The position numbers and the translations under genes were made by a program. Positions 1 to 48,182 of a stretch of DNA of 48,182 nucleotides are shown here, in pieces. The first letter of the stretch is position 1. Every line of letters starts with the position of its first letter. The notes below the pieces were generated by a model, which was given only the letters and a program-made list of their open reading frames with translations, was not told the origin of the DNA and searched no databases. This DNA is from Cryobacterium sp. (GTDB lineage: Bacteria; Actinomycetota; Actinomycetes; Actinomycetales; Microbacteriaceae), in NCBI GenBank assembly GCA_019638935.1, contig JAHBSW010000016.1:1-48182 (forward strand), in the 5' to 3' direction.

Positions 1-149
1 GCGTGCTCGCCGAGCATCCGCTCGCGAAGGGGCACAACTACGGCAAGGAGCCCCGCGCGGGTCGCAAGCTCGGCCACGTGACCGTCACGGGCGACGACCT
101 CGACGACGCGGCGCTCGAGGCGCGCGCCGCGGCGGCGCTCTTCGGCTGA
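1..149 (+). CDS. purK: PurK, N5-carboxyaminoimidazole ribonucleotide synthase (C-terminal end only)
   Basis: Only the last 48 or so residues are in the window; the reading frame enters at base 3 and ends at the TGA at 147-149. The fragment carries the PurK C-terminal signature HNYGKEPRAGRKLGHV followed by a short alanine-rich tail. PurK is an ATP-grasp enzyme that carboxylates AIR in purine synthesis and hands the product to PurE. Its place 175 bp before purE on the same strand is the standard arrangement and is the main support for such a short fragment. Confidence 0.88.
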   Translation, partial: VLAEHPLAKGHNYGKEPRAGRKLGHVTVTGDDLDDAALEARAAAALFG

Positions 150-312
150 GCCCTCGGCGTTGCTCTTGGCGGTTGAGCAGCGGGCGCAGCCAGAATCTCG
201 CTGATCGAGCGTCGCCCTGAGGCTCTCGAAGGGTAGCGGGCGTTAGCCCGCGTATCGAGATCTGAAGGGCGGGTCTCGATACGGCCTACGGCCTACTCGA
301 CCGCCGGAACGG
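150..312. repeat. Intergenic hairpin pair between purK and purE
   Basis: Two inverted repeats fill this gap. The first has an outer stem TCTCGA (224-229) / TCGAGA (255-260) enclosing a perfect inner stem GCGGGC (236-241) / GCCCGC (246-251) with loop GTTA. The second is a looser palindrome at 272-302 around GGCC-TAC-GGCC, starting GGTCTCGATACG and ending CTACTCGACC. Elements of the type TCTCGATACG...CTACTCGACC are recalled as common between genes in Microbacteriaceae, so this may be a dispersed repeat; the first hairpin could also end purK transcription. No other copy was noticed in this window. Confidence 0.5.
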
Positions 313-324
313 TACCATCGAGAC
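313..324 (+). promoter_or_regulatory. Leaderless-type promoter of purE
   Basis: The -10 like hexamer TACCAT (313-318) lies exactly 6 nt before the ATG at 325, so transcription would start at the start codon. No Shine-Dalgarno sequence is seen. A clear -35 was not found. Confidence 0.45.
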
Positions 325-816
325 ATGCCGCAACCGCTCGTCTCCGTCGTCATGGGCTCCGACTCCGACTGGAGCGTCATGGAGGCCGCGGCGACCGTGC
401 TGCGCGAGTTCGACGTGCCGTTCGAGGCGGACATCGTCTCGGCGCACCGCACGCCGGAGCGCATGATCGAGTTCGGCAAAGCGGCGGCGGGACGCGGCAT
501 CCGTGTGATCATCGCTGGCGCGGGCGGTGCCGCACATCTGCCCGGCATGCTGGCGGCTGTCACCACCCTGCCCGTCATCGGCGTGCCGGTTCCGCTCGCG
601 AAACTCGACGGGCTCGACTCTCTTCTCTCGATCGTGCAGATGCCCGCGGGGATTCCCGTCGCCACGGTCTCGATCGGCGGGGCGCGCAACGCGGGGCTGC
701 TCGCCGTGCGCATCCTCGGGGCGACGGATGCCGCGCTCGCGTCGAGGCTCGCGGACTTCGCCCTGGACCTCGAGGCCCAGGTCGAGGCGAAGCGCGCGAA
801 CCTCGCCACCGACTGA
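325..816 (+). CDS. purE: PurE, N5-carboxyaminoimidazole ribonucleotide mutase
   Basis: This 163-aa protein is a full-length class I PurE. It moves the carboxyl group of N5-CAIR to C4 to give CAIR in purine synthesis, in the cytoplasm as an octamer. Visible motifs are SDSDWSVM near the N-terminus (phosphate and substrate binding), SAHRTPERM with the catalytic His, and [14 protein letters not shown] in the middle; the length matches the family (about 160 aa). It follows purK on the same strand and probably has its own leaderless promoter. The next gene, an LCP ligase, starts only 12 bp after its stop and may be co-transcribed. Confidence 0.97.
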
Positions 817-828
817 CCTGCCTCGCAC

Positions 829-2187
829 GTGTCCACCACTCCGCTGCGTTCTCTGGACCTCCGCTCGCCCGATGTCCGCTCGCCGGAGGTCATGACGCGG
901 CGCGGGTGGTGGTTCATTGCGCTGAACCTGCTGCTGCCGGGGTCGACCCAGACTCTTGCGGGCAACCACGCGCTCGGTCGGGTTGGCCTTCTTTCGACCT
1001 TCGCGCTGTGGCTGCTCGTCATCGCGACGACGGTGACGTGGCTGGTCGCGCCGAGCGTGATCTATTCGCTGGTCTCGACTCCGGCGGTGCTCCTTGTCGC
1101 GCAGATCGTGTTCGCTCTGTACGCGGCGCTCTGGGTGGTGCTCACGCTCGACACGCTGCGGCTCGTGCGCCTCGTGGCGACGAGGCCGAGCGCCCGGGCG
1201 GCGATCGCGGGCCTTGCCATCGTCGGCCTCGTCGCGACCGGCGGTGTCGCGACCTATGGCGCTGTCGTGGCGGGTTCCGCTCGTTCGGCGATCACGTCGG
1301 TCTTCGACGATGCCGACTACGTCGAGCCCGTCGACGGCCGCTACACGATCATGCTGCTCGGCGGCGATGCCGGGCCCGACCGCATGGGGCTGCGTCCCGA
1401 CTCGATCACGGTGGCGAGCGTCGACGCCGAGACGGGCGCGGTGGTGCTCATCGGCGTTCCGCGCAACTTCGAGAAGGCTCGCTTCGCCGAGGGATCACCA
1501 CTGTGGGAGAAGTTCCCGACCGGCTACGACTGCGGTCACGACTGCCTCATCAGCTACCTCTACACCTACGGCGAGGAGCATCCCGAGCTCTACCCGGACG
1601 CGGAGGCGAGCGGGTCGAGTCCGGGCATCGAGGCGACGCGGGATGCGGTGTCAGGAGTGCTCGGCATCCCGATCCAGTTCTACGTTCTCATCGACATGGA
1701 GGGTTTCGCGCAGCTCGTCGATGCGCTCGGCGGCGTGACGATCGACGTGCCCGAGCGCACGCCGATCGGTCCTGTTACCGCGACGACACCGATCGGCTAC
1801 ATCGAGCAGGGCGAGCAGCACCTCGACGGCGAGCTGGCGCTCTGGTACTCGCGCACGCGCTTCGAGAGCAATGACTTCGAGCGGATGCTGCGCCAGCGCG
1901 CCGTGCAGGAGGCCATTCTGCGGCAGTTCACAGCCGTGAATGTGCTCACCCGTTTTCAGGCGGTAGCGGATGCCGGCGTGCAGGTCGTGAGCACCGATAT
2001 CCCTTCGGTCATGCTCGGCCGGTTCGTGGAGCTCGCCGTGCTCGCGCGCGAGCTGCCGCTCGAGCGGCTCGAGCTGATCCCGCCGGAGTTCCACTCGGAG
2101 ACCCCCGACTTCGACAAGATCGCCTCGGCCGTCGCGGATGCTATCGCGCGCACGAGGCCGAGCACCGAGCCGGGCGACCAGGACTAG
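829..2187 (+). CDS. LytR-CpsA-Psr (LCP) family wall-glycopolymer ligase
   Basis: The 452-aa protein has about four hydrophobic segments (roughly residues 27-45, 50-72, 85-108 and 123-146), then an extracellular LCP domain from about 170 to 390. LCP proteins move an undecaprenyl-phosphate-linked glycan onto peptidoglycan outside the membrane. LCP-type sequence is seen at MLLGGDAGPDRMGLRPDS (residues 175-192), with its acidic and Arg residues, and at IGVPRN (208-213). The GTG at 829 is used; the ATG at 892 is an alternative but has an SD only 2 nt away. Its stop is nested with that of the converging GT4 gene in the tetranucleotide CTAG. It would attach a polymer such as the one built by this locus. 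Confidence 0.9.
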   Translation: MSTTPLRSLDLRSPDVRSPEVMTRRGWWFIALNLLLPGSTQTLAGNHALGRVGLLSTFALWLLVIATTVTWLVAPSVIYSLVSTPAVLLVAQIVFALYAALWVVLTLDTLRLVRLVATRPSARAAIAGLAIVGLVATGGVATYGAVVAGSARSAITSVFDDADYVEPVDGRYTIMLLGGDAGPDRMGLRPDSITVASVDAETGAVVLIGVPRNFEKARFAEGSPLWEKFPTGYDCGHDCLISYLYTYGEEHPELYPDAEASGSSPGIEATRDAVSGVLGIPIQFYVLIDMEGFAQLVDALGGVTIDVPERTPIGPVTATTPIGYIEQGEQHLDGELALWYSRTRFESNDFERMLRQRAVQEAILRQFTAVNVLTRFQAVADAGVQVVSTDIPSVMLGRFVELAVLARELPLERLELIPPEFHSETPDFDKIASAVADAIARTRPSTEPGDQD

Positions 2188-3320
2188 AGGTCGGCGTGGA
2201 GCTGCCAGATGCGGTCGGCGGAGTCGGCCCAGCTGAAGCCGCCGGCGCGATCGAGGCCCGAGAACCTCAGCTGCTCGGCGAGGGCACCATCGTTCACGAC
2301 GGTGCTGATCGCCTGGGCGAGTCGCTCGGGGTAGCCCGCCGCATCGTCGCGCTCGACCGCGAGCCCCGCGCCCGCCGCGACCTCGACTGCGGCCGGCGCA
2401 TCGGAGTGCACGACGGGCGTGCCGAGGCTGAACGCTTCGATGACGGGAAGGCCGAAGCCCGCGGTGAGGTTGGGGAACACGAACACGCTCGCGCGTGAGT
2501 AGGCGACCGCGAGGTCGGCATCGGCGAGGTGGCCGAGAGTGATGACGCGACCGTCGGCGACGCCCGCGTCACGGGCAAAGGTCTTCACGTCGATGTCGTT
2601 CCAGCCGTCGGGACCGGAGATGACGAGGGGCAGGTCCGCGGCATCCGGATGCGCGAGCGAGCGGATGAGAGCTTCGAGGCCCTTTCGCGGGTCGAGAGTG
2701 CCCACGGCGAAGACGTAGCGCTCGGGCAGACCGAGCCTGGCGGCACGAGCGTCGGGGTCGACGGGCAGCGTGAGCTTGGCGCTCACCGCTCCGCCGATCA
2801 CGCGGATGCGACCGCCGAACGAGAATCGCTCGGCCAGTTGACCGGCGACCGTGTGACTCGGCACGACGACGGCGTCGGCGAACCGCTCTGCCCGCTTCGC
2901 CATCGCCGTGAACCAGCGCACGTTCCGGGGGCTGAGAGTTTCGGGCTGTATCCACGGTGTCGCGTCGTGTACCGTGACGACGGTCTGATGCCCCGGAGCG
3001 TTGACGCGATCGTGCTTGCGGAGCGGGGCGAGCAGGCTCATGGCGTGCACCATTCCGCCGCCGGGCATAGCGAGTCCGGCCTGCCAGGCGAGCGACAGCT
3101 CGCGGCGCGCGAGCCTGCTCTCGTGGAGCGACGTGAGGCCGGGCAGCAGGGTCGTCACGCGCGCGCGTTCGTCGTCGCTGAGGCGCGACGTGATGCCCGC
3201 GACGTCGGTGTCTTTCGGCGCGCGTTCGATGAGCTGCCGGGTGAGTTCTTCGGCATAGCGACCGATCCCGCCGGGATTGGGGGACACGATCTGGTCGATG
3301 ACCACGCGTAAGGTGACCAT
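2184..3320 (-). CDS. GT4-family glycosyltransferase
   Basis: This 378-aa protein has the GT-B layout of retaining group 1 transferases. The N-terminal acceptor half starts VVIDQIVSPNPGGIGRYAEEL; the C-terminal nucleotide-sugar half has VGTLDPRKGLE, a GPDGW turn and the E-x7-E region in TAGFGLPVIEAFSLGTPVV. It resembles mannosyl- and rhamnosyltransferases of surface glycan loci, but donor and acceptor cannot be told from sequence. The ATG is preceded by an AGGAG ribosome site. It lies 33 bp downstream of rfbD and is the last gene of the minus-strand rhamnose operon, which makes dTDP-rhamnose a plausible donor. Confidence 0.9.
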   Translation of the reverse strand: MVTLRVVIDQIVSPNPGGIGRYAEELTRQLIERAPKDTDVAGITSRLSDDERARVTTLLPGLTSLHESRLARRELSLAWQAGLAMPGGGMVHAMSLLAPLRKHDRVNAPGHQTVVTVHDATPWIQPETLSPRNVRWFTAMAKRAERFADAVVVPSHTVAGQLAERFSFGGRIRVIGGAVSAKLTLPVDPDARAARLGLPERYVFAVGTLDPRKGLEALIRSLAHPDAADLPLVISGPDGWNDIDVKTFARDAGVADGRVITLGHLADADLAVAYSRASVFVFPNLTAGFGLPVIEAFSLGTPVVHSDAPAAVEVAAGAGLAVERDDAAGYPERLAQAISTVVNDGALAEQLRFSGLDRAGGFSWADSADRIWQLHADL

Positions 3321-3353
3321 GCTGCTCCTACTCTGAACTGCACGCTGACCCTA

Positions 3354-4211
3354 TCAGGGGGAGTTCGTGAGCCAACCTGATATTGCGGATGCGGCGAGGG
3401 CGTCGCGCCAGCCCCGCATCGGCTCTAGACCCGCGGTCGCCCAGGCCTCGTGGCCGAGAACACTGTAGTCGGGTCGCGGAGCGGGCCGCACGTGATCCGC
3501 AGGATCGGCGGGCGCGATGCGTTCGGGGTCGAGCCCTGCGAGCCTGAAGATCTCCTGCGCGAACTCGAATCGGCTCGCATCGCCGGCGTTCGTGGCATGG
3601 AAGATGCCACCAGCGAGGTCGCGGTCGATGACGAGACGGATGCGCTCGGCGAGATCCCCGGTCCAGGTCGGCTGTCCACGCTGGTCGGTGAGCACGCTCA
3701 CGATGTCTCGACTGGCGGCAGCACGCAGGATCGCACTCACGAAGTTGGGCCCGTGCTCGCCGTAGAGCCACGCCGTTCGCAGCACGATCGCGTCGGGTGC
3801 GGCGTCGAGCACGAGACGCTCGCCGTCGGCCTTCGTGCGGCCGTAGACCGAGAGGGGGCTGACCGGGTGGCTCTCGGAGTACGGCTGTCGTGCTGTGCCG
3901 TCGAAGACGTAGTCGGTGGAGATCTGCACCAGACGAGCTCCGTGCCTCGCGGATGCTTCGGCGAGGTAGCCCGCAGCACTCGCGTTGACGGCGTGGGCGG
4001 TCTCGACATCCGTCTCGGCGTCGTCGACGGCGGTGTACGCCGCGCAGTTGACGATCCAGTCGTGGCCCTCGACGGCGGCGAGCACGGCGTCACGGTCGGT
4101 CACGTCGAGTTCGGTTCGGCCGAGGGCCGTGACGGTGTGATCGCTCGTAGCGAGCACGCTCTGCAGGTCACGACCCAGCATGCCGCCCGCGCCGGTGAGG
4201 AGGATGCGCAT
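3354..4211 (-). CDS. rfbD: dTDP-4-dehydrorhamnose reductase (RmlD)
   Basis: This short-chain reductase makes dTDP-L-rhamnose from the RmlC product with NAD(P)H. The 285-aa protein opens with a Rossmann motif, ILLTGAGGMLG; it has STDYVFDG and the catalytic Y-x3-K in VYGRTKADGE, plus the RTAWLYG block typical of RmlD. The ATG at 4211 is chosen over an upstream start at 4256. It gives the normal RmlD N-terminus, lies 1 bp after the vapC stop, and has an AGGG about 8 nt before it. The gene is separated from rfbB by a VapBC pair, so part of its transcription may come from the vapB promoter. Confidence 0.95.
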   Translation of the reverse strand: MRILLTGAGGMLGRDLQSVLATSDHTVTALGRTELDVTDRDAVLAAVEGHDWIVNCAAYTAVDDAETDVETAHAVNASAAGYLAEASARHGARLVQISTDYVFDGTARQPYSESHPVSPLSVYGRTKADGERLVLDAAPDAIVLRTAWLYGEHGPNFVSAILRAAASRDIVSVLTDQRGQPTWTGDLAERIRLVIDRDLAGGIFHATNAGDASRFEFAQEIFRLAGLDPERIAPADPADHVRPAPRPDYSVLGHEAWATAGLEPMRGWRDALAASAISGWLTNSP

Positions 4212-4212
4212 G

Positions 4213-4632
4213 TCAGACCCTGATAACTTCCGGGCCGCCGTACTCGGCAAAGACATCGAAGTCTCCGTCTCGAGTCACGACGGGTAGGTTGTGCTCAAGG
4301 GCGACGGCGGCGATCCAGAGGTCGTTGACGTTGACCTTGCGTCCGAAGCTGGCGACCGCGGTGCGGAGCTTCGCCCAGCGGGCGGCGACCCCGTAGTCGA
4401 CGTTCAGGTTCGACAGGCTGGCCAGGTACTCGATGGTCGACAGGCGCTGCGCACGCACCTCGGTTGATTGCGCCGAGAGCACGCCCGCGAGGAGTTCTCC
4501 ACGTGAGATCGAGCTGACGTACTGTTCGACGGGGAGAGCGCCGTAGTCGACTTCGCGGTCTTGCTCGATGGCTACGAACACGCTGGTGTCGAGGAGTCCG
4601 CGCGGGTGGGGAGGCCTGATTGCCCTGGTCAT
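4213..4632 (-). CDS. vapC: PIN-domain ribonuclease toxin (VapC-like)
   Basis: The 139-aa protein has the PIN-domain acidic set: D15 in LLDTSVF, E46 in SRGELLAG, D104 in NVNDLWIAA, and D122/D124 in TRDGDFD. These residues bind the metal ions that cut RNA, usually tRNA or rRNA in VapC toxins. No key residue is missing, so it looks functional. Its ATG overlaps the antitoxin stop (ATGA), the usual VapBC coupling. It ends 1 bp before the rfbD start, so toxin and rhamnose reductase are translated from adjacent cistrons. The RNA target cannot be told. Confidence 0.92.
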   Translation of the reverse strand: MTRAIRPPHPRGLLDTSVFVAIEQDREVDYGALPVEQYVSSISRGELLAGVLSAQSTEVRAQRLSTIEYLASLSNLNVDYGVAARWAKLRTAVASFGRKVNVNDLWIAAVALEHNLPVVTRDGDFDVFAEYGGPEVIRV

Positions 4633-4880
4633 TGAATCGGTCCGAGATCGTCGGTGGTGTCATCCCAGACGTCGTGCGGGTGGGGTTCGGTGATCGGTTT
4701 GGCGGGTCGCAGCGCGAGCAGGTCGGCGGTGGTCAGGAATGCCCGCTTCTCGGGCGGCACGGGCACGAGCTTCGCGACGGGCACGCCGTTGACGGTGATG
4801 GTGACGTCCTCCCCGCTTCGTGCGCGCTCGATGACGGCGGCGGTGTTGTTGCGCAGTTCGCGCACGGCCACGAAGGACAT
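4629..4880 (-). CDS. vapB: Phd/YefM-family antitoxin (VapB-like)
   Basis: An 83-aa antitoxin. The N-terminal half (MSFVAVRELRNN, then IERARSGEDVTITVNGVPVAKLVP) is the Phd/YefM DNA-binding fold; the acidic, proline-rich C-terminal tail should bind and block the toxin. The ATG at 4880 is chosen because it gives the family start and has a TACGCT hexamer 6 nt upstream; a longer frame from 4982 has no family support. The gene lies 41 bp after rfbB. Antitoxins of this class usually repress their own operon, and two GTAGCAG direct repeats flank the promoter. Confidence 0.9.
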   Translation of the reverse strand: MSFVAVRELRNNTAAVIERARSGEDVTITVNGVPVAKLVPVPPEKRAFLTTADLLALRPAKPITEPHPHDVWDDTTDDLGPIQ

Positions 4881-4921
4881 GCGACAAGCGTAGCAGCTCG
4901 TCGCACCCTGTAGCAGGATGC
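4881..4921 (-). promoter_or_regulatory. vapB promoter with paired direct repeats
   Basis: On the minus strand a -10 hexamer TACGCT (4892-4887) stands 6 nt before the vapB ATG, so a leaderless transcript is likely. On the plus strand the heptamer GTAGCAG occurs at 4890-4896 and 4910-4916, exactly 20 bp apart (two helical turns). That spacing suits a dimeric repressor such as the VapB antitoxin, but the operator role is an inference. Confidence 0.45.
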
Positions 4922-5908
4922 TTACCCGAGCCTCGCCTGCGCCGCGAGCGGCTCCCACCAGTCGCGACGGTCGCGGTACCACTGGATGGTGTCGGCGAGC
5001 CCCTCCTCGAAGGCGACAGCCGGTTCATAGCCGAGCTCGTCACGGATCTTCGAGATGTCGACGCTGTAGCGGCGGTCGTGCCCCTTGCGGTCCTGCACCC
5101 GGTCGATGAAGGACTCGTCGCGGCCCGTCGCCGCAAGCAGCAGGTGGGTGAGCTCGTAGTTGCTCAGCTCGGTTCCGCCACCGATGTTGTACACCTCGCC
5201 CGAGCGCCCGCCCGCCAGTGCGAGCGCGATTCCCCGGCAGTGGTCGTCGACGTGCAGCCAGTCGCGCACGTTGAGCCCGTCGCCGTAGAGCGGAACGTGC
5301 TTGCCGTCGATGAGGTTCGTGACGAAGAGCGGAATGACCTTCTCGGGAAACTGGTACCGCCCGTAGTTGTTCGAGCACCGCGTGATCACGGTGTCGAGGC
5401 CGTGCGTGCGATGCCAGGCGCGAACGAGCAGGTCGCTGGATGCCTTGCTCGCCGCATAGGGCGAGTTCGGCTCGAGCGGGTGCGACTCGGGCCATGAGCC
5501 GGTCTCGATCGACCCGTACACCTCGTCGGTCGAGACGTGCAGAAAGCGTCCGAGGCTGTGCCGCACGGCAGCGTCGAGCAGCACGCCCGTGCCCGCCACG
5601 TTCGTCTCGATGAAGGGGGAGGCGTCACGCACGGAGCGGTCGACGTGGGATTCCGCCGCGAAGTGCGCGACGGCATCCGTCTCTGCCACGAGCGAGTCGA
5701 CGAGGTCGACGTCGTTGATCGACCCCTGCACGAAGCGGTAGCGCGGGTTGTCGGCGACGGGGTCGAGATTGGCGAGATTGCCGGAGTAGGTGAGCGCGTC
5801 GAGCACGACGATCTCGCAGCCCTCCAGGCCGGGCAGGGCGTCGGCGAGGGCGAGGCGCACGAAGTTCGAGCCGATGAAGCCGGCTCCGCCGGTGACGAGG
5901 AGTTTCAC
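4922..5908 (-). CDS. rfbB: dTDP-glucose 4,6-dehydratase (RmlB)
   Basis: This 328-aa extended SDR enzyme turns dTDP-glucose into dTDP-4-keto-6-deoxyglucose using bound NAD+. It shows TGGAGFIG at residues 6-13, the STDEVYG block with the catalytic Asp-Glu pair, SPYAASKAS with Tyr and Lys, and SNNYGRYQFPEK, which is diagnostic of RmlB. The GTG start is supported by a TAGGAT hexamer exactly 6 nt upstream. Its product feeds both the rhamnose branch (rfbC, rfbD) and the amino-sugar branch (20798-21211 and 19662-20801), so it serves two glycan residues. Confidence 0.97.
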   Translation of the reverse strand: MKLLVTGGAGFIGSNFVRLALADALPGLEGCEIVVLDALTYSGNLANLDPVADNPRYRFVQGSINDVDLVDSLVAETDAVAHFAAESHVDRSVRDASPFIETNVAGTGVLLDAAVRHSLGRFLHVSTDEVYGSIETGSWPESHPLEPNSPYAASKASSDLLVRAWHRTHGLDTVITRCSNNYGRYQFPEKVIPLFVTNLIDGKHVPLYGDGLNVRDWLHVDDHCRGIALALAGGRSGEVYNIGGGTELSNYELTHLLLAATGRDESFIDRVQDRKGHDRRYSVDISKIRDELGYEPAVAFEEGLADTIQWYRDRRDWWEPLAAQARLG

Positions 5909-5920
5909 GCCTCGATCCTA
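5909..5920 (-). promoter_or_regulatory. Leaderless-type promoter of rfbB
   Basis: TAGGAT on the minus strand (5920-5915) followed by 6 nt and the GTG at 5908. It lies inside the 24-bp gap after the upstream GT2 gene, so rfbB may be transcribed both from here and by readthrough. Confidence 0.45.
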
Positions 5921-5932
5921 CCGATCCTCACG

Positions 5933-6880
5933 TCACCAGACGCCGAGTGCGACGAGCACGCGGATGACCCACTGGTCGCGCGGTCGTCGCCGCAGCTCAC
6001 CAGCGCGACGGGCGAGTGCCAGGCGCGACCGGATGCCTCGATCGCCGATCAGCGCCACCAGGCGTTCGAGCCCGGGCTGCAGCTCTGCCGATGCGACGCT
6101 CAGGCCGACTCGCGCGATCACACCCGCCTGCTCGCGGTGCCACTGTCTGCGGATGAGCGACAGTCTGCGTAGGGCTGAGCGCGCACCGAGGTTCGCACCG
6201 ACCACGTTGCCATCGTGCTGCCGGTAGTCGACGGACGGCTCGGAGTCGATGTGCCAGCTGAAGCCGTGTGACCGGGCGATCGCGTAGATGAGCCAGTCGT
6301 GCGAGTGAGCGGTGGTCGCGAGCACGTCGGCGCTGTCGAGCGTCGAGCGCACGAGTTCGACGAGACGCGGTGTCATGAGAAAGGTCGAGCCCGGTCCGGC
6401 GCTCTCAAGCACGAAGTCGAAGGGGCGCTGCGGGTAGTCCTTTCGTACGAGCGTGTGCCTTCCATCGCTCGTAAAGGAGCTGACGTTCGACGAGACGCCA
6501 TCGAACCCGCCCTCGGTGAGCAGCCGCGCGTGCCGCGCGAGCTTGCCCGGGCGCCAGACATCGTCCTGATCGGCGAAGGCCACGAGCTCGCCGGGTTCGG
6601 TTTCTGCCGCCCGCAGCAGCCGGTAGAAGTTCGCCGCGGCAGACCCCGAGGAGCCGCGCCGGGGCAGCACCGTGAGCCGGGCATCCGTCGTCGCCCGCTC
6701 GGCGAGCCGTTCGAACGTGCCGTCGGTCGACTCGTCGTCGAGGGCGATGACGCGAAGGTCGACGCCCTGTTGGCCCAGGATGCTGTCGAGCTGCTCGTCG
6801 AGCCAGCGCGCGCCGTTGTAGGTGGCCAGCAGCACAGCCACGCGAGGCTGCGGGTGTGGGGCGGAGTGGGGCGACGACAT
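5933..6880 (-). CDS. GT2-family glycosyltransferase (rhamnosyltransferase-like)
   Basis: This 315-aa GT-A protein has VAVLLATYNGARWLDEQLDSI at its N-terminus, the donor-binding ALDDESTDGT, and FADQDDVWRPGKL with the DxD-like metal motif. It ends with a basic, partly hydrophobic tail. The FADQDDVW form is frequent in RfbF/RfbG-type rhamnosyltransferases, which fits its position directly upstream of rfbB. The ATG at 6880 has GGGAGG just before it; the frame stays open far upstream, but that part runs antisense to the next gene and is not used. The exact linkage is unknown. Confidence 0.9.
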   Translation of the reverse strand: MSSPHSAPHPQPRVAVLLATYNGARWLDEQLDSILGQQGVDLRVIALDDESTDGTFERLAERATTDARLTVLPRRGSSGSAAANFYRLLRAAETEPGELVAFADQDDVWRPGKLARHARLLTEGGFDGVSSNVSSFTSDGRHTLVRKDYPQRPFDFVLESAGPGSTFLMTPRLVELVRSTLDSADVLATTAHSHDWLIYAIARSHGFSWHIDSEPSVDYRQHDGNVVGANLGARSALRRLSLIRRQWHREQAGVIARVGLSVASAELQPGLERLVALIGDRGIRSRLALARRAGELRRRPRDQWVIRVLVALGVW

Positions 6881-6940
6881 AGGCCTCCCATGGTAGCCGC
6901 GAACCTCAGCGCCGAGACGGTTTCTGTCTAGGCTTGACGC
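6881..6940. promoter_or_regulatory. Divergent promoter region between two GT2 genes
   Basis: Sixty bases carry both starts. Plus strand: TAGGCT (6929-6934) lies 6 nt before the GTG at 6941, with no ribosome site, so that transcript looks leaderless. Minus strand: TACCAT (6895-6890) lies 9 nt before the ATG at 6880, with GGGAGG between. The two halves of the rhamnose gene set are driven from here in opposite directions. Confidence 0.45.
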
Positions 6941-7969
6941 GTGCCTGAACCCTCGCTCACGATCCCGGACGCGCCCGCCGGGGCGTCCGTTTCGGTCGCA
7001 CTGTGCACGCACAACGGTATGCCCCACATCGTGGAGCAGTTGAGCAGCATCCTGCACCAGTCGGTGCTGCCGACGCAGCTGGTCGTTTCCGATGACGCCT
7101 CGAGCGACGGGACGATCGCGACGATTCGCGAGCAGGTCGCCCGGTTTCGGGCGGAGCGCCCGAACGTTCCGTTCGAACTGATCGTGCTCGAGAACACCCC
7201 TCCGCTGGGGGTGACGGCGAACTTCGAGCAGGCGATCCGGGCGTGCACCGGTGACCTCATCGTGCTCAGCGATCAGGACGACGTCTGGCGGGAGCAGCGG
7301 CTGGAGCGCATCGTGGAGCAGTTCGCCGCAGCGCCCGAACTCACGCTGCTGCATGGTGACGCGCGACTCGTGGATGCCGCGGGAGAGCCTCTCGGGGAGC
7401 TGCTCTCCGAAGGCATCGGGTTCACCACCGACGAGCAGGCCGCGGTGCACGGCGGTCGGGCGTTCGAGGTACTGCTGCGGCGAAACGTCGTGACGGGCGC
7501 GACGACCGCGTTCCGGCGGAGTCTCGTCGAGCGCTCCGTGCCCTTTCCGGCCTCGTGGGTTCACGACGAGTGGCTCGCGATCGTGGCATCGATCGAGGGT
7601 CGGGTCGATTTCCTGTCCGAGCCACTCGTCGACTATCGCCAGCACGGGAGCAATCAGATCGGTGCGGGCAGCCCCGGCCTGCGGGAACTCTGGGGGCGGT
7701 TGCAAGAGCCGCGCAACGAGCGCAATGAACGCCTGCTCGCGCGGGCGACCGCGCTCGCCGCACGTTTCGTCGAGCCGAACGCCTCCGCCGAGGTCGTCGA
7801 GCACGTTCAACAGAAGCTGAGGCACGAGCAGGCTCGCAGCGCTCTGCCGCGGGTTCGGCTGCTTCGGCTGTGGCCTGTGCTGCGCGAGTGGCTTTCGGGC
7901 CGCTACGGCCGGTACGGGCGGGCGAAGTACGACGTCGTTCGCGACCTGGTGCAGCCTGCGGAGCCCTGA
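6941..7969 (+). CDS. GT2-family glycosyltransferase
   Basis: A 342-aa GT-A transferase with VSVALCTHNGMPHIVEQL, VVSDDASSDGT and the metal-binding VLSDQDDVWREQ, followed by PASWVHDEWLA, the acceptor-side block seen in rhamnosyl-type GT2 enzymes. It is clearly related to the divergent GT2 at 5933-6880, with the same DQDDVW core, so the two may be old duplicates that add successive sugars. The GTG start is set by TAGGCT 6 nt upstream. The next gene, rfbC, follows after 23 bp with its own promoter-like hexamer. Confidence 0.9.
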   Translation: MPEPSLTIPDAPAGASVSVALCTHNGMPHIVEQLSSILHQSVLPTQLVVSDDASSDGTIATIREQVARFRAERPNVPFELIVLENTPPLGVTANFEQAIRACTGDLIVLSDQDDVWREQRLERIVEQFAAAPELTLLHGDARLVDAAGEPLGELLSEGIGFTTDEQAAVHGGRAFEVLLRRNVVTGATTAFRRSLVERSVPFPASWVHDEWLAIVASIEGRVDFLSEPLVDYRQHGSNQIGAGSPGLRELWGRLQEPRNERNERLLARATALAARFVEPNASAEVVEHVQQKLRHEQARSALPRVRLLRLWPVLREWLSGRYGRYGRAKYDVVRDLVQPAEP

Positions 7970-7980
7970 TCGCTAAAGGA

Positions 7981-7992
7981 TAGGATTGCCGG
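7981..7992 (+). promoter_or_regulatory. Leaderless-type promoter of rfbC
   Basis: TAGGAT (7981-7986) followed by 6 nt and the GTG at 7993; no Shine-Dalgarno sequence is present. It would drive rfbC-rfbA and perhaps the ABC exporter behind them. Confidence 0.5.
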
Positions 7993-8610
7993 GTGCAGAT
8001 TCGTGAGCTCGCTGTGCCCGGCGCATTCGAGGTGACCCCGGTGCAGCACGCTGACGATCGCGGAGTCTTTCTCGAGTGGTACCGATTCGACAGGCTGCAG
8101 GATGCGGTGGGTCACCCGCTCGACCTTCGACAGGGCAACCTGTCGGTGTCGCGGCGGGGAGTGGTGCGGGGAATCCACTTCGCCGACGTTCCTCCCGGGC
8201 AGGCCAAGTACGTGATGTGCACCGCGGGCGCGGTCATGGATTTCGTCGTCGATGTTCGCGTCGGCTCTCCGACTTTCGGGCAGTGGGACTCGGTGCCGCT
8301 CGACGACGTCGATCGACGAGCGATCTATCTGAGCGAGGGCTTGGGCCACGCCTTCGTCGCCCTGAGTGAGGAGGCGACCGTGAGCTATCTCGTCAGCGAC
8401 GTGTACAACCCGAGTACGGAGCATGGCATCCATCCACTGGATGAGCGGATCGGCTTGCGCTTCCCCGATGAGGCGGGCGAGTTGCGACTGTCGCCCAAGG
8501 ATGCCGAAGCGCCCACTCTCGACGAGGCAGCCACAGCCGGACTACTGCCCGATTACGCGGCTTGCGTTCGGTACACCACGGCACGTCGAGTCACGGGAGA
8601 ACACGAGTGA
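7993..8610 (+). CDS. rfbC: dTDP-4-dehydrorhamnose 3,5-epimerase (RmlC)
   Basis: This 205-aa cupin epimerises C3 and C5 of dTDP-4-keto-6-deoxyglucose on the way to dTDP-rhamnose. The family features are [13 protein letters not shown] near residue 18, [16 protein letters not shown] with the catalytic His, and [21 protein letters not shown] with the active-site Tyr. The length is normal. GTG is the start; the stop overlaps the rfbA start (GTGA), which suggests coupled translation. Together with rfbA it forms the plus-strand half of the rhamnose pathway. Confidence 0.96.
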
Positions 8611-9485
8611 AGGGCATCATCTTGGCGGGTGGCTCGGGCACGCGATTGTGGCCGATCACCAAAGGCATCTCCAAGCAGCTGATGCCCATCTACGACAAGC
8701 CGATGATCTACTACCCTCTCTCGACACTGATGATGGCGGGCATCCGTGAGATCCTGATCATCACCACCCCTGAGTACAACCAGCAGTTTCGCGCATTGCT
8801 GGGTGACGGCGCGGCGTTGGGCATTCGGCTTGAGTATGCCGCGCAACCGAGCCCCGACGGACTGGCGCAGGCTTTCATCATCGGCGAGGACTTCATCGGC
8901 GATGACAGCGTCGCTCTCGTGCTCGGCGACAACATCTTTCACGGCACCGGCCTGGGGACTTCTCTGCGTCAGCACACCTCGATCGAAGGCGGGCTCATCT
9001 TCGCCTACCAAGTCGCCGATCCGACCTCGTACGGAGTCGTCGAATTCGATGAGAACATGGTCGCCATCTCGATCGAAGAGAAGCCAACCCGACCCAAGAG
9101 CGACTACGCAGTGCCGGGCCTTTACTTCTACGACAACGATGTCGTCGAAATCGCAAAGGCGATCACGCCCAGCGCCCGTGGTGAGCTCGAGATCTCGAGC
9201 GTGAACGAGCGCTATCTCGCGAACGGCGCGCTGCAGGTGCAGGTGCTCGATCGCGGAACGGCATGGCTCGACACCGGAACGTTCCAGTCGATGATGCAGG
9301 CGTCTGAATATGTACGGGTTATCGAGGATCGCCAGGGTTTCAAGATCGGATGCATCGAAGAGGTCGCATGGCGGGCGGGCTGGATCAGTGACGAACAGTT
9401 GCGGGCACTTGCCGAGCCACTGCATAAGAGCGGGTACGGGGAGTACCTGACCCGTATCGTGTCGACTGCTCACGGAACAGCCTGA
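8607..9485 (+). CDS. rfbA: Glucose-1-phosphate thymidylyltransferase (RmlA)
   Basis: This enzyme joins dTTP and glucose-1-phosphate to dTDP-glucose, the entry step for both dTDP-rhamnose and the dTDP-amino sugar of this locus. The 292-aa protein starts [18 protein letters not shown], has [17 protein letters not shown] with the catalytic Lys, and [13 protein letters not shown] with the metal-binding Asp. The GTG at 8607 overlaps the rfbC stop and gives the usual family length of about 290 aa; an in-frame ATG at 8562 would run back into rfbC and is not used. It ends 2 bp before the ABC permease start, so the set reads as one operon. Confidence 0.97.
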
Positions 9486-9487
9486 CC

Positions 9488-10324
9488 GTGAGCATCCGGG
9501 TCAACGTGCGGCGATATCGAGAGCTGTTCGTCAATCTCACGCAGCGAGAGCTCAAGGGCAAGTACAAGCGCACGATCCTCGGGCAGCTGTGGTCCCTGGC
9601 CAACCCTTTGGCATTGATGGTGGTGTATTCATTCGTCTTCACCTTCATCATCCGCATGACGCCCGAACCCGGTGACCCGAGCGGGCTCGATGTGTTCCCC
9701 CTGTGGCTGCTGTGCGGGCTGCTGCCGTGGATCTTCTTCTCGAACGTGGTCAATCAGGGGATGGGCACGCTCCTCGCGAACGAGTCTCTGATCAAGAAGG
9801 TCTACTTTCCGAGAAGCGTTCTCGTTCTCTCCTCCAGTGCGGCGATCGCGGTGAACTGGTTGGTCGAGATGTCGGTGCTTGTGGTCGCGCTCGCACTGTT
9901 CGGAGCCTGGACTGTGTTCCTCTGGTTGCCAATGCTCGTGGTGTTCATGGCTCTTCTCGCTGTCTTCGCCACCGGCATCGCCCTGGCCCTCTCGATCGCC
10001 AACGTTTACTTCCGCGACACTCAGTACTTTGTGACGATCGCCCTGCAGCTCGGAATGTACATGGCCCCGATCATCTATCCGGTCAGCCTTGTCAAGGTTC
10101 AGTCGGATCGTATCGGCCCGTTGTTCGCGAACGTGACGTTGCTGGACATCTATCGACTCAACCCCATGGAGCGGTTCATCGCGGTCTTCCGTAGGCTTCT
10201 TTATGACAATGACTGGCCGGCATTCGATGACGTGATCGCCTGCGTGCTGTGGGCCGCAGTCGCGATCACTCTGGGGATGCTGGTGTTCTCGCGGAACCAG
10301 AAGAAGCTGGCGGAGATACTGTGA
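9488..10324 (+). CDS. ABC-2 type polysaccharide export permease (Wzm/TagG-like)
   Basis: The 278-aa membrane protein has about six helices and the ABC-2 polysaccharide-export pattern. A short basic N-terminus with LTQRELKGKYKRTILGQLW comes first, then PLWLLCGLLPWIFFSN, NESLIKKVYFPRSVL, and the terminal RLNPMERFIAVFR region. With the ATPase at 10321 it would carry a lipid-linked glycan, or wall teichoic-acid-like polymer, across the membrane. The GTG start is 2 bp after rfbA, and the stop overlaps the ATPase start (GTGA). A Wzx-type flippase and a Wzy-type polymerase also lie in the window, so two export routes may coexist. Confidence 0.93.
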   Translation: MSIRVNVRRYRELFVNLTQRELKGKYKRTILGQLWSLANPLALMVVYSFVFTFIIRMTPEPGDPSGLDVFPLWLLCGLLPWIFFSNVVNQGMGTLLANESLIKKVYFPRSVLVLSSSAAIAVNWLVEMSVLVVALALFGAWTVFLWLPMLVVFMALLAVFATGIALALSIANVYFRDTQYFVTIALQLGMYMAPIIYPVSLVKVQSDRIGPLFANVTLLDIYRLNPMERFIAVFRRLLYDNDWPAFDDVIACVLWAAVAITLGMLVFSRNQKKLAEIL

Positions 10325-11055
10325 GCGACATCGCCATTCGTGTCGACCACGTGTCGAAGAAGTTCCGGCTCTACAAGGAGCGCAATCAGTCGCTCAAGTC
10401 CGCGATCATGCGAGGGCGAACCTCTGTGCACGAGGACTTCTGGGCACTGAAGGATGTCAGTCTTGATGTGGTGCGCGGGCAGACTGTCGGCCTCGTGGGC
10501 GACAACGGCTCCGGCAAGTCAACCCTGCTGAAGTGCATGGCGAAGATCCTCTATCCCGACAAGGGGTCGATCACGATGAAGGGGCGCCTTGCCGCTCTTC
10601 TTGAGGTGGGTTCGGGCTTCCATCCCGAACTCTCGGGTCGCGACAATGTGTACCTCAATGGATCGATCCTGGGCATGTCGCGTAGAGAGATCGAGATGAA
10701 GTTCGATGAAATAGTCGACTTCTCAGGTGTGCGGGAGTTCATCGATCAACCGGTGAAGAATTACTCATCCGGTATGTATGTTCGTCTCGGTTTCTCGGTT
10801 GCGATCCACGTCGATCCCGACATTCTGCTCGTTGACGAAGTGCTCGCGGTGGGTGACGAGAGCTTCCAGGCGAAGTGCGCGGAGAAGTTCGTCGAGTTGC
10901 GGAAAGCCGGCCGCACGATCGTCATCGTCAGTCACGCCCTGGGCACGCTCGCATCGATGTGCGACAGTCTCGTCTGGCTGCAGCACGGCGACGTGATGGC
11001 GACGGGTGACCCGGCGACGGTCATAGCAGCCTATCGAGGCCACGACGGTCCGTAG
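10321..11055 (+). CDS. ABC transporter ATPase for polysaccharide export (Wzt/TagH-like)
   Basis: The 244-aa ATPase contains Walker A GDNGSGKST (60-68), the signature NYSSGMYVRL, and Walker B ILLVDEVLAVGDE. The N-terminal VSKKFRLYKERNQSLK is typical of glycan-exporting ATPases of the Wzt/TagH group. It stops soon after the nucleotide-binding domain, so it lacks the C-terminal carbohydrate-binding domain that lets some Wzt proteins recognise a capped O-antigen. It should therefore work without chain-end recognition. The GTG at 10321 overlaps the permease stop. Confidence 0.94.
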   Translation: MSDIAIRVDHVSKKFRLYKERNQSLKSAIMRGRTSVHEDFWALKDVSLDVVRGQTVGLVGDNGSGKSTLLKCMAKILYPDKGSITMKGRLAALLEVGSGFHPELSGRDNVYLNGSILGMSRREIEMKFDEIVDFSGVREFIDQPVKNYSSGMYVRLGFSVAIHVDPDILLVDEVLAVGDESFQAKCAEKFVELRKAGRTIVIVSHALGTLASMCDSLVWLQHGDVMATGDPATVIAAYRGHDGP

Positions 11056-11090
11056 CGTCGAATCGACCTGGTCCGAAGCGCTCCGTCAGT

Positions 11091-11102
11091 TACCCTTGAA
11101 TC
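11091..11102 (+). promoter_or_regulatory. Leaderless-type promoter ahead of the FN3 protein
   Basis: TACCCT (11091-11096) lies 6 nt before a GTG at 11103 that opens an 18-codon leader frame. Spacing matches the other leaderless promoters in this window. The short gap after the ABC ATPase gene shows no other clear signal. Confidence 0.4.
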
Positions 11103-11159
11103 GTGGCTGGTTGGTTCGTGGCGCGAGGGGCGGGGACGTGGTCGGGGTTTCGCGGATGA
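11103..11159 (+). CDS. Possible 18-codon leader peptide coupled to the FN3 gene
   Basis: A tiny frame, GTG at 11103 to TGA at 11157-11159, encodes VAGWFVARGAGTWSGFRG. Its start is 6 nt after a -10 like hexamer, and its stop overlaps the ATG of the next gene as ATGA. A ribosome that loads on a leaderless message would translate this peptide and then reinitiate on the secreted protein. It is a candidate only; no homologue is known to me and no stalling motif is evident, though it is rich in Trp and Gly. Confidence 0.35.
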   Translation: MAGWFVARGAGTWSGFRG

Positions 11160-12265
11160 GACGGTTTATAGCGGTGGCCGCGTTGACCGCCGTGGTGGGA
11201 GTCTCCGTAGCGGTGCTCGACGCGATCAGCAGTCCTAGCGAAGCCAGTGCCATCGGCGGATTCAATCCTGCCAACATCATCGGCGACGCTCAATTCTTTG
11301 ATGGCAACGCGATGAGTCAGCAACAGATTCAGGCCTTTCTCGACGAGAAGATCGGCGGCTGTCTCAACTCGAACTGCCTCAATGTCAAACGCGTCGACAG
11401 TACTGCACGACCCGCAGATCCTATGTGTGGGGCGTTCGATGCGGCGACCGCCGAGTTGACGTCAACGCTCATCTATCGCGTTCAGCAAGCCTGCGGCATC
11501 AGCGCCAAAGTGCTACTCGTCACCTTGCAGAAAGAGCAGAGTCTCGCGACGCATCGATCTCCTTCGGACAGTCGACTCGATAGGGCGATGGGCTACGCCT
11601 GTCCCGACAACCCCGCTCAGCCGGGGTGGTGCGATCCTGCATATGGTGGACTCTCGAATCAGATATACCGAGCTGCGTGGCAGTTGAAGCGCTACGGAAA
11701 CCCGCCGGGGACGAGCAACTACTTCACCTGGTTCCCGGTGGGCGCACCGTCTGCCGTGCGATACCATCCAGATCCGGCTTGCGGGAGTTCGGTACTCGTC
11801 ATTCAGAACCGGGCAACGGCGGCCCTCTACTACTACACGCCGTATCAGCCCAACGCTGCAGCGCTCGCCAACCCTCGGGGAACCGGTGACGCATGCTCCA
11901 CCCATGGAAATCGCAACTTCTGGGTGTTCTACAGCGACTGGTTCGATTTAGGCAGCTATGTTCCGCCTGAGGGTTCACCCTCCGCGCCGACCGATCTGAA
12001 GGTCTCGGTGAACAGCGGCGCTGAGTTGACACTGACATGGTCGCCGCCGACGTCACCTGGAACGACTCCCATAACGGACTACGTGATTTCGTATACGTCG
12101 ATGTATCACCCGAATCCGGTGGTGGTGAATGATGGGGTGTCGACGGCGACGACGTTCACGGCGAATAATCCGACACCGGGGTTGGCCTTCACGTTCTGGG
12201 TGCAGGCCAAGAACGCGACGGGACTGGGACCAGCGGCGACCATCACGGCCACCCCACCCAGATGA
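11156..12265 (+). CDS. Secreted actinobacterial surface protein with C-terminal fibronectin type III domain
   Basis: The 369-aa protein starts MRRFIAVAALTAVV, a signal peptide with a likely cleavage after ASA near residue 32. The mature N-terminal part has the NIIGDAQFFDGNAMSQQQIQ motif of a common actinobacterial family, then many paired cysteines and VLLVTLQKEQSL, where the Glu sits in a lysozyme-like context. An FN3 domain fills about residues 275-369 (from PSAPTDLKV to ATPPR). The family is often labelled hemagglutinin-like without proof; enzyme activity is unproven. The ATG at 11156 is chosen because it gives a proper signal peptide and overlaps the leader stop. It follows the ABC exporter, so it may act on or bind the exported glycan. 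Confidence 0.8.
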   Translation: MRRFIAVAALTAVVGVSVAVLDAISSPSEASAIGGFNPANIIGDAQFFDGNAMSQQQIQAFLDEKIGGCLNSNCLNVKRVDSTARPADPMCGAFDAATAELTSTLIYRVQQACGISAKVLLVTLQKEQSLATHRSPSDSRLDRAMGYACPDNPAQPGWCDPAYGGLSNQIYRAAWQLKRYGNPPGTSNYFTWFPVGAPSAVRYHPDPACGSSVLVIQNRATAALYYYTPYQPNAAALANPRGTGDACSTHGNRNFWVFYSDWFDLGSYVPPEGSPSAPTDLKVSVNSGAELTLTWSPPTSPGTTPITDYVISYTSMYHPNPVVVNDGVSTATTFTANNPTPGLAFTFWVQAKNATGLGPAATITATPPR

Positions 12266-12339
12266 ACCGAAGCTAGCCTTTCACGACGCTCGGCGTGAGG
12301 TTTCGTCTCTCACGCGTGGAGGAGTCTGCGCCCTGAGTC
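12266..12339. terminator. Hairpin between converging genes
   Basis: The inverted repeat TCACGACG-CT-CGGCGTGA (12281-12298, one mismatch) lies between the FN3 gene and the converging GT61 gene. T-runs on either side are short, so it would be a weak intrinsic terminator acting in both directions. Confidence 0.35.
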
Positions 12340-13551
12340 TCATCGCCGCGCAAGTGCCGCGCGCAACCCCTCGGTGAATGTCGCCTCGGAGACAGTGAAG
12401 TCCGAATGTATCCACTCGATCTTGCTGGGTGAGCGCGAGAGCGGGGTGTTGTGCGAGCCTGCGATGGCGGAAAATCGCACTCCGACCGCATCAGCGATCA
12501 CTGCGGGAAGGATGAAGCCTTCAAGTCCTTCGGCGGTGAGGCCGATAGCCTGTGTGCCGGGTGCCATGAACAGATAGTTCGCCATAACCGCTCCGTTGGC
12601 GCCCACCACGATGCGTGCGGAGCGGAATGCGCGGACTTGCTCGCTCCATGACATCTCCCCTGGTTCGATCAGTTCGAAACCGCGTTCGCTGGCGATGCGC
12701 GCGAGGCGGTCTTCATTGACGAGTCCGCGATGCACTGATCGACGACGTATGAACAGCAGGCGGTCGGGCGCGAGTTCGCTGGCTTCAGCTGCTTGAACCA
12801 GCGTTTCAGCAGCGCGTCGAACTGCGTCTGCTCTGATCGCGAGTCCTTGGGTCCACGGCACGCGTGTGCTATCGAGAACCTGCAGCACGGGAGCAGACGC
12901 ATGCAGCAGTCGCACGCGGTGGCCGATATCGTGTCGCGCAATGAGGACTGGACGTTTGGTGATCGCACTGAGCGCGCGAAGCCCTTCGGCGGGGATTCGG
13001 TCGCTGGCGAGGAGCGGTACTGTCGAGTCGATCTCCAGCGGAACGTCGAGTGCTCGGGGAAGATACTCAGCCATCCAGTGATACCAGTTGGAGTCATGCC
13101 GACCTGAGATCAGAATTGCTTCGTCGATCATTCTGTCGGCCACAGGCAGGCTGGTGAGAAGGGCGACGCTCTGGTTGATCGGGGAGCCGTAAAGGCGCTG
13201 ACCGAACGCCGAAAACTGATTGATAGCCGGGTCCGCCGCGCCCTCATATACGATGAGGCGCTGACCGGTGACGACAGTTCCGCCGTCCCGTACCAGGGCG
13301 TTGTCGATGGTGTGCCATTCTCGAGAGGGCGAGGGGAGTGCCGTCTCGCCAGGCGCATAGTCGATGAGCGGGCCGCTGGGGGCAGGCGTGCGAGCCATTT
13401 GAGACACGTTGCGCGCTGACCACCGGTCCAGTCGCGTTACCGTCAACTTCTCGAGATCGGACGTCGTTTCGAATGAATCGCCCACTGCGGTGAGCGCGGC
13501 ACGGTCAGATTCCCGATCCAGAAGAGGCGCACGCTGAAGGGTCTCGAGCAC
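12340..13551 (-). CDS. GT61-family (DUF563) glycosyltransferase
   Basis: The 403-aa protein shows the GT61/DUF563 marks DSNWYHWMAEYLPR (mid-protein) and, near the C-terminus, ARIVVGANGAVMANYLFMAPGT. These enzymes are inverting transferases in capsule and O-antigen loci. The only usable start I find is GTG at 13551, which has no ribosome site. The same frame stays open and reads protein-like right up to the TGA that ends the upstream 181-aa gene (13642-13644). The two may once have been one longer protein, or translation may reinitiate. It is the last gene of a four-gene minus-strand operon. Confidence 0.82.
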   Translation of the reverse strand: MLETLQRAPLLDRESDRAALTAVGDSFETTSDLEKLTVTRLDRWSARNVSQMARTPAPSGPLIDYAPGETALPSPSREWHTIDNALVRDGGTVVTGQRLIVYEGAADPAINQFSAFGQRLYGSPINQSVALLTSLPVADRMIDEAILISGRHDSNWYHWMAEYLPRALDVPLEIDSTVPLLASDRIPAEGLRALSAITKRPVLIARHDIGHRVRLLHASAPVLQVLDSTRVPWTQGLAIRADAVRRAAETLVQAAEASELAPDRLLFIRRRSVHRGLVNEDRLARIASERGFELIEPGEMSWSEQVRAFRSARIVVGANGAVMANYLFMAPGTQAIGLTAEGLEGFILPAVIADAVGVRFSAIAGSHNTPLSRSPSKIEWIHSDFTVSEATFTEGLRAALARR

Positions 13552-13641
13552 GTACTTTGCGAGTTCGTGCGCGGCAGCTTGATTGACAACATCGAGGGAG
13601 CCCCGGGCTGGCTCAGGATCACCATCGCCAGATCTGAGAAG

Positions 13642-14187
13642 TCACCAGGCATCAGCACCGCTGAGGTCATCGATGAACATCATGCCAGTGCTCGCGAGCT
13701 CGAGCTCACGGTCGTCGCGCGTCATAACGGACAGTCGGTGTCGCGTGACATCGCCTGACGGAGGCGGTGTGGCGAGTCGACCGTGGCGATCGGCGACGAC
13801 GAGTTGGAACGGCGGCGAATCCGCCGTCGTCCTAGCGACAACGCGATATCCGAGCAGCACTCCGTCACGTACTGGATTGTCAGGAGCGTCTGGTCGACGT
13901 TCACGGACTAGGGAGATGCGGTAGTCCCGATTCCGATTCTGCAGTTCTCTCCGCGAAAGTCGGAATCCGCTTCTCTTCGAGATCCACCCGCTGAACTGCA
14001 CAGTCGTCTCCGAGACAAGGGAGTCCGTGCCGCGGAGCTTGTTCCAGAGCGCGACGATGGCGTCGAGATCCGAGGGACGGTTGTAGCGGAGGAAAGCGCG
14101 ATGGAGTTCGAGGAAGTTTCTCTCGGCGGTTCGAATTCGACGCGCGTCTCGACGGGAGACCGCCGACGAAGCGAGACCTATCGTCAT
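13642..14187 (-). CDS. Hypothetical protein in glycan operon
   Basis: This 181-aa protein is not recognised. It has a basic N-terminal third rich in Arg (SRRDARRIRTAERNF) and a beta-rich remainder with VQFSGWISKRSG and FQLVVADRHGRLA. No signal peptide or membrane segment is seen. Its ATG overlaps the stop of the upstream GT2 gene (ATGA), so it is translated with it. Its TGA is followed in the same frame by a 30-codon open stretch leading into the GT61 gene. It may be an accessory domain of that transferase. Confidence 0.68.
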   Translation of the reverse strand: MTIGLASSAVSRRDARRIRTAERNFLELHRAFLRYNRPSDLDAIVALWNKLRGTDSLVSETTVQFSGWISKRSGFRLSRRELQNRNRDYRISLVRERRPDAPDNPVRDGVLLGYRVVARTTADSPPFQLVVADRHGRLATPPPSGDVTRHRLSVMTRDDRELELASTGMMFIDDLSGADAW

Positions 14188-15230
14188 CGGTTGGCGACCA
14201 TGTTCTTCGCCAACTGGGAAGCGGATCGGAGCGCGCGCTCCACATCGCCGCTGCCCTCGTGGTCGACTGCCTGCGAAAGGACTTCCAAGAGCTGCGGGGT
14301 CACCGAGAGTGCCGCGAGCGACTCCCACGAGCCACTCTCTTGGACGAGTCGGAAGAGCAAGTTGAGACCTCGCCGCTGGACAACCCTGTTCTCGTGGGTG
14401 AGGAGCAGCAACGCGCGGGACGCGAGACGCGACGCTGTGTCTTTTGCGAATACGTCCAGTCCCACCGCCGCACTGAGCCGATTGAGAACGTCGTCGGGAG
14501 CTTGCTCGATGAACGACGTAATCAGGTATTCAAGTTCCGCAGCGTGTCGCCGTCTACGCGGCGAGTCCACCCCTACATAGCTCCGGGAGGTGTTGGTGCC
14601 GTGTTTGCGGTACTCGGCGAAAGGCTGCGTCGACATCGCCAATCGGCCGACGGAGAGTGCTCTGAGCCAGAGTGCATGGTCCTGCAGGAGATCGATTCCC
14701 ACCGGGTAGCCTCCCAGATCCAGATAGTCTGCCCGCCGCATTGCTGCGGTGGGGGCGCAGATGAAGTTGCCGTCGAACACCAGACGACGGAGAGGATCTT
14801 CACTCGGCGCCGGCGTTGCGAATTCCTCCGCGACCGTGCCGGTCAGAGCGAGACCTCGGGAGTCGATGATGGATGGCATGCTGGCAGAGACCATGACCTC
14901 GCGGTCGAGAAGGTCGGCGATGTGCCGCTCGACTCTGCCTGGCAAGCTGCGGTCGTCTCCTCCTTGAAAGACGATTATCTCGGCATCAGTGGACTCGATC
15001 GCCAGATTGCACGCTCGAGATACCCCGCTGCGCTGCGTCATCGGCAGAACGCGAACGTTGCTGATGCCAAGCGATCGAACGCGCTCGACCGAGTCGTCCT
15101 CTGAACAGTCATCGACAACGACGAGTTCGTCGACCTGTGGAGCAAGGCTCAAGACCGACTCTTCGATGTATGCGGACTGATTGAATGAGGCGACGATCCC
15201 CGAGCTTCGCACTCGATTCCTACCCGTCAT
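14184..15230 (-). CDS. GT2-family glycosyltransferase
   Basis: The 348-aa GT-A transferase has GIVASFNQSAYIEESVLSL, VVVDDCSEDDSVERV, and FQGGDDRSLPGRV as the metal-binding region. A middle block, GIDLLQDHALWLRAL, resembles the acceptor-side segment of other GT2s, and a helical C-terminal part of about 110 residues follows. The ATG at 15230 overlaps the upstream stop (ATGA) and is preferred to an in-frame GTG at 15242. Sugar specificity is unknown. Confidence 0.88.
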   Translation of the reverse strand: MTGRNRVRSSGIVASFNQSAYIEESVLSLAPQVDELVVVDDCSEDDSVERVRSLGISNVRVLPMTQRSGVSRACNLAIESTDAEIIVFQGGDDRSLPGRVERHIADLLDREVMVSASMPSIIDSRGLALTGTVAEEFATPAPSEDPLRRLVFDGNFICAPTAAMRRADYLDLGGYPVGIDLLQDHALWLRALSVGRLAMSTQPFAEYRKHGTNTSRSYVGVDSPRRRRHAAELEYLITSFIEQAPDDVLNRLSAAVGLDVFAKDTASRLASRALLLLTHENRVVQRRGLNLLFRLVQESGSWESLAALSVTPQLLEVLSQAVDHEGSGDVERALRSASQLAKNMVANR

Positions 15231-16666
15231 GAGATCAGCCACAGCCCACCCTCAGGAGGGTCGATCAGAAGGCTGACTGTTCCGGCCAGTGCGCGCTCGA
15301 CGATGACGCGACGCGAGGACGTGAGCACGTGATGCCAAGGCCGCAGATCGTCGTCCACAACAAGACAGAGTCGGACCCCACGTTCGAGAAGCTCGCGCAT
15401 TCTCGAATCGGTCTGAAGACGGTCACGGTCGGTAGCCATGAGCACCAGCGCCGTCGTACTCGGAGGACTCCCGTCGTCGCGCGACTCATATATTGGCAGG
15501 TCAGTCGTGGATTCTGACTCGAGGGCGACGAATTCTCGACACGAGACGGCTGTTTGGCGTCCCCACGGCAAGACAGTCCCACTCGGCATCCCCGGCTCTT
15601 GCAGGATAAGGTCCAGGACACTCTCCTGACTTCGAGACGAAACTCCAATCGCAACCGACCCGGATGAGCTGTGGAGCACGGAAACGAGTCTGTCGCGGGA
15701 GATCTGGGGCTGCAGCATGACGAGACGTTCGACGGTGATCGTCTCGGTGGGTTTTCTCATGACCGCTTCAGTAGCGAGCAGGAAGGCCGTACCATCGAGG
15801 CTCCTACCTCGCGGGGCTCCTGTGAACGCTTCGGCCGTGCCGTCGCGTGCGATGAATGATCCGGGAACCACTCGGTAAAGGCCTGGTTCGGCACTTGACG
15901 GCACCCTGCCCACCGGCCAACGTGTCGCAGGAGTGGAGACCCCGTAGCGACGAGCGCCAATATCCATGAGCACCACGGCGGCGGCGAGGCCTGATCGGTT
16001 GTCCGTGGAATCGGTCGAGGAACTGTCGATCTGCAGCAAATCGGTTCGCACCCACGGCTGGTTCATATGCTGCTCGACAATCTGCAGGAATGGGTGCGTT
16101 CGCCCATCCCACGGCCCGCGGGCCACGAACTGCTCCGTGTCGACATAAGGCGACGGAGCGCAGGACCACCACTGAGAATCGCCAAGATACTCGTCAATCA
16201 CCTCGACGACCGGCACGCCGGGCATGTGGTCTGCGAGTGTCGATACCGACAGCAAGGGATGCGGTGAGCGCCCTTCGGCCCTGCCGAAGACCTGATAGTG
16301 GAGCCACTCTGGCACCCGAGAGCCGGCAAGGTCGGGGTTGGCGATCCGATAGTAGGTCGGGTCGAAGAGCGCGTGTATTGTCAGTGGTCGACGCCGTAGC
16401 GCGGACAGCAGGAGGCGCATGAGGGCGCGTTCACCATCGCCACCAGCCGATGTTGACCCAGGAATCATCAGGCCGAGGGGAAAGCGCAGCAGACCGGCTT
16501 TTCGGGCGATGCGCGAGATCTTCCACGGCTTGATGAGCGGATAGCTTGAGCGCAATTCGTTGCGGATCGCTCTAAGCACTTCGGGTTCCGTTTCGAGCAA
16601 ATGGGCTGACGTGTCGCGACTCACACCGTCGTAGTTCGCGACTGCTCCGCTGCTCTCGTAACCCAT
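15227..16666 (-). CDS. Large hypothetical protein with FDPTYY...HPLL glycan-locus motif
   Basis: The 479-aa protein opens the minus-strand operon. Residues around 110-160 carry FDPTYYRIANPDLAGS and HYQVFGRAEGRSPHPL, a short module often found between domains of large actinobacterial and proteobacterial glycosyltransferases. No GT-A or GT-B catalytic motif follows; the C-terminal half contains VLMATDRDRLQTDSR and CLVVDDDLRPWHH. It may be a degenerate or non-catalytic transferase partner. The ATG has AGGGGA before it, and a TAGTAT hexamer lies about 46 nt upstream. Confidence 0.72.
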   Translation of the reverse strand: MGYESSGAVANYDGVSRDTSAHLLETEPEVLRAIRNELRSSYPLIKPWKISRIARKAGLLRFPLGLMIPGSTSAGGDGERALMRLLLSALRRRPLTIHALFDPTYYRIANPDLAGSRVPEWLHYQVFGRAEGRSPHPLLSVSTLADHMPGVPVVEVIDEYLGDSQWWSCAPSPYVDTEQFVARGPWDGRTHPFLQIVEQHMNQPWVRTDLLQIDSSSTDSTDNRSGLAAAVVLMDIGARRYGVSTPATRWPVGRVPSSAEPGLYRVVPGSFIARDGTAEAFTGAPRGRSLDGTAFLLATEAVMRKPTETITVERLVMLQPQISRDRLVSVLHSSSGSVAIGVSSRSQESVLDLILQEPGMPSGTVLPWGRQTAVSCREFVALESESTTDLPIYESRDDGSPPSTTALVLMATDRDRLQTDSRMRELLERGVRLCLVVDDDLRPWHHVLTSSRRVIVERALAGTVSLLIDPPEGGLWLIS

Positions 16667-16785
16667 GGACGTCCCCTGCGCGTTTCGGGTGCACCACCGT
16701 GCCCCGGATTCAATACTAGTGAGCAGCCCGTACCCGCTTCAGGCTCGACCGGCGGAGCTCAGGTGGGCCGCGCTAGAGTGGACTC
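16667..16785. promoter_or_regulatory. Divergent promoter region, 479-aa gene / ACP gene
   Basis: Minus strand: TAGTAT (16718-16713) with TGAAGC 17 bp upstream of it and about 40 nt of leader before the ATG at 16666. Plus strand: TAGAGT (16774-16779), 6 nt before the acyl carrier protein ATG, a leaderless arrangement. The two operons are therefore driven from one 119-bp gap. Confidence 0.5.
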
Positions 16786-17019
16786 ATGGACGAAGAATCG
16801 TTGCTCCGCATGGTCGAGGCGATCGCTGAGGTCGCGCCCGGTACGGTGACGCTCGAAACAGAGCTCGATGCCCTGAACTGGGACTCGCTCGCTAATCTTG
16901 GTTTCATCTCCGAAGTGGACAGCGCTCTGGATGTGACGGTGTCGGCGGAGCAGCTCAGCAAGGCGGCGACAGTCGCGGACCTCGGCGCTGTAGTGCGAGA
17001 TGCCACGAACGGGAAGTAA
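16786..17019 (+). CDS. Acyl carrier protein (dedicated)
   Basis: A 77-aa four-helix carrier protein. Serine 34 in NWDSLANL is the expected phosphopantetheine site (DSL motif). It differs from a housekeeping AcpP, and it lies in a glycan locus directly before an SDR and a KAS III. A dedicated role in building a short acyl group for a sugar is therefore likely. Its last 20 bases overlap the start of the reductase gene, which suggests tight coupling. A carrier for an aminoacyl or hydroxyacyl unit is the alternative. Confidence 0.85.
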   Translation: MDEESLLRMVEAIAEVAPGTVTLETELDALNWDSLANLGFISEVDSALDVTVSAEQLSKAATVADLGAVVRDATNGK

Positions 17020-17779
17020 TCCGCAGGATTTCCTTCAGCTCGGAGGCAGAAGGCTCCTCATTACGGGCGCCAGTTCCGGGATCGGGCGTTCCGTTGCGGT
17101 GCTGGCGGCGCGTCACGGAGCGCGTGTCGCGCTCGTCGCTCGTCGCGGCGACGAGCTCGACCTAGTGCTCTCTGAGTTGCACGGCGAGGGACATCTAGCT
17201 GTTCCGTTCGATGTGACCGAGTTCGATGCCATCCCCGACATGATTGATGAAGTCGTCAGCGAGGTCGGGTTGCTCGATGGACTCGTGCACGCTGCGGGGA
17301 TCCACCGGGCAGCGGCTCTTCGTCAGGCAACACCGCAGCATGTTGAGGAGTTGATCGGTGTCAACCTGACCGCCCCGCTCATGCTTACGCGGGCTTTTCG
17401 GCGCCCGCATGTGCGTGGAGCAGACCCCAGCGTGGTCTTCATCAGTTCCGCCGCCTCCATGGTTGGCGAACCGGGGGTCAGCGGCTATTCAGCGTCGAAG
17501 GGGGCGCTCAACTCTCTGTCGAGATCTCTCGCGGTCGAGCTTAATCGTGAGGGTATCCGTTGCAACACGATCGCGGCGGGGGTCGTTCAGACGCCATTGA
17601 CTCAGGGCCTCCGTGAAATGGTGGGGGAGGCAGCCTGGGGTGAAATCGCCTCAGCACACCCGCTGGGAATCGGTGAGGCTAGCGATGTCGCTCATGCGGT
17701 GCTGTTCTTGCTCTCTCCAGCTTCGCGGTGGATGCTCGGTGCGACCGTTGCCGTTGATGGCGGCTACACATCCCGATAA
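17000..17779 (+). CDS. FabG-like short-chain dehydrogenase/reductase
   Basis: The 259-aa classical SDR has TGASSGIG (about residues 23-30) for NAD(P) binding, HAAGI in the NNAG position, the catalytic Ser in FISSAASM and the YSASK motif. It ends WMLGATVAVDGGY, the usual FabG-type tail. Placed between the ACP and the KAS III genes, its likely job is to reduce the 3-oxoacyl-ACP product to 3-hydroxyacyl-ACP. The ATG at 17000 lies inside the ACP gene; no better start exists downstream. A sugar ketoreductase is a less likely alternative. Confidence 0.87.
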   Translation: MPRTGSNPQDFLQLGGRRLLITGASSGIGRSVAVLAARHGARVALVARRGDELDLVLSELHGEGHLAVPFDVTEFDAIPDMIDEVVSEVGLLDGLVHAAGIHRAAALRQATPQHVEELIGVNLTAPLMLTRAFRRPHVRGADPSVVFISSAASMVGEPGVSGYSASKGALNSLSRSLAVELNREGIRCNTIAAGVVQTPLTQGLREMVGEAAWGEIASAHPLGIGEASDVAHAVLFLLSPASRWMLGATVAVDGGYTSR

Positions 17780-17795
17780 GAAAGGTGGTGCGGCA

Positions 17796-18809
17796 GTGAT
17801 TTCTGCCTTTATCGCTGACGTTGCGTATTACCTTCCGTCAGGTTCCGTGACGAATGATGATCTCTCGCGAGCATTCCCGGAGTGGAGTGTCGACAAGATC
17901 AGCGCGAAAACCGGTATCGAGGTTCGGCACATCGCCGGACCGGACGAGTTCACCTCGGATCTGGCCACCGGTGCGGCGAGGGCGCTCGCCAGTGCGGGGC
18001 GCGTCGATCTCAACGAGGTCGACTACTTGATCGTCTGCACGCAGAGTCCCGATTACTTCTTGCCCACGACGGCCTGCATGGTGCACGAGAATCTTGGCCT
18101 TCGGTCTGATGCGGGAGCAATCGACATCAATCTCGGATGCTCAGGTTATGTCTACGGGATGGGGCTTGCCAAAGGTCTCATCGAGAGCGGGCAGGTTCGC
18201 AATGTGCTGCTCATCACCGCTGACACCTACAGCAAGTTTCTCAATCCGGAGGACAAGTCCGTACGAACCATCTTCGGTGATGCAGCTTCGGCAACGTTCG
18301 TCTCATCTCGTGAGAGTTCGGGTGCGGACATCTCCGCGCTGGTTTACGGGTCGGACGGAAGCGGTGCGAAACACCTCATGGTTCCCCGTGGCGGTCTTCG
18401 ACCCGGAGCGGATTTGACGCATGATGCCGAGCCAGAGGCGCGAGGGTTGCAGCCGTCTTCCTACGACCTCTATATGAACGGCCCCGAGATCTTCAATTTC
18501 ACCCTGAGGGTCGTGCCGGAGACCTTCGCGGCCGTTCTCGCGAAAGCCGAGATTTCGGAGGATGAGGTAGACCTCGTGGTCGTACACCAGGCCAATGCTT
18601 TCATGCTGGAGCATCTGCGGAAGAAGCTGGCCGTCCCCACTGAAAAGTTCTTCGTCCACATCGCGAACTGTGGGAACACCGTCTCGTCGACGATTCCCAT
18701 CGCTCTGGCCGAGGCGGCCGAATCGGGTGTGCTGCGCCGTGGAATGAATGTCCTCGTCATGGGCTTCGGGGTTGGTCTTTCCTGGGGTGGATTCATGCTT
18801 CGCTGGTAG
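17796..18809 (+). CDS. 3-oxoacyl-ACP synthase III (FabH-like)
   Basis: The 337-aa thiolase-fold enzyme keeps the full FabH triad: C115 in NLGCSGYVYG, H264 in VVVHQAN and N294 in NCGNTVSST. FabH condenses an acyl-CoA starter, often acetyl-CoA, with malonyl-ACP. With the adjacent ACP and reductase it could make acetoacetyl-ACP and then 3-hydroxybutyryl-ACP. The GTG at 17796 has AAAGGTGG at good spacing; an upstream ATG at 17613 would overlap the reductase and is rejected. Some FabH relatives transfer acyl groups to sugars instead, which is a second reading. Confidence 0.88.
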   Translation: MISAFIADVAYYLPSGSVTNDDLSRAFPEWSVDKISAKTGIEVRHIAGPDEFTSDLATGAARALASAGRVDLNEVDYLIVCTQSPDYFLPTTACMVHENLGLRSDAGAIDINLGCSGYVYGMGLAKGLIESGQVRNVLLITADTYSKFLNPEDKSVRTIFGDAASATFVSSRESSGADISALVYGSDGSGAKHLMVPRGGLRPGADLTHDAEPEARGLQPSSYDLYMNGPEIFNFTLRVVPETFAAVLAKAEISEDEVDLVVVHQANAFMLEHLRKKLAVPTEKFFVHIANCGNTVSSTIPIALAEAAESGVLRRGMNVLVMGFGVGLSWGGFMLRW

Positions 18810-18860
18810 CGTTGCTTCGCCGCGACGTTCATCAACTGTCTTTTGAGGAAGGTGGGAACC

Positions 18861-19643
18861 ATGTCAGAGGCATCGGTTCACGAGACCGCAATCGTCTCCT
18901 CGGCGGCACGCATAGCACCGTCGGTCTCGATCGGCCCCTACACGATCGTCCATGACAACGTCGTCATCGGCGAGGGGACTGTCATCGGTGCGCACTGCGA
19001 GATCGGACACCGAGCCAGCGTGCGGTCCGCGATGCCCCTCACGATCGGCGCCGAGAGTCTGATCCGCAGTCACTCCGTGCTCTATGAAGGCTCGACTCTT
19101 GGAGATCGCCTGGTGACAGGACACCACGTGACGATTCGGGAAGGAACCGTCGCAGGGATCGGGTTGCAGGTTGGAACGTTGAGCGACATCCAGGGCGACT
19201 GCGTGATTGGCGACTACACCCGGATGCACAGCAACGTCCATGTGGGCCAGGGATCGACTATCGGCAGCTTCGTCTGGCTGTTCCCCTACGTCGTCCTCAC
19301 CAATGATCCGCACCCCCCTAGCGAGGTTCGTCTTGGCGTCACCGTGCACGACTATGCGGTCGTGGCGACGATGTCGGTGCTGCTCCCGGGTGTTCGGGTT
19401 GGGGAGGGCGCCCTCATCGGTGCACACTCGTCGGTTTCTCGGGATGTCGCGGCCGATTCTGTCGTGGTCGGCTCTCCCGCAAAGTTCGTTGGTGCGGCTT
19501 CTGACATCGCATATCGAGATGGTTCAGGGGCAAAGGCCTATCCCTGGCGCTATACCTTCCACCGTGGCTATGAAGAGTCGGACGTGCGTCGCTGGCTGGC
19601 GGAGGCTGAGCGACGCGCCGCGAGTTCGACTTCGGATACGTAG
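18861..19643 (+). CDS. Left-handed beta-helix acyltransferase (sugar N-acyltransferase-like)
   Basis: The 260-aa protein is built of hexapeptide repeats (for example IAPSVSIGPYTIVHDNVVIGEGTV) through about residues 15-215, then a C-terminal helical tail. The VVGSPAKFVG end of the helix is typical of O- and N-acyltransferases of dTDP-amino sugars such as FdtC, QdtC and WbbJ relatives. It lies after ACP, SDR and KAS III, and faces the aminotransferase that would make its acceptor. Transfer of the acyl group made by this set to a 3-amino sugar is the best inference; simple acetyl transfer from acetyl-CoA is possible. The ATG at 18861 has GAGGAAGGTGGG before it. Confidence 0.85.
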   Translation: MSEASVHETAIVSSAARIAPSVSIGPYTIVHDNVVIGEGTVIGAHCEIGHRASVRSAMPLTIGAESLIRSHSVLYEGSTLGDRLVTGHHVTIREGTVAGIGLQVGTLSDIQGDCVIGDYTRMHSNVHVGQGSTIGSFVWLFPYVVLTNDPHPPSEVRLGVTVHDYAVVATMSVLLPGVRVGEGALIGAHSSVSRDVAADSVVVGSPAKFVGAASDIAYRDGSGAKAYPWRYTFHRGYEESDVRRWLAEAERRAASSTSDT

Positions 19644-19661
19644 CAGTCGGTCTGACGAATG

Positions 19662-20801
19662 CTAGATCGCGAGGAGATCGCGCGGCACTTCGGAGAGAAT
19701 CGTTGTGACGTGCTCAACCTGCGCATCAGTCATCCACGGTCCCATTGGAAGGCTGACCACTTGCTCACTGAGGGTCTGTGAGACGGGAAAGTGTGCCTCG
19801 CGATCCTCAGGGCGAAGCGCATCTACGGCGGGTTGTACCGTCATGATCGAATACGGATAGTGCACGTCCGTTCCGACACCGCGGTCACGCAGGAAGTCCT
19901 GGAACTCTTCGCGACGTGTCGAGCGAACGACGAAGTGGTGCCAGACGCTCGACAAGCTATCGACCGGTCCGAGCACCGACGACGCAGAGGCATTCGAGAG
20001 CGCTCCTCGATAGGAGGTGGCAATCGCGCGCCGTCGATCGGTCCACTGTGGGAGCTTTTCCAGATGCAGCAAGAGAATGGCGGCTTGGATCGGATCCAGG
20101 CGAGAGTTCCATCCCGTGTCGACGTGATGGTACTTCGTCGTGCCCTGGCCGTATGAGCGTCGACTCCGCACTCGGGCAGCGATGTCCGGATCATTCGTCG
20201 CGACCGCACCTGCGTCTCCGAATGCTCCAAGATTCTTAGTGGGATAGAACGAGAAGGCGCTGGCATCGCCCACTGAACCGCTCATCCCGGCGGTGGATTG
20301 CGCACCGTGGCTCTGGGCAGCATCCTCAAACAGCAGGATGTCGTGCCTGTCGGCGATCCGGCGCAACGCCAGCAAGTCGGCGGCTTGCCCGTAGAGGTGA
20401 ACCGCGAGAATCGCCCGCGTGCGTTCCGTGATCGACTGTTCGACGAGATGCGGGTCGATGTTCGCGGTCGCGTGATCGACATCGACAGGGACCGGGCGTG
20501 CTCCTGTCTGCATGACCCCCAGCCAGGTGGCGTAATACGTGAATGCGGGAACGATTACCTCGTCACCGATGCCAATACGATTCGCCTCGAGAGCTAGACG
20601 GATGGCGTCCAAGCCATTGCCGACTCCTACCATCTCGTTGACGCCGATGAACTGTGCGAACTCGATCTCGAAGCGTTCGACGAGCTCGCCGCCGATGAAC
20701 TGACCGCTGGTGAGCACTTCGTCGATGCATGCGTGCACCTCCTCGGCCTCGTTTCGAGCGAGCGCGCCCAGGTCGAAAAACGGGACGATCATCTTCGTCA
20801 T
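19662..20801 (-). CDS. DegT/DnrJ/EryC1/StrS-family PLP sugar aminotransferase (FdtB/QdtB-like)
   Basis: This 379-aa enzyme places an amino group on a keto-sugar nucleotide using PLP. Visible are GVGNGLDAIRLAL, the PLP-pocket FEDAAQSHGA and FYPTKNLGAFGDAG, where the Lys forms the Schiff base. The sequence resembles FdtB/QdtB enzymes that act at C3 of dTDP-3-keto-6-deoxyhexose. Its ATG at 20801 overlaps the stop of the ketoisomerase gene (ATGA), the normal FdtA-FdtB pairing. It converges on the acyltransferase gene at 18861-19643. Confidence 0.92.
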   Translation of the reverse strand: MTKMIVPFFDLGALARNEAEEVHACIDEVLTSGQFIGGELVERFEIEFAQFIGVNEMVGVGNGLDAIRLALEANRIGIGDEVIVPAFTYYATWLGVMQTGARPVPVDVDHATANIDPHLVEQSITERTRAILAVHLYGQAADLLALRRIADRHDILLFEDAAQSHGAQSTAGMSGSVGDASAFSFYPTKNLGAFGDAGAVATNDPDIAARVRSRRSYGQGTTKYHHVDTGWNSRLDPIQAAILLLHLEKLPQWTDRRRAIATSYRGALSNASASSVLGPVDSLSSVWHHFVVRSTRREEFQDFLRDRGVGTDVHYPYSIMTVQPAVDALRPEDREAHFPVSQTLSEQVVSLPMGPWMTDAQVEHVTTILSEVPRDLLAI

Positions 20802-21211
20802 CGCTGTGCCGCCCATTCGCGGAACTCGTCGTAGTCACGGATGTAGTCCGAAGGGTCGTACTCGTGCGACGCCAGCACCAAGGCGGTGGACCCCGCAGAG
20901 AATCCTGTCAGCGTTCGCCAATACCCCGGTGGAACAGCGAGCGCACGGTCAGGCCGGTCAAGGAAATAGTCGATTGCAGCTCGACCGTCATCGAGTGTGA
21001 CATGAAAACTTCCCGAAACCGCGATGATAAGTTGATGCAGGTCTTTGTGCGCGTGTGAGCCTCGTGTCGCATGGGAGGGCACGTCGAAAAGGAAATAAAC
21101 TCGTCTGATATCGAAAGGAAACGGAGACTCGCCTTCGATGACACTCAGCGCGCCGAGCTCGTCGCGGTAGGCCGGCAGCTCAACGATCCCCGGCTTGCTC
21201 CAGATCTCCAT
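20798..21211 (-). CDS. dTDP-4-oxo-6-deoxyglucose 3,4-ketoisomerase (FdtA/QdtA-type cupin)
   Basis: The 137-aa single-domain cupin matches the FdtA/QdtA/WxcM C-terminal family in length and motifs: RVYFLFDVP, RGSHAHKDLHQLIIAVSG with the metal-free active-site histidines, and VPPGYWRTL. It moves the keto group of the RmlB product from C4 to C3 so that the aminotransferase can act. Whether it gives the gluco (Qui3N) or galacto (Fuc3N) isomer cannot be read from the sequence. The ATG at 21211 is chosen because it gives the family length and has TATTGT 7 nt upstream; the frame open to 21349 is not needed. Confidence 0.9.
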   Translation of the reverse strand: MEIWSKPGIVELPAYRDELGALSVIEGESPFPFDIRRVYFLFDVPSHATRGSHAHKDLHQLIIAVSGSFHVTLDDGRAAIDYFLDRPDRALAVPPGYWRTLTGFSAGSTALVLASHEYDPSDYIRDYDEFREWAAQR

Positions 21212-21524
21212 GAAAGCGACAATAGCAGCAGCGCATCGCCCGATTGCCTCTGGAAGGCCCACCGCCGGCTCGGCCGCGAGCTCAGGCTGTTTGGCCTGGT
21301 TCAAGTGCGCGATCAGACCTCGAAAATCGACTAATCGGTCATGGATCAAGGCGAGAGAAAGTCTTGATTCTTGCGCATGCTCGTGATAACGGGGTTCCGG
21401 ATCGTGGTGATGACGTCACTGGCTGTGAACCCACGAGGGACACGTGGGGCTACGTTTCGATGGTCGCGAGATAGACTGTGCGGGCCACTTCGGCGTTCGC
21501 CCGCCTGCAGTCAATAGGAGCTTG
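21212..21524. promoter_or_regulatory. 313-bp divergent control region between amino-sugar and phosphonate operons
   Basis: Minus strand: TATTGT (21224-21219) stands 7 nt before the ketoisomerase ATG. Plus strand: TAGACT (21472-21477) lies about 47 nt before the PEP mutase ATG, which has AGGAG at 5 nt. Between them are the perfect palindrome TGACGTCA (21411-21418) and CCACG-agggaca-CGTGG (21431-21447), either of which could be an operator. No gene was found here. It is the longest gene-free stretch in the window. Confidence 0.45.
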
Positions 21525-22835
21525 ATGTCCAATCGGAAAACCGTTTATGTGGCCATTTCCTCCGACATCCTCCACCGCGGACACCTGAATGTCCTGGAGC
21601 AGGCCGCAAGGCTTGGAGAGGTTACGGTTGGTCTGCTCACCGACAGCGCGATCGCTACCTACAAGCGCGCTCCGCTACTGGATTGGGAGACGCGCGAGGC
21701 GACGATCGCGAATATGCGACAGGTGAGTCGGGTCGTCCCACAAGACACGCTCTCCTATGCACAGAACATTCGAGATTTTCGGCCGGACTTCGTCGTCCAC
21801 GGCGACGACTGGCGTACGGGTATTCAGTCGGTCGTGCGCGCCGAAGTGCTCAACCTGCTGTCTGAGTATGGTGGCGAGCTCGTCGAGATACCTCACACGG
21901 TGGGCGTTTCAGGTACCGATCTCGAGGCCGCTTTTCGACCCACTGCCAGTACGACCGACTCGCGCAGAGCGCAGCTTCGCCGCCTGTTGAAGATGAAGCC
22001 GTGGCTGCGTGCCATTGAGGCATCCAACGGATTGTCGGCGCTCATCGTGGAGAACGTGAAAGTCGACGATCCGGAGAACGGAGCCGTTCGAGAGTACGAC
22101 GCCATGTGGGTCAGCAGCCTATGTGATTCGACATTCAAGGGTAAGCCCGACACAGAACTGGTCGACTTCACGAGCCGCTTGCGTACGATTCACGACATCA
22201 TGGAGGTCAGTACGAAGCCGATCATTCTTGATGGTGACACGGGCGGAAGAGCCGAGCATTTTCCTCACATGATCCGCACTCTCGAGCGTGTCGGTGTTTC
22301 GGCGGTAATCATTGAGGACAAGACCGGACTAAAACAGAACTCACTGTTTGGAACCGACGCGGTTCAGACTCTCGACGATCCCCGTGAGTTCGCCATCAAA
22401 CTCAACACTGGCAAGCGGGCGCAGGTCAGTGACGATTTCATGATCATCGCGCGACTCGAAAGCCTCATCGCGGGTCTGGGTGTGGATGACGCGATCATGC
22501 GCGCGAAGATCTACATCGAGCAGGGCGGCGCTGACGGCATCATGATCCACAGTCGGCATAAAGACGGCGAAGAGATTCGGGAGTTCATGCGCCGGTTCCG
22601 TGAATACACGACGGAGATCCCCGTCATTGTCGTTCCGACCACCTATAACCACATTCCGGAGTCGGAGCTCGCCGAAATGGGTGCCAGCATCGTCATCCAT
22701 GCGAACCATCTGCTTCGATCGGCGTACCCCGCGATGCTCGACACTGCGACCAGAATTCTCGAGAACGGGCGCAGCCTGGAGGTTGACGACGAACTCATGT
22801 CGATCAAGGACGTCTTGAAGCTGATTCCCGAATGA
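21525..22835 (+). CDS. pepM: Phosphoenolpyruvate mutase with N-terminal nucleotidyltransferase-like domain
   Basis: PEP mutase makes the C-P bond by turning PEP into phosphonopyruvate, the entry to nearly all biological phosphonates. The 436-aa protein has a C-terminal PEP mutase domain (about 155-436) with the diagnostic EDKTGLKQNS at 264-273 and LDGDTGG at 235-241. The first 135 residues form a TagD/GCT-like cytidylyltransferase fold: SSDILHRGHLNVL with HRGH at 17-20, then REATI and HGDDW. That domain may bind a nucleotide or make a CMP-activated intermediate; its activity is unproven. The ATG at 21525 follows AGGAG. The stop overlaps the next start (ATGA). Confidence 0.94.
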   Translation: MSNRKTVYVAISSDILHRGHLNVLEQAARLGEVTVGLLTDSAIATYKRAPLLDWETREATIANMRQVSRVVPQDTLSYAQNIRDFRPDFVVHGDDWRTGIQSVVRAEVLNLLSEYGGELVEIPHTVGVSGTDLEAAFRPTASTTDSRRAQLRRLLKMKPWLRAIEASNGLSALIVENVKVDDPENGAVREYDAMWVSSLCDSTFKGKPDTELVDFTSRLRTIHDIMEVSTKPIILDGDTGGRAEHFPHMIRTLERVGVSAVIIEDKTGLKQNSLFGTDAVQTLDDPREFAIKLNTGKRAQVSDDFMIIARLESLIAGLGVDDAIMRAKIYIEQGGADGIMIHSRHKDGEEIREFMRRFREYTTEIPVIVVPTTYNHIPESELAEMGASIVIHANHLLRSAYPAMLDTATRILENGRSLEVDDELMSIKDVLKLIPE

Positions 22836-23965
22836 GCACCCTGGTTGAGCCGGGAGAGTTCTATGAGCTTCTCGGTGAGAACGACATCGATGTATTCGCG
22901 GGAGTTCCAGACTCCTTGTTGCAGGATTTCGCGGCATACGTTGAATCGGCCGCGTCGGCCGACAGGCACATCATCACCGCAAATGAAGGAAACGCTGTCG
23001 CTCTGGCGGGCGGTTATCACATCGCTACGGGCAAGTTCGCCGCCGTCTATCTGCAGAACTCTGGGCTGGGCAACACGGTGAATCCGCTTCTGTCGCTCGC
23101 GGACGAGGCGGTCTACGGCCTCCCCATGCTCTTGATCATCGGGTGGCGCGGCGAGCCGGGAACGGAGGACGAGCCGCAGCATGTGACCCAGGGGAGGCTC
23201 AACAACCCGTTGCTGGAGCTGATGGGCATCGAGTACGCGGTGCTCGATCCTGGTTCGTGGCGCGAGCAAGTCGACTGGGCCGTCGCCCAGCTGCGCGAGC
23301 TCAGTAAGCCTGTCGCTATCGTCGTGCGCAAGGGCGTGTTCGGAAAGTTCGCATCGGCCGAGCGTTCCACCACGCTGACGCTCAAGCGAGAGGACGCCCT
23401 CGAGGCAATCATTGACGCGATCGATCCCTCGGACTTCATCGTGTCAACAACAGGAAAGACGTCGCGCGAGGTGTTCGAGATTCGCGAACGTCGGGGCGAA
23501 GGTCACTCTCAAGACTTCCTCACAGTCGGCGGCATGGGTCATGCGTCATCGATCGCTCTCGGAATGTGCCTGGGTACGGATCGCCGCGTCTACTGCATCG
23601 ACGGCGACGGGGCGTTTCTCATGCATTTGGGCGCGGCCGTCGTCGCGGCTCAGCAGCATCGTGAGAACTTCCGCTACGTTCTTGTCAACAATGGTGCCCA
23701 TGAGTCGGTGGGCGGTCAACCGACCGTCGCGTTCGGCATCGACATCCCGGCTATCCTCATAGCCGCTGGTTTTAGTGGCGTCGAAACTGTGCGCGAGCCC
23801 GCGGATCTTCCAGCCGCGGTACGCCGTCTTGCAGACAGCTCGGGAACGGCGTTGGTCGTCGAGGTAGCGCAGGGTTCACGTGCCGATCTGGGTCGTCCGA
23901 CAAGATCACCGGCGGAGAACAAGTTCGACATGATGCGAGAATTTCAGGGGGGAGCTCCCCAATGA
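22832..23965 (+). CDS. ppd: Phosphonopyruvate decarboxylase
   Basis: This 377-aa thiamine-diphosphate enzyme pulls the unfavourable PEP mutase reaction forward by decarboxylating phosphonopyruvate to phosphonoacetaldehyde. It shows GVPDSLLQDF, the catalytic-Glu region TANEGNAVALAGGY, LQNSGLGN, and the TPP/Mg motif GDGAFLMHLG...VNNGAHES in the C-terminal half. It is full length in one chain. Its ATG overlaps the pepM stop and its own stop overlaps the next ATG, so three phosphonate genes are translationally coupled. Confidence 0.95.
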   Translation: MSTLVEPGEFYELLGENDIDVFAGVPDSLLQDFAAYVESAASADRHIITANEGNAVALAGGYHIATGKFAAVYLQNSGLGNTVNPLLSLADEAVYGLPMLLIIGWRGEPGTEDEPQHVTQGRLNNPLLELMGIEYAVLDPGSWREQVDWAVAQLRELSKPVAIVVRKGVFGKFASAERSTTLTLKREDALEAIIDAIDPSDFIVSTTGKTSREVFEIRERRGEGHSQDFLTVGGMGHASSIALGMCLGTDRRVYCIDGDGAFLMHLGAAVVAAQQHRENFRYVLVNNGAHESVGGQPTVAFGIDIPAILIAAGFSGVETVREPADLPAAVRRLADSSGTALVVEVAQGSRADLGRPTRSPAENKFDMMREFQGGAPQ

Positions 23966-25815
23966 AAGCTCTCATCTTCAATTCTGGGTTGGGCAGACGG
24001 ATGGGCGAGTTCACCCGTTCGCGTCCGAAGTCTATGGCCCATCTCAGCAATGGCGAAACCATTTTCGGGCGCCAACTGCGCCTTCTCGCCTCCGCAGGGA
24101 TTTCGAAGTTCGTTGTCACTACCGGACTGTTTGCCGATCAGCTACGGGCCGAAACCGAGGTGCCGCATCTTGCGGGCCGGGAGTTCACCTTCGTCCCGAA
24201 TATCGAATTCGACTCGACAAACTATATCTACTCAATGTATTTGGCGCGGAAGCATCTCGACGGCGACGTGCTGATGCTGCATGGGGATCTCGTCTTCAAC
24301 CGTTTGATCCTCGAACGGCTCTTGGCCGATCCTCGCCCTGACCTGGCCATGGTGAACGAGACTCTTCCTCTGCCAGAAAAGGACTTCAAAGCGCGTGTCT
24401 CGGGCGGTCTTGTTCGCGAGGTGTCCGTGGACATCTTCGATGACGACTGCTACGCCTTCCAGCCGTTTTACAAACTCAGTGAGCGCGCACTCCAGGTCTG
24501 GATGAGCCGCGTCACCGACTTCGTCGATCGCGGGGAGAAGGCTGTCTATGCTGAGAACGCGCTCAATGAAGTTGCCGTGGATGCGGCCATCGCCACTCTG
24601 TCGTACGAGGGCCACTCCGTCGATGAGGTCGACACTCTCGACGACCTGACTCAGGTGTCGAACAAGGTGCGACTTTTCGATTTCGCGGAACAAGCGGTTC
24701 TCTCTGAAGCTGAGGACGTCACGCGCATTCCTGAGCTGCTGCAATCGGCCGGGGTCCATCGACCATTGCTTGTCGGCGGCAAGAGTTTCGACGCGTCGTT
24801 CGTGAAACCGTTGCTCGCCGACCGGGACGTGGATTTCGTGCGTTTCAGCGCGTACTCGGCCAATCCGAAACTGGACGAGGTCAAGGCGGGGGTGGAGGTC
24901 TTTCGCTCGGGCGGCTGTGACGCGATCGTGTCGGTCGGAGGCGGTAGTGCGATCGATGTCGCCAAGTGCATCCAGATTCTCGTTGCCTCCGACTCGGACG
25001 TCTTTCCCCCGTTTGGCGCATCGCTTTCGCGGCGCGTGCCTCATCTGTGCGTTCCGACGTCTGCGGGAACGGGGAGCGAGTCGACGCACTTCGCGGTTGT
25101 GTACATCGACGGGGACAAGCATTCGATCGCGCACGATGCGATGGTTCCCGATTGGGTGATCTTGGAGCCGCGACTGCTCAAGAGTCTCCCTGACTATCAC
25201 AAGAAGGCGAGTCTCCTGGACTCGCTTAGTCAGTGCGTCGAGTCGAGTTGGGCTGCGAGCGCCACGGACCAAAGCATCGAGTACGCGGTGCAGGGCATTC
25301 GACTCATCCTGGACAATGTTTTCGCCTACTTCCATGAGGATGACGCCGACGAGGATGCGGCGCGTCAGATTCTGACCGCGGCAAATCTCGGTGGTAAAGC
25401 CATCAATCTCACCAAGACGACCGCGCCTCACGCCATGAGCTACAAAATGACGGAACTCTACGACATCGCACACGGCCACGCTGTCGCTCTTTGTCTTGTC
25501 GGGGTGTGGTGGTATTTCGCGAAGCTTGCTGCCGACGCTACGCCCGAGGGACTCTCGGTGGCGCCGGCGCTTGACCGCCTCACGGAGGTGTTCGGGGCCG
25601 AGAACCACCGTGACGCAGTGAGCACGTTGGAGAATCTGCTCGAGGAGCTTCGGATGCCCGCACCACCCTTGGGCGATCCAGCGAACCTCGACGACCTGGT
25701 GAAGTCCGTGAATCAGGAACGCCTCGGCAACAGCCCCGTTGCTCTCACCGAGGCAGACATCCGCGCGCTGTACGAGTTCGTCTTCGCTCTTCGTTCAGTG
25801 CCGTTTTCTGATTGA
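23962..25815 (+). CDS. Fused nucleotidyltransferase / iron-type phosphonoacetaldehyde reductase
   Basis: The 617-aa protein joins two enzymes. Residues 1-235 are a GT-A-like NTP transferase with the G-x-G-x-R-M...PK pattern (SGLGRRMGEFTRSRPKSM) and LMLHGDLVF with the metal-binding Asp. Residues 240-617 are an iron-dependent alcohol dehydrogenase with SVGGGSAIDVAK (324-335), PTSAGTGSE (365-373) and DIAHGHAVAL. Next to PepM and Ppd, the reductase half should turn phosphonoacetaldehyde into 2-hydroxyethylphosphonate, and the first half could activate it with CTP. This mirrors PntC, where a cytidylyltransferase is fused to the 2-aminoethylphosphonate transaminase. One usual metal-ligand His is Gln here (Q424 after D420), as I recall for PhpC-type reductases. 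No transaminase gene for aminoethylphosphonate is seen. Confidence 0.9.
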   Translation: MKALIFNSGLGRRMGEFTRSRPKSMAHLSNGETIFGRQLRLLASAGISKFVVTTGLFADQLRAETEVPHLAGREFTFVPNIEFDSTNYIYSMYLARKHLDGDVLMLHGDLVFNRLILERLLADPRPDLAMVNETLPLPEKDFKARVSGGLVREVSVDIFDDDCYAFQPFYKLSERALQVWMSRVTDFVDRGEKAVYAENALNEVAVDAAIATLSYEGHSVDEVDTLDDLTQVSNKVRLFDFAEQAVLSEAEDVTRIPELLQSAGVHRPLLVGGKSFDASFVKPLLADRDVDFVRFSAYSANPKLDEVKAGVEVFRSGGCDAIVSVGGGSAIDVAKCIQILVASDSDVFPPFGASLSRRVPHLCVPTSAGTGSESTHFAVVYIDGDKHSIAHDAMVPDWVILEPRLLKSLPDYHKKASLLDSLSQCVESSWAASATDQSIEYAVQGIRLILDNVFAYFHEDDADEDAARQILTAANLGGKAINLTKTTAPHAMSYKMTELYDIAHGHAVALCLVGVWWYFAKLAADATPEGLSVAPALDRLTEVFGAENHRDAVSTLENLLEELRMPAPPLGDPANLDDLVKSVNQERLGNSPVALTEADIRALYEFVFALRSVPFSD

Positions 25816-25931
25816 GCCGCGTCGGCGCGGATGGGCGCGCAGCCTGAGCGCCCAGGCCGGTTCAGACAGCCGAGTAGGATTGCTGGGGTTGCGTGGGCTT
25901 GCGGTGCAGTCACTACGAGGGGGAGAGGACA
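25816..25931 (+). terminator. Tandem GC hairpins and a possible internal promoter
   Basis: After the phosphonate genes come CCGCG-tcgg-CGCGG (25817-25830) and GGGCGC-gcagcctga-GCGCCC (25833-25853), two GC-rich hairpins without a T-run. They may slow or partly end transcription. A TAGGAT hexamer (25875-25880) follows and could restart it about 50 nt before the next ATG, which has GGGGGAGAGG at good distance. Confidence 0.35.
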
Positions 25932-28397
25932 ATGGAGATATCCAAGGACGTCGTCTCGATCGTCATTGTCAACTTTCGGGGAGCGGACGACACGCTAGAG
26001 GCGATACGCCGCCTCGGAGACCTCGATTGGCCAAGGGACAGGATCGAGATCGTTGTCGTCGAGAACGGCTCGGGTGATGACAGTGCCGCTCGAATCGCGG
26101 ACCTTGCTCCGCACGTCAACCTGGTCGTGTCCAAGGAGAACCTCGGCTTCGCGGGCGGGTGCAATCTCGGTGTGCGGCACTCGCGGGGCGAGTTCGTCGG
26201 TTTCTTGAACAATGATGCGAAGCCTGACGCGCAGTGGGTTTCGGCGGCAATGGAAGCCTTCGCCACAAGCCCAAGGGTGGGTGCAGTGGCGAGCCGGGTT
26301 CTCGATTGGGACGGTCGCCACGTCGACTACATCGGCAGCGCGATGACGTGGTTCGGCATGGGCTACAAGCCGTTCACGGGGGAGAAAGTGCCTCGCCACG
26401 CCGGCACAGATCGGGCCGACGTGCTTTTCGGCACAGGCTCTGCGATGTTCGTTCGGCGATCGGTCTTCGACAGCCTCGACGGCTTCGATGAACGCTACTT
26501 CATGTTCTTCGAAGACGTCGACTTCGGCTGGCGAATGGCGCTACGGGGATTGCGGTTCCTGTATGAACCTGCCTCCATCGCCTTCCACAAGCACCACGCC
26601 TCGATGACGAGCTTCGGTTCGCACAAAGAGGCATACCTCTTGGAACGAAATGCACTGTTCACGCTCTACAAGAATCTCGGCGACGAAGCGCTGAACCAGG
26701 CTCTGCCGGCGGCGATGGCCCTAGCGGCTCGACGCGGTATCACGATGGGTGGGCTCGATTCCGGTGAATTCGATCTGCGCCGTGGCGGCTCGGACGACAG
26801 TGAGATGCAGATACCCCGCATCTCCACCGTGCCTCTCTACGCACTCGATCAATTCGTCGAGGAGCTTCCCGCACTCAAGGCGGATCGGGACCGTATTCAG
26901 TCACAACGGGTCGTCAGCGACAGCACCGTGTGGAAGCTGTTCGGCCTGGCGGACGCCCCGGTCATCCAGGACGATGACTTCGTACGCGGCTACGAGAACA
27001 TCGTCACCGCGTTCGAGGTGACGGAGAGGCCACCGGCCACGCGCGTGTTGATCATCACGGGTGACCCGATCGGCCTCAAGCTTGCCGGCCCGGCGATTCG
27101 GGCGTGGAGCATGGCGGAAGCCCTGGCGCGAAGCCACGATGTGACGCTCGTGTCCCTCACGAGTGTGAGGCCTGTGGACGCCCCTTTCGCGGTCGTTCAC
27201 GTGCGGCCCGGCGACGAGCGCGCGATGGCGCCGTTAGAACGCTGGGCGGATGTCATCATCTTCCAAGGCCACGCGATGGCGGTTTTCGACACGATTCGGC
27301 GCAGCACGAAGATCATCGTCGCCGACGTCTACGACCCGATGCACCTCGAGCAACTGGAACAGGGCCGCGAGCTCGGTTCAGAGGTCTGGGCCAAGCAGGT
27401 GGCGGACGCTACCGTCGTCATCAATGAGCAGCTCGAACGAGGAGATTTCTTCCTCTGCGCATCGGAGCGGCAACGTCACCTCTATCTGGGGCAGCTCGCC
27501 GGACTGGGCCGGATAACGCCGGTGACCTATGACGGTGATCCCGATCTGAGGCGTCTCATCGATGTCGTTCCGTTCGGCTTTGCCACTGATCCACCACGTC
27601 ACGAGCGCGACGTTCTCAAGGGTGTGCTCCCCGGCATTGAGCCTGACCACAAGCTCCTCATCTGGAGCGGCGGTCTCTACAACTGGTTTGATCCGATCAC
27701 GCTGATCGAGGCCATGTCGCAACTGTCTCAACGAAGATCAGGTGTTCATCTGTACTTCCAGGGGACCAAGCATCCGCATCCCGGCGTGCCCGAAATGGAG
27801 ATAGTGACGCGCTCTCGAGAGACCGCTCGTCGCCTCGGGCTTTTGGACAGCGTGGTCCACTTCAATGACTCGTGGGTGGATTACGCCGATCGACAGAACT
27901 ATCTGACCGAGGCAGACGCGGGCGTCAGCACCCACTTCGCACACATCGAGACCACGTTCTCCTTCCGCACGCGAATTCTCGACTATCTCTGGGCGGGGCT
28001 TCCGATGGTCTTGACGAGGGGCGATCACTTCGCTGAGCTGGTCGAGACCGAGCGCCTCGGAGTGGTCGTTGACGCTACCGACGTCGACGAGCTCACCGAC
28101 GCGCTCGAAAAGATTCTCTTCGACCATGAGTTCATTGCTGAGGTGCGGGAAAACATTGCCCGTGTCCGCGAGCAATACCTGTGGGACCGAGTGCTTCAAC
28201 CTTTGGTCGACTTCGTCTCGTCGGCTTCCCCGGCCGCGGATCGCCTGGTACAGGAACAGAGTGGCGGAGCGGATCAGCGCAGGCAGCGCAAGAAGCGTTC
28301 CGGGTTCCGGCACGACCTGCAACTCGCCTACTATCACTTGAAGAACGGTGGTCCGCGCGTTGTGCTCGGGAAGGTACGTCGGCGTCTCAGCCGATGA
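25932..28397 (+). CDS. Two-domain glycosyltransferase (GT2 plus GT4-like)
   Basis: The 821-aa protein has an N-terminal GT2 domain (about 1-260). Its sequence includes VVSIVIVNFRGADD, KENLGFAGGCNLGV, FLNNDAKP as the metal motif, and FMFFEDVDFGWR, the rhamnosyl/galactofuranosyl-type catalytic block. The C-terminal half (about 370-770) is GT-B-like with DPIGLKLAGPAIRAW, LIWSGGLYNWFDP and TRILDYLWAGLPMVLTRGD. Such double transferases add two sugars in turn. The ATG has GGGGGAGAGGAC before it. Its stop overlaps the next gene start (ATGA). It probably adds sugars near the phosphonate-bearing residue, which is inferred from position only. Confidence 0.9.
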   Translation: MEISKDVVSIVIVNFRGADDTLEAIRRLGDLDWPRDRIEIVVVENGSGDDSAARIADLAPHVNLVVSKENLGFAGGCNLGVRHSRGEFVGFLNNDAKPDAQWVSAAMEAFATSPRVGAVASRVLDWDGRHVDYIGSAMTWFGMGYKPFTGEKVPRHAGTDRADVLFGTGSAMFVRRSVFDSLDGFDERYFMFFEDVDFGWRMALRGLRFLYEPASIAFHKHHASMTSFGSHKEAYLLERNALFTLYKNLGDEALNQALPAAMALAARRGITMGGLDSGEFDLRRGGSDDSEMQIPRISTVPLYALDQFVEELPALKADRDRIQSQRVVSDSTVWKLFGLADAPVIQDDDFVRGYENIVTAFEVTERPPATRVLIITGDPIGLKLAGPAIRAWSMAEALARSHDVTLVSLTSVRPVDAPFAVVHVRPGDERAMAPLERWADVIIFQGHAMAVFDTIRRSTKIIVADVYDPMHLEQLEQGRELGSEVWAKQVADATVVINEQLERGDFFLCASERQRHLYLGQLAGLGRITPVTYDGDPDLRRLIDVVPFGFATDPPRHERDVLKGVLPGIEPDHKLLIWSGGLYNWFDPITLIEAMSQLSQRRSGVHLYFQGTKHPHPGVPEMEIVTRSRETARRLGLLDSVVHFNDSWVDYADRQNYLTEADAGVSTHFAHIETTFSFRTRILDYLWAGLPMVLTRGDHFAELVETERLGVVVDATDVDELTDALEKILFDHEFIAEVRENIARVREQYLWDRVLQPLVDFVSSASPAADRLVQEQSGGADQRRQRKKRSGFRHDLQLAYYHLKNGGPRVVLGKVRRRLSR

Positions 28398-29596
28398 CTC
28401 GAGCGGATGTCCACAGTGGCGGAGCAGTCATGAACGTCGTTCTCGAGCGGAGTCGACGCGTGCTGGGAAGGGCTCGGCGCCTCGTAGGGCAGGCCCGAAG
28501 ACGGGTGAGGGCTCGGCGTGCTCGTTCTCGGCATCTCTCCGAGGTCGCTCGACGTATCCGGCTGCGGAGCGCAAGCGGCGAGCGCGTCCGCGTCGGTTTC
28601 TTCGTTCTGTACGACAGCGCCTTTCCCGCGCTCCCGCTTGCCCGGCTGCTTCAGGAGGATCCCCTGTTCGAGCCGGTGATCGTGCTCATTCCCGACGTTC
28701 TGCGTGGGCGTGACAACATGTTCGAGCAGCTGAACAAATCGAGAGAGTCTCTTCGACACCTCGGCATCCCCGTGGTCTCTGGGATAGATGAAGACTCGGG
28801 GTCGTTCAACGACGTCAGCGAAACCCTCGACTTCGTGTGCATTTCGAACCCCTATGACGAGATCACCCACGAATTCTTCACGATGACGTATCTCTTGGCC
28901 AAGAGCGTGCTGCCCTTCTACGTCTCCTACACGTTCGGAATCGTGAAGTTCGGGCGAAAAACGCTGTCCCGCGACCTATTCGCAGGATTTTGGCGAGTTT
29001 TCGCCGAGACGCCGGAAACCGCCCGCGAGTACCACAAGTTCTCTCCCGCGCCTCGGCAGGCGGTAGAGATTTCTGGTTACGTCAAAATGGACGAGCTGGC
29101 GTCGTTCGACCGAGCCGAGCAAGTTCGCCGCTCCGTCATCATCGCCCCGCACCACACGGTTCGGGCGTGGGAGGGCGGCTTGCAGGTATCGAGCTTCTTG
29201 AGCTACGCGGATGCGCTGCTGGACTTGCCGCGCCGCTATCCCGAGATCGATTTCATCTTCCGCCCGCATCCGCTCCTGTTCGTTCATCTCAAGGAAGCCG
29301 ATCTCTGGGGTCCGGTGAAGAGCGCGGAGTATCTCGCGGCGATGGATGCACACCCCAACGCTCGCGTGGACACCACTGGTCGCTACCTCGGAACCTTTGC
29401 CCAGAGCAGCGCACTCATCCACGACTCGGTTTCTTTTGCGGCAGAGTATCTCTATACGGGCAACCCCGCACTCTTCCTATCGACACCTGAGACTCACCCC
29501 GCTGAGCAGTTCAACGAACTCGGGGCGCTCGCCCGGAGCAGCACTACCACGCCGAGAGCGTCGATCAACTCCACGCCTTCGTGGAAGACGTCGTAG
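28394..29596 (+). CDS. CDP-glycerol glycerophosphotransferase-like protein (frameshifted near C-terminus)
   Basis: The product resembles the TagF/CDP-glycerol glycerophosphotransferase family. Typical blocks are APHHTVRAWEGG, FIFRPHPLLF, and IHDSVSFAAEYLYTGNPALF. These enzymes move a phospho-alcohol from a CDP-activated donor to a glycan chain at the inner membrane face. In this operon the donor could be CMP-2-hydroxyethylphosphonate. The basic N-terminus (rich in Arg to about residue 60) would sit on the membrane. Translation may start at 28394 (ATGA overlap) or at 28430, which has GGCGGAG upstream. From about 29534 the frame leaves the family sequence and stops early at 29594-29596. Confidence 0.8.
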   Translation: MTRADVHSGGAVMNVVLERSRRVLGRARRLVGQARRRVRARRARSRHLSEVARRIRLRSASGERVRVGFFVLYDSAFPALPLARLLQEDPLFEPVIVLIPDVLRGRDNMFEQLNKSRESLRHLGIPVVSGIDEDSGSFNDVSETLDFVCISNPYDEITHEFFTMTYLLAKSVLPFYVSYTFGIVKFGRKTLSRDLFAGFWRVFAETPETAREYHKFSPAPRQAVEISGYVKMDELASFDRAEQVRRSVIIAPHHTVRAWEGGLQVSSFLSYADALLDLPRRYPEIDFIFRPHPLLFVHLKEADLWGPVKSAEYLAAMDAHPNARVDTTGRYLGTFAQSSALIHDSVSFAAEYLYTGNPALFLSTPETHPAEQFNELGALARSSTTTPRASINSTPSWKTS

Positions 29597-29715
29597 TGAA
29601 GGGTCATGACCCGATGAGAACCAGGCGAGCGCAGTTCGCCCGCGCGACATTGATGGTGAACTACCCCTATGCCAGCGCCAGCATCGCGCGGCGATTGCGG
29701 TCCGTGCTTCGCTAG
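29534..29715 (+). pseudogene. Out-of-frame C-terminal end of the glycerophosphotransferase-like gene
   Basis: From base 29536 a different frame reads EQHYHAESVDQLHAFVEDVV, then KGHDPMRTRRAQFARATL and MVNYPYASASIARRL, ending at the TAG at 29713-29715. This is the end expected for the family. Adding one G at the CCCGG run (29532-29536, originally perhaps CCCGGG) would rejoin both parts. It is either a sequencing error or a real one-base deletion that removes about 60 residues. Confidence 0.8.
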
Positions 29716-29754
29716 GCGACCGAATGGTCTGCTGCAGGACTCGTGATGCCGCGG

Positions 29755-30933
29755 TTACGCAGGCTGGCGGTCGGTCCGCGACGGATCGTCAGCCGCTGGC
29801 ACTTGTCGGCTGCGACTGTGCTCTGAACTGTCGCTCTCGACTCGTTCGTCGTTCACCACCTTCTCATCCCATCCGAAGGCTCGCCTGATCAGCCGTCGGG
29901 CCCACGGTTCGTACACACGCACACTGAGCCACGACAGTGCCAGAACAAGCACGCTGGCGCCCAGCACAGCCATCGTGATGTCGACGCCCAGACCGCCGAT
30001 GAAGCGAATCACCCCCATGCCGACGTCGAAATGCAGAAGGTAGATGGGGTATGTCATAAGGGAGAGAGTCTGGATCTGCTTACGCCGACGCGGATGGCGA
30101 ATGCGCCCAGGGGGACGGAGGCTTGCCCACATGATGGTCGACACTGCGAGGCCCATGACGCAGAGAATCCACACCACTTGCAGGCTTCCCGAGACTCCCA
30201 TTTCCGCTGTTCTACCGATCAGCCCGTGATATGTCAGCGTAAGCGCGATCAAGATCGCGGGACCATTGGTTCGAAGTCGCTCTCTCGTCGTCGAAATTCC
30301 CAAGAGCGCGCCAAGAATGAACAAAGGACCGCTCTCGTAGATCGTCACCACTTCCAGAAGTCTGCTGTCGGCCGCGTGGGCGAGAAGCCAGACCAGGAAG
30401 TACACGTATGATCCCGCGAGCAGGCGGGCGGGCGTGAGCTTGTTGCGACTGATCAGAACCAGAACCGCTATCAGAAGGTAGAACTGGACTTCGAACTCCA
30501 GCGTCCATGCCGGCGGCACGATGATCACACCCCCGGTCCAGAAGGTCAGGCCCGTGAGACCGACTATGGTGTCGGGCGCGAACTCCTCGCCGCGCCCCAA
30601 GGTCCGCGCGCCGAAGAGTGCGAGTGCCACCACGAGCGAGATGGCGAAGAAGGCGGGGAAGAGCCGGAGGAATCGGGCTCGAGCAAAACCACTCCAGGTT
30701 CGGTTCATCGCGGAGTGCGCGATAACCGCACCGCTCAGCATGAAGAACAGGTCGACGCCGAGATAACCACCACGGATGATCCCCGACGCCCACTCCGGCA
30801 CAGCCACCGACGGCCCGTAGAGAGTCGACCAGTGGAAGATCGTCACCCAGACAGCGGCAAAGATCCGGAGAAGGTCGAGGCCGAGGGAGCGCTGGCTCAG
30901 GGCTGGCGCGTCGATAGGAGCGGCAGAAGACAT
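29755..30933 (-). CDS. Acyltransferase family 3 membrane protein (OafA-like)
   Basis: The 392-aa integral membrane protein begins with RSLGLDLLRIFAAVWVTIFHW, where the His is the catalytic residue of this family. It continues with GGYLGVDLFFMLSGAVIAHS and RARFLRLFPAFF, and then about eight more helices. Family members O-acylate sugars of surface glycans, using acyl-CoA from the cytoplasm. The last 45 or so residues are a charged soluble tail. It lies 73 bp after the flippase gene on the same strand. It may add a second acyl decoration, different from that of the beta-helix enzyme. Confidence 0.9.
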   Translation of the reverse strand: MSSAAPIDAPALSQRSLGLDLLRIFAAVWVTIFHWSTLYGPSVAVPEWASGIIRGGYLGVDLFFMLSGAVIAHSAMNRTWSGFARARFLRLFPAFFAISLVVALALFGARTLGRGEEFAPDTIVGLTGLTFWTGGVIIVPPAWTLEFEVQFYLLIAVLVLISRNKLTPARLLAGSYVYFLVWLLAHAADSRLLEVVTIYESGPLFILGALLGISTTRERLRTNGPAILIALTLTYHGLIGRTAEMGVSGSLQVVWILCVMGLAVSTIMWASLRPPGRIRHPRRRKQIQTLSLMTYPIYLLHFDVGMGVIRFIGGLGVDITMAVLGASVLVLALSWLSVRVYEPWARRLIRRAFGWDEKVVNDERVESDSSEHSRSRQVPAADDPSRTDRQPA

Positions 30934-31006
30934 CGGGATACCGTTCTCGTTCGGGGCGGTCGAGCAGTCAGATGTCCATGCTAGTCCGCACGACAGATCC
31001 CCACGT

Positions 31007-32239
31007 TCACAGGCGTCCCGGTTGTTTTCGGAGGACCACGAGGTGTGGAATTGTGCCGAGGAGCGGGCCAGCCAGGAGAGCGACGACTACCCTCCATTCG
31101 ACTTCGAGCGGCAGTATCGCGAAGAGCGCGACAGAAGATGAGATCGCGACGAGCCACCCGACCACATAGGCGGTGTGCCGGTCAGCAGCCAGGGCGGCGG
31201 CTCCCGTGACGGTGAGCGCGGCGAGCCCACCCGAGGCGGCGGTGAGGGCTCCCACCGTGAGGGCGTCAGAGGCATATTGCTCACCGAAGACGAGGGGCAA
31301 CAGCGGAGGGCCGACGAGTGCGGCGAGCGCCGTCGCCGCCAGCGTCGCGATGACGACGATCCCGAGCGGGCGCGCGAGTACTCCGACGGTGCCGCGCCGG
31401 TCCACGAAATACGCCACGAGTACGCTCGCAAACGCTGTCAAGGGCACCATAAGGGGTGCTCGTGTGAGTGTGACGAGCAGGATGAGAACGCCGAGGCGGG
31501 CAGCATCGACATCCGCGGCGAGGGCGGCGAGGAGGGCTGGGAAGCCGTTGATGAGGATCCCACTCGCACCGGCGGCGATCATCGCTTGACCAAAGCGCGC
31601 GAGCGTTCTCGACAACGGCGCTCCGATGGGGCGGAGCAGCTGCTCGCGAGCGCCGGGGTGTAACCACCATAGCCAGGAGGCAGCAAAGGCGATCACCGTC
31701 GCCCAACCCATCGCCTCGACCCCGCCGATGAGCCATGCCGCGAGCAGGAAAACGGCTACCCGGGTTACCCCCTCCACGCTCACGACTGCCGCGAAGTCCC
31801 GCCATGCCGCGAGCGAGCCCAGCGTGCCCGTGATCGTGAACTGCACCGCCGCGAGCACCGATGCGACCGAGAGCATGACAGCGAACGCGAGCCAGCGTTC
31901 GCCCAACGAGGCAGGCGCCCAGAACGGCGTGGTCGCGAACGCAATGCCCGCAGCGATGACGCCGAGCATCACTGTCACGACGACGAGGGGTAGATGCGGG
32001 GCCGAAGTCGTCACTGGAGTCCCCGGCGCGGCGCGTGCTCGGGAGTCGCGCAGCGCGCGAGTCACCTCTTGCTGAATGCCGAACAGGAAGCCGATCAACA
32101 CGTAGAGAGCGGCCCAGAAAACGGAGAAGCCCACGTAGTCGGCAGGTCCCAGCAGGCGGGCCGCGACCAGGATGACGGCGTAGCCGGAAACTCCGGCGAT
32201 CACCGCCCCGACGGCGACGTACCGCGGCGAGGACGCCAT
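31007..32239 (-). CDS. Wzx-like polysaccharide flippase (MATE/MOP superfamily)
   Basis: The 410-aa protein is nearly all membrane helices (about 12). The opening ASSPRYVAVGAVIAGVSGYAVILVAARLLGPADYVGF carries LLGPADYVGF, the mark of polysaccharide transporters of the MOP superfamily. It would flip an undecaprenyl-linked repeat unit to the outside. It follows gmd by 6 bp. Its presence beside a Wzy-like polymerase and an ABC exporter suggests either two glycans or alternative routes. No substrate can be named. Confidence 0.85.
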   Translation of the reverse strand: MASSPRYVAVGAVIAGVSGYAVILVAARLLGPADYVGFSVFWAALYVLIGFLFGIQQEVTRALRDSRARAAPGTPVTTSAPHLPLVVVTVMLGVIAAGIAFATTPFWAPASLGERWLAFAVMLSVASVLAAVQFTITGTLGSLAAWRDFAAVVSVEGVTRVAVFLLAAWLIGGVEAMGWATVIAFAASWLWWLHPGAREQLLRPIGAPLSRTLARFGQAMIAAGASGILINGFPALLAALAADVDAARLGVLILLVTLTRAPLMVPLTAFASVLVAYFVDRRGTVGVLARPLGIVVIATLAATALAALVGPPLLPLVFGEQYASDALTVGALTAASGGLAALTVTGAAALAADRHTAYVVGWLVAISSSVALFAILPLEVEWRVVVALLAGPLLGTIPHLVVLRKQPGRL

Positions 32240-32245
32240 GGGGTG

Positions 32246-33274
32246 CTACTCAGTGACGACGGCGTCGACGTAGCGTGTGCCCGCCACCTCGAGGCTCTTC
32301 ATATCGGCGTCGACCATGATGGCAGCCAGCCGGGGTGTGAGCACCGACGGAGTCCAGCCGAGCTTGTCCTGAGCCTTCGAGTAGTCACCGATGAGCGCAT
32401 CCACCTCGGTGGGGCGCAGATAGCGCTCGTCGAAACGCACGTATTGCTGCCAGTCGAGGTCGACGCATCCAAAGGCGTGTTCGAGGAAGTCGCGCACTGT
32501 GTGTGCGGTGTTCGTTGCGACGACGAAGTCATCCGGCTCGTCCGCCTGCAGCATCCGCCACATTGCATCAACGTACTCCGGGGCGTAGCCCCAGTCACGC
32601 ACGGCGTCGAGATTGCCGAGGTAGAGCTCGTTCTGCTGCCCAGCGGCGATGCGGGCCACGGCGCGGGTGATCTTGCGTGTCACGAAGGTGTCGCCGCGAC
32701 GGGGCGATTCATGGTTGAAGAGAATTCCGTTGCTGGCAAACAGGCCGTATGCCTCGCGGTAGTTGCGTGTGATCCAGTAGGAGTAGACCTTCGCTGCGCC
32801 GTACGGAGATCGCGGATAGAACGGCGTCTCCTCGTTCTGAGGAGGCGCTGACGCGCCGAACATCTCCGAACTGCTTGCCTGATAGAAGCGGGTGTCGAGA
32901 CCGATCGCACGGATCGCTTCGAGCAGCCTCACCGTTCCCATGCCCGTTGTGTCGCCCGTGTACTCGGGTTCATCGAAGCTGACGCGCACATGGCTCTGAG
33001 CGCCGAGGTTGTAGACCTCGTCGGGCTGGATGCTGTCGAGCAGCGTAACCAGACGCGATCCGTCGGTCAGGTCACCGTAGTGCAGGAACAGGCGGGCACC
33101 TGCTTCGTGTGGATCCTGGTACATGTGATCGATGCGGCCGGTGTTGAGAGAAGACGAGCGGCGGATCAGCCCATGAACCTCGTAACCCTTCGCCAGCAGC
33201 AATTCGGTCAGATAGCTGCCGTCCTGACCGGTGATGCCGGTGACGAGGGCGCGCTTCATCGAAGGTGATTCCAT
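32246..33274 (-). CDS. gmd: GDP-mannose 4,6-dehydratase
   Basis: This SDR enzyme makes GDP-4-keto-6-deoxymannose, the precursor for GDP-fucose and related sugars. The 342-aa protein has [18 protein letters not shown], the diagnostic [17 protein letters not shown], and [10 protein letters not shown] with the catalytic Tyr and Lys. [17 protein letters not shown] follows. The ATG at 33274 has a weak GGGAA site; the ATG at 33259 is an alternative five codons in. The partner enzyme fcl is on the plus strand about 1 kb away, with a GT2 between. Confidence 0.96.
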
Positions 33275-33327
33275 GGTGTTCCCGTCACGCTGATCGATCG
33301 TCTGTAGTCGACGTTCAGCATAGTCGC

Positions 33328-34110
33328 TCAGGCAGATTTCGATCTCACGGAAAGGCGTCGCGCTGCCACACTGGCGGCCCAGCTCACCGGACGATTCCAC
33401 AGGGGGCTCAGCGGGCGAAGAGCTCGCGGCAGATTCCTGCGCTTCACAGCCTCAGCCTCACTACTGGACCCTTTGCGATCGGAAACCGTCAAGGAATCCG
33501 CGTGCCAGCGGAACGCGGAAACGACCCGCCGCGTGTGCACGAAACGTCCTCGCCGGCGCAGCTTGAGGAAAACGTCGAGGTCCAGCGCGAACTTCAAAGA
33601 GGTGTCGTAGCGACCAATGGCGTCCAGATCGTCGATTCGGATCATCGAGCCGGGGTGGGGAATCAAGTCGGGACCCCAAGGCAGCAGGAACAGCGCGGCA
33701 CCGCCGGCGGCGCTCGTGAACTGTATCTCGCCGTGGGCATCGATGTACTCGCACCCGCCATAGGCCACCACGGCACGTGGAGTCTGGGTGATGAGATCTA
33801 GCAGCGTGCGGAGGCCGTGCGGACGGAACAGATCGTCATCGCCGATCCACGCGTAGAAGGGTTCGGTCGTGCGCGCGTCGATACCGCAGTTGATCGCTGC
33901 CGAAATGCCGGTCTTGGGGTCGGAGACGATGACCGCATCGTAGCGGGCGGCCAGTTCACGCGCGGCCGTGGCCTGCTCCGGCACGACGACGACAAGCGTC
34001 AGCGCGACCTCGGCGCGCTGCTCTTGCACCGAGTCGAGCGTCTGCCGAAGGGTGTCGAGGCGATCACCGAGTGTCGGCAGAACCACCAGCACTTCAGGGG
34101 CCGCGGTCAC
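33328..34110 (-). CDS. GT2-family glycosyltransferase
   Basis: A 260-aa GT-A protein with [19 protein letters not shown] at the start, [16 protein letters not shown], and [14 protein letters not shown] with the DDD metal motif. The C-terminal 40 residues are basic ([11 protein letters not shown] and a later RRLSVRSKS), which may anchor it to the membrane. GTG start; a short AGGA lies about 8 nt upstream. It is the first gene of the gmd-flippase-acyltransferase operon and lies divergent to fcl, so a deoxyhexose such as fucose is a plausible donor. Confidence 0.86.
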
Positions 34111-34217
34111 GGGGTGGTCCTGGCGGTACTATGGCAGCAGGAGCGCATCGGTGCACCTTTCCGTCAGTTTCGTGGCCGACTTCAGGCCTTCCCTAGCGTT
34201 TGGTGAGTTTAGCAAAT
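34111..34217. promoter_or_regulatory. Divergent region between GT2 and fcl
   Basis: The plus strand carries TAGCGT (34193-34198), about 19 nt before the fcl ATG, then GGTGAG as ribosome site. The last 25 bases are AT-rich for this genome. On the minus strand CATAGTAC stands roughly 15-22 nt before the GTG at 34110. Both assignments are weak. Confidence 0.3.
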
Positions 34218-35177
34218 ATGGGTTCGACCACCCTTATCGACCGTTCTGCCCCCGTGTATGTCGCTGGTCACGGTGGTCTCGTCGGTTCCGCGATCTGGCG
34301 GCATCTCGAGACACAGGGCTTCACCCGGCTCATCGGCGCTCGCTCCAACGAACTCGACCTGCGCGACCGCGCGGCCGTCTTCGCGTTCCTTGAGAAGCAC
34401 CGGCCCACTGTGGTCATCGACGCCGCCGCACGTGTGGGCGGCATCCACGCCAACAACACCTACCCGGCGGAATTTCTAAGCGACAATCTGCAGATCCAGG
34501 TGAACGTGATGGACGCGGCGAACTCGATCGGAGTGGAGCGACTGCTCTTCCTCGGCTCGTCATGCATCTACCCGAAGTTCGCTCCCCAGCCGATCGCTGA
34601 GTCGTCACTGCTGACCGGCAAACTCGAGGAGACGAACGATGCCTACGCGATCGCGAAGATCGCGGGCATCATGCAGGTGCAGGCTACGCGTCGGCAGTAT
34701 CGCCGACCGTGGATCTCGGCCATGCCAACCAACCTCTACGGTCCCGGTGACAACTTTCACCCCCAGAACTCGCACGTGCTGCCCGCGCTCCTGCGTCGAC
34801 TGCACACGGCTGCGGTGGAACATGCATCGGAGGTCGTCATCTGGGGCAGCGGAACCCCGCGGCGCGAGTTCCTCTACGTCGACGACCTCGCCGAAGCATG
34901 CCTCTTCCTGCTCGAGAACTACGACGACCCCGAGACGATCAACATCGGCACCGGGTCCGATCTATCGATTCGCGAGCTCGCCGAACTCATCGCCGACGTG
35001 GTCGGATACACCGGTGATCTGGTCCAGGACACATCGAAGCCCGACGGCACACCGCAGAAGCTCCTCGATGTCTCTCGCCTAGCCGACCTCGGTTGGACAG
35101 CCTCGACCTCCCTGCGTTCCGGCATCGAGCGCACGTTTTCCTGGTACCTGGAGCACGCTGCCGAGGTGCGAGCATGA
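34218..35177 (+). CDS. fcl: GDP-L-fucose synthase
   Basis: The 319-aa epimerase-reductase turns the Gmd product into GDP-L-fucose. It shows VYVAGHGGLVGSAIWRHL, AAARVGGIHAN, FLGSSCIYPKFA, and NDAYAIAKIAG with Tyr-x3-Lys, plus PTNLYGPGDNF, all diagnostic. The ATG at 34218 is preferred over a GTG at 34200, which would sit inside the promoter. Its stop overlaps the next GT2 start (ATGA). Together with gmd it supplies GDP-fucose to this locus. Confidence 0.95.
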   Translation: MGSTTLIDRSAPVYVAGHGGLVGSAIWRHLETQGFTRLIGARSNELDLRDRAAVFAFLEKHRPTVVIDAAARVGGIHANNTYPAEFLSDNLQIQVNVMDAANSIGVERLLFLGSSCIYPKFAPQPIAESSLLTGKLEETNDAYAIAKIAGIMQVQATRRQYRRPWISAMPTNLYGPGDNFHPQNSHVLPALLRRLHTAAVEHASEVVIWGSGTPRREFLYVDDLAEACLFLLENYDDPETINIGTGSDLSIRELAELIADVVGYTGDLVQDTSKPDGTPQKLLDVSRLADLGWTASTSLRSGIERTFSWYLEHAAEVRA

Positions 35178-36082
35178 GCGGAGAGAAGATGACCATCGAC
35201 ATCCTGCTTCCCTACTACGGTCGCGTCGATCACATGCAGCTCAGCGTGCAGAGCGTGCTTGCGCAGACCGACGGTGACTGGCGTCTGACCGTCATCGACG
35301 ACGGGTTTCCCGACGACTCGATTCCCGGGTGGTTCACCTCCCTCGGTGACGATCGTGTGCGCTATCTGCGCAACGAGCAGAACCTGGGCGCCAACGCCAA
35401 CTACCGCAAGAGCCTCGAGTTCGTCACAGCGCCCTGGTTCGTCATGATGGGGGCCGACGATGTCATGCTTCCTGACTACCTCGCGCGCGTGAAAGAGCTC
35501 ATCGCGCAGTCGCCGACGGCGGGCTTCGTGCACCCGGGCGTCCAGACCATCGAGGAGAACGGTGAGCTCGCCGGCGGCATGATCGAGCGGGGCAAGGCCA
35601 TCTACCGCCCACGCGGATCCGGCATACGCCGCGTCGCGGGAGAGCCGCTCGCGGTCGGCTTGGCGAGGGGGAACTGGATGTACTTTCCGGCGATCTGCTG
35701 GAACGCCGAAGCCGTGTTGCCCATCGGATTCCGACCCGGACTCAACGTCGTGCAAGACCTCGCGCTCGCCTTCGATGTCATCAAGACCGGTCGAGAGGTT
35801 GTCGTCGACGACCAGGTCGTGTTTCAGTACCGAAGGCACGCAGCCAGCGACTCTTCGTGGCGCGCGCTCGAAGGGACCCGCTTCATCGAAGAGGGCGACT
35901 TCCTTCGGGGGATGGCCGCCGAGTTCCTGGCCATGGGTTGGCCGAGGGCTGCACGCGCTGCGCGCCGGCACTTCTCGTCGAGAGTGAACGCCGCACTGCT
36001 GATTCCCAAGGCGGTGAAGGCGGGCAACACGGCGGGAGTCCGCAACCTGCGTCGACACGCCTTGGGTCGAGCCCGGGCCTAG
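35174..36082 (+). CDS. GT2-family glycosyltransferase
   Basis: A 302-aa GT-A transferase with TIDILLPYYGRVDHMQLSV, VIDDGFPDDS, EQNLGANANYRKSLE, and MMGADDVMLPDYL as metal motif. A basic C-terminal tail (ARAARRHFSSR and LRRHALGRARA) suggests membrane contact. The ATG at 35174 overlaps the fcl stop; a second ATG at 35189 is possible. Coupling to fcl makes it a candidate fucosyltransferase, an inference from position. Confidence 0.88.
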   Translation: MSGEKMTIDILLPYYGRVDHMQLSVQSVLAQTDGDWRLTVIDDGFPDDSIPGWFTSLGDDRVRYLRNEQNLGANANYRKSLEFVTAPWFVMMGADDVMLPDYLARVKELIAQSPTAGFVHPGVQTIEENGELAGGMIERGKAIYRPRGSGIRRVAGEPLAVGLARGNWMYFPAICWNAEAVLPIGFRPGLNVVQDLALAFDVIKTGREVVVDDQVVFQYRRHAASDSSWRALEGTRFIEEGDFLRGMAAEFLAMGWPRAARAARRHFSSRVNAALLIPKAVKAGNTAGVRNLRRHALGRARA

Positions 36083-36152
36083 GCGTGCGCTCGTCGTCAT
36101 CCCGCCCAGTCAGGCGTGCGGGTGTCAGACGAGCACTGCCCGCCAGACACCG
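36083..36152. terminator. Possible terminator between converging genes
   Basis: GGTGTC (36121-36126) pairs with GACACC (36146-36151) across a 19-nt loop in the short gap between two converging genes. The stem is only 6 bp and no T-run follows, so support is weak. Confidence 0.25.
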
Positions 36153-36506
36153 TCACCCACGATCCTCGGGTTTCGCGGCTGTCGCGATCGCCTGGGCGCG
36201 TGCGAGCTGGGTGATCTGCGCCGTGAGCTTTTTCCGTTCCGCGCGTGAGGCGAGCACTGATCCGATGAAGGCGACCACGAGTCCGTAGAGCAGCAGGTCT
36301 GCTCCGCGGCCGACGCCGATGAACTCGGCAACGGCCTGGGGGATCTCTGGGAAGATGATCGCGACAGCGGCCATGGCCACAAGCAGCAGTGCTCCGATGC
36401 GCCGCAGCGCGAGTTGGCGCGCGCCGCGAGCAGGCAGCACCATGAGCAGGCCGAGAACGGCGAGACTCGCCAGGAGAACGATCTTGATGCCCAGTTGCTC
36501 GTTCAT
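36153..36506 (-). CDS. DUF2304 membrane protein
   Basis: A 117-aa protein with three hydrophobic segments (about 8-26, 36-54 and 70-88) and a charged C-terminal coil containing RAERKKLTAQITQLARAQ. This matches DUF2304, small proteins usually encoded beside a GT2 of the dolichol-phosphate-mannose synthase type. It follows such a GT2 by 8 bp. A partner role, perhaps as membrane anchor or in moving a polyprenyl-phospho-sugar, is plausible but unproven. A second copy of the pair lies at 38501-39618. Confidence 0.85.
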   Translation of the reverse strand: MNEQLGIKIVLLASLAVLGLLMVLPARGARQLALRRIGALLLVAMAAVAIIFPEIPQAVAEFIGVGRGADLLLYGLVVAFIGSVLASRAERKKLTAQITQLARAQAIATAAKPEDRG

Positions 36507-36514
36507 AGTTGCCC

Positions 36515-38475
<1,961 letters not shown>

Positions 38476-38487
38476 TCACGAAATTGC

Positions 38488-38500
38488 TAGGATGAGCGCC
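38488..38500 (+). promoter_or_regulatory. Leaderless-type promoter of the second GT2/DUF2304 pair
   Basis: TAGGAT (38488-38493) stands 7 nt before the ATG at 38501. This decides the start: ATG 38492 lies within the hexamer and would not be in the transcript. Confidence 0.45.
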
Positions 38501-39250
38501 ATGCCCGTGGCCCTCTCGATGACGCTCATCGTGATGCCCGCACTCAACGAGGAAGAGACCGTGGGTGCTGTGGTGGCGGAGACCCTTCGCGAACTGCCCG
38601 GGGTCAGTTGCCTCGTGGTCGACGACGGGTCGACCGATCGCACCGCAGAGATCGCACGGGCCGCCGGTGCTCTGGTCGCCCGGGCCCCCTACAACCTGGG
38701 CGTCGGAGGGGCCATGCGTGTCGGTTTCCGGTATGCACGCGACCACGGTTATCGGGCCGTGGTTCAGGTTGACAGCGACGGGCAGCACGATCCGGCGAGC
38801 GTTCCCACTTTGCTTGCGCTTCTCGATGATGCCGATGTCGTCATCGGAGCCCGTTTCGCGGGCGTCGGTGACTACAGGGTGACGGGACCGCGTTGGTGGG
38901 CTATGCGCGTCCTTTCCGCCTTCCTGAGCGCCTTCACAGGCACCAGGTTGACCGACACCACCTCGGGGCTGCGGGCCACGGGGCCGCGCGCGCTCACCCT
39001 CTTCGCCCAGCACTACCCGGCCGAGTATCTCGGCGACACGATCGAATCGCTGGTCATCGCGCATCGGGCCGGATGCCGCATCGCACAGGTTCCCGTAGCT
39101 ATGCGTCCGAGAGCCGGAGGCACGGCATCTCACAATCCCGTGAAGTCGGCGGTATATCTCGGGCGCGCCGTTGTCGCACTCATCTTCGCGCTCGTCGGAG
39201 CCCCCCGATCGGTCGCGGCAGATCGCCTCGAGCCGAAAGCGGCCCCATGA
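38501..39250 (+). CDS. GT2 transferase of the polyprenyl-phosphate sugar type
   Basis: The 249-aa protein has TLIVMPALNEEETVGAVV, LVVDDGSTDRTAEIA, and VQVDSDGQHDPASV, the same DSDGQH motif as the GT2 at 36515-37207. It differs in its C-terminal tail, which includes a hydrophobic stretch (AVVALIFALVG). The start follows the leaderless promoter. Its stop overlaps the DUF2304 start (ATGA). The two pairs are related and face away from each other around glf, so they may use different sugars. Confidence 0.9.
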   Translation: MPVALSMTLIVMPALNEEETVGAVVAETLRELPGVSCLVVDDGSTDRTAEIARAAGALVARAPYNLGVGGAMRVGFRYARDHGYRAVVQVDSDGQHDPASVPTLLALLDDADVVIGARFAGVGDYRVTGPRWWAMRVLSAFLSAFTGTRLTDTTSGLRATGPRALTLFAQHYPAEYLGDTIESLVIAHRAGCRIAQVPVAMRPRAGGTASHNPVKSAVYLGRAVVALIFALVGAPRSVAADRLEPKAAP

Positions 39251-39618
39251 ACCCCGTGACCTATGCGCTCGGCATCGCCGCGGCCTCGCTGACGCTTGTG
39301 GTTGTCGCAGAGATGCTGCGCCGTCGAAAGCTGCGTGAGCGGCATGCCGTCTGGTGGGTGCTCGCCGGGATCGTTGCGCTCGCCATCGCTGTGTTCCCCG
39401 GGCTGCTTACCGCGGCATCGAACCTGCTCGGTGTCGAGGTGCCCAGCAATCTGGTCTTCTTCGCGAGCATCGCAGTGCTCTTCCTCGTTTGCATTCAGCA
39501 CAGTGCGGAGCTCACCTCAGTGGAAAGCCGCATGCGAAACGTTGCCGAGCACGCGGCGCTGCTCGAGCTCAGAGTCCACGAACTCGAGCAGCGCTCGAGC
39601 AGCGGAGATGCTTCGTGA
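39247..39618 (+). CDS. DUF2304 membrane protein
   Basis: A 123-aa protein with three hydrophobic segments (about 2-20, 35-55 and 68-86) and a coiled C-terminus (VESRMRNVAEHAALLELRV). It has the same build as the protein at 36153-36506 and again follows a GT2 with a stop-start overlap. The next gene starts within its stop (GTGA), so GT2, DUF2304 and DUF2142 form one coupled operon. Confidence 0.85.
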   Translation: MNPVTYALGIAAASLTLVVVAEMLRRRKLRERHAVWWVLAGIVALAIAVFPGLLTAASNLLGVEVPSNLVFFASIAVLFLVCIQHSAELTSVESRMRNVAEHAALLELRVHELEQRSSSGDAS

Positions 39619-41156
39619 GGACAACCACGCGTCTGCGCGTCTTCCTCGTCTCGTGGCTGGCATTCTCGGCATTGTCCGCCGCCTTCGCCGTTGCGAATCC
39701 CATCGGCGCGTCACCCGATGAGCCGTCTCACATCGTGAAGGCGGCGTCGGTAGTGCGCGGTGAGCTCTTCGGCACGGCTACGCCTGAAGGCAATCAGGTG
39801 CAGGTGCCGCGCTACATCCAGCACTCCCATCAGGTCTGCTTCGCGTTTCAGCCGAACGTGACAGCTGACTGCCTTGCTGCGGTTCCCGAGCCGACCGATG
39901 AGCTCGTCGTCGCGCTGACTCAGTCCGGCTTCTACAACCCGCTTTATTACGCGCTCGTCGGCTGGCCCTCGTTGATCTTCGACGACTCGACGGGTATCTA
40001 TGCGATGCGCATCGTGAGCGCGATGCTGACCTCCGCGCTTCTCGCGCTCGCCGTCACGACGGTGTCGACCTGGCGGCGACCCCTGCTGCCGCTGCTCGCC
40101 GTCGCCGTCGCAACAACACCCATGGTGCTCTTTCTGAGCGGTTCGGTGAACCCCAACGGGCTGGAGATCGCCGGCGCACTCGCGGCCTTCGTCGGACTGC
40201 TCTCGCTGGTGCGGCAGCCGGAGACCTCATTGCGCACCGAGCGGGTGGCGATCATCGTCGTCGCGGCGGCGTTGAGCGCCAATACGCGGGCGGTCGCGCC
40301 GACGTGGATCGTCGTCGCCGTTGCGATAGCGCTCCTGGCGGCCGGCTCTCGCGAGCGCATCATGGGCATACTGCGCCACAGGGCCGTGATCATCGGACTC
40401 ACGGTGAGCATCCTCGCGGTTCTTGTCGCTGCGGTCTGGACACTCGTCGCCGCACGCATCGACGCCACCGACGGAGTGGACGACTATCGTGAGTTCCCTG
40501 GCACCGGGGCGTCGGCCATCGTCGGTTTCATGCGTACGCTCGCGATGACAGTGGATTTCGGCACCGGCGCGGTCGGGATCTTCGGCTGGCTCGATACACC
40601 GTTGCCTCATTCGGTGTACTTCATCTGGGCGGTTCTCATCGGAGGCCTGGTCCTTGTCGCACTCCTGACTCTGAGGGGCCGTGCGCTCGTCGTCGCAGGC
40701 AGCCTTGTCGGTGCATACGTGCTGCTGCCCGCGGTGCTGCAGGGCCTCTATGTGACCGGAGGCGGCTACATCTGGCAGGGTCGCTATGCTCTGCCGTTGC
40801 TCGCCATCATGGTCGTCGGGCTTGCGGCACTGCTGGCCGAGATGCTGCCGAGTCCCTCGCGAACGCTTGCCGTGCGAATCACCGTCGTGGTTCTGCTCGC
40901 GTGGTCCGCAGGGCAAGGCTATGCCTTCCTGGTCAACCTCAAGCGCTATTCCGCAGGCGTCGACGGGGGATGGGGCGTCATGCTGAGCTCCGATTCCTGG
41001 CAGGCACCGGGCGGCAACCTGCTCTGGCTGGGCATCTTCGCGATCATGGTGCTCTCCAGCGCCGTCGCGCTCTCATGGTGGGGACTGCGGCTCTACGGCA
41101 TCAGCGAGACATCGAAGTCGGCCGAGCAGACAGCACTCAGGGAGTCGCGAAGCTGA
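39615..41156 (+). CDS. DUF2142 polytopic membrane protein
   Basis: The 513-aa protein has about 11-12 helices. The N-terminal ANPIGASPDEPSHIVKA block just after the first helix, with its DE pair, marks the DUF2142 family. It resembles GT-C transferases, where such a loop acidic pair takes sugar from a polyprenyl phosphate outside the cell. It follows the polyprenyl-phosphate GT2 and DUF2304, which fits a charge-flip-transfer set. GTG start. Its 3' end overlaps the converging gene by 64 bp. Confidence 0.88.
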   Translation: MRTTTRLRVFLVSWLAFSALSAAFAVANPIGASPDEPSHIVKAASVVRGELFGTATPEGNQVQVPRYIQHSHQVCFAFQPNVTADCLAAVPEPTDELVVALTQSGFYNPLYYALVGWPSLIFDDSTGIYAMRIVSAMLTSALLALAVTTVSTWRRPLLPLLAVAVATTPMVLFLSGSVNPNGLEIAGALAAFVGLLSLVRQPETSLRTERVAIIVVAAALSANTRAVAPTWIVVAVAIALLAAGSRERIMGILRHRAVIIGLTVSILAVLVAAVWTLVAARIDATDGVDDYREFPGTGASAIVGFMRTLAMTVDFGTGAVGIFGWLDTPLPHSVYFIWAVLIGGLVLVALLTLRGRALVVAGSLVGAYVLLPAVLQGLYVTGGGYIWQGRYALPLLAIMVVGLAALLAEMLPSPSRTLAVRITVVVLLAWSAGQGYAFLVNLKRYSAGVDGGWGVMLSSDSWQAPGGNLLWLGIFAIMVLSSAVALSWWGLRLYGISETSKSAEQTALRESRS

Positions 41157-42994
41157 GGGTCGCGAGTGTGCAGCGTGACGCCGCCTCCCCAGGTTTCGAC
41201 CGCGTCGCACACCTGATTGAGATCGTTCGGGTCGCCGACGTATCCGAACAGCCGAATAGGGTCGCGCTCATCAGGCGCCGTCATGTGGATCAGCCAGTAG
41301 TTGACGAAGCGATCATGTGGACCGAGGTGCACGGCGAGGTCGCGCGATGCCGGGTCGGAGATCGCGATGAGATCGAGGACCGCTTCGTCGACCGAGCCTG
41401 CGGGCGCTCCTGGGCGCAGGTCGAGAGCCGCACGGGCCACGTCGAGCGTCGCGCCGTTCGGGGGCACCTGTGCCAGCAGACCGAGAGCGACGACAGCGGC
41501 TGCGGCCACCATCGCAAGGGATGAACCCCGACGCGTCGTCGTGACCGTCCATGAGACGACTGATGCCACGATCACGAGGACGAGCATGATGCTGACGAAC
41601 CAGGCGAACTTCGCGGGGTAGTAGCCCCACAGCGATTCGGCAGTTCGGCGCTGATACACGAGGTATCCGATGGCGACCGTGCTGGCCGCAGCCAGGAGAA
41701 CGGCTCCGTGAAGCACGTGTCCACGACCCTGCCACACCCACCCGATGACGGCGACGAGCAGAAGCACGCTGCAGACGACGACGATCGCCATCACGGTCAT
41801 ACTGGCCATGCCGCCGTCAAGACCGAGCCCGTCGGACGTCGCGAGGAAGTCTGGCAGGGTGACGAGGCCGATATAGGCCAGCAGCTGCAGGCCGCAGGCG
41901 ATACCCCACAGGCGCTGGAGGCGTGTGCTCTCCGTCCAGAGCCGTGTCCGTTGCACGACGATGACCCCCGCACCCAGAGCGAGAGGCAGGATGGCGAGGG
42001 GCGCCCAGCTGGCGAGCAAGGCGGTCGTCAGCAGGGCGAGCACCCCCAGACTTGTCAGCGGGGCACGCAGAGCGTCCGACCACACCACCCAGAGAGCGCC
42101 GAGCAGCGCGACGACGAGCGGGCCGTTCATGAAGCCGAACTGGAACGAGATTCCGGCGACATACCAGGTCAGCGGCACGGAAGCGCCAAGTGCGGCTGCG
42201 CAGATGCGCACCGTGGTTCGCTGGGCGTGCGCCGCTCGCGCAACCAGTAGGCCGCCGACGAGGCTCGCGAGGAGCACGACGACGATCCAGAGTTGCGCGT
42301 TTCGCTGCAGTTCGTGTGCGAGCAGCTCTCCGCTGTCAAGCGTTCCTCGTCCGGGTGCGGAACTGGCGACGATGAGCGTTTGCATGAGCGGGGAGGCGTT
42401 GGGGTTCAACTCGGTGTCGATGCCGCCGTTGTTCCAGAGGTATCGCGCGAGCATCGTGTTGGTCGCGGCGTCGTTGTTCATGCCCCACGACAGCCGCGTA
42501 CCCGCGGAGACCAGCGCGATCACGACGGCGAGCGCCCCTGCCAGCACCGGCACCGGCAGCGCGTGGGCTCCGATTAGAAGCGAGGCTCGAGACGGCTGAC
42601 GTATGCTCGTACCCCTCGCGGCGAGCAGTGTCACAGCCGCGAGTCCGACGATGGCGAGCGATCCGATGAGCGTGAGAGCGATGTCTGCGCCGGTGAGGGG
42701 CAGAATGCGCATGATCACGACGATGGCGATGAGCAGGAGGGCCAGCGTCGATACTGTTGCCGATGCCCACGACATCGCCTGCCCGAGAACTCCGGTCAGG
42801 GCGATGCCGGTGCCCAGGACCAGCAACCAGATCGGAAGCCCAACAAAAGCGAGCGCCCCTCCGGTTACGATGACAGCGGCCATGGCGCCCAGCACGATCA
42901 ATCGGAGCTTCGGGGAGGGGGTGCTGACCATGCTCTGCTCCTCTCGCTGAGAACCGGGCACGCCACGTCGTTCGACGTTCACGGTATCGGCCAC
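41093..42994 (-). CDS. Large polytopic membrane protein of unknown family
   Basis: The 633-aa protein has roughly 14 hydrophobic segments in the first 500 residues and a soluble C-terminal part of about 130 residues (from VPPNGATLDVARAAL, with CDAVETWGGG). A long extracellular loop after the fifth or sixth helix begins SWGMNNDAATNTMLARYLW, a region like GT-C active-site loops. A glycan transferase or polymerase role is likely but not shown. The GTG at 42994 is chosen because TAGAGT lies 6 nt upstream; ATG 42931 is an alternative. Confidence 0.8.
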   Translation of the reverse strand: MADTVNVERRGVPGSQREEQSMVSTPSPKLRLIVLGAMAAVIVTGGALAFVGLPIWLLVLGTGIALTGVLGQAMSWASATVSTLALLLIAIVVIMRILPLTGADIALTLIGSLAIVGLAAVTLLAARGTSIRQPSRASLLIGAHALPVPVLAGALAVVIALVSAGTRLSWGMNNDAATNTMLARYLWNNGGIDTELNPNASPLMQTLIVASSAPGRGTLDSGELLAHELQRNAQLWIVVVLLASLVGGLLVARAAHAQRTTVRICAAALGASVPLTWYVAGISFQFGFMNGPLVVALLGALWVVWSDALRAPLTSLGVLALLTTALLASWAPLAILPLALGAGVIVVQRTRLWTESTRLQRLWGIACGLQLLAYIGLVTLPDFLATSDGLGLDGGMASMTVMAIVVVCSVLLLVAVIGWVWQGRGHVLHGAVLLAAASTVAIGYLVYQRRTAESLWGYYPAKFAWFVSIMLVLVIVASVVSWTVTTTRRGSSLAMVAAAAVVALGLLAQVPPNGATLDVARAALDLRPGAPAGSVDEAVLDLIAISDPASRDLAVHLGPHDRFVNYWLIHMTAPDERDPIRLFGYVGDPNDLNQVCDAVETWGGGVTLHTRDPQLRDSLSAVCSADFDVSLMP

Positions 42995-43006
42995 TACTCG
43001 ACTCTA
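42995..43006 (-). promoter_or_regulatory. Leaderless-type promoter of the 633-aa membrane protein
   Basis: TAGAGT on the minus strand (43006-43001) and 6 nt to the GTG at 42994; no ribosome site is visible. It lies in the 9-bp gap after the lipoprotein gene and partly inside that gene's end. Confidence 0.45.
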
Positions 43007-43612
43007 TGGTCGAATCGAATCGACGACCGCGACAAGAAGCTCGGCAGCATCGGCAGGTGAAGCGAAGTATTCTGAGGACATCGTCATCCAGTAGGCACCG
43101 CTGAAGGCCTGAGCCGTCCCGACACCGTTTGACGTCAAGAAATAGGACTCATCGGCGACGTTGTCTAGGGGCGCTCCGGATCGTGCTGCTGCTGCGAGTT
43201 TCTCACGATCGGCGAGCGCCGGGCGGGCGATCGAGACGTCGATAGTGGTGCCATTGCTCTCATGGACCCAGCGACAGACCGTGCCCTCATAGGTCACAGC
43301 GGTCGCAGCAGATGACCCAGGCACCGGGGTGAAAGAACTCAGCAGAGCGAAATTGGGGTTGAACTCGTACATGCGCTGGGGGCTGATTGCTGTGGTGCAC
43401 GGGATCGACACCGGCACGGCCGCATCATCAGGTTGCGGTGTTGGCGAGGAGGGCGTGTCGCTCGCGCCAGGTGACATCGACGGGCTCGGGTTCGGAGATG
43501 GTGATCCATCGACGGGCAGAGCCGGTAAGGGGCCGCAGCCCGCAAGGCCGACGGTGGCGAAGAGCACGGTCGCAATCAGAGAGGCTCGCACAAGGGCGGG
43601 GTTGATCACCAT
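43004..43612 (-). CDS. Hypothetical lipoprotein
   Basis: The 202-aa protein starts with a lipoprotein signal, LFATVGLAGC, where the Cys would be lipidated. A long Pro/Ser linker (GSPSPNPSPSMSPGASDTPS) follows, then a compact domain of about 130 residues with two cysteines. The domain resembles DUF3558-like lipoproteins of actinobacteria, but I am not certain. The ATG at 43612 gives a proper signal peptide; the frame open to 43690 does not. It faces galE across 33 bp. Confidence 0.8.
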   Translation of the reverse strand: MVINPALVRASLIATVLFATVGLAGCGPLPALPVDGSPSPNPSPSMSPGASDTPSSPTPQPDDAAVPVSIPCTTAISPQRMYEFNPNFALLSSFTPVPGSSAATAVTYEGTVCRWVHESNGTTIDVSIARPALADREKLAAAARSGAPLDNVADESYFLTSNGVGTAQAFSGAYWMTMSSEYFASPADAAELLVAVVDSIRP

Positions 43613-43645
43613 GGGGTCATTCTCGCACTCCTTAGACTTAGCGTT
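43613..43645. promoter_or_regulatory. 33-bp divergent promoter, lipoprotein / galE
   Basis: Plus strand: TAGACT (43633-43638) lies 7 nt before the galE GTG. On the minus strand the -10 must overlap the same bases; TGCGAGAAT ends 6 nt before the lipoprotein ATG. The two promoters must therefore compete for RNA polymerase. Confidence 0.4.
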
Positions 43646-44602
43646 GTGAATGTACTCGTCACCGGCGGTGCCGGTTACATCGGAGCCCACGTTGTGCGCC
43701 TACTGCGGGAACGCGGCGAGAGTCCCGTGGTTGTCGATGATCTGAGCGCGGGTGTGCGCTCGCGCATCGGTGACGCCACATTCGTCCAGCTCGATCTGCT
43801 GAGCGACGACGCGGCCGCCCGGCTGGCCGAGGTGCTGCGCGAGCACTCCGTGACATCCGTCATTCACTTCGCCGCGCTCAAGGCTGCCGGGGAGTCAGTC
43901 CAACAGCCGGTGCGCTACTACCGCCACAACGTCGGAGCACTCGTCACCGTGCTCGAGGCGATGCGTTCGAGCGACGCGCGAGGTCTCGTCTTCTCTTCCT
44001 CTGCAGCGGTGTACGGGGATGCCGCGCTGCCCCTCACCGAGGAAGCCGCTCCCCGGCCCATCAACCCCTACGGCGAGACGAAGCTCGTCGGCGAGTGGCT
44101 CGTTGCTGCCGCGGCACACGCCCATGCGCTCAGCGCCACGAGCCTGCGCTACTTCAACGTCGCAGGCGCCGGCACACCGGAGCTCGGCGACACGAGTGCG
44201 AACAACCTCATCCCGATGGCGATCGAGCGCATCGCTGCCGGCGAGGCGCCGCGCATCTTCGGGGACGACTACAACACGCCCGACGGCACATGCATTCGCG
44301 ACTACATCCACGTTCTCGACATCGCCGAGGCCCACCTCGCCGCGCTCGACGACCTCACTGCCGGCCACCGCGTCTACAACGTCGGCACAGGCGTGGGGTC
44401 GAGCGTTCGCGAGATTCTGGACCTCCTGATCGAGGCCAGTGGTGCAGAATTCGACCCGGAGCTGACCGCTCGCCGCCCCGGAGATCCCGATGTGGTCGTG
44501 GCAACCGTGGACCGCATCCGCGACGAACTCGGATGGAGTGCGCGCCTCACGACGCGGGACGCGGTCGAGAGCGCTTGGGCAGCTCATCTCGCCCGGCGCT
44601 AG
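43646..44602 (+). CDS. galE: UDP-glucose 4-epimerase
   Basis: The 318-aa extended SDR interconverts UDP-glucose and UDP-galactose. It starts NVLVTGGAGYIGAHVV, has HFAALKAAGESVQQP, VFSSSAAVYG, NPYGETKL with Tyr-x3-Lys, and RDYIHVLDIAEAH, all diagnostic for GalE. The GTG start is fixed by the leaderless promoter. UDP-galactose made here can feed glf for galactofuranose. Its stop is nested with that of the converging polymerase gene in CTAG (44599-44602). Confidence 0.96.
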   Translation: MNVLVTGGAGYIGAHVVRLLRERGESPVVVDDLSAGVRSRIGDATFVQLDLLSDDAAARLAEVLREHSVTSVIHFAALKAAGESVQQPVRYYRHNVGALVTVLEAMRSSDARGLVFSSSAAVYGDAALPLTEEAAPRPINPYGETKLVGEWLVAAAAHAHALSATSLRYFNVAGAGTPELGDTSANNLIPMAIERIAAGEAPRIFGDDYNTPDGTCIRDYIHVLDIAEAHLAALDDLTAGHRVYNVGTGVGSSVREILDLLIEASGAEFDPELTARRPGDPDVVVATVDRIRDELGWSARLTTRDAVESAWAAHLARR

Positions 44603-45891
44603 CCCAGTTCGTGGCGTTTCGTCTTGACCGCGATGAGCGTGAGCAGTAGCAGGCCGCCCTCGACGAGAATGCGACTTTCGGAGAGCGATTGAACGAGCAG
44701 GGCTGCTAGCACCAGTAGCGGGAAGACCGTGAGCGCTACAAAGGGTTCGTCTGATCCGACGCGCAGCTTTCGTCGATCGGTCGCCATCCACCAGGCGCGC
44801 ACGAGCGTCACCAGAATCAGCGCGCCGAAGACGACGAGACCGAGAATGCCCAACTGAAGCCAGACGTCGAGCCACGCGTTGTGCGCCTGCAACTGGTAGA
44901 CCCCATCGACCTCGACGAGCGTGCCCAGCGGATCGACCCACGGCGCCCAGTGACTGATCCACCCCCAGCCGAAGAACGGCCGCTGCTCGGCAAGACCGAT
45001 GACCTCCTCCCAGATGTGTATTCGACCGGTGAGCGTGGAGGTCTTATCGAGCGCGTCGAGGATCGGGGCGTGCAACAGGATCACCAGGCCGACGCCGCCG
45101 ATGCCGGCACCAGCGGAAAGCAAGTAGGCCTCGCTAACCGCGACCGGTGTCGCAGCCCGACGAATGAGCCACACGGCGAGAACAATGATCGCGACGGCGG
45201 CGATCGCTGCGGCGATCGTTGCCGAACGTGTCAGGAAGATGGTCAGGACCGCGGACGCCATCGATGCCCACCCCGCGAGCAACCGCACCCTCTTGTCGGC
45301 GAGCTGCACGCCGAAGATGATGAGCCCGAGCAGGGCGATGAGGGCGAGCAGATTCGAGTTGCCCACGATTCCCTGAACTCGGCCCTCGTGAAACAGCAGC
45401 GATTGCGTCCAGTAGTCGAGCGTGGGAATATCGGCAGCCGGAATATCCGACGGGTACCAGAGCGGCAAGACGGGTCTTTGCACGAAGATGGCGACGGCGA
45501 GCTCGAAGACGAGCGAGATCCCCAGGATGGCACGCAACGCATACCCCAGGTGCCGTACCAGGTCGTCCCAGGGAATCACGACGGCGAGAGCGATCGCGCC
45601 GATGACCGTCGCCCAGGTCGTGGCCGCCCCGAGCAGCGACATCGCGGGGTAGTGCGACCACGCGATCGATGCCGCGGTGAGAAGCAGGAACGCGACGAGT
45701 GGAATCGGAAGCCCGCGAACGGCCCATCGGTCGCGCTCGACCACGAGCAGGGCGACGGAAAGGGCAGCGAGAACACCGACGATGACCCCGTAGCCCCACC
45801 AGCTCACGGTCGAGCGCACCGCATCCGGAGCCAGCAGCGTGAACAGCATCGCGAAGGCGAAGAGAGACCGGAAACGTCCGCTGCGAAGCAT
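44599..45891 (-). CDS. O-antigen polymerase/ligase family membrane protein (Wzy/WaaL-like)
   Basis: The 430-aa protein has about 11-12 helices. A large outer loop near residues 285-345 contains GRIHIWEEVIGLAEQRPFFGWG and HNAWLDVWLQLGILG, the Wzy_C signature of O-antigen ligases and polymerases. It would join repeat units flipped by the Wzx-like protein, or ligate a finished chain. The ATG is preceded by TAGGCT at 6 nt. It is alone in its operon. Confidence 0.9.
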   Translation of the reverse strand: MLRSGRFRSLFAFAMLFTLLAPDAVRSTVSWWGYGVIVGVLAALSVALLVVERDRWAVRGLPIPLVAFLLLTAASIAWSHYPAMSLLGAATTWATVIGAIALAVVIPWDDLVRHLGYALRAILGISLVFELAVAIFVQRPVLPLWYPSDIPAADIPTLDYWTQSLLFHEGRVQGIVGNSNLLALIALLGLIIFGVQLADKRVRLLAGWASMASAVLTIFLTRSATIAAAIAAVAIIVLAVWLIRRAATPVAVSEAYLLSAGAGIGGVGLVILLHAPILDALDKTSTLTGRIHIWEEVIGLAEQRPFFGWGWISHWAPWVDPLGTLVEVDGVYQLQAHNAWLDVWLQLGILGLVVFGALILVTLVRAWWMATDRRKLRVGSDEPFVALTVFPLLVLAALLVQSLSESRILVEGGLLLLTLIAVKTKRHELG

Positions 45892-45991
45892 GAGCTAAGC
45901 CTACGTTGACCTTGATACTGTGAGTGTTGCCGCTCGCGGCTCACGCACCCGACGGCCACGAGCCGACCGCCAACACCAAGGACGATGCCCG
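45892..45991. promoter_or_regulatory. Divergent promoter region, polymerase / manA
   Basis: Minus strand: TAGGCT (45903-45898) lies 6 nt before the polymerase ATG, a leaderless layout. Plus strand: GATACT (45914-45919) could start a manA transcript with a leader of about 65 nt. Confidence 0.4.
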
Positions 45992-47080
45992 TTGTTCGCC
46001 AAGCTTCGCAACACCCCGCGCTACGCGGCCTGGGGGTCGACGACAGCGATCGCGGAACTGCTCGGCCACGAGCCGAGCGGGGGGCCCGAGGCCGAGCTCT
46101 GGTTCGGCGCCCACCCCATCTCACCCGCGCATTTTGCGGACGGCGACGGTGCTCTGCCCGACCTGCCGTTTCTGCTCAAGGTGCTGGCCGCAGACAAGCC
46201 GCTGTCGCTTCAGGCGCACCCGACCGCGGCGCAGGCGCAGGCCGGATTCGACCGCGAGAACAGCGCGGGGATCGCTGTGGACGCGCCCGAGCGCAATTAC
46301 CGCGACCCTCATCCCAAGCCCGAACTCCTCGTCGCGGTGAGCGAGCGCTTCGACGCACTCGCCGGCTTTCGCCCGATCGACGAGTCGAGGGCGATCTTCG
46401 CCGAGCTGAGCAGACCCGATGTCGCTGACCGGCTCGGCGACCTGCCCGCCTTCGTTGCGTGGCTGCTGTCCCGCGGCGAGGGCGTCGACACGCTCGTTGA
46501 GCAGGTCAGCCAGCACGGTTTTGCCGATGACGACACACTGCGGCTGGTGCATGATCTGTCCGATGACTACCCGGGCGACCCCGGGATCGTGCTCGCGCTC
46601 ACCCTGAACCGCGTGCGTCTGCAGCGCGGTGAGGCGCTCTTCGTTCCTGCCGGTTGCATCCACGCCTATCTGAGCGGTGTCGGTATGGAGCTGATGACGG
46701 CGTCCGACAATGTTCTTCGTGGTGGCCTCACGGTGAAGAACATCGACGTGCCCGAGCTGCTTGCCGTTCTCGACTTCACGCCTGGCCCCGCGCCGCGCCT
46801 CGATCCCACGCGGGTGACCCCGGCGCACACCGACTACCACGCGATCGGTACTGCGCCTCGTCTCGCGCACATCACCGGGGATGCCCGGCTTGAGGCGCGC
46901 GGCCCAGCCATCGCCCTCTGCACGGCAGGCTCCTTCGAGCTCACCGGGAGCGCGTCGTCCACGACGCTCGAGCGAGGCGAAGCCGTTTTCGTCACCGGCG
47001 ACGAGGGGGCGCTTGCGGTCGTGGGCACGGGCTCGCTCTTCGTCGCGTCGGCGGATGCCGATAGCGGCTTCACGAGTTGA
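45992..47080 (+). CDS. manA: Mannose-6-phosphate isomerase, class I
   Basis: The zinc enzyme interconverts fructose-6-phosphate and mannose-6-phosphate for GDP-mannose, which gmd then uses. The 362-aa protein opens FAKLRNTPRYAAWGST, has LWFGAHP, PLSLQAHPT with zinc ligands, YRDPHPKPEL, and VPAGCIHAYLSGVGMELM. The likely start is TTG at 45992: it gives the family N-terminus and has AAGGAC 8 nt before it. The GTG at 45920 adds 24 Arg-rich residues with no family support. In mycobacteria manA also lies near whiB2. Confidence 0.9.
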   Translation: MFAKLRNTPRYAAWGSTTAIAELLGHEPSGGPEAELWFGAHPISPAHFADGDGALPDLPFLLKVLAADKPLSLQAHPTAAQAQAGFDRENSAGIAVDAPERNYRDPHPKPELLVAVSERFDALAGFRPIDESRAIFAELSRPDVADRLGDLPAFVAWLLSRGEGVDTLVEQVSQHGFADDDTLRLVHDLSDDYPGDPGIVLALTLNRVRLQRGEALFVPAGCIHAYLSGVGMELMTASDNVLRGGLTVKNIDVPELLAVLDFTPGPAPRLDPTRVTPAHTDYHAIGTAPRLAHITGDARLEARGPAIALCTAGSFELTGSASSTTLERGEAVFVTGDEGALAVVGTGSLFVASADADSGFTS

Positions 47081-47196
47081 CCGGCCTTTGGACTGACCCG
47101 CCTGCGGATCGACCCACTCGGAGGCTGGCCCACGTTCGGGGGGGATTTCACTCTCGAAAACCTTCAACAATGGGTTTAAGCTTTCGCAGCTTCCGC

Positions 47197-47277
47197 TTGA
47201 CCTCGGTGAATTACACGAGTGTAATTAACTCCAACGCGACACGCACGTCGTACGAGAGCAATGGGGAAGGATGTGCT
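47197..47277 (+). promoter_or_regulatory. whiB promoter with overlapping 18-bp palindrome
   Basis: TTGACC (47197-47202), a 17-bp spacer and TGTAAT (47220-47225) form the best promoter in the window. The palindrome AATTACAC-GA-GTGTAATT (47209-47226) covers the spacer end and the -10, so a dimeric regulator bound there would block transcription. A leader of about 45 nt with GGGGAAGG precedes the ATG. The rest of the gap from 47081 holds no gene. Confidence 0.65.
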
Positions 47278-47610
47278 ATGACGATCTCAGATCGCCGCCG
47301 GGAGGTTCCCGGTGACTGGTTCGTCGATCCCGTGCACCTCGGCGTCCCTGGAGTACGCAGCCCCGGAGCCCGACCCGGCGACGAAGACGAGGGTGTTCTC
47401 GGCTGGCAGACCGACGCTCTGTGCGCGCAGACCGACCCCGAAGCCTTCTTTCCCGAAAAGGGCGGTTCTACGCGCGACGCCAAACGAATCTGCGCGTCGT
47501 GCGAAGTGAAGACCCAGTGCCTCGAGTACGCGCTGCAGAACGACGAGCGTTTCGGCATTTGGGGCGGACTCTCCGAGCGAGAGCGTCGCAAGCTGCGCAA
47601 GCGCGCGTAA
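47278..47610 (+). CDS. WhiB-family transcriptional regulator (WhiB2-like)
   Basis: A 110-aa Wbl protein. Four cysteines bind a [4Fe-4S] cluster: C49 in DALCAQ, then C72, C75 and C81 in ICASCEVKTQCLEY. The GIWGG turn and the basic ERERRKLRKR tail, which contacts DNA, follow. Wbl proteins act with the principal sigma factor; WhiB2 (WhmD) controls septation. The ATG at 47278 has GGGGAAGG upstream. Position next to manA and near rmlD and LCP genes matches whiB2 in mycobacteria. A 45-residue N-terminal extension precedes the first Cys. Confidence 0.92.
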   Translation: MTISDRRREVPGDWFVDPVHLGVPGVRSPGARPGDEDEGVLGWQTDALCAQTDPEAFFPEKGGSTRDAKRICASCEVKTQCLEYALQNDERFGIWGGLSERERRKLRKRA

Positions 47611-47620
47611 CCTCGATTCA
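47608..47620 (+). promoter_or_regulatory. Leaderless-type promoter of the last GT2
   Basis: TAACCT (47608-47613) overlaps the whiB stop codon and lies 7 nt before the ATG at 47621. Confidence 0.35.
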
Positions 47621-48182
47621 ATGCAGCCTCGAGTCACCGCGATCCTCGTCGCACACGGCGGTGGCGAGTACCTCGAGCGCACCCTCGCCTCGGTGGAGCG
47701 GCAGACACGGCGCCCCGACATCACGATCGTCATCGACACCGCTCCGGCGGATGCCTCGAACCGTGTCATCTCCGCCGCCGCGCCGACCCTACACCTCACC
47801 GCCAGGCACGGCGCGACGTTCGGTGCCGCGGTGGCGCACGCCGTGGCGCAGACCTGGACGCAGCTCGGCGACTCCGCGTCGAGCACCGAGTGGCTCTGGC
47901 TGCTCGGCGAGGACAACACGGCGGACCCCAGGGCGCTCGAGAGCCTGCTCCACGCGGTCGAGCGCGCCCCCTCGGGCGTCGCGGCGGGGCCGAAGCTCCT
48001 GAGCGTCGACGATCCCGCCATGCTCGTATCGCTCGGCGAGACCATCAGCACGCTCGGTGCGACCGTGCAGCTCGTCGACAATGAGTTCGACCAGGCCCAG
48101 TACGACACGAAAGACGACGTGCTGGGCATCGCCGCGGCCGGCATGCTCGTGCGCAAAGACGCGTGGTCGGCGCTCGAGGGCT
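47621..48182 (+). CDS. GT2-family glycosyltransferase (5' part only)
   Basis: The frame is open from ATG 47621 to the window edge (187 codons) with no stop. It begins RVTAILVAHGGGEYLERTL, and has LWLLGEDNTADPRAL as the metal-motif region and GPKLL as an acceptor-side block. DVLGIAAAGMLVRKDAW near the edge is typical of the large actinobacterial GT2 membrane proteins that follow whiB2-like genes. In that family a long multi-helix C-terminal part follows; it lies outside this window. Confidence 0.85.
   Translation, partial: MQPRVTAILVAHGGGEYLERTLASVERQTRRPDITIVIDTAPADASNRVISAAAPTLHLTARHGATFGAAVAHAVAQTWTQLGDSASSTEWLWLLGEDNTADPRALESLLHAVERAPSGVAAGPKLLSVDDPAMLVSLGETISTLGATVQLVDNEFDQAQYDTKDDVLGIAAAGMLVRKDAWSALEG

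Follow-up and report, generated by a model that had tools for sequence, protein, structure and literature searches.

HEP phosphonoglycans, polysaccharides carrying 2-hydroxyethylphosphonate (HEP), were reportedly described from Glycomyces and Stackebrandtia by Yu et al. in 2014, and the locus studied here resembles those systems in its actinobacterial origin, its expected HEP product and its glycan context. Fosfomycin synthesis in Streptomyces wedmorensis opens in a similar way, Fom2 being the phosphonopyruvate decarboxylase (Ppd) and FomC the iron-type alcohol dehydrogenase (Fe-ADH) that yields HEP. As reported in the excerpted text of PMC6697681, the N-terminal cytidylyltransferase (CyTase) of the PEP mutase Fom1 produces CMP-HEP; an N-terminal CyTase on the PEP mutase and CMP-HEP as the activated form are what our locus would share with this pathway. 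The other relevant enzyme is PntC of Treponema denticola and Atopobium rimae, likened to our locus by a PF12804 nucleotidyltransferase (NTase) in a phosphonate operon with a motif Arg and Lys. According to the same excerpt (PMC6697681), both characterized PntC enzymes prefer 2-aminoethylphosphonate (AEP), and replacing the motif Arg or Lys of Tde-PntC by Ala left less than 10% activity.

We analyzed a stretch of 48,182 nucleotides from Cryobacterium sp., hereafter the window. Three phosphonate genes lie in a row on the plus strand, the third spanning 23962–25815, and both overlaps (PepM/Ppd and Ppd/third gene) consist of the four bases ATGA, just as the original prediction had it. Its assignment of the first two genes to a PEP mutase and a Ppd also held, since both proteins exceeded the cut-offs of their family models (Table 1); the domain scores of the operon proteins are far beyond chance. 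The sequence EDKTGLKQNS occupies PepM residues 264–273 within the PEP mutase domain (residues ~151–436) and conforms to the EDKXXXXXNS motif of PEP mutases. An AEP transaminase had been reported as missing, and none of the four TIGR03301 matches in the own genome, which is 94.86% complete, exceeded the cut-off (best 43.3 versus 360.8 bits). The locus thus combines the two features expected of a HEP phosphonoglycan producer, pepM within a glycan locus and the lack of an AEP transaminase, and HEP is the best prediction for the pathway product from sequence. A small HEP cassette was also seen on two contigs that bear phage packaging genes; PF07068, tried as a phage marker, matched nothing anywhere, controls included, and was uninformative.

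Table 1. Features of the phosphonate operon and the surrounding glycan locus (positions in the window)
Feature	Coordinates	Strand	Basis
LytR-CpsA-Psr family protein	829..2187	+	PF03816 80.7 bits
ABC-2 export pair (permease 9488-10324, ATPase 10324-11055)	9488..11055	+	PF01061, PF00005
Acyl carrier protein	16786..17019	+	PF00550 28 bits, above cut-off
SDR, FabG-like	17000..17779	+	PF13561 180 bits
Beta-ketoacyl-ACP synthase III	17793..18809	+	NF006829 288.9 bits, above cut-off
LpxA-like hexapeptide acyltransferase	18861..19643	+	PF00132 89.3 bits; best NCBIfam is an LpxA model, 84.9 bits, under its cut-off
DegT/DnrJ/EryC1 sugar transaminase	19662..20816	-	PF01041 347 bits
FdtA-like keto-sugar isomerase	20798..21349	-	PF05523 157 bits
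PepM, CyTase-PEP mutase fusion	21525..22835	+	TIGR02320 376.7 bits (cut-off 319.55); PF01467 43.5 bits (cut-off 21)
CyTase signature codons, residues 125-132 TVGVSGTD	21897..21920	+	Altered; NTase-free loci mostly T-x-G-[IV]-S-S-T
Ppd, phosphonopyruvate decarboxylase	22832..23965	+	TIGR03297 424.5 bits (cut-off 312.5)
NTase domain, LicC/PntC-like (MobA-like NTP transferase), R13 and K23	23962..24660	+	PF12804 37.1 bits (cut-off 27), motif counts; boundary at 24660 chosen by us
Fe-ADH domain fused to the NTase, presumed phosphonoacetaldehyde reductase	24661..25815	+	PF00465 122 bits, PF25137 56 bits
Fused GT2-GT1 glycosyltransferase	25932..28397	+	PF00535 residues 9-180, PF13692 residues 575-729
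Candidate phosphonotransferase, remotely PF04464/TagF-like	28433..29596	+	Frame disrupted near 29.53 kb; expected C-terminus in another frame up to 29716

The third protein had been described as an iron-type reductase. The family assignment stands, with Gln at one of the four family ligand positions (D420, Q424, H490 and H504). The NTase half of the protein had been missed: residues 3–123 match PF12804, whereas the Fe-ADH match begins only at residue 246, and by its domain matches the supposed reductase is a LicC/PntC-like NTase fused to a dehydrogenase. The PntC/LicC motif GXG(T/S)RX4-8PK reads GLGRR, eight residues, PK in the window, with Arg at the T/S position and the motif Arg and Lys retained. 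R13 is found in 30/31 and K23 in 29/31 aligned rows, the window being counted twice, one row being truncated at this point and one having Ala for K23. In our reading of the motif, R13 and K23 would correspond to the motif Arg and Lys of Tde-PntC. Fusion to an alcohol dehydrogenase makes HEP the likely substrate of this NTase.

A second nucleotidyltransferase domain, absent from the original prediction, precedes the PEP mutase domain. PF01467 matches PepM residues 14–107, and the best solved relative of residues 4–137 in the PDB is 5x3d_A (170 bits), which we take to be the Fom1 CyTase; by these matches the N-terminus (residues ~4–137) is a Fom1-type CyTase. Elsewhere in the own genome PF01467 was found only in one protein each on two contigs (C17 and C30). 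The window CyTase retains HRGH, K47, R48, GDDW and S129, with Gly at residue 130 in place of the signature Ser (GVSGT versus G[IV]SST), and may still be functional despite this change. With two nucleotidyltransferase domains fused into the operon, CMP-HEP is the expected donor.

We compared residue 130 across a discovery set of 81 loci, the relatives being the best 80 matches of a CyTase-PepM scan. An NTase was scored as present when a profile match of at least 50 lay within 1500 bases of PepM, a rule that was applied to all 81 loci with a profile derived from 14 of them; both this rule and the division into ADH-type and transaminase-type loci were fixed after the first pattern and the scores had been seen. 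Under this rule Ser130 was gone from 17/17 ADH-type loci with an NTase, 12/12 in the discovery set including the window and 5/5 in a second sample of 398 genomes from the phylum of Clostridium algidicarnis. It was present in 80/80 ADH-type loci without a nearby NTase (60/60 from genomes, one actinobacterial and 19/19 virus-classified, some of the latter being near-copies and 14 being less than 95% identical to one another). Six duplicates of the window or of other loci (L118, L129, L136, L137, L139 and L141) were removed from the initial count, in which L044, L097 and L111 were placed in neither group; NTases at greater distance were found afterwards in L044 and L097. L112, which has an opposite-strand NTase match about 3 kb away and Ser130 present, was classed there as NTase-free. 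Six settings of the NTase rule gave identical ADH counts, except that at limits of 3 kb or more L112 entered the NTase group, giving 12/13; with a 3 kb limit Ser130 was lost in 17/18 ADH-type loci with an NTase. Three transaminase-type loci with an NTase (L054, L082 and L087) retain Ser130, and two loci close to contig ends (L111 and L163) have lost it with no NTase detected. Drift of the CyTase extends beyond Ser130, as K47 is retained in 16/30 rows with an NTase versus 83/83 other rows.

In a tree of 84 ADH rows, which included 6 of the 19 viral rows because many of these are near-copies, NTase and Ser130 each changed once, and the hypothesis of a single clade was not rejected (p-AU 0.743). 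Since the pattern sits almost on one clade and amounts to roughly one event, the Fisher p-value for NTase and Ser130 (4.7e-13) overstates the association. We therefore rejected the result as a strong statistical association; it reflects about one evolutionary event and hence is not independent evidence. What is new is the pattern among ADH-type loci, the CyTase signature Ser being kept without a nearby NTase and lost with one, which probably marks a transfer of the activating step from the CyTase to the NTase.

Sugar transferases had been placed directly after the operon, and we found the glycosyltransferase gene there, followed on the same strand by the gene at 28433, two genes downstream of NTase-ADH. 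The 28433 protein, apparently distantly related to CDP-glycerol phosphotransferases (TagF), is the best candidate for the transferase, a claim that we make only for how it may work. By itself it matched no Pfam family at E 0.1, PF04464 included; three of the four rows in an alignment of its homologues (A4, which replaced A2, a poor alignment that included L116) matched PF04464 at E 0.1 or better. A Vibrio plasmid carries one homologue next to a PF12804 NTase. For the 28433 protein no relative was retrieved from the viral contigs scanned, none from the PDB by single sequence or four-homologue profile, and one distant match (G185, 27%) besides the own genome from 396 genomes of the phylum; PF04464 and LicD each had no match in the own genome. 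In related loci, NTase, ADH and LicD form one polypeptide (L036), as do NTase, ADH, LicD, GT2 and PF04464 (L035), and a PF04464 gene adjoins in L037.

Pfam matches were obtained for 25 of the 30 window proteins scanned, mostly to sugar, acyl-transfer or export families. The LytR-CpsA-Psr protein presumably acts in glycan attachment. The acyl-amino-sugar module of the original prediction is real as a gene set (acyl carrier protein, SDR, KAS III, LpxA-like acyltransferase, DegT transaminase and FdtA), and no chemical link between it and the phosphonate was seen. The prediction of HEP on a surface glycan agreed with the sequence in product and destination; the activation step and the transferase candidate had been overlooked. 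Its novelty had been overrated: the CyTase-PepM/Ppd/ADH core is already known, since loci of this type are widespread, 72/81 discovery loci have an Fe-ADH no more than 5 kb from PepM, and an N-terminal PF01467 domain is common on PEP mutases (23.6% of 1485, in the excerpt of PMC6697681).

We propose that PepM would convert PEP to phosphonopyruvate, Ppd would convert this to phosphonoacetaldehyde, and the Fe-ADH half of the third protein would form HEP; family membership and context make these three steps jointly very probable. The NTase domain would then couple HEP with CMP to give CMP-HEP, the ancestral Fom1-type CyTase being partly or wholly freed from that job, which we slightly favor. The 28433 protein would take the phosphonate of CMP-HEP and attach it to a hydroxyl on a sugar of the repeat unit, an assignment for which the chances seem evenly balanced, and the repeat unit would be put together by the neighboring glycosyltransferases and exported through the ABC-2 pair. 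As a whole, construction by this locus of a surface polysaccharide bearing HEP, via CMP-HEP and TagF-like transfer, is reasonably probable.

The precedent of Fom1 (excerpt of PMC6697681) and the intact residues of the window CyTase are consistent with an enzyme on PepM that still makes CMP-HEP, in which case the NTase would activate another substrate, such as a sugar phosphate or an alcohol phosphate destined for the glycan, or would be redundant. However, Gly130, the fusion of the NTase to the HEP-forming domain itself and the co-occurrence of NTase and Ser130 loss described above argue against this arrangement, which we consider unlikely while giving it real weight. The dehydrogenase might instead act on a non-phosphonate aldehyde, with a different phosphonate end product. 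It fell below the cut-offs of all 24 NCBIfam models listed for the NTase-ADH protein, including the phosphonate-linked Fe-ADH model TIGR03405 (PsrA; 130.9 versus 423.7 bits). Its gene, however, overlaps the phosphonate genes, and an Fe-ADH is a usual neighbor of CyTase-PepM in the discovery loci, so that we regard this as very improbable.

The opening shared with fosfomycin synthesis (Fom1 in the excerpt of PMC6697681; Fom2 and FomC) would also suit a reading in which HEP is on the way to a free small-molecule phosphonate rather than to a glycan. The fosfomycin pathway itself would include the Fom3 methyltransferase and the Fom4 epoxidase. No radical-SAM or oxygenase domain was found among the Pfam matches of the 30 window proteins scanned, and the families that dominate there are those of sugar, acyl-transfer and export proteins, leaving the small-molecule reading little probability. 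Decay of the pathway, or its never having been complete in this strain, is improbable to a lesser degree: the frame disruption in the 28433 gene suggests a broken transferase, with any CMP-HEP left unattached, but the break could be a draft assembly error, the remaining three phosphonate genes retain open frames with tight overlaps, and unrelated transferases might substitute. Returning to the preferred reading, activation by the NTase, we tentatively extend it to one branch of CyTase-PepM, at somewhat less than even confidence: CMP-phosphonate synthesis may have passed to a LicC/PntC-like NTase, which in the window is joined to the reductase that would form HEP, the ancestral CyTase remaining with a decaying active site, perhaps in a nucleotide-sensing or structural role, and TagF-like and LicD-like phosphonotransferases occurring in the same branch.

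The tailoring steps of surface phosphonates were termed enigmatic in 2019 (excerpt of PMC6697681). The unusual enzyme fusion described here suggests which enzyme activates HEP with CTP. Across the window locus and its relatives, single polypeptides unite the reductase with the activating enzyme and with members of two candidate transferase families, and therefore each missing tailoring step is reduced to one protein for assay. The presence or absence of Ser130 offers a sequence rule that would predict which of two cytidylyltransferases acts.

The closest named isolate among the best 80 loci is Tessaracoccus caeni HF-7 (L036), with 69% identity in PepM, an NTase-ADH fusion and an altered CyTase signature; it differs from the window in having LicD as a third fused domain, and its 21-kb locus contained no 28433 homologue (tblastn, 1e-5). 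In the MAG Candidatus Stackebrandtia faecavium (L105), CyTase-PepM, Ppd and ADH are accompanied by a PF04464 gene; unlike the window, this locus has Ser130 and lacks an NTase within 1500 bases of PepM. In contrast to PntC, the window NTase is fused to an alcohol dehydrogenase and HEP is its likely substrate. Compared with the opening of the fosfomycin pathway, the window has a second, LicC/PntC-like NTase fused to the ADH, Gly for one Ser of the GISST signature, and a setting within a glycan locus.

The three genes of the original prediction were found in the proposed order, with an ATGA overlap at both junctions. The product of the first scored 376.7 bits against the curated equivalog cut-off of 319.55 and contains EDKTGLKQNS, confirming it as a PEP mutase (PepM), and that of the second scored 424.5 bits against a cut-off of 312.5, as expected of phosphonopyruvate decarboxylase (Ppd). 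The gene content was correct for these three genes, and two further domains had been overlooked. A Pfam scan placed a CTP_transf_like domain (PF01467) at PepM residues 14-107. Among solved structures, this N-terminal part is closest to 5x3d_A (170 bits over 134 residues), which we take to be the cytidylyltransferase (CyTase) domain of Fom1. The dehydrogenase gene encodes a LicC/PntC-like nucleotidyltransferase domain (NTase; PF12804) fused to the N-terminus of an iron-family alcohol dehydrogenase (ADH), the presumed reductase. In the ADH half, D420, Q424, H490 and H504 presumably occupy the four family ligand positions; at the second of these, 55 of the 97 rows with a letter there (102 aligned) have Gln and 42 have His. 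This half fell under the cut-off of every NCBIfam model listed for the protein, and the substrate is therefore argued from context. Judged from sequence, the locus, with its fused NTase and ADH, is predicted to specify a surface glycan that bears 2-hydroxyethylphosphonate (HEP).

Coordinates of features in the window and in related loci (L; loci with relatives of CyTase-PepM or, for L120, of the 28433 protein)
Feature	Location	Remark
Region of lower G+C	window 8000-35000	
ORFs lacking a Pfam match	window 13642-14328, 15227-16666, 31007-32239, 41093-42994 (all -)	228-633 aa
ACP	window 16786-17019	PF00550
PepM	window 21525-22835	
Ppd	window 22832-23965	
NTase-ADH	window 23962-25815	
28433 protein	window 28433-29596 (+)	candidate phosphonotransferase
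Frame disruption	window 29500-29716	
Paired flanking genes	L034:8190-9089 (-), 15464-16363 (+)	genome G105; identical 299-aa products
Five-domain frame, UBA5396	L035:2852-8401	1849 aa
Vibrio alfacsensis plasmid pYa108 genes	L120:10592-16167	
Compact HEP cassette (predicted)	L144:4547-8947	IMG/VR contig, 106 kb
Compact HEP cassette (predicted)	L134:5998-9921	IMG/VR contig, 96 kb
Fused CyTase-PepM	L030:3867-6272	801 aa

Scanning GTDB 220 (one genome per species) with the window sequence aligned to six relatives gave at least 566 loci encoding a relative of the CyTase-PepM query, a figure that counts relatives as such and not two-domain loci. The best 80 of these, from bacteria and archaea and each matched along nearly the whole query, were kept. 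Ppd was present in 78 of the 80, and with the window included an iron-family ADH lay within 5 kb of CyTase-PepM in 72/81. An NTase adjoining or fused to the operon was the minority state (19/81).

The presence of the NTase coincided with a change at position 130, the second Ser of the CyTase signature G[IV]SST. In a first comparison, for which the NTase set was defined before this site was inspected, Ser130 was found in 85/85 rows without an NTase versus 0/14 with one (window included); loci L044, L097 and L111 were set aside and L112 was counted as NTase-free. A later rule, fixed after this pattern was known, required a profile score of at least 50 within 1500 bases of CyTase-PepM. Under this rule, among the window and 80 loci, Ser130 was lost in 12/12 loci with NTase and ADH (window included), kept in 60/60 with ADH and no NTase, lost in 2 and kept in 3 (L054, L082, L087) with NTase and AEP transaminase, and lost in 2/2 with an NTase and neither of the others; with none of the three genes it was kept in L062 and lost in L111. 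The ADH counts were unchanged under five other rule settings, except that L112 (Ser130 kept) joined the NTase loci once the distance limit reached 3 kb, and stricter NTase scores moved transaminase loci to the NTase-free side. A second sample of 398 genomes from the phylum of Clostridium algidicarnis added 12 loci to the known one, in which Ser130 was lost in 5/5 with NTase and ADH, in 6/6 with NTase and transaminase, and in L163, a contig-end locus without an NTase; as this sample has no Ser130 rows, it tests one direction of the pattern only. Ser130 was kept, with ADH and no near NTase, in 19 virus-classified rows (14 less than 95% identical to one another) and in the actinobacterial genome G105.

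Other CyTase residues were also less conserved beside an NTase: K47 was kept in 16/30 and D95 in 23/30 NTase rows, compared with 83/83 others for each, and HxGH was kept in 113/113 rows. The window CyTase has intact HRGH, K47, R48, GDDW and S129, and Gly at 130. The Fisher p value for the pattern (4.7e-13) disregards shared descent, which reduces the pattern to about one event. On a mutase-domain tree of 100 rows, NTase state and Ser130 loss each changed once among the 84 ADH rows, and three times and twice, respectively, among all rows; a single clade of all Ser130-less rows was not rejected (p-AU 0.743). At position 130 these rows vary freely (V, I, Y, G, T and others), after what is essentially a single event. 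Such a pattern suggests relief of the CyTase signature from constraint in the branch with an NTase at hand; it does not prove the death of the window CyTase.

Among the best 80 of at least 566 loci, the relatives nearest the window have the next enzymes fused or adjacent. Tessaracoccus caeni encodes NTase-ADH-LicD as one polypeptide of 906 residues, UBA5396 has NTase-ADH-LicD-GT2-PF04464 in a single frame, and in L037 a PF04464 gene follows separate NTase and ADH genes. The window order is NTase-ADH, GT2-GT1 and then the 28433 protein. Alone, this protein matched no Pfam family at E 0.1; when aligned with homologues from Stutzerimonas and from Vibrio alfacsensis and Rahnella plasmids, three of the four rows, those of the homologues, matched PF04464 at E 0.1 or better. 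Both plasmid homologues are annotated as CDP-glycerol glycerophosphotransferase family. The Stutzerimonas homologue lies near a CyTase-PepM operon, and because that locus holds an additional, separate PF01467 cytidylyltransferase, a different donor, for instance CDP-glycerol, could serve there. In the window's own genome, PF01467 matched PepM and one protein on each of contigs C17 and C30, and LicD and PF04464 had no match. Near 29.53 kb the reading frame of the 28433 gene is disrupted: its own frame stops at 29596 in unrelated residues, and another, to 29716, encodes a C-terminus resembling the homologues by eye. This may be a draft error or a real break.

The neighbouring genes form a surface polysaccharide set, for which Pfam identified a LytR-CpsA-Psr protein, an ABC-2 exporter, GT2, GT1 and GT61 transferases, GDP-mannose dehydratase, UDP-galactopyranose mutase and an O-antigen-ligase-like protein. 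The proposed acyl-amino-sugar module was also recovered as a gene set (ACP, FabG-like SDR, KAS III, LpxA-like acyltransferase, DegT transaminase and FdtA), the last two on the opposite strand to the rest. The scan covered 30 window proteins, a subset of the ORFs, and 5/30 had no Pfam match; four ORFs of the glycan locus had none at E 1e-4 (table).

G+C content, taken in 2-kb steps, is 0.58-0.66 at about 8-35 kb. It is 0.67-0.70 in the first 7 kb and 0.63-0.68 past 35 kb, as would fit the exchange of a glycan locus. Of the 60 genomes in a kinship search (own genome included), PepM exceeded the cut-off only in the own genome, and in 0/7 of the same genus and 0/29 of the same family. Across the class (394 genomes), a full-length relative occurs in one further genome, G105, at 54%, and nine match the mutase part only. 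A local acquisition is inferred. In the G105 locus itself, CyTase-PepM, Ppd and ADH lie between two oppositely oriented genes whose identical products appear transposase-like by eye, an arrangement as in a composite transposon.

In 19 virus-classified records, CyTase-PepM (Ser130 kept) stands with a Ppd divided between two small genes and a short iron-family ADH (about 250-290 aa); contigs L144 and L134 have this cassette, as do contigs in L126-L143 and L029-L033. In L144 and L134 the cassette parts were confirmed by Pfam, the N-terminal Ppd half only below its cut-off. These two were also the only ones of 18 records searched with a large terminase, adjoined by portal and head protease genes; the 16 without a terminase of the family searched may be fragments or not viral. 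The presumed transferase upstream of CyTase-PepM varies among L029, L031 and L144 (LicD-like, PF04464-like, sulfatase-family). In L030, CyTase-PepM makes up the C-terminal part of a longer protein, and the N-terminal part of that protein looks, by eye, like the gene that precedes CyTase-PepM in L032. PepM relatives also occur in records annotated as phage (MT837901, MT836947 and MW073017; two 'Bacteriophage sp.' and Vibrio phage Va2). Both 'Bacteriophage sp.' records, which come from human faeces and carry no annotation, are short (6.6 and 8.2 kb) and encode full-length CyTase-PepM relatives at 50-55%; the Va2 gene, annotated phosphoenolpyruvate mutase, is a weak match (29% over 35% of the query). 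Among the literature matches listed, none was recognised as treating HEP synthesis encoded by phages. A likely PEP mutase-cytidylyltransferase fusion is reported for Borg elements (PMC12660748).

Plasmid pYa108 has a PEP-utilising enzyme, a glutamine amidotransferase, a PF12804 cytidylyltransferase and the 28433 homologue in a row. By analogy with Campylobacter, in which Cj1415-1418 make CDP-phosphoramidate 3'-phosphate (PMC11800397), these genes may specify a pathway for a phosphoramidate glycan, with the homologue as its TagF-like transferase. Among 1485 predicted PEP mutases, PF01467 is fused to 23.6%, and PF12804 and PF01467 together to 2.9% (Rice et al. 2019, PMC6697681); the same paper cites Fom1 as the maker of CMP-HEP. 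From these figures and our locus counts, CyTase-PepM/Ppd/ADH is therefore a known kind and HEP an ordinary prediction. The words inactive, degenerate and vestigial are absent from PMC6697681, the one paper covered for the idea that the NTase takes over CMP-phosphonate synthesis from the CyTase domain. The core is common; what is fresh, and open to direct test, is this handover idea together with the candidate transferases.
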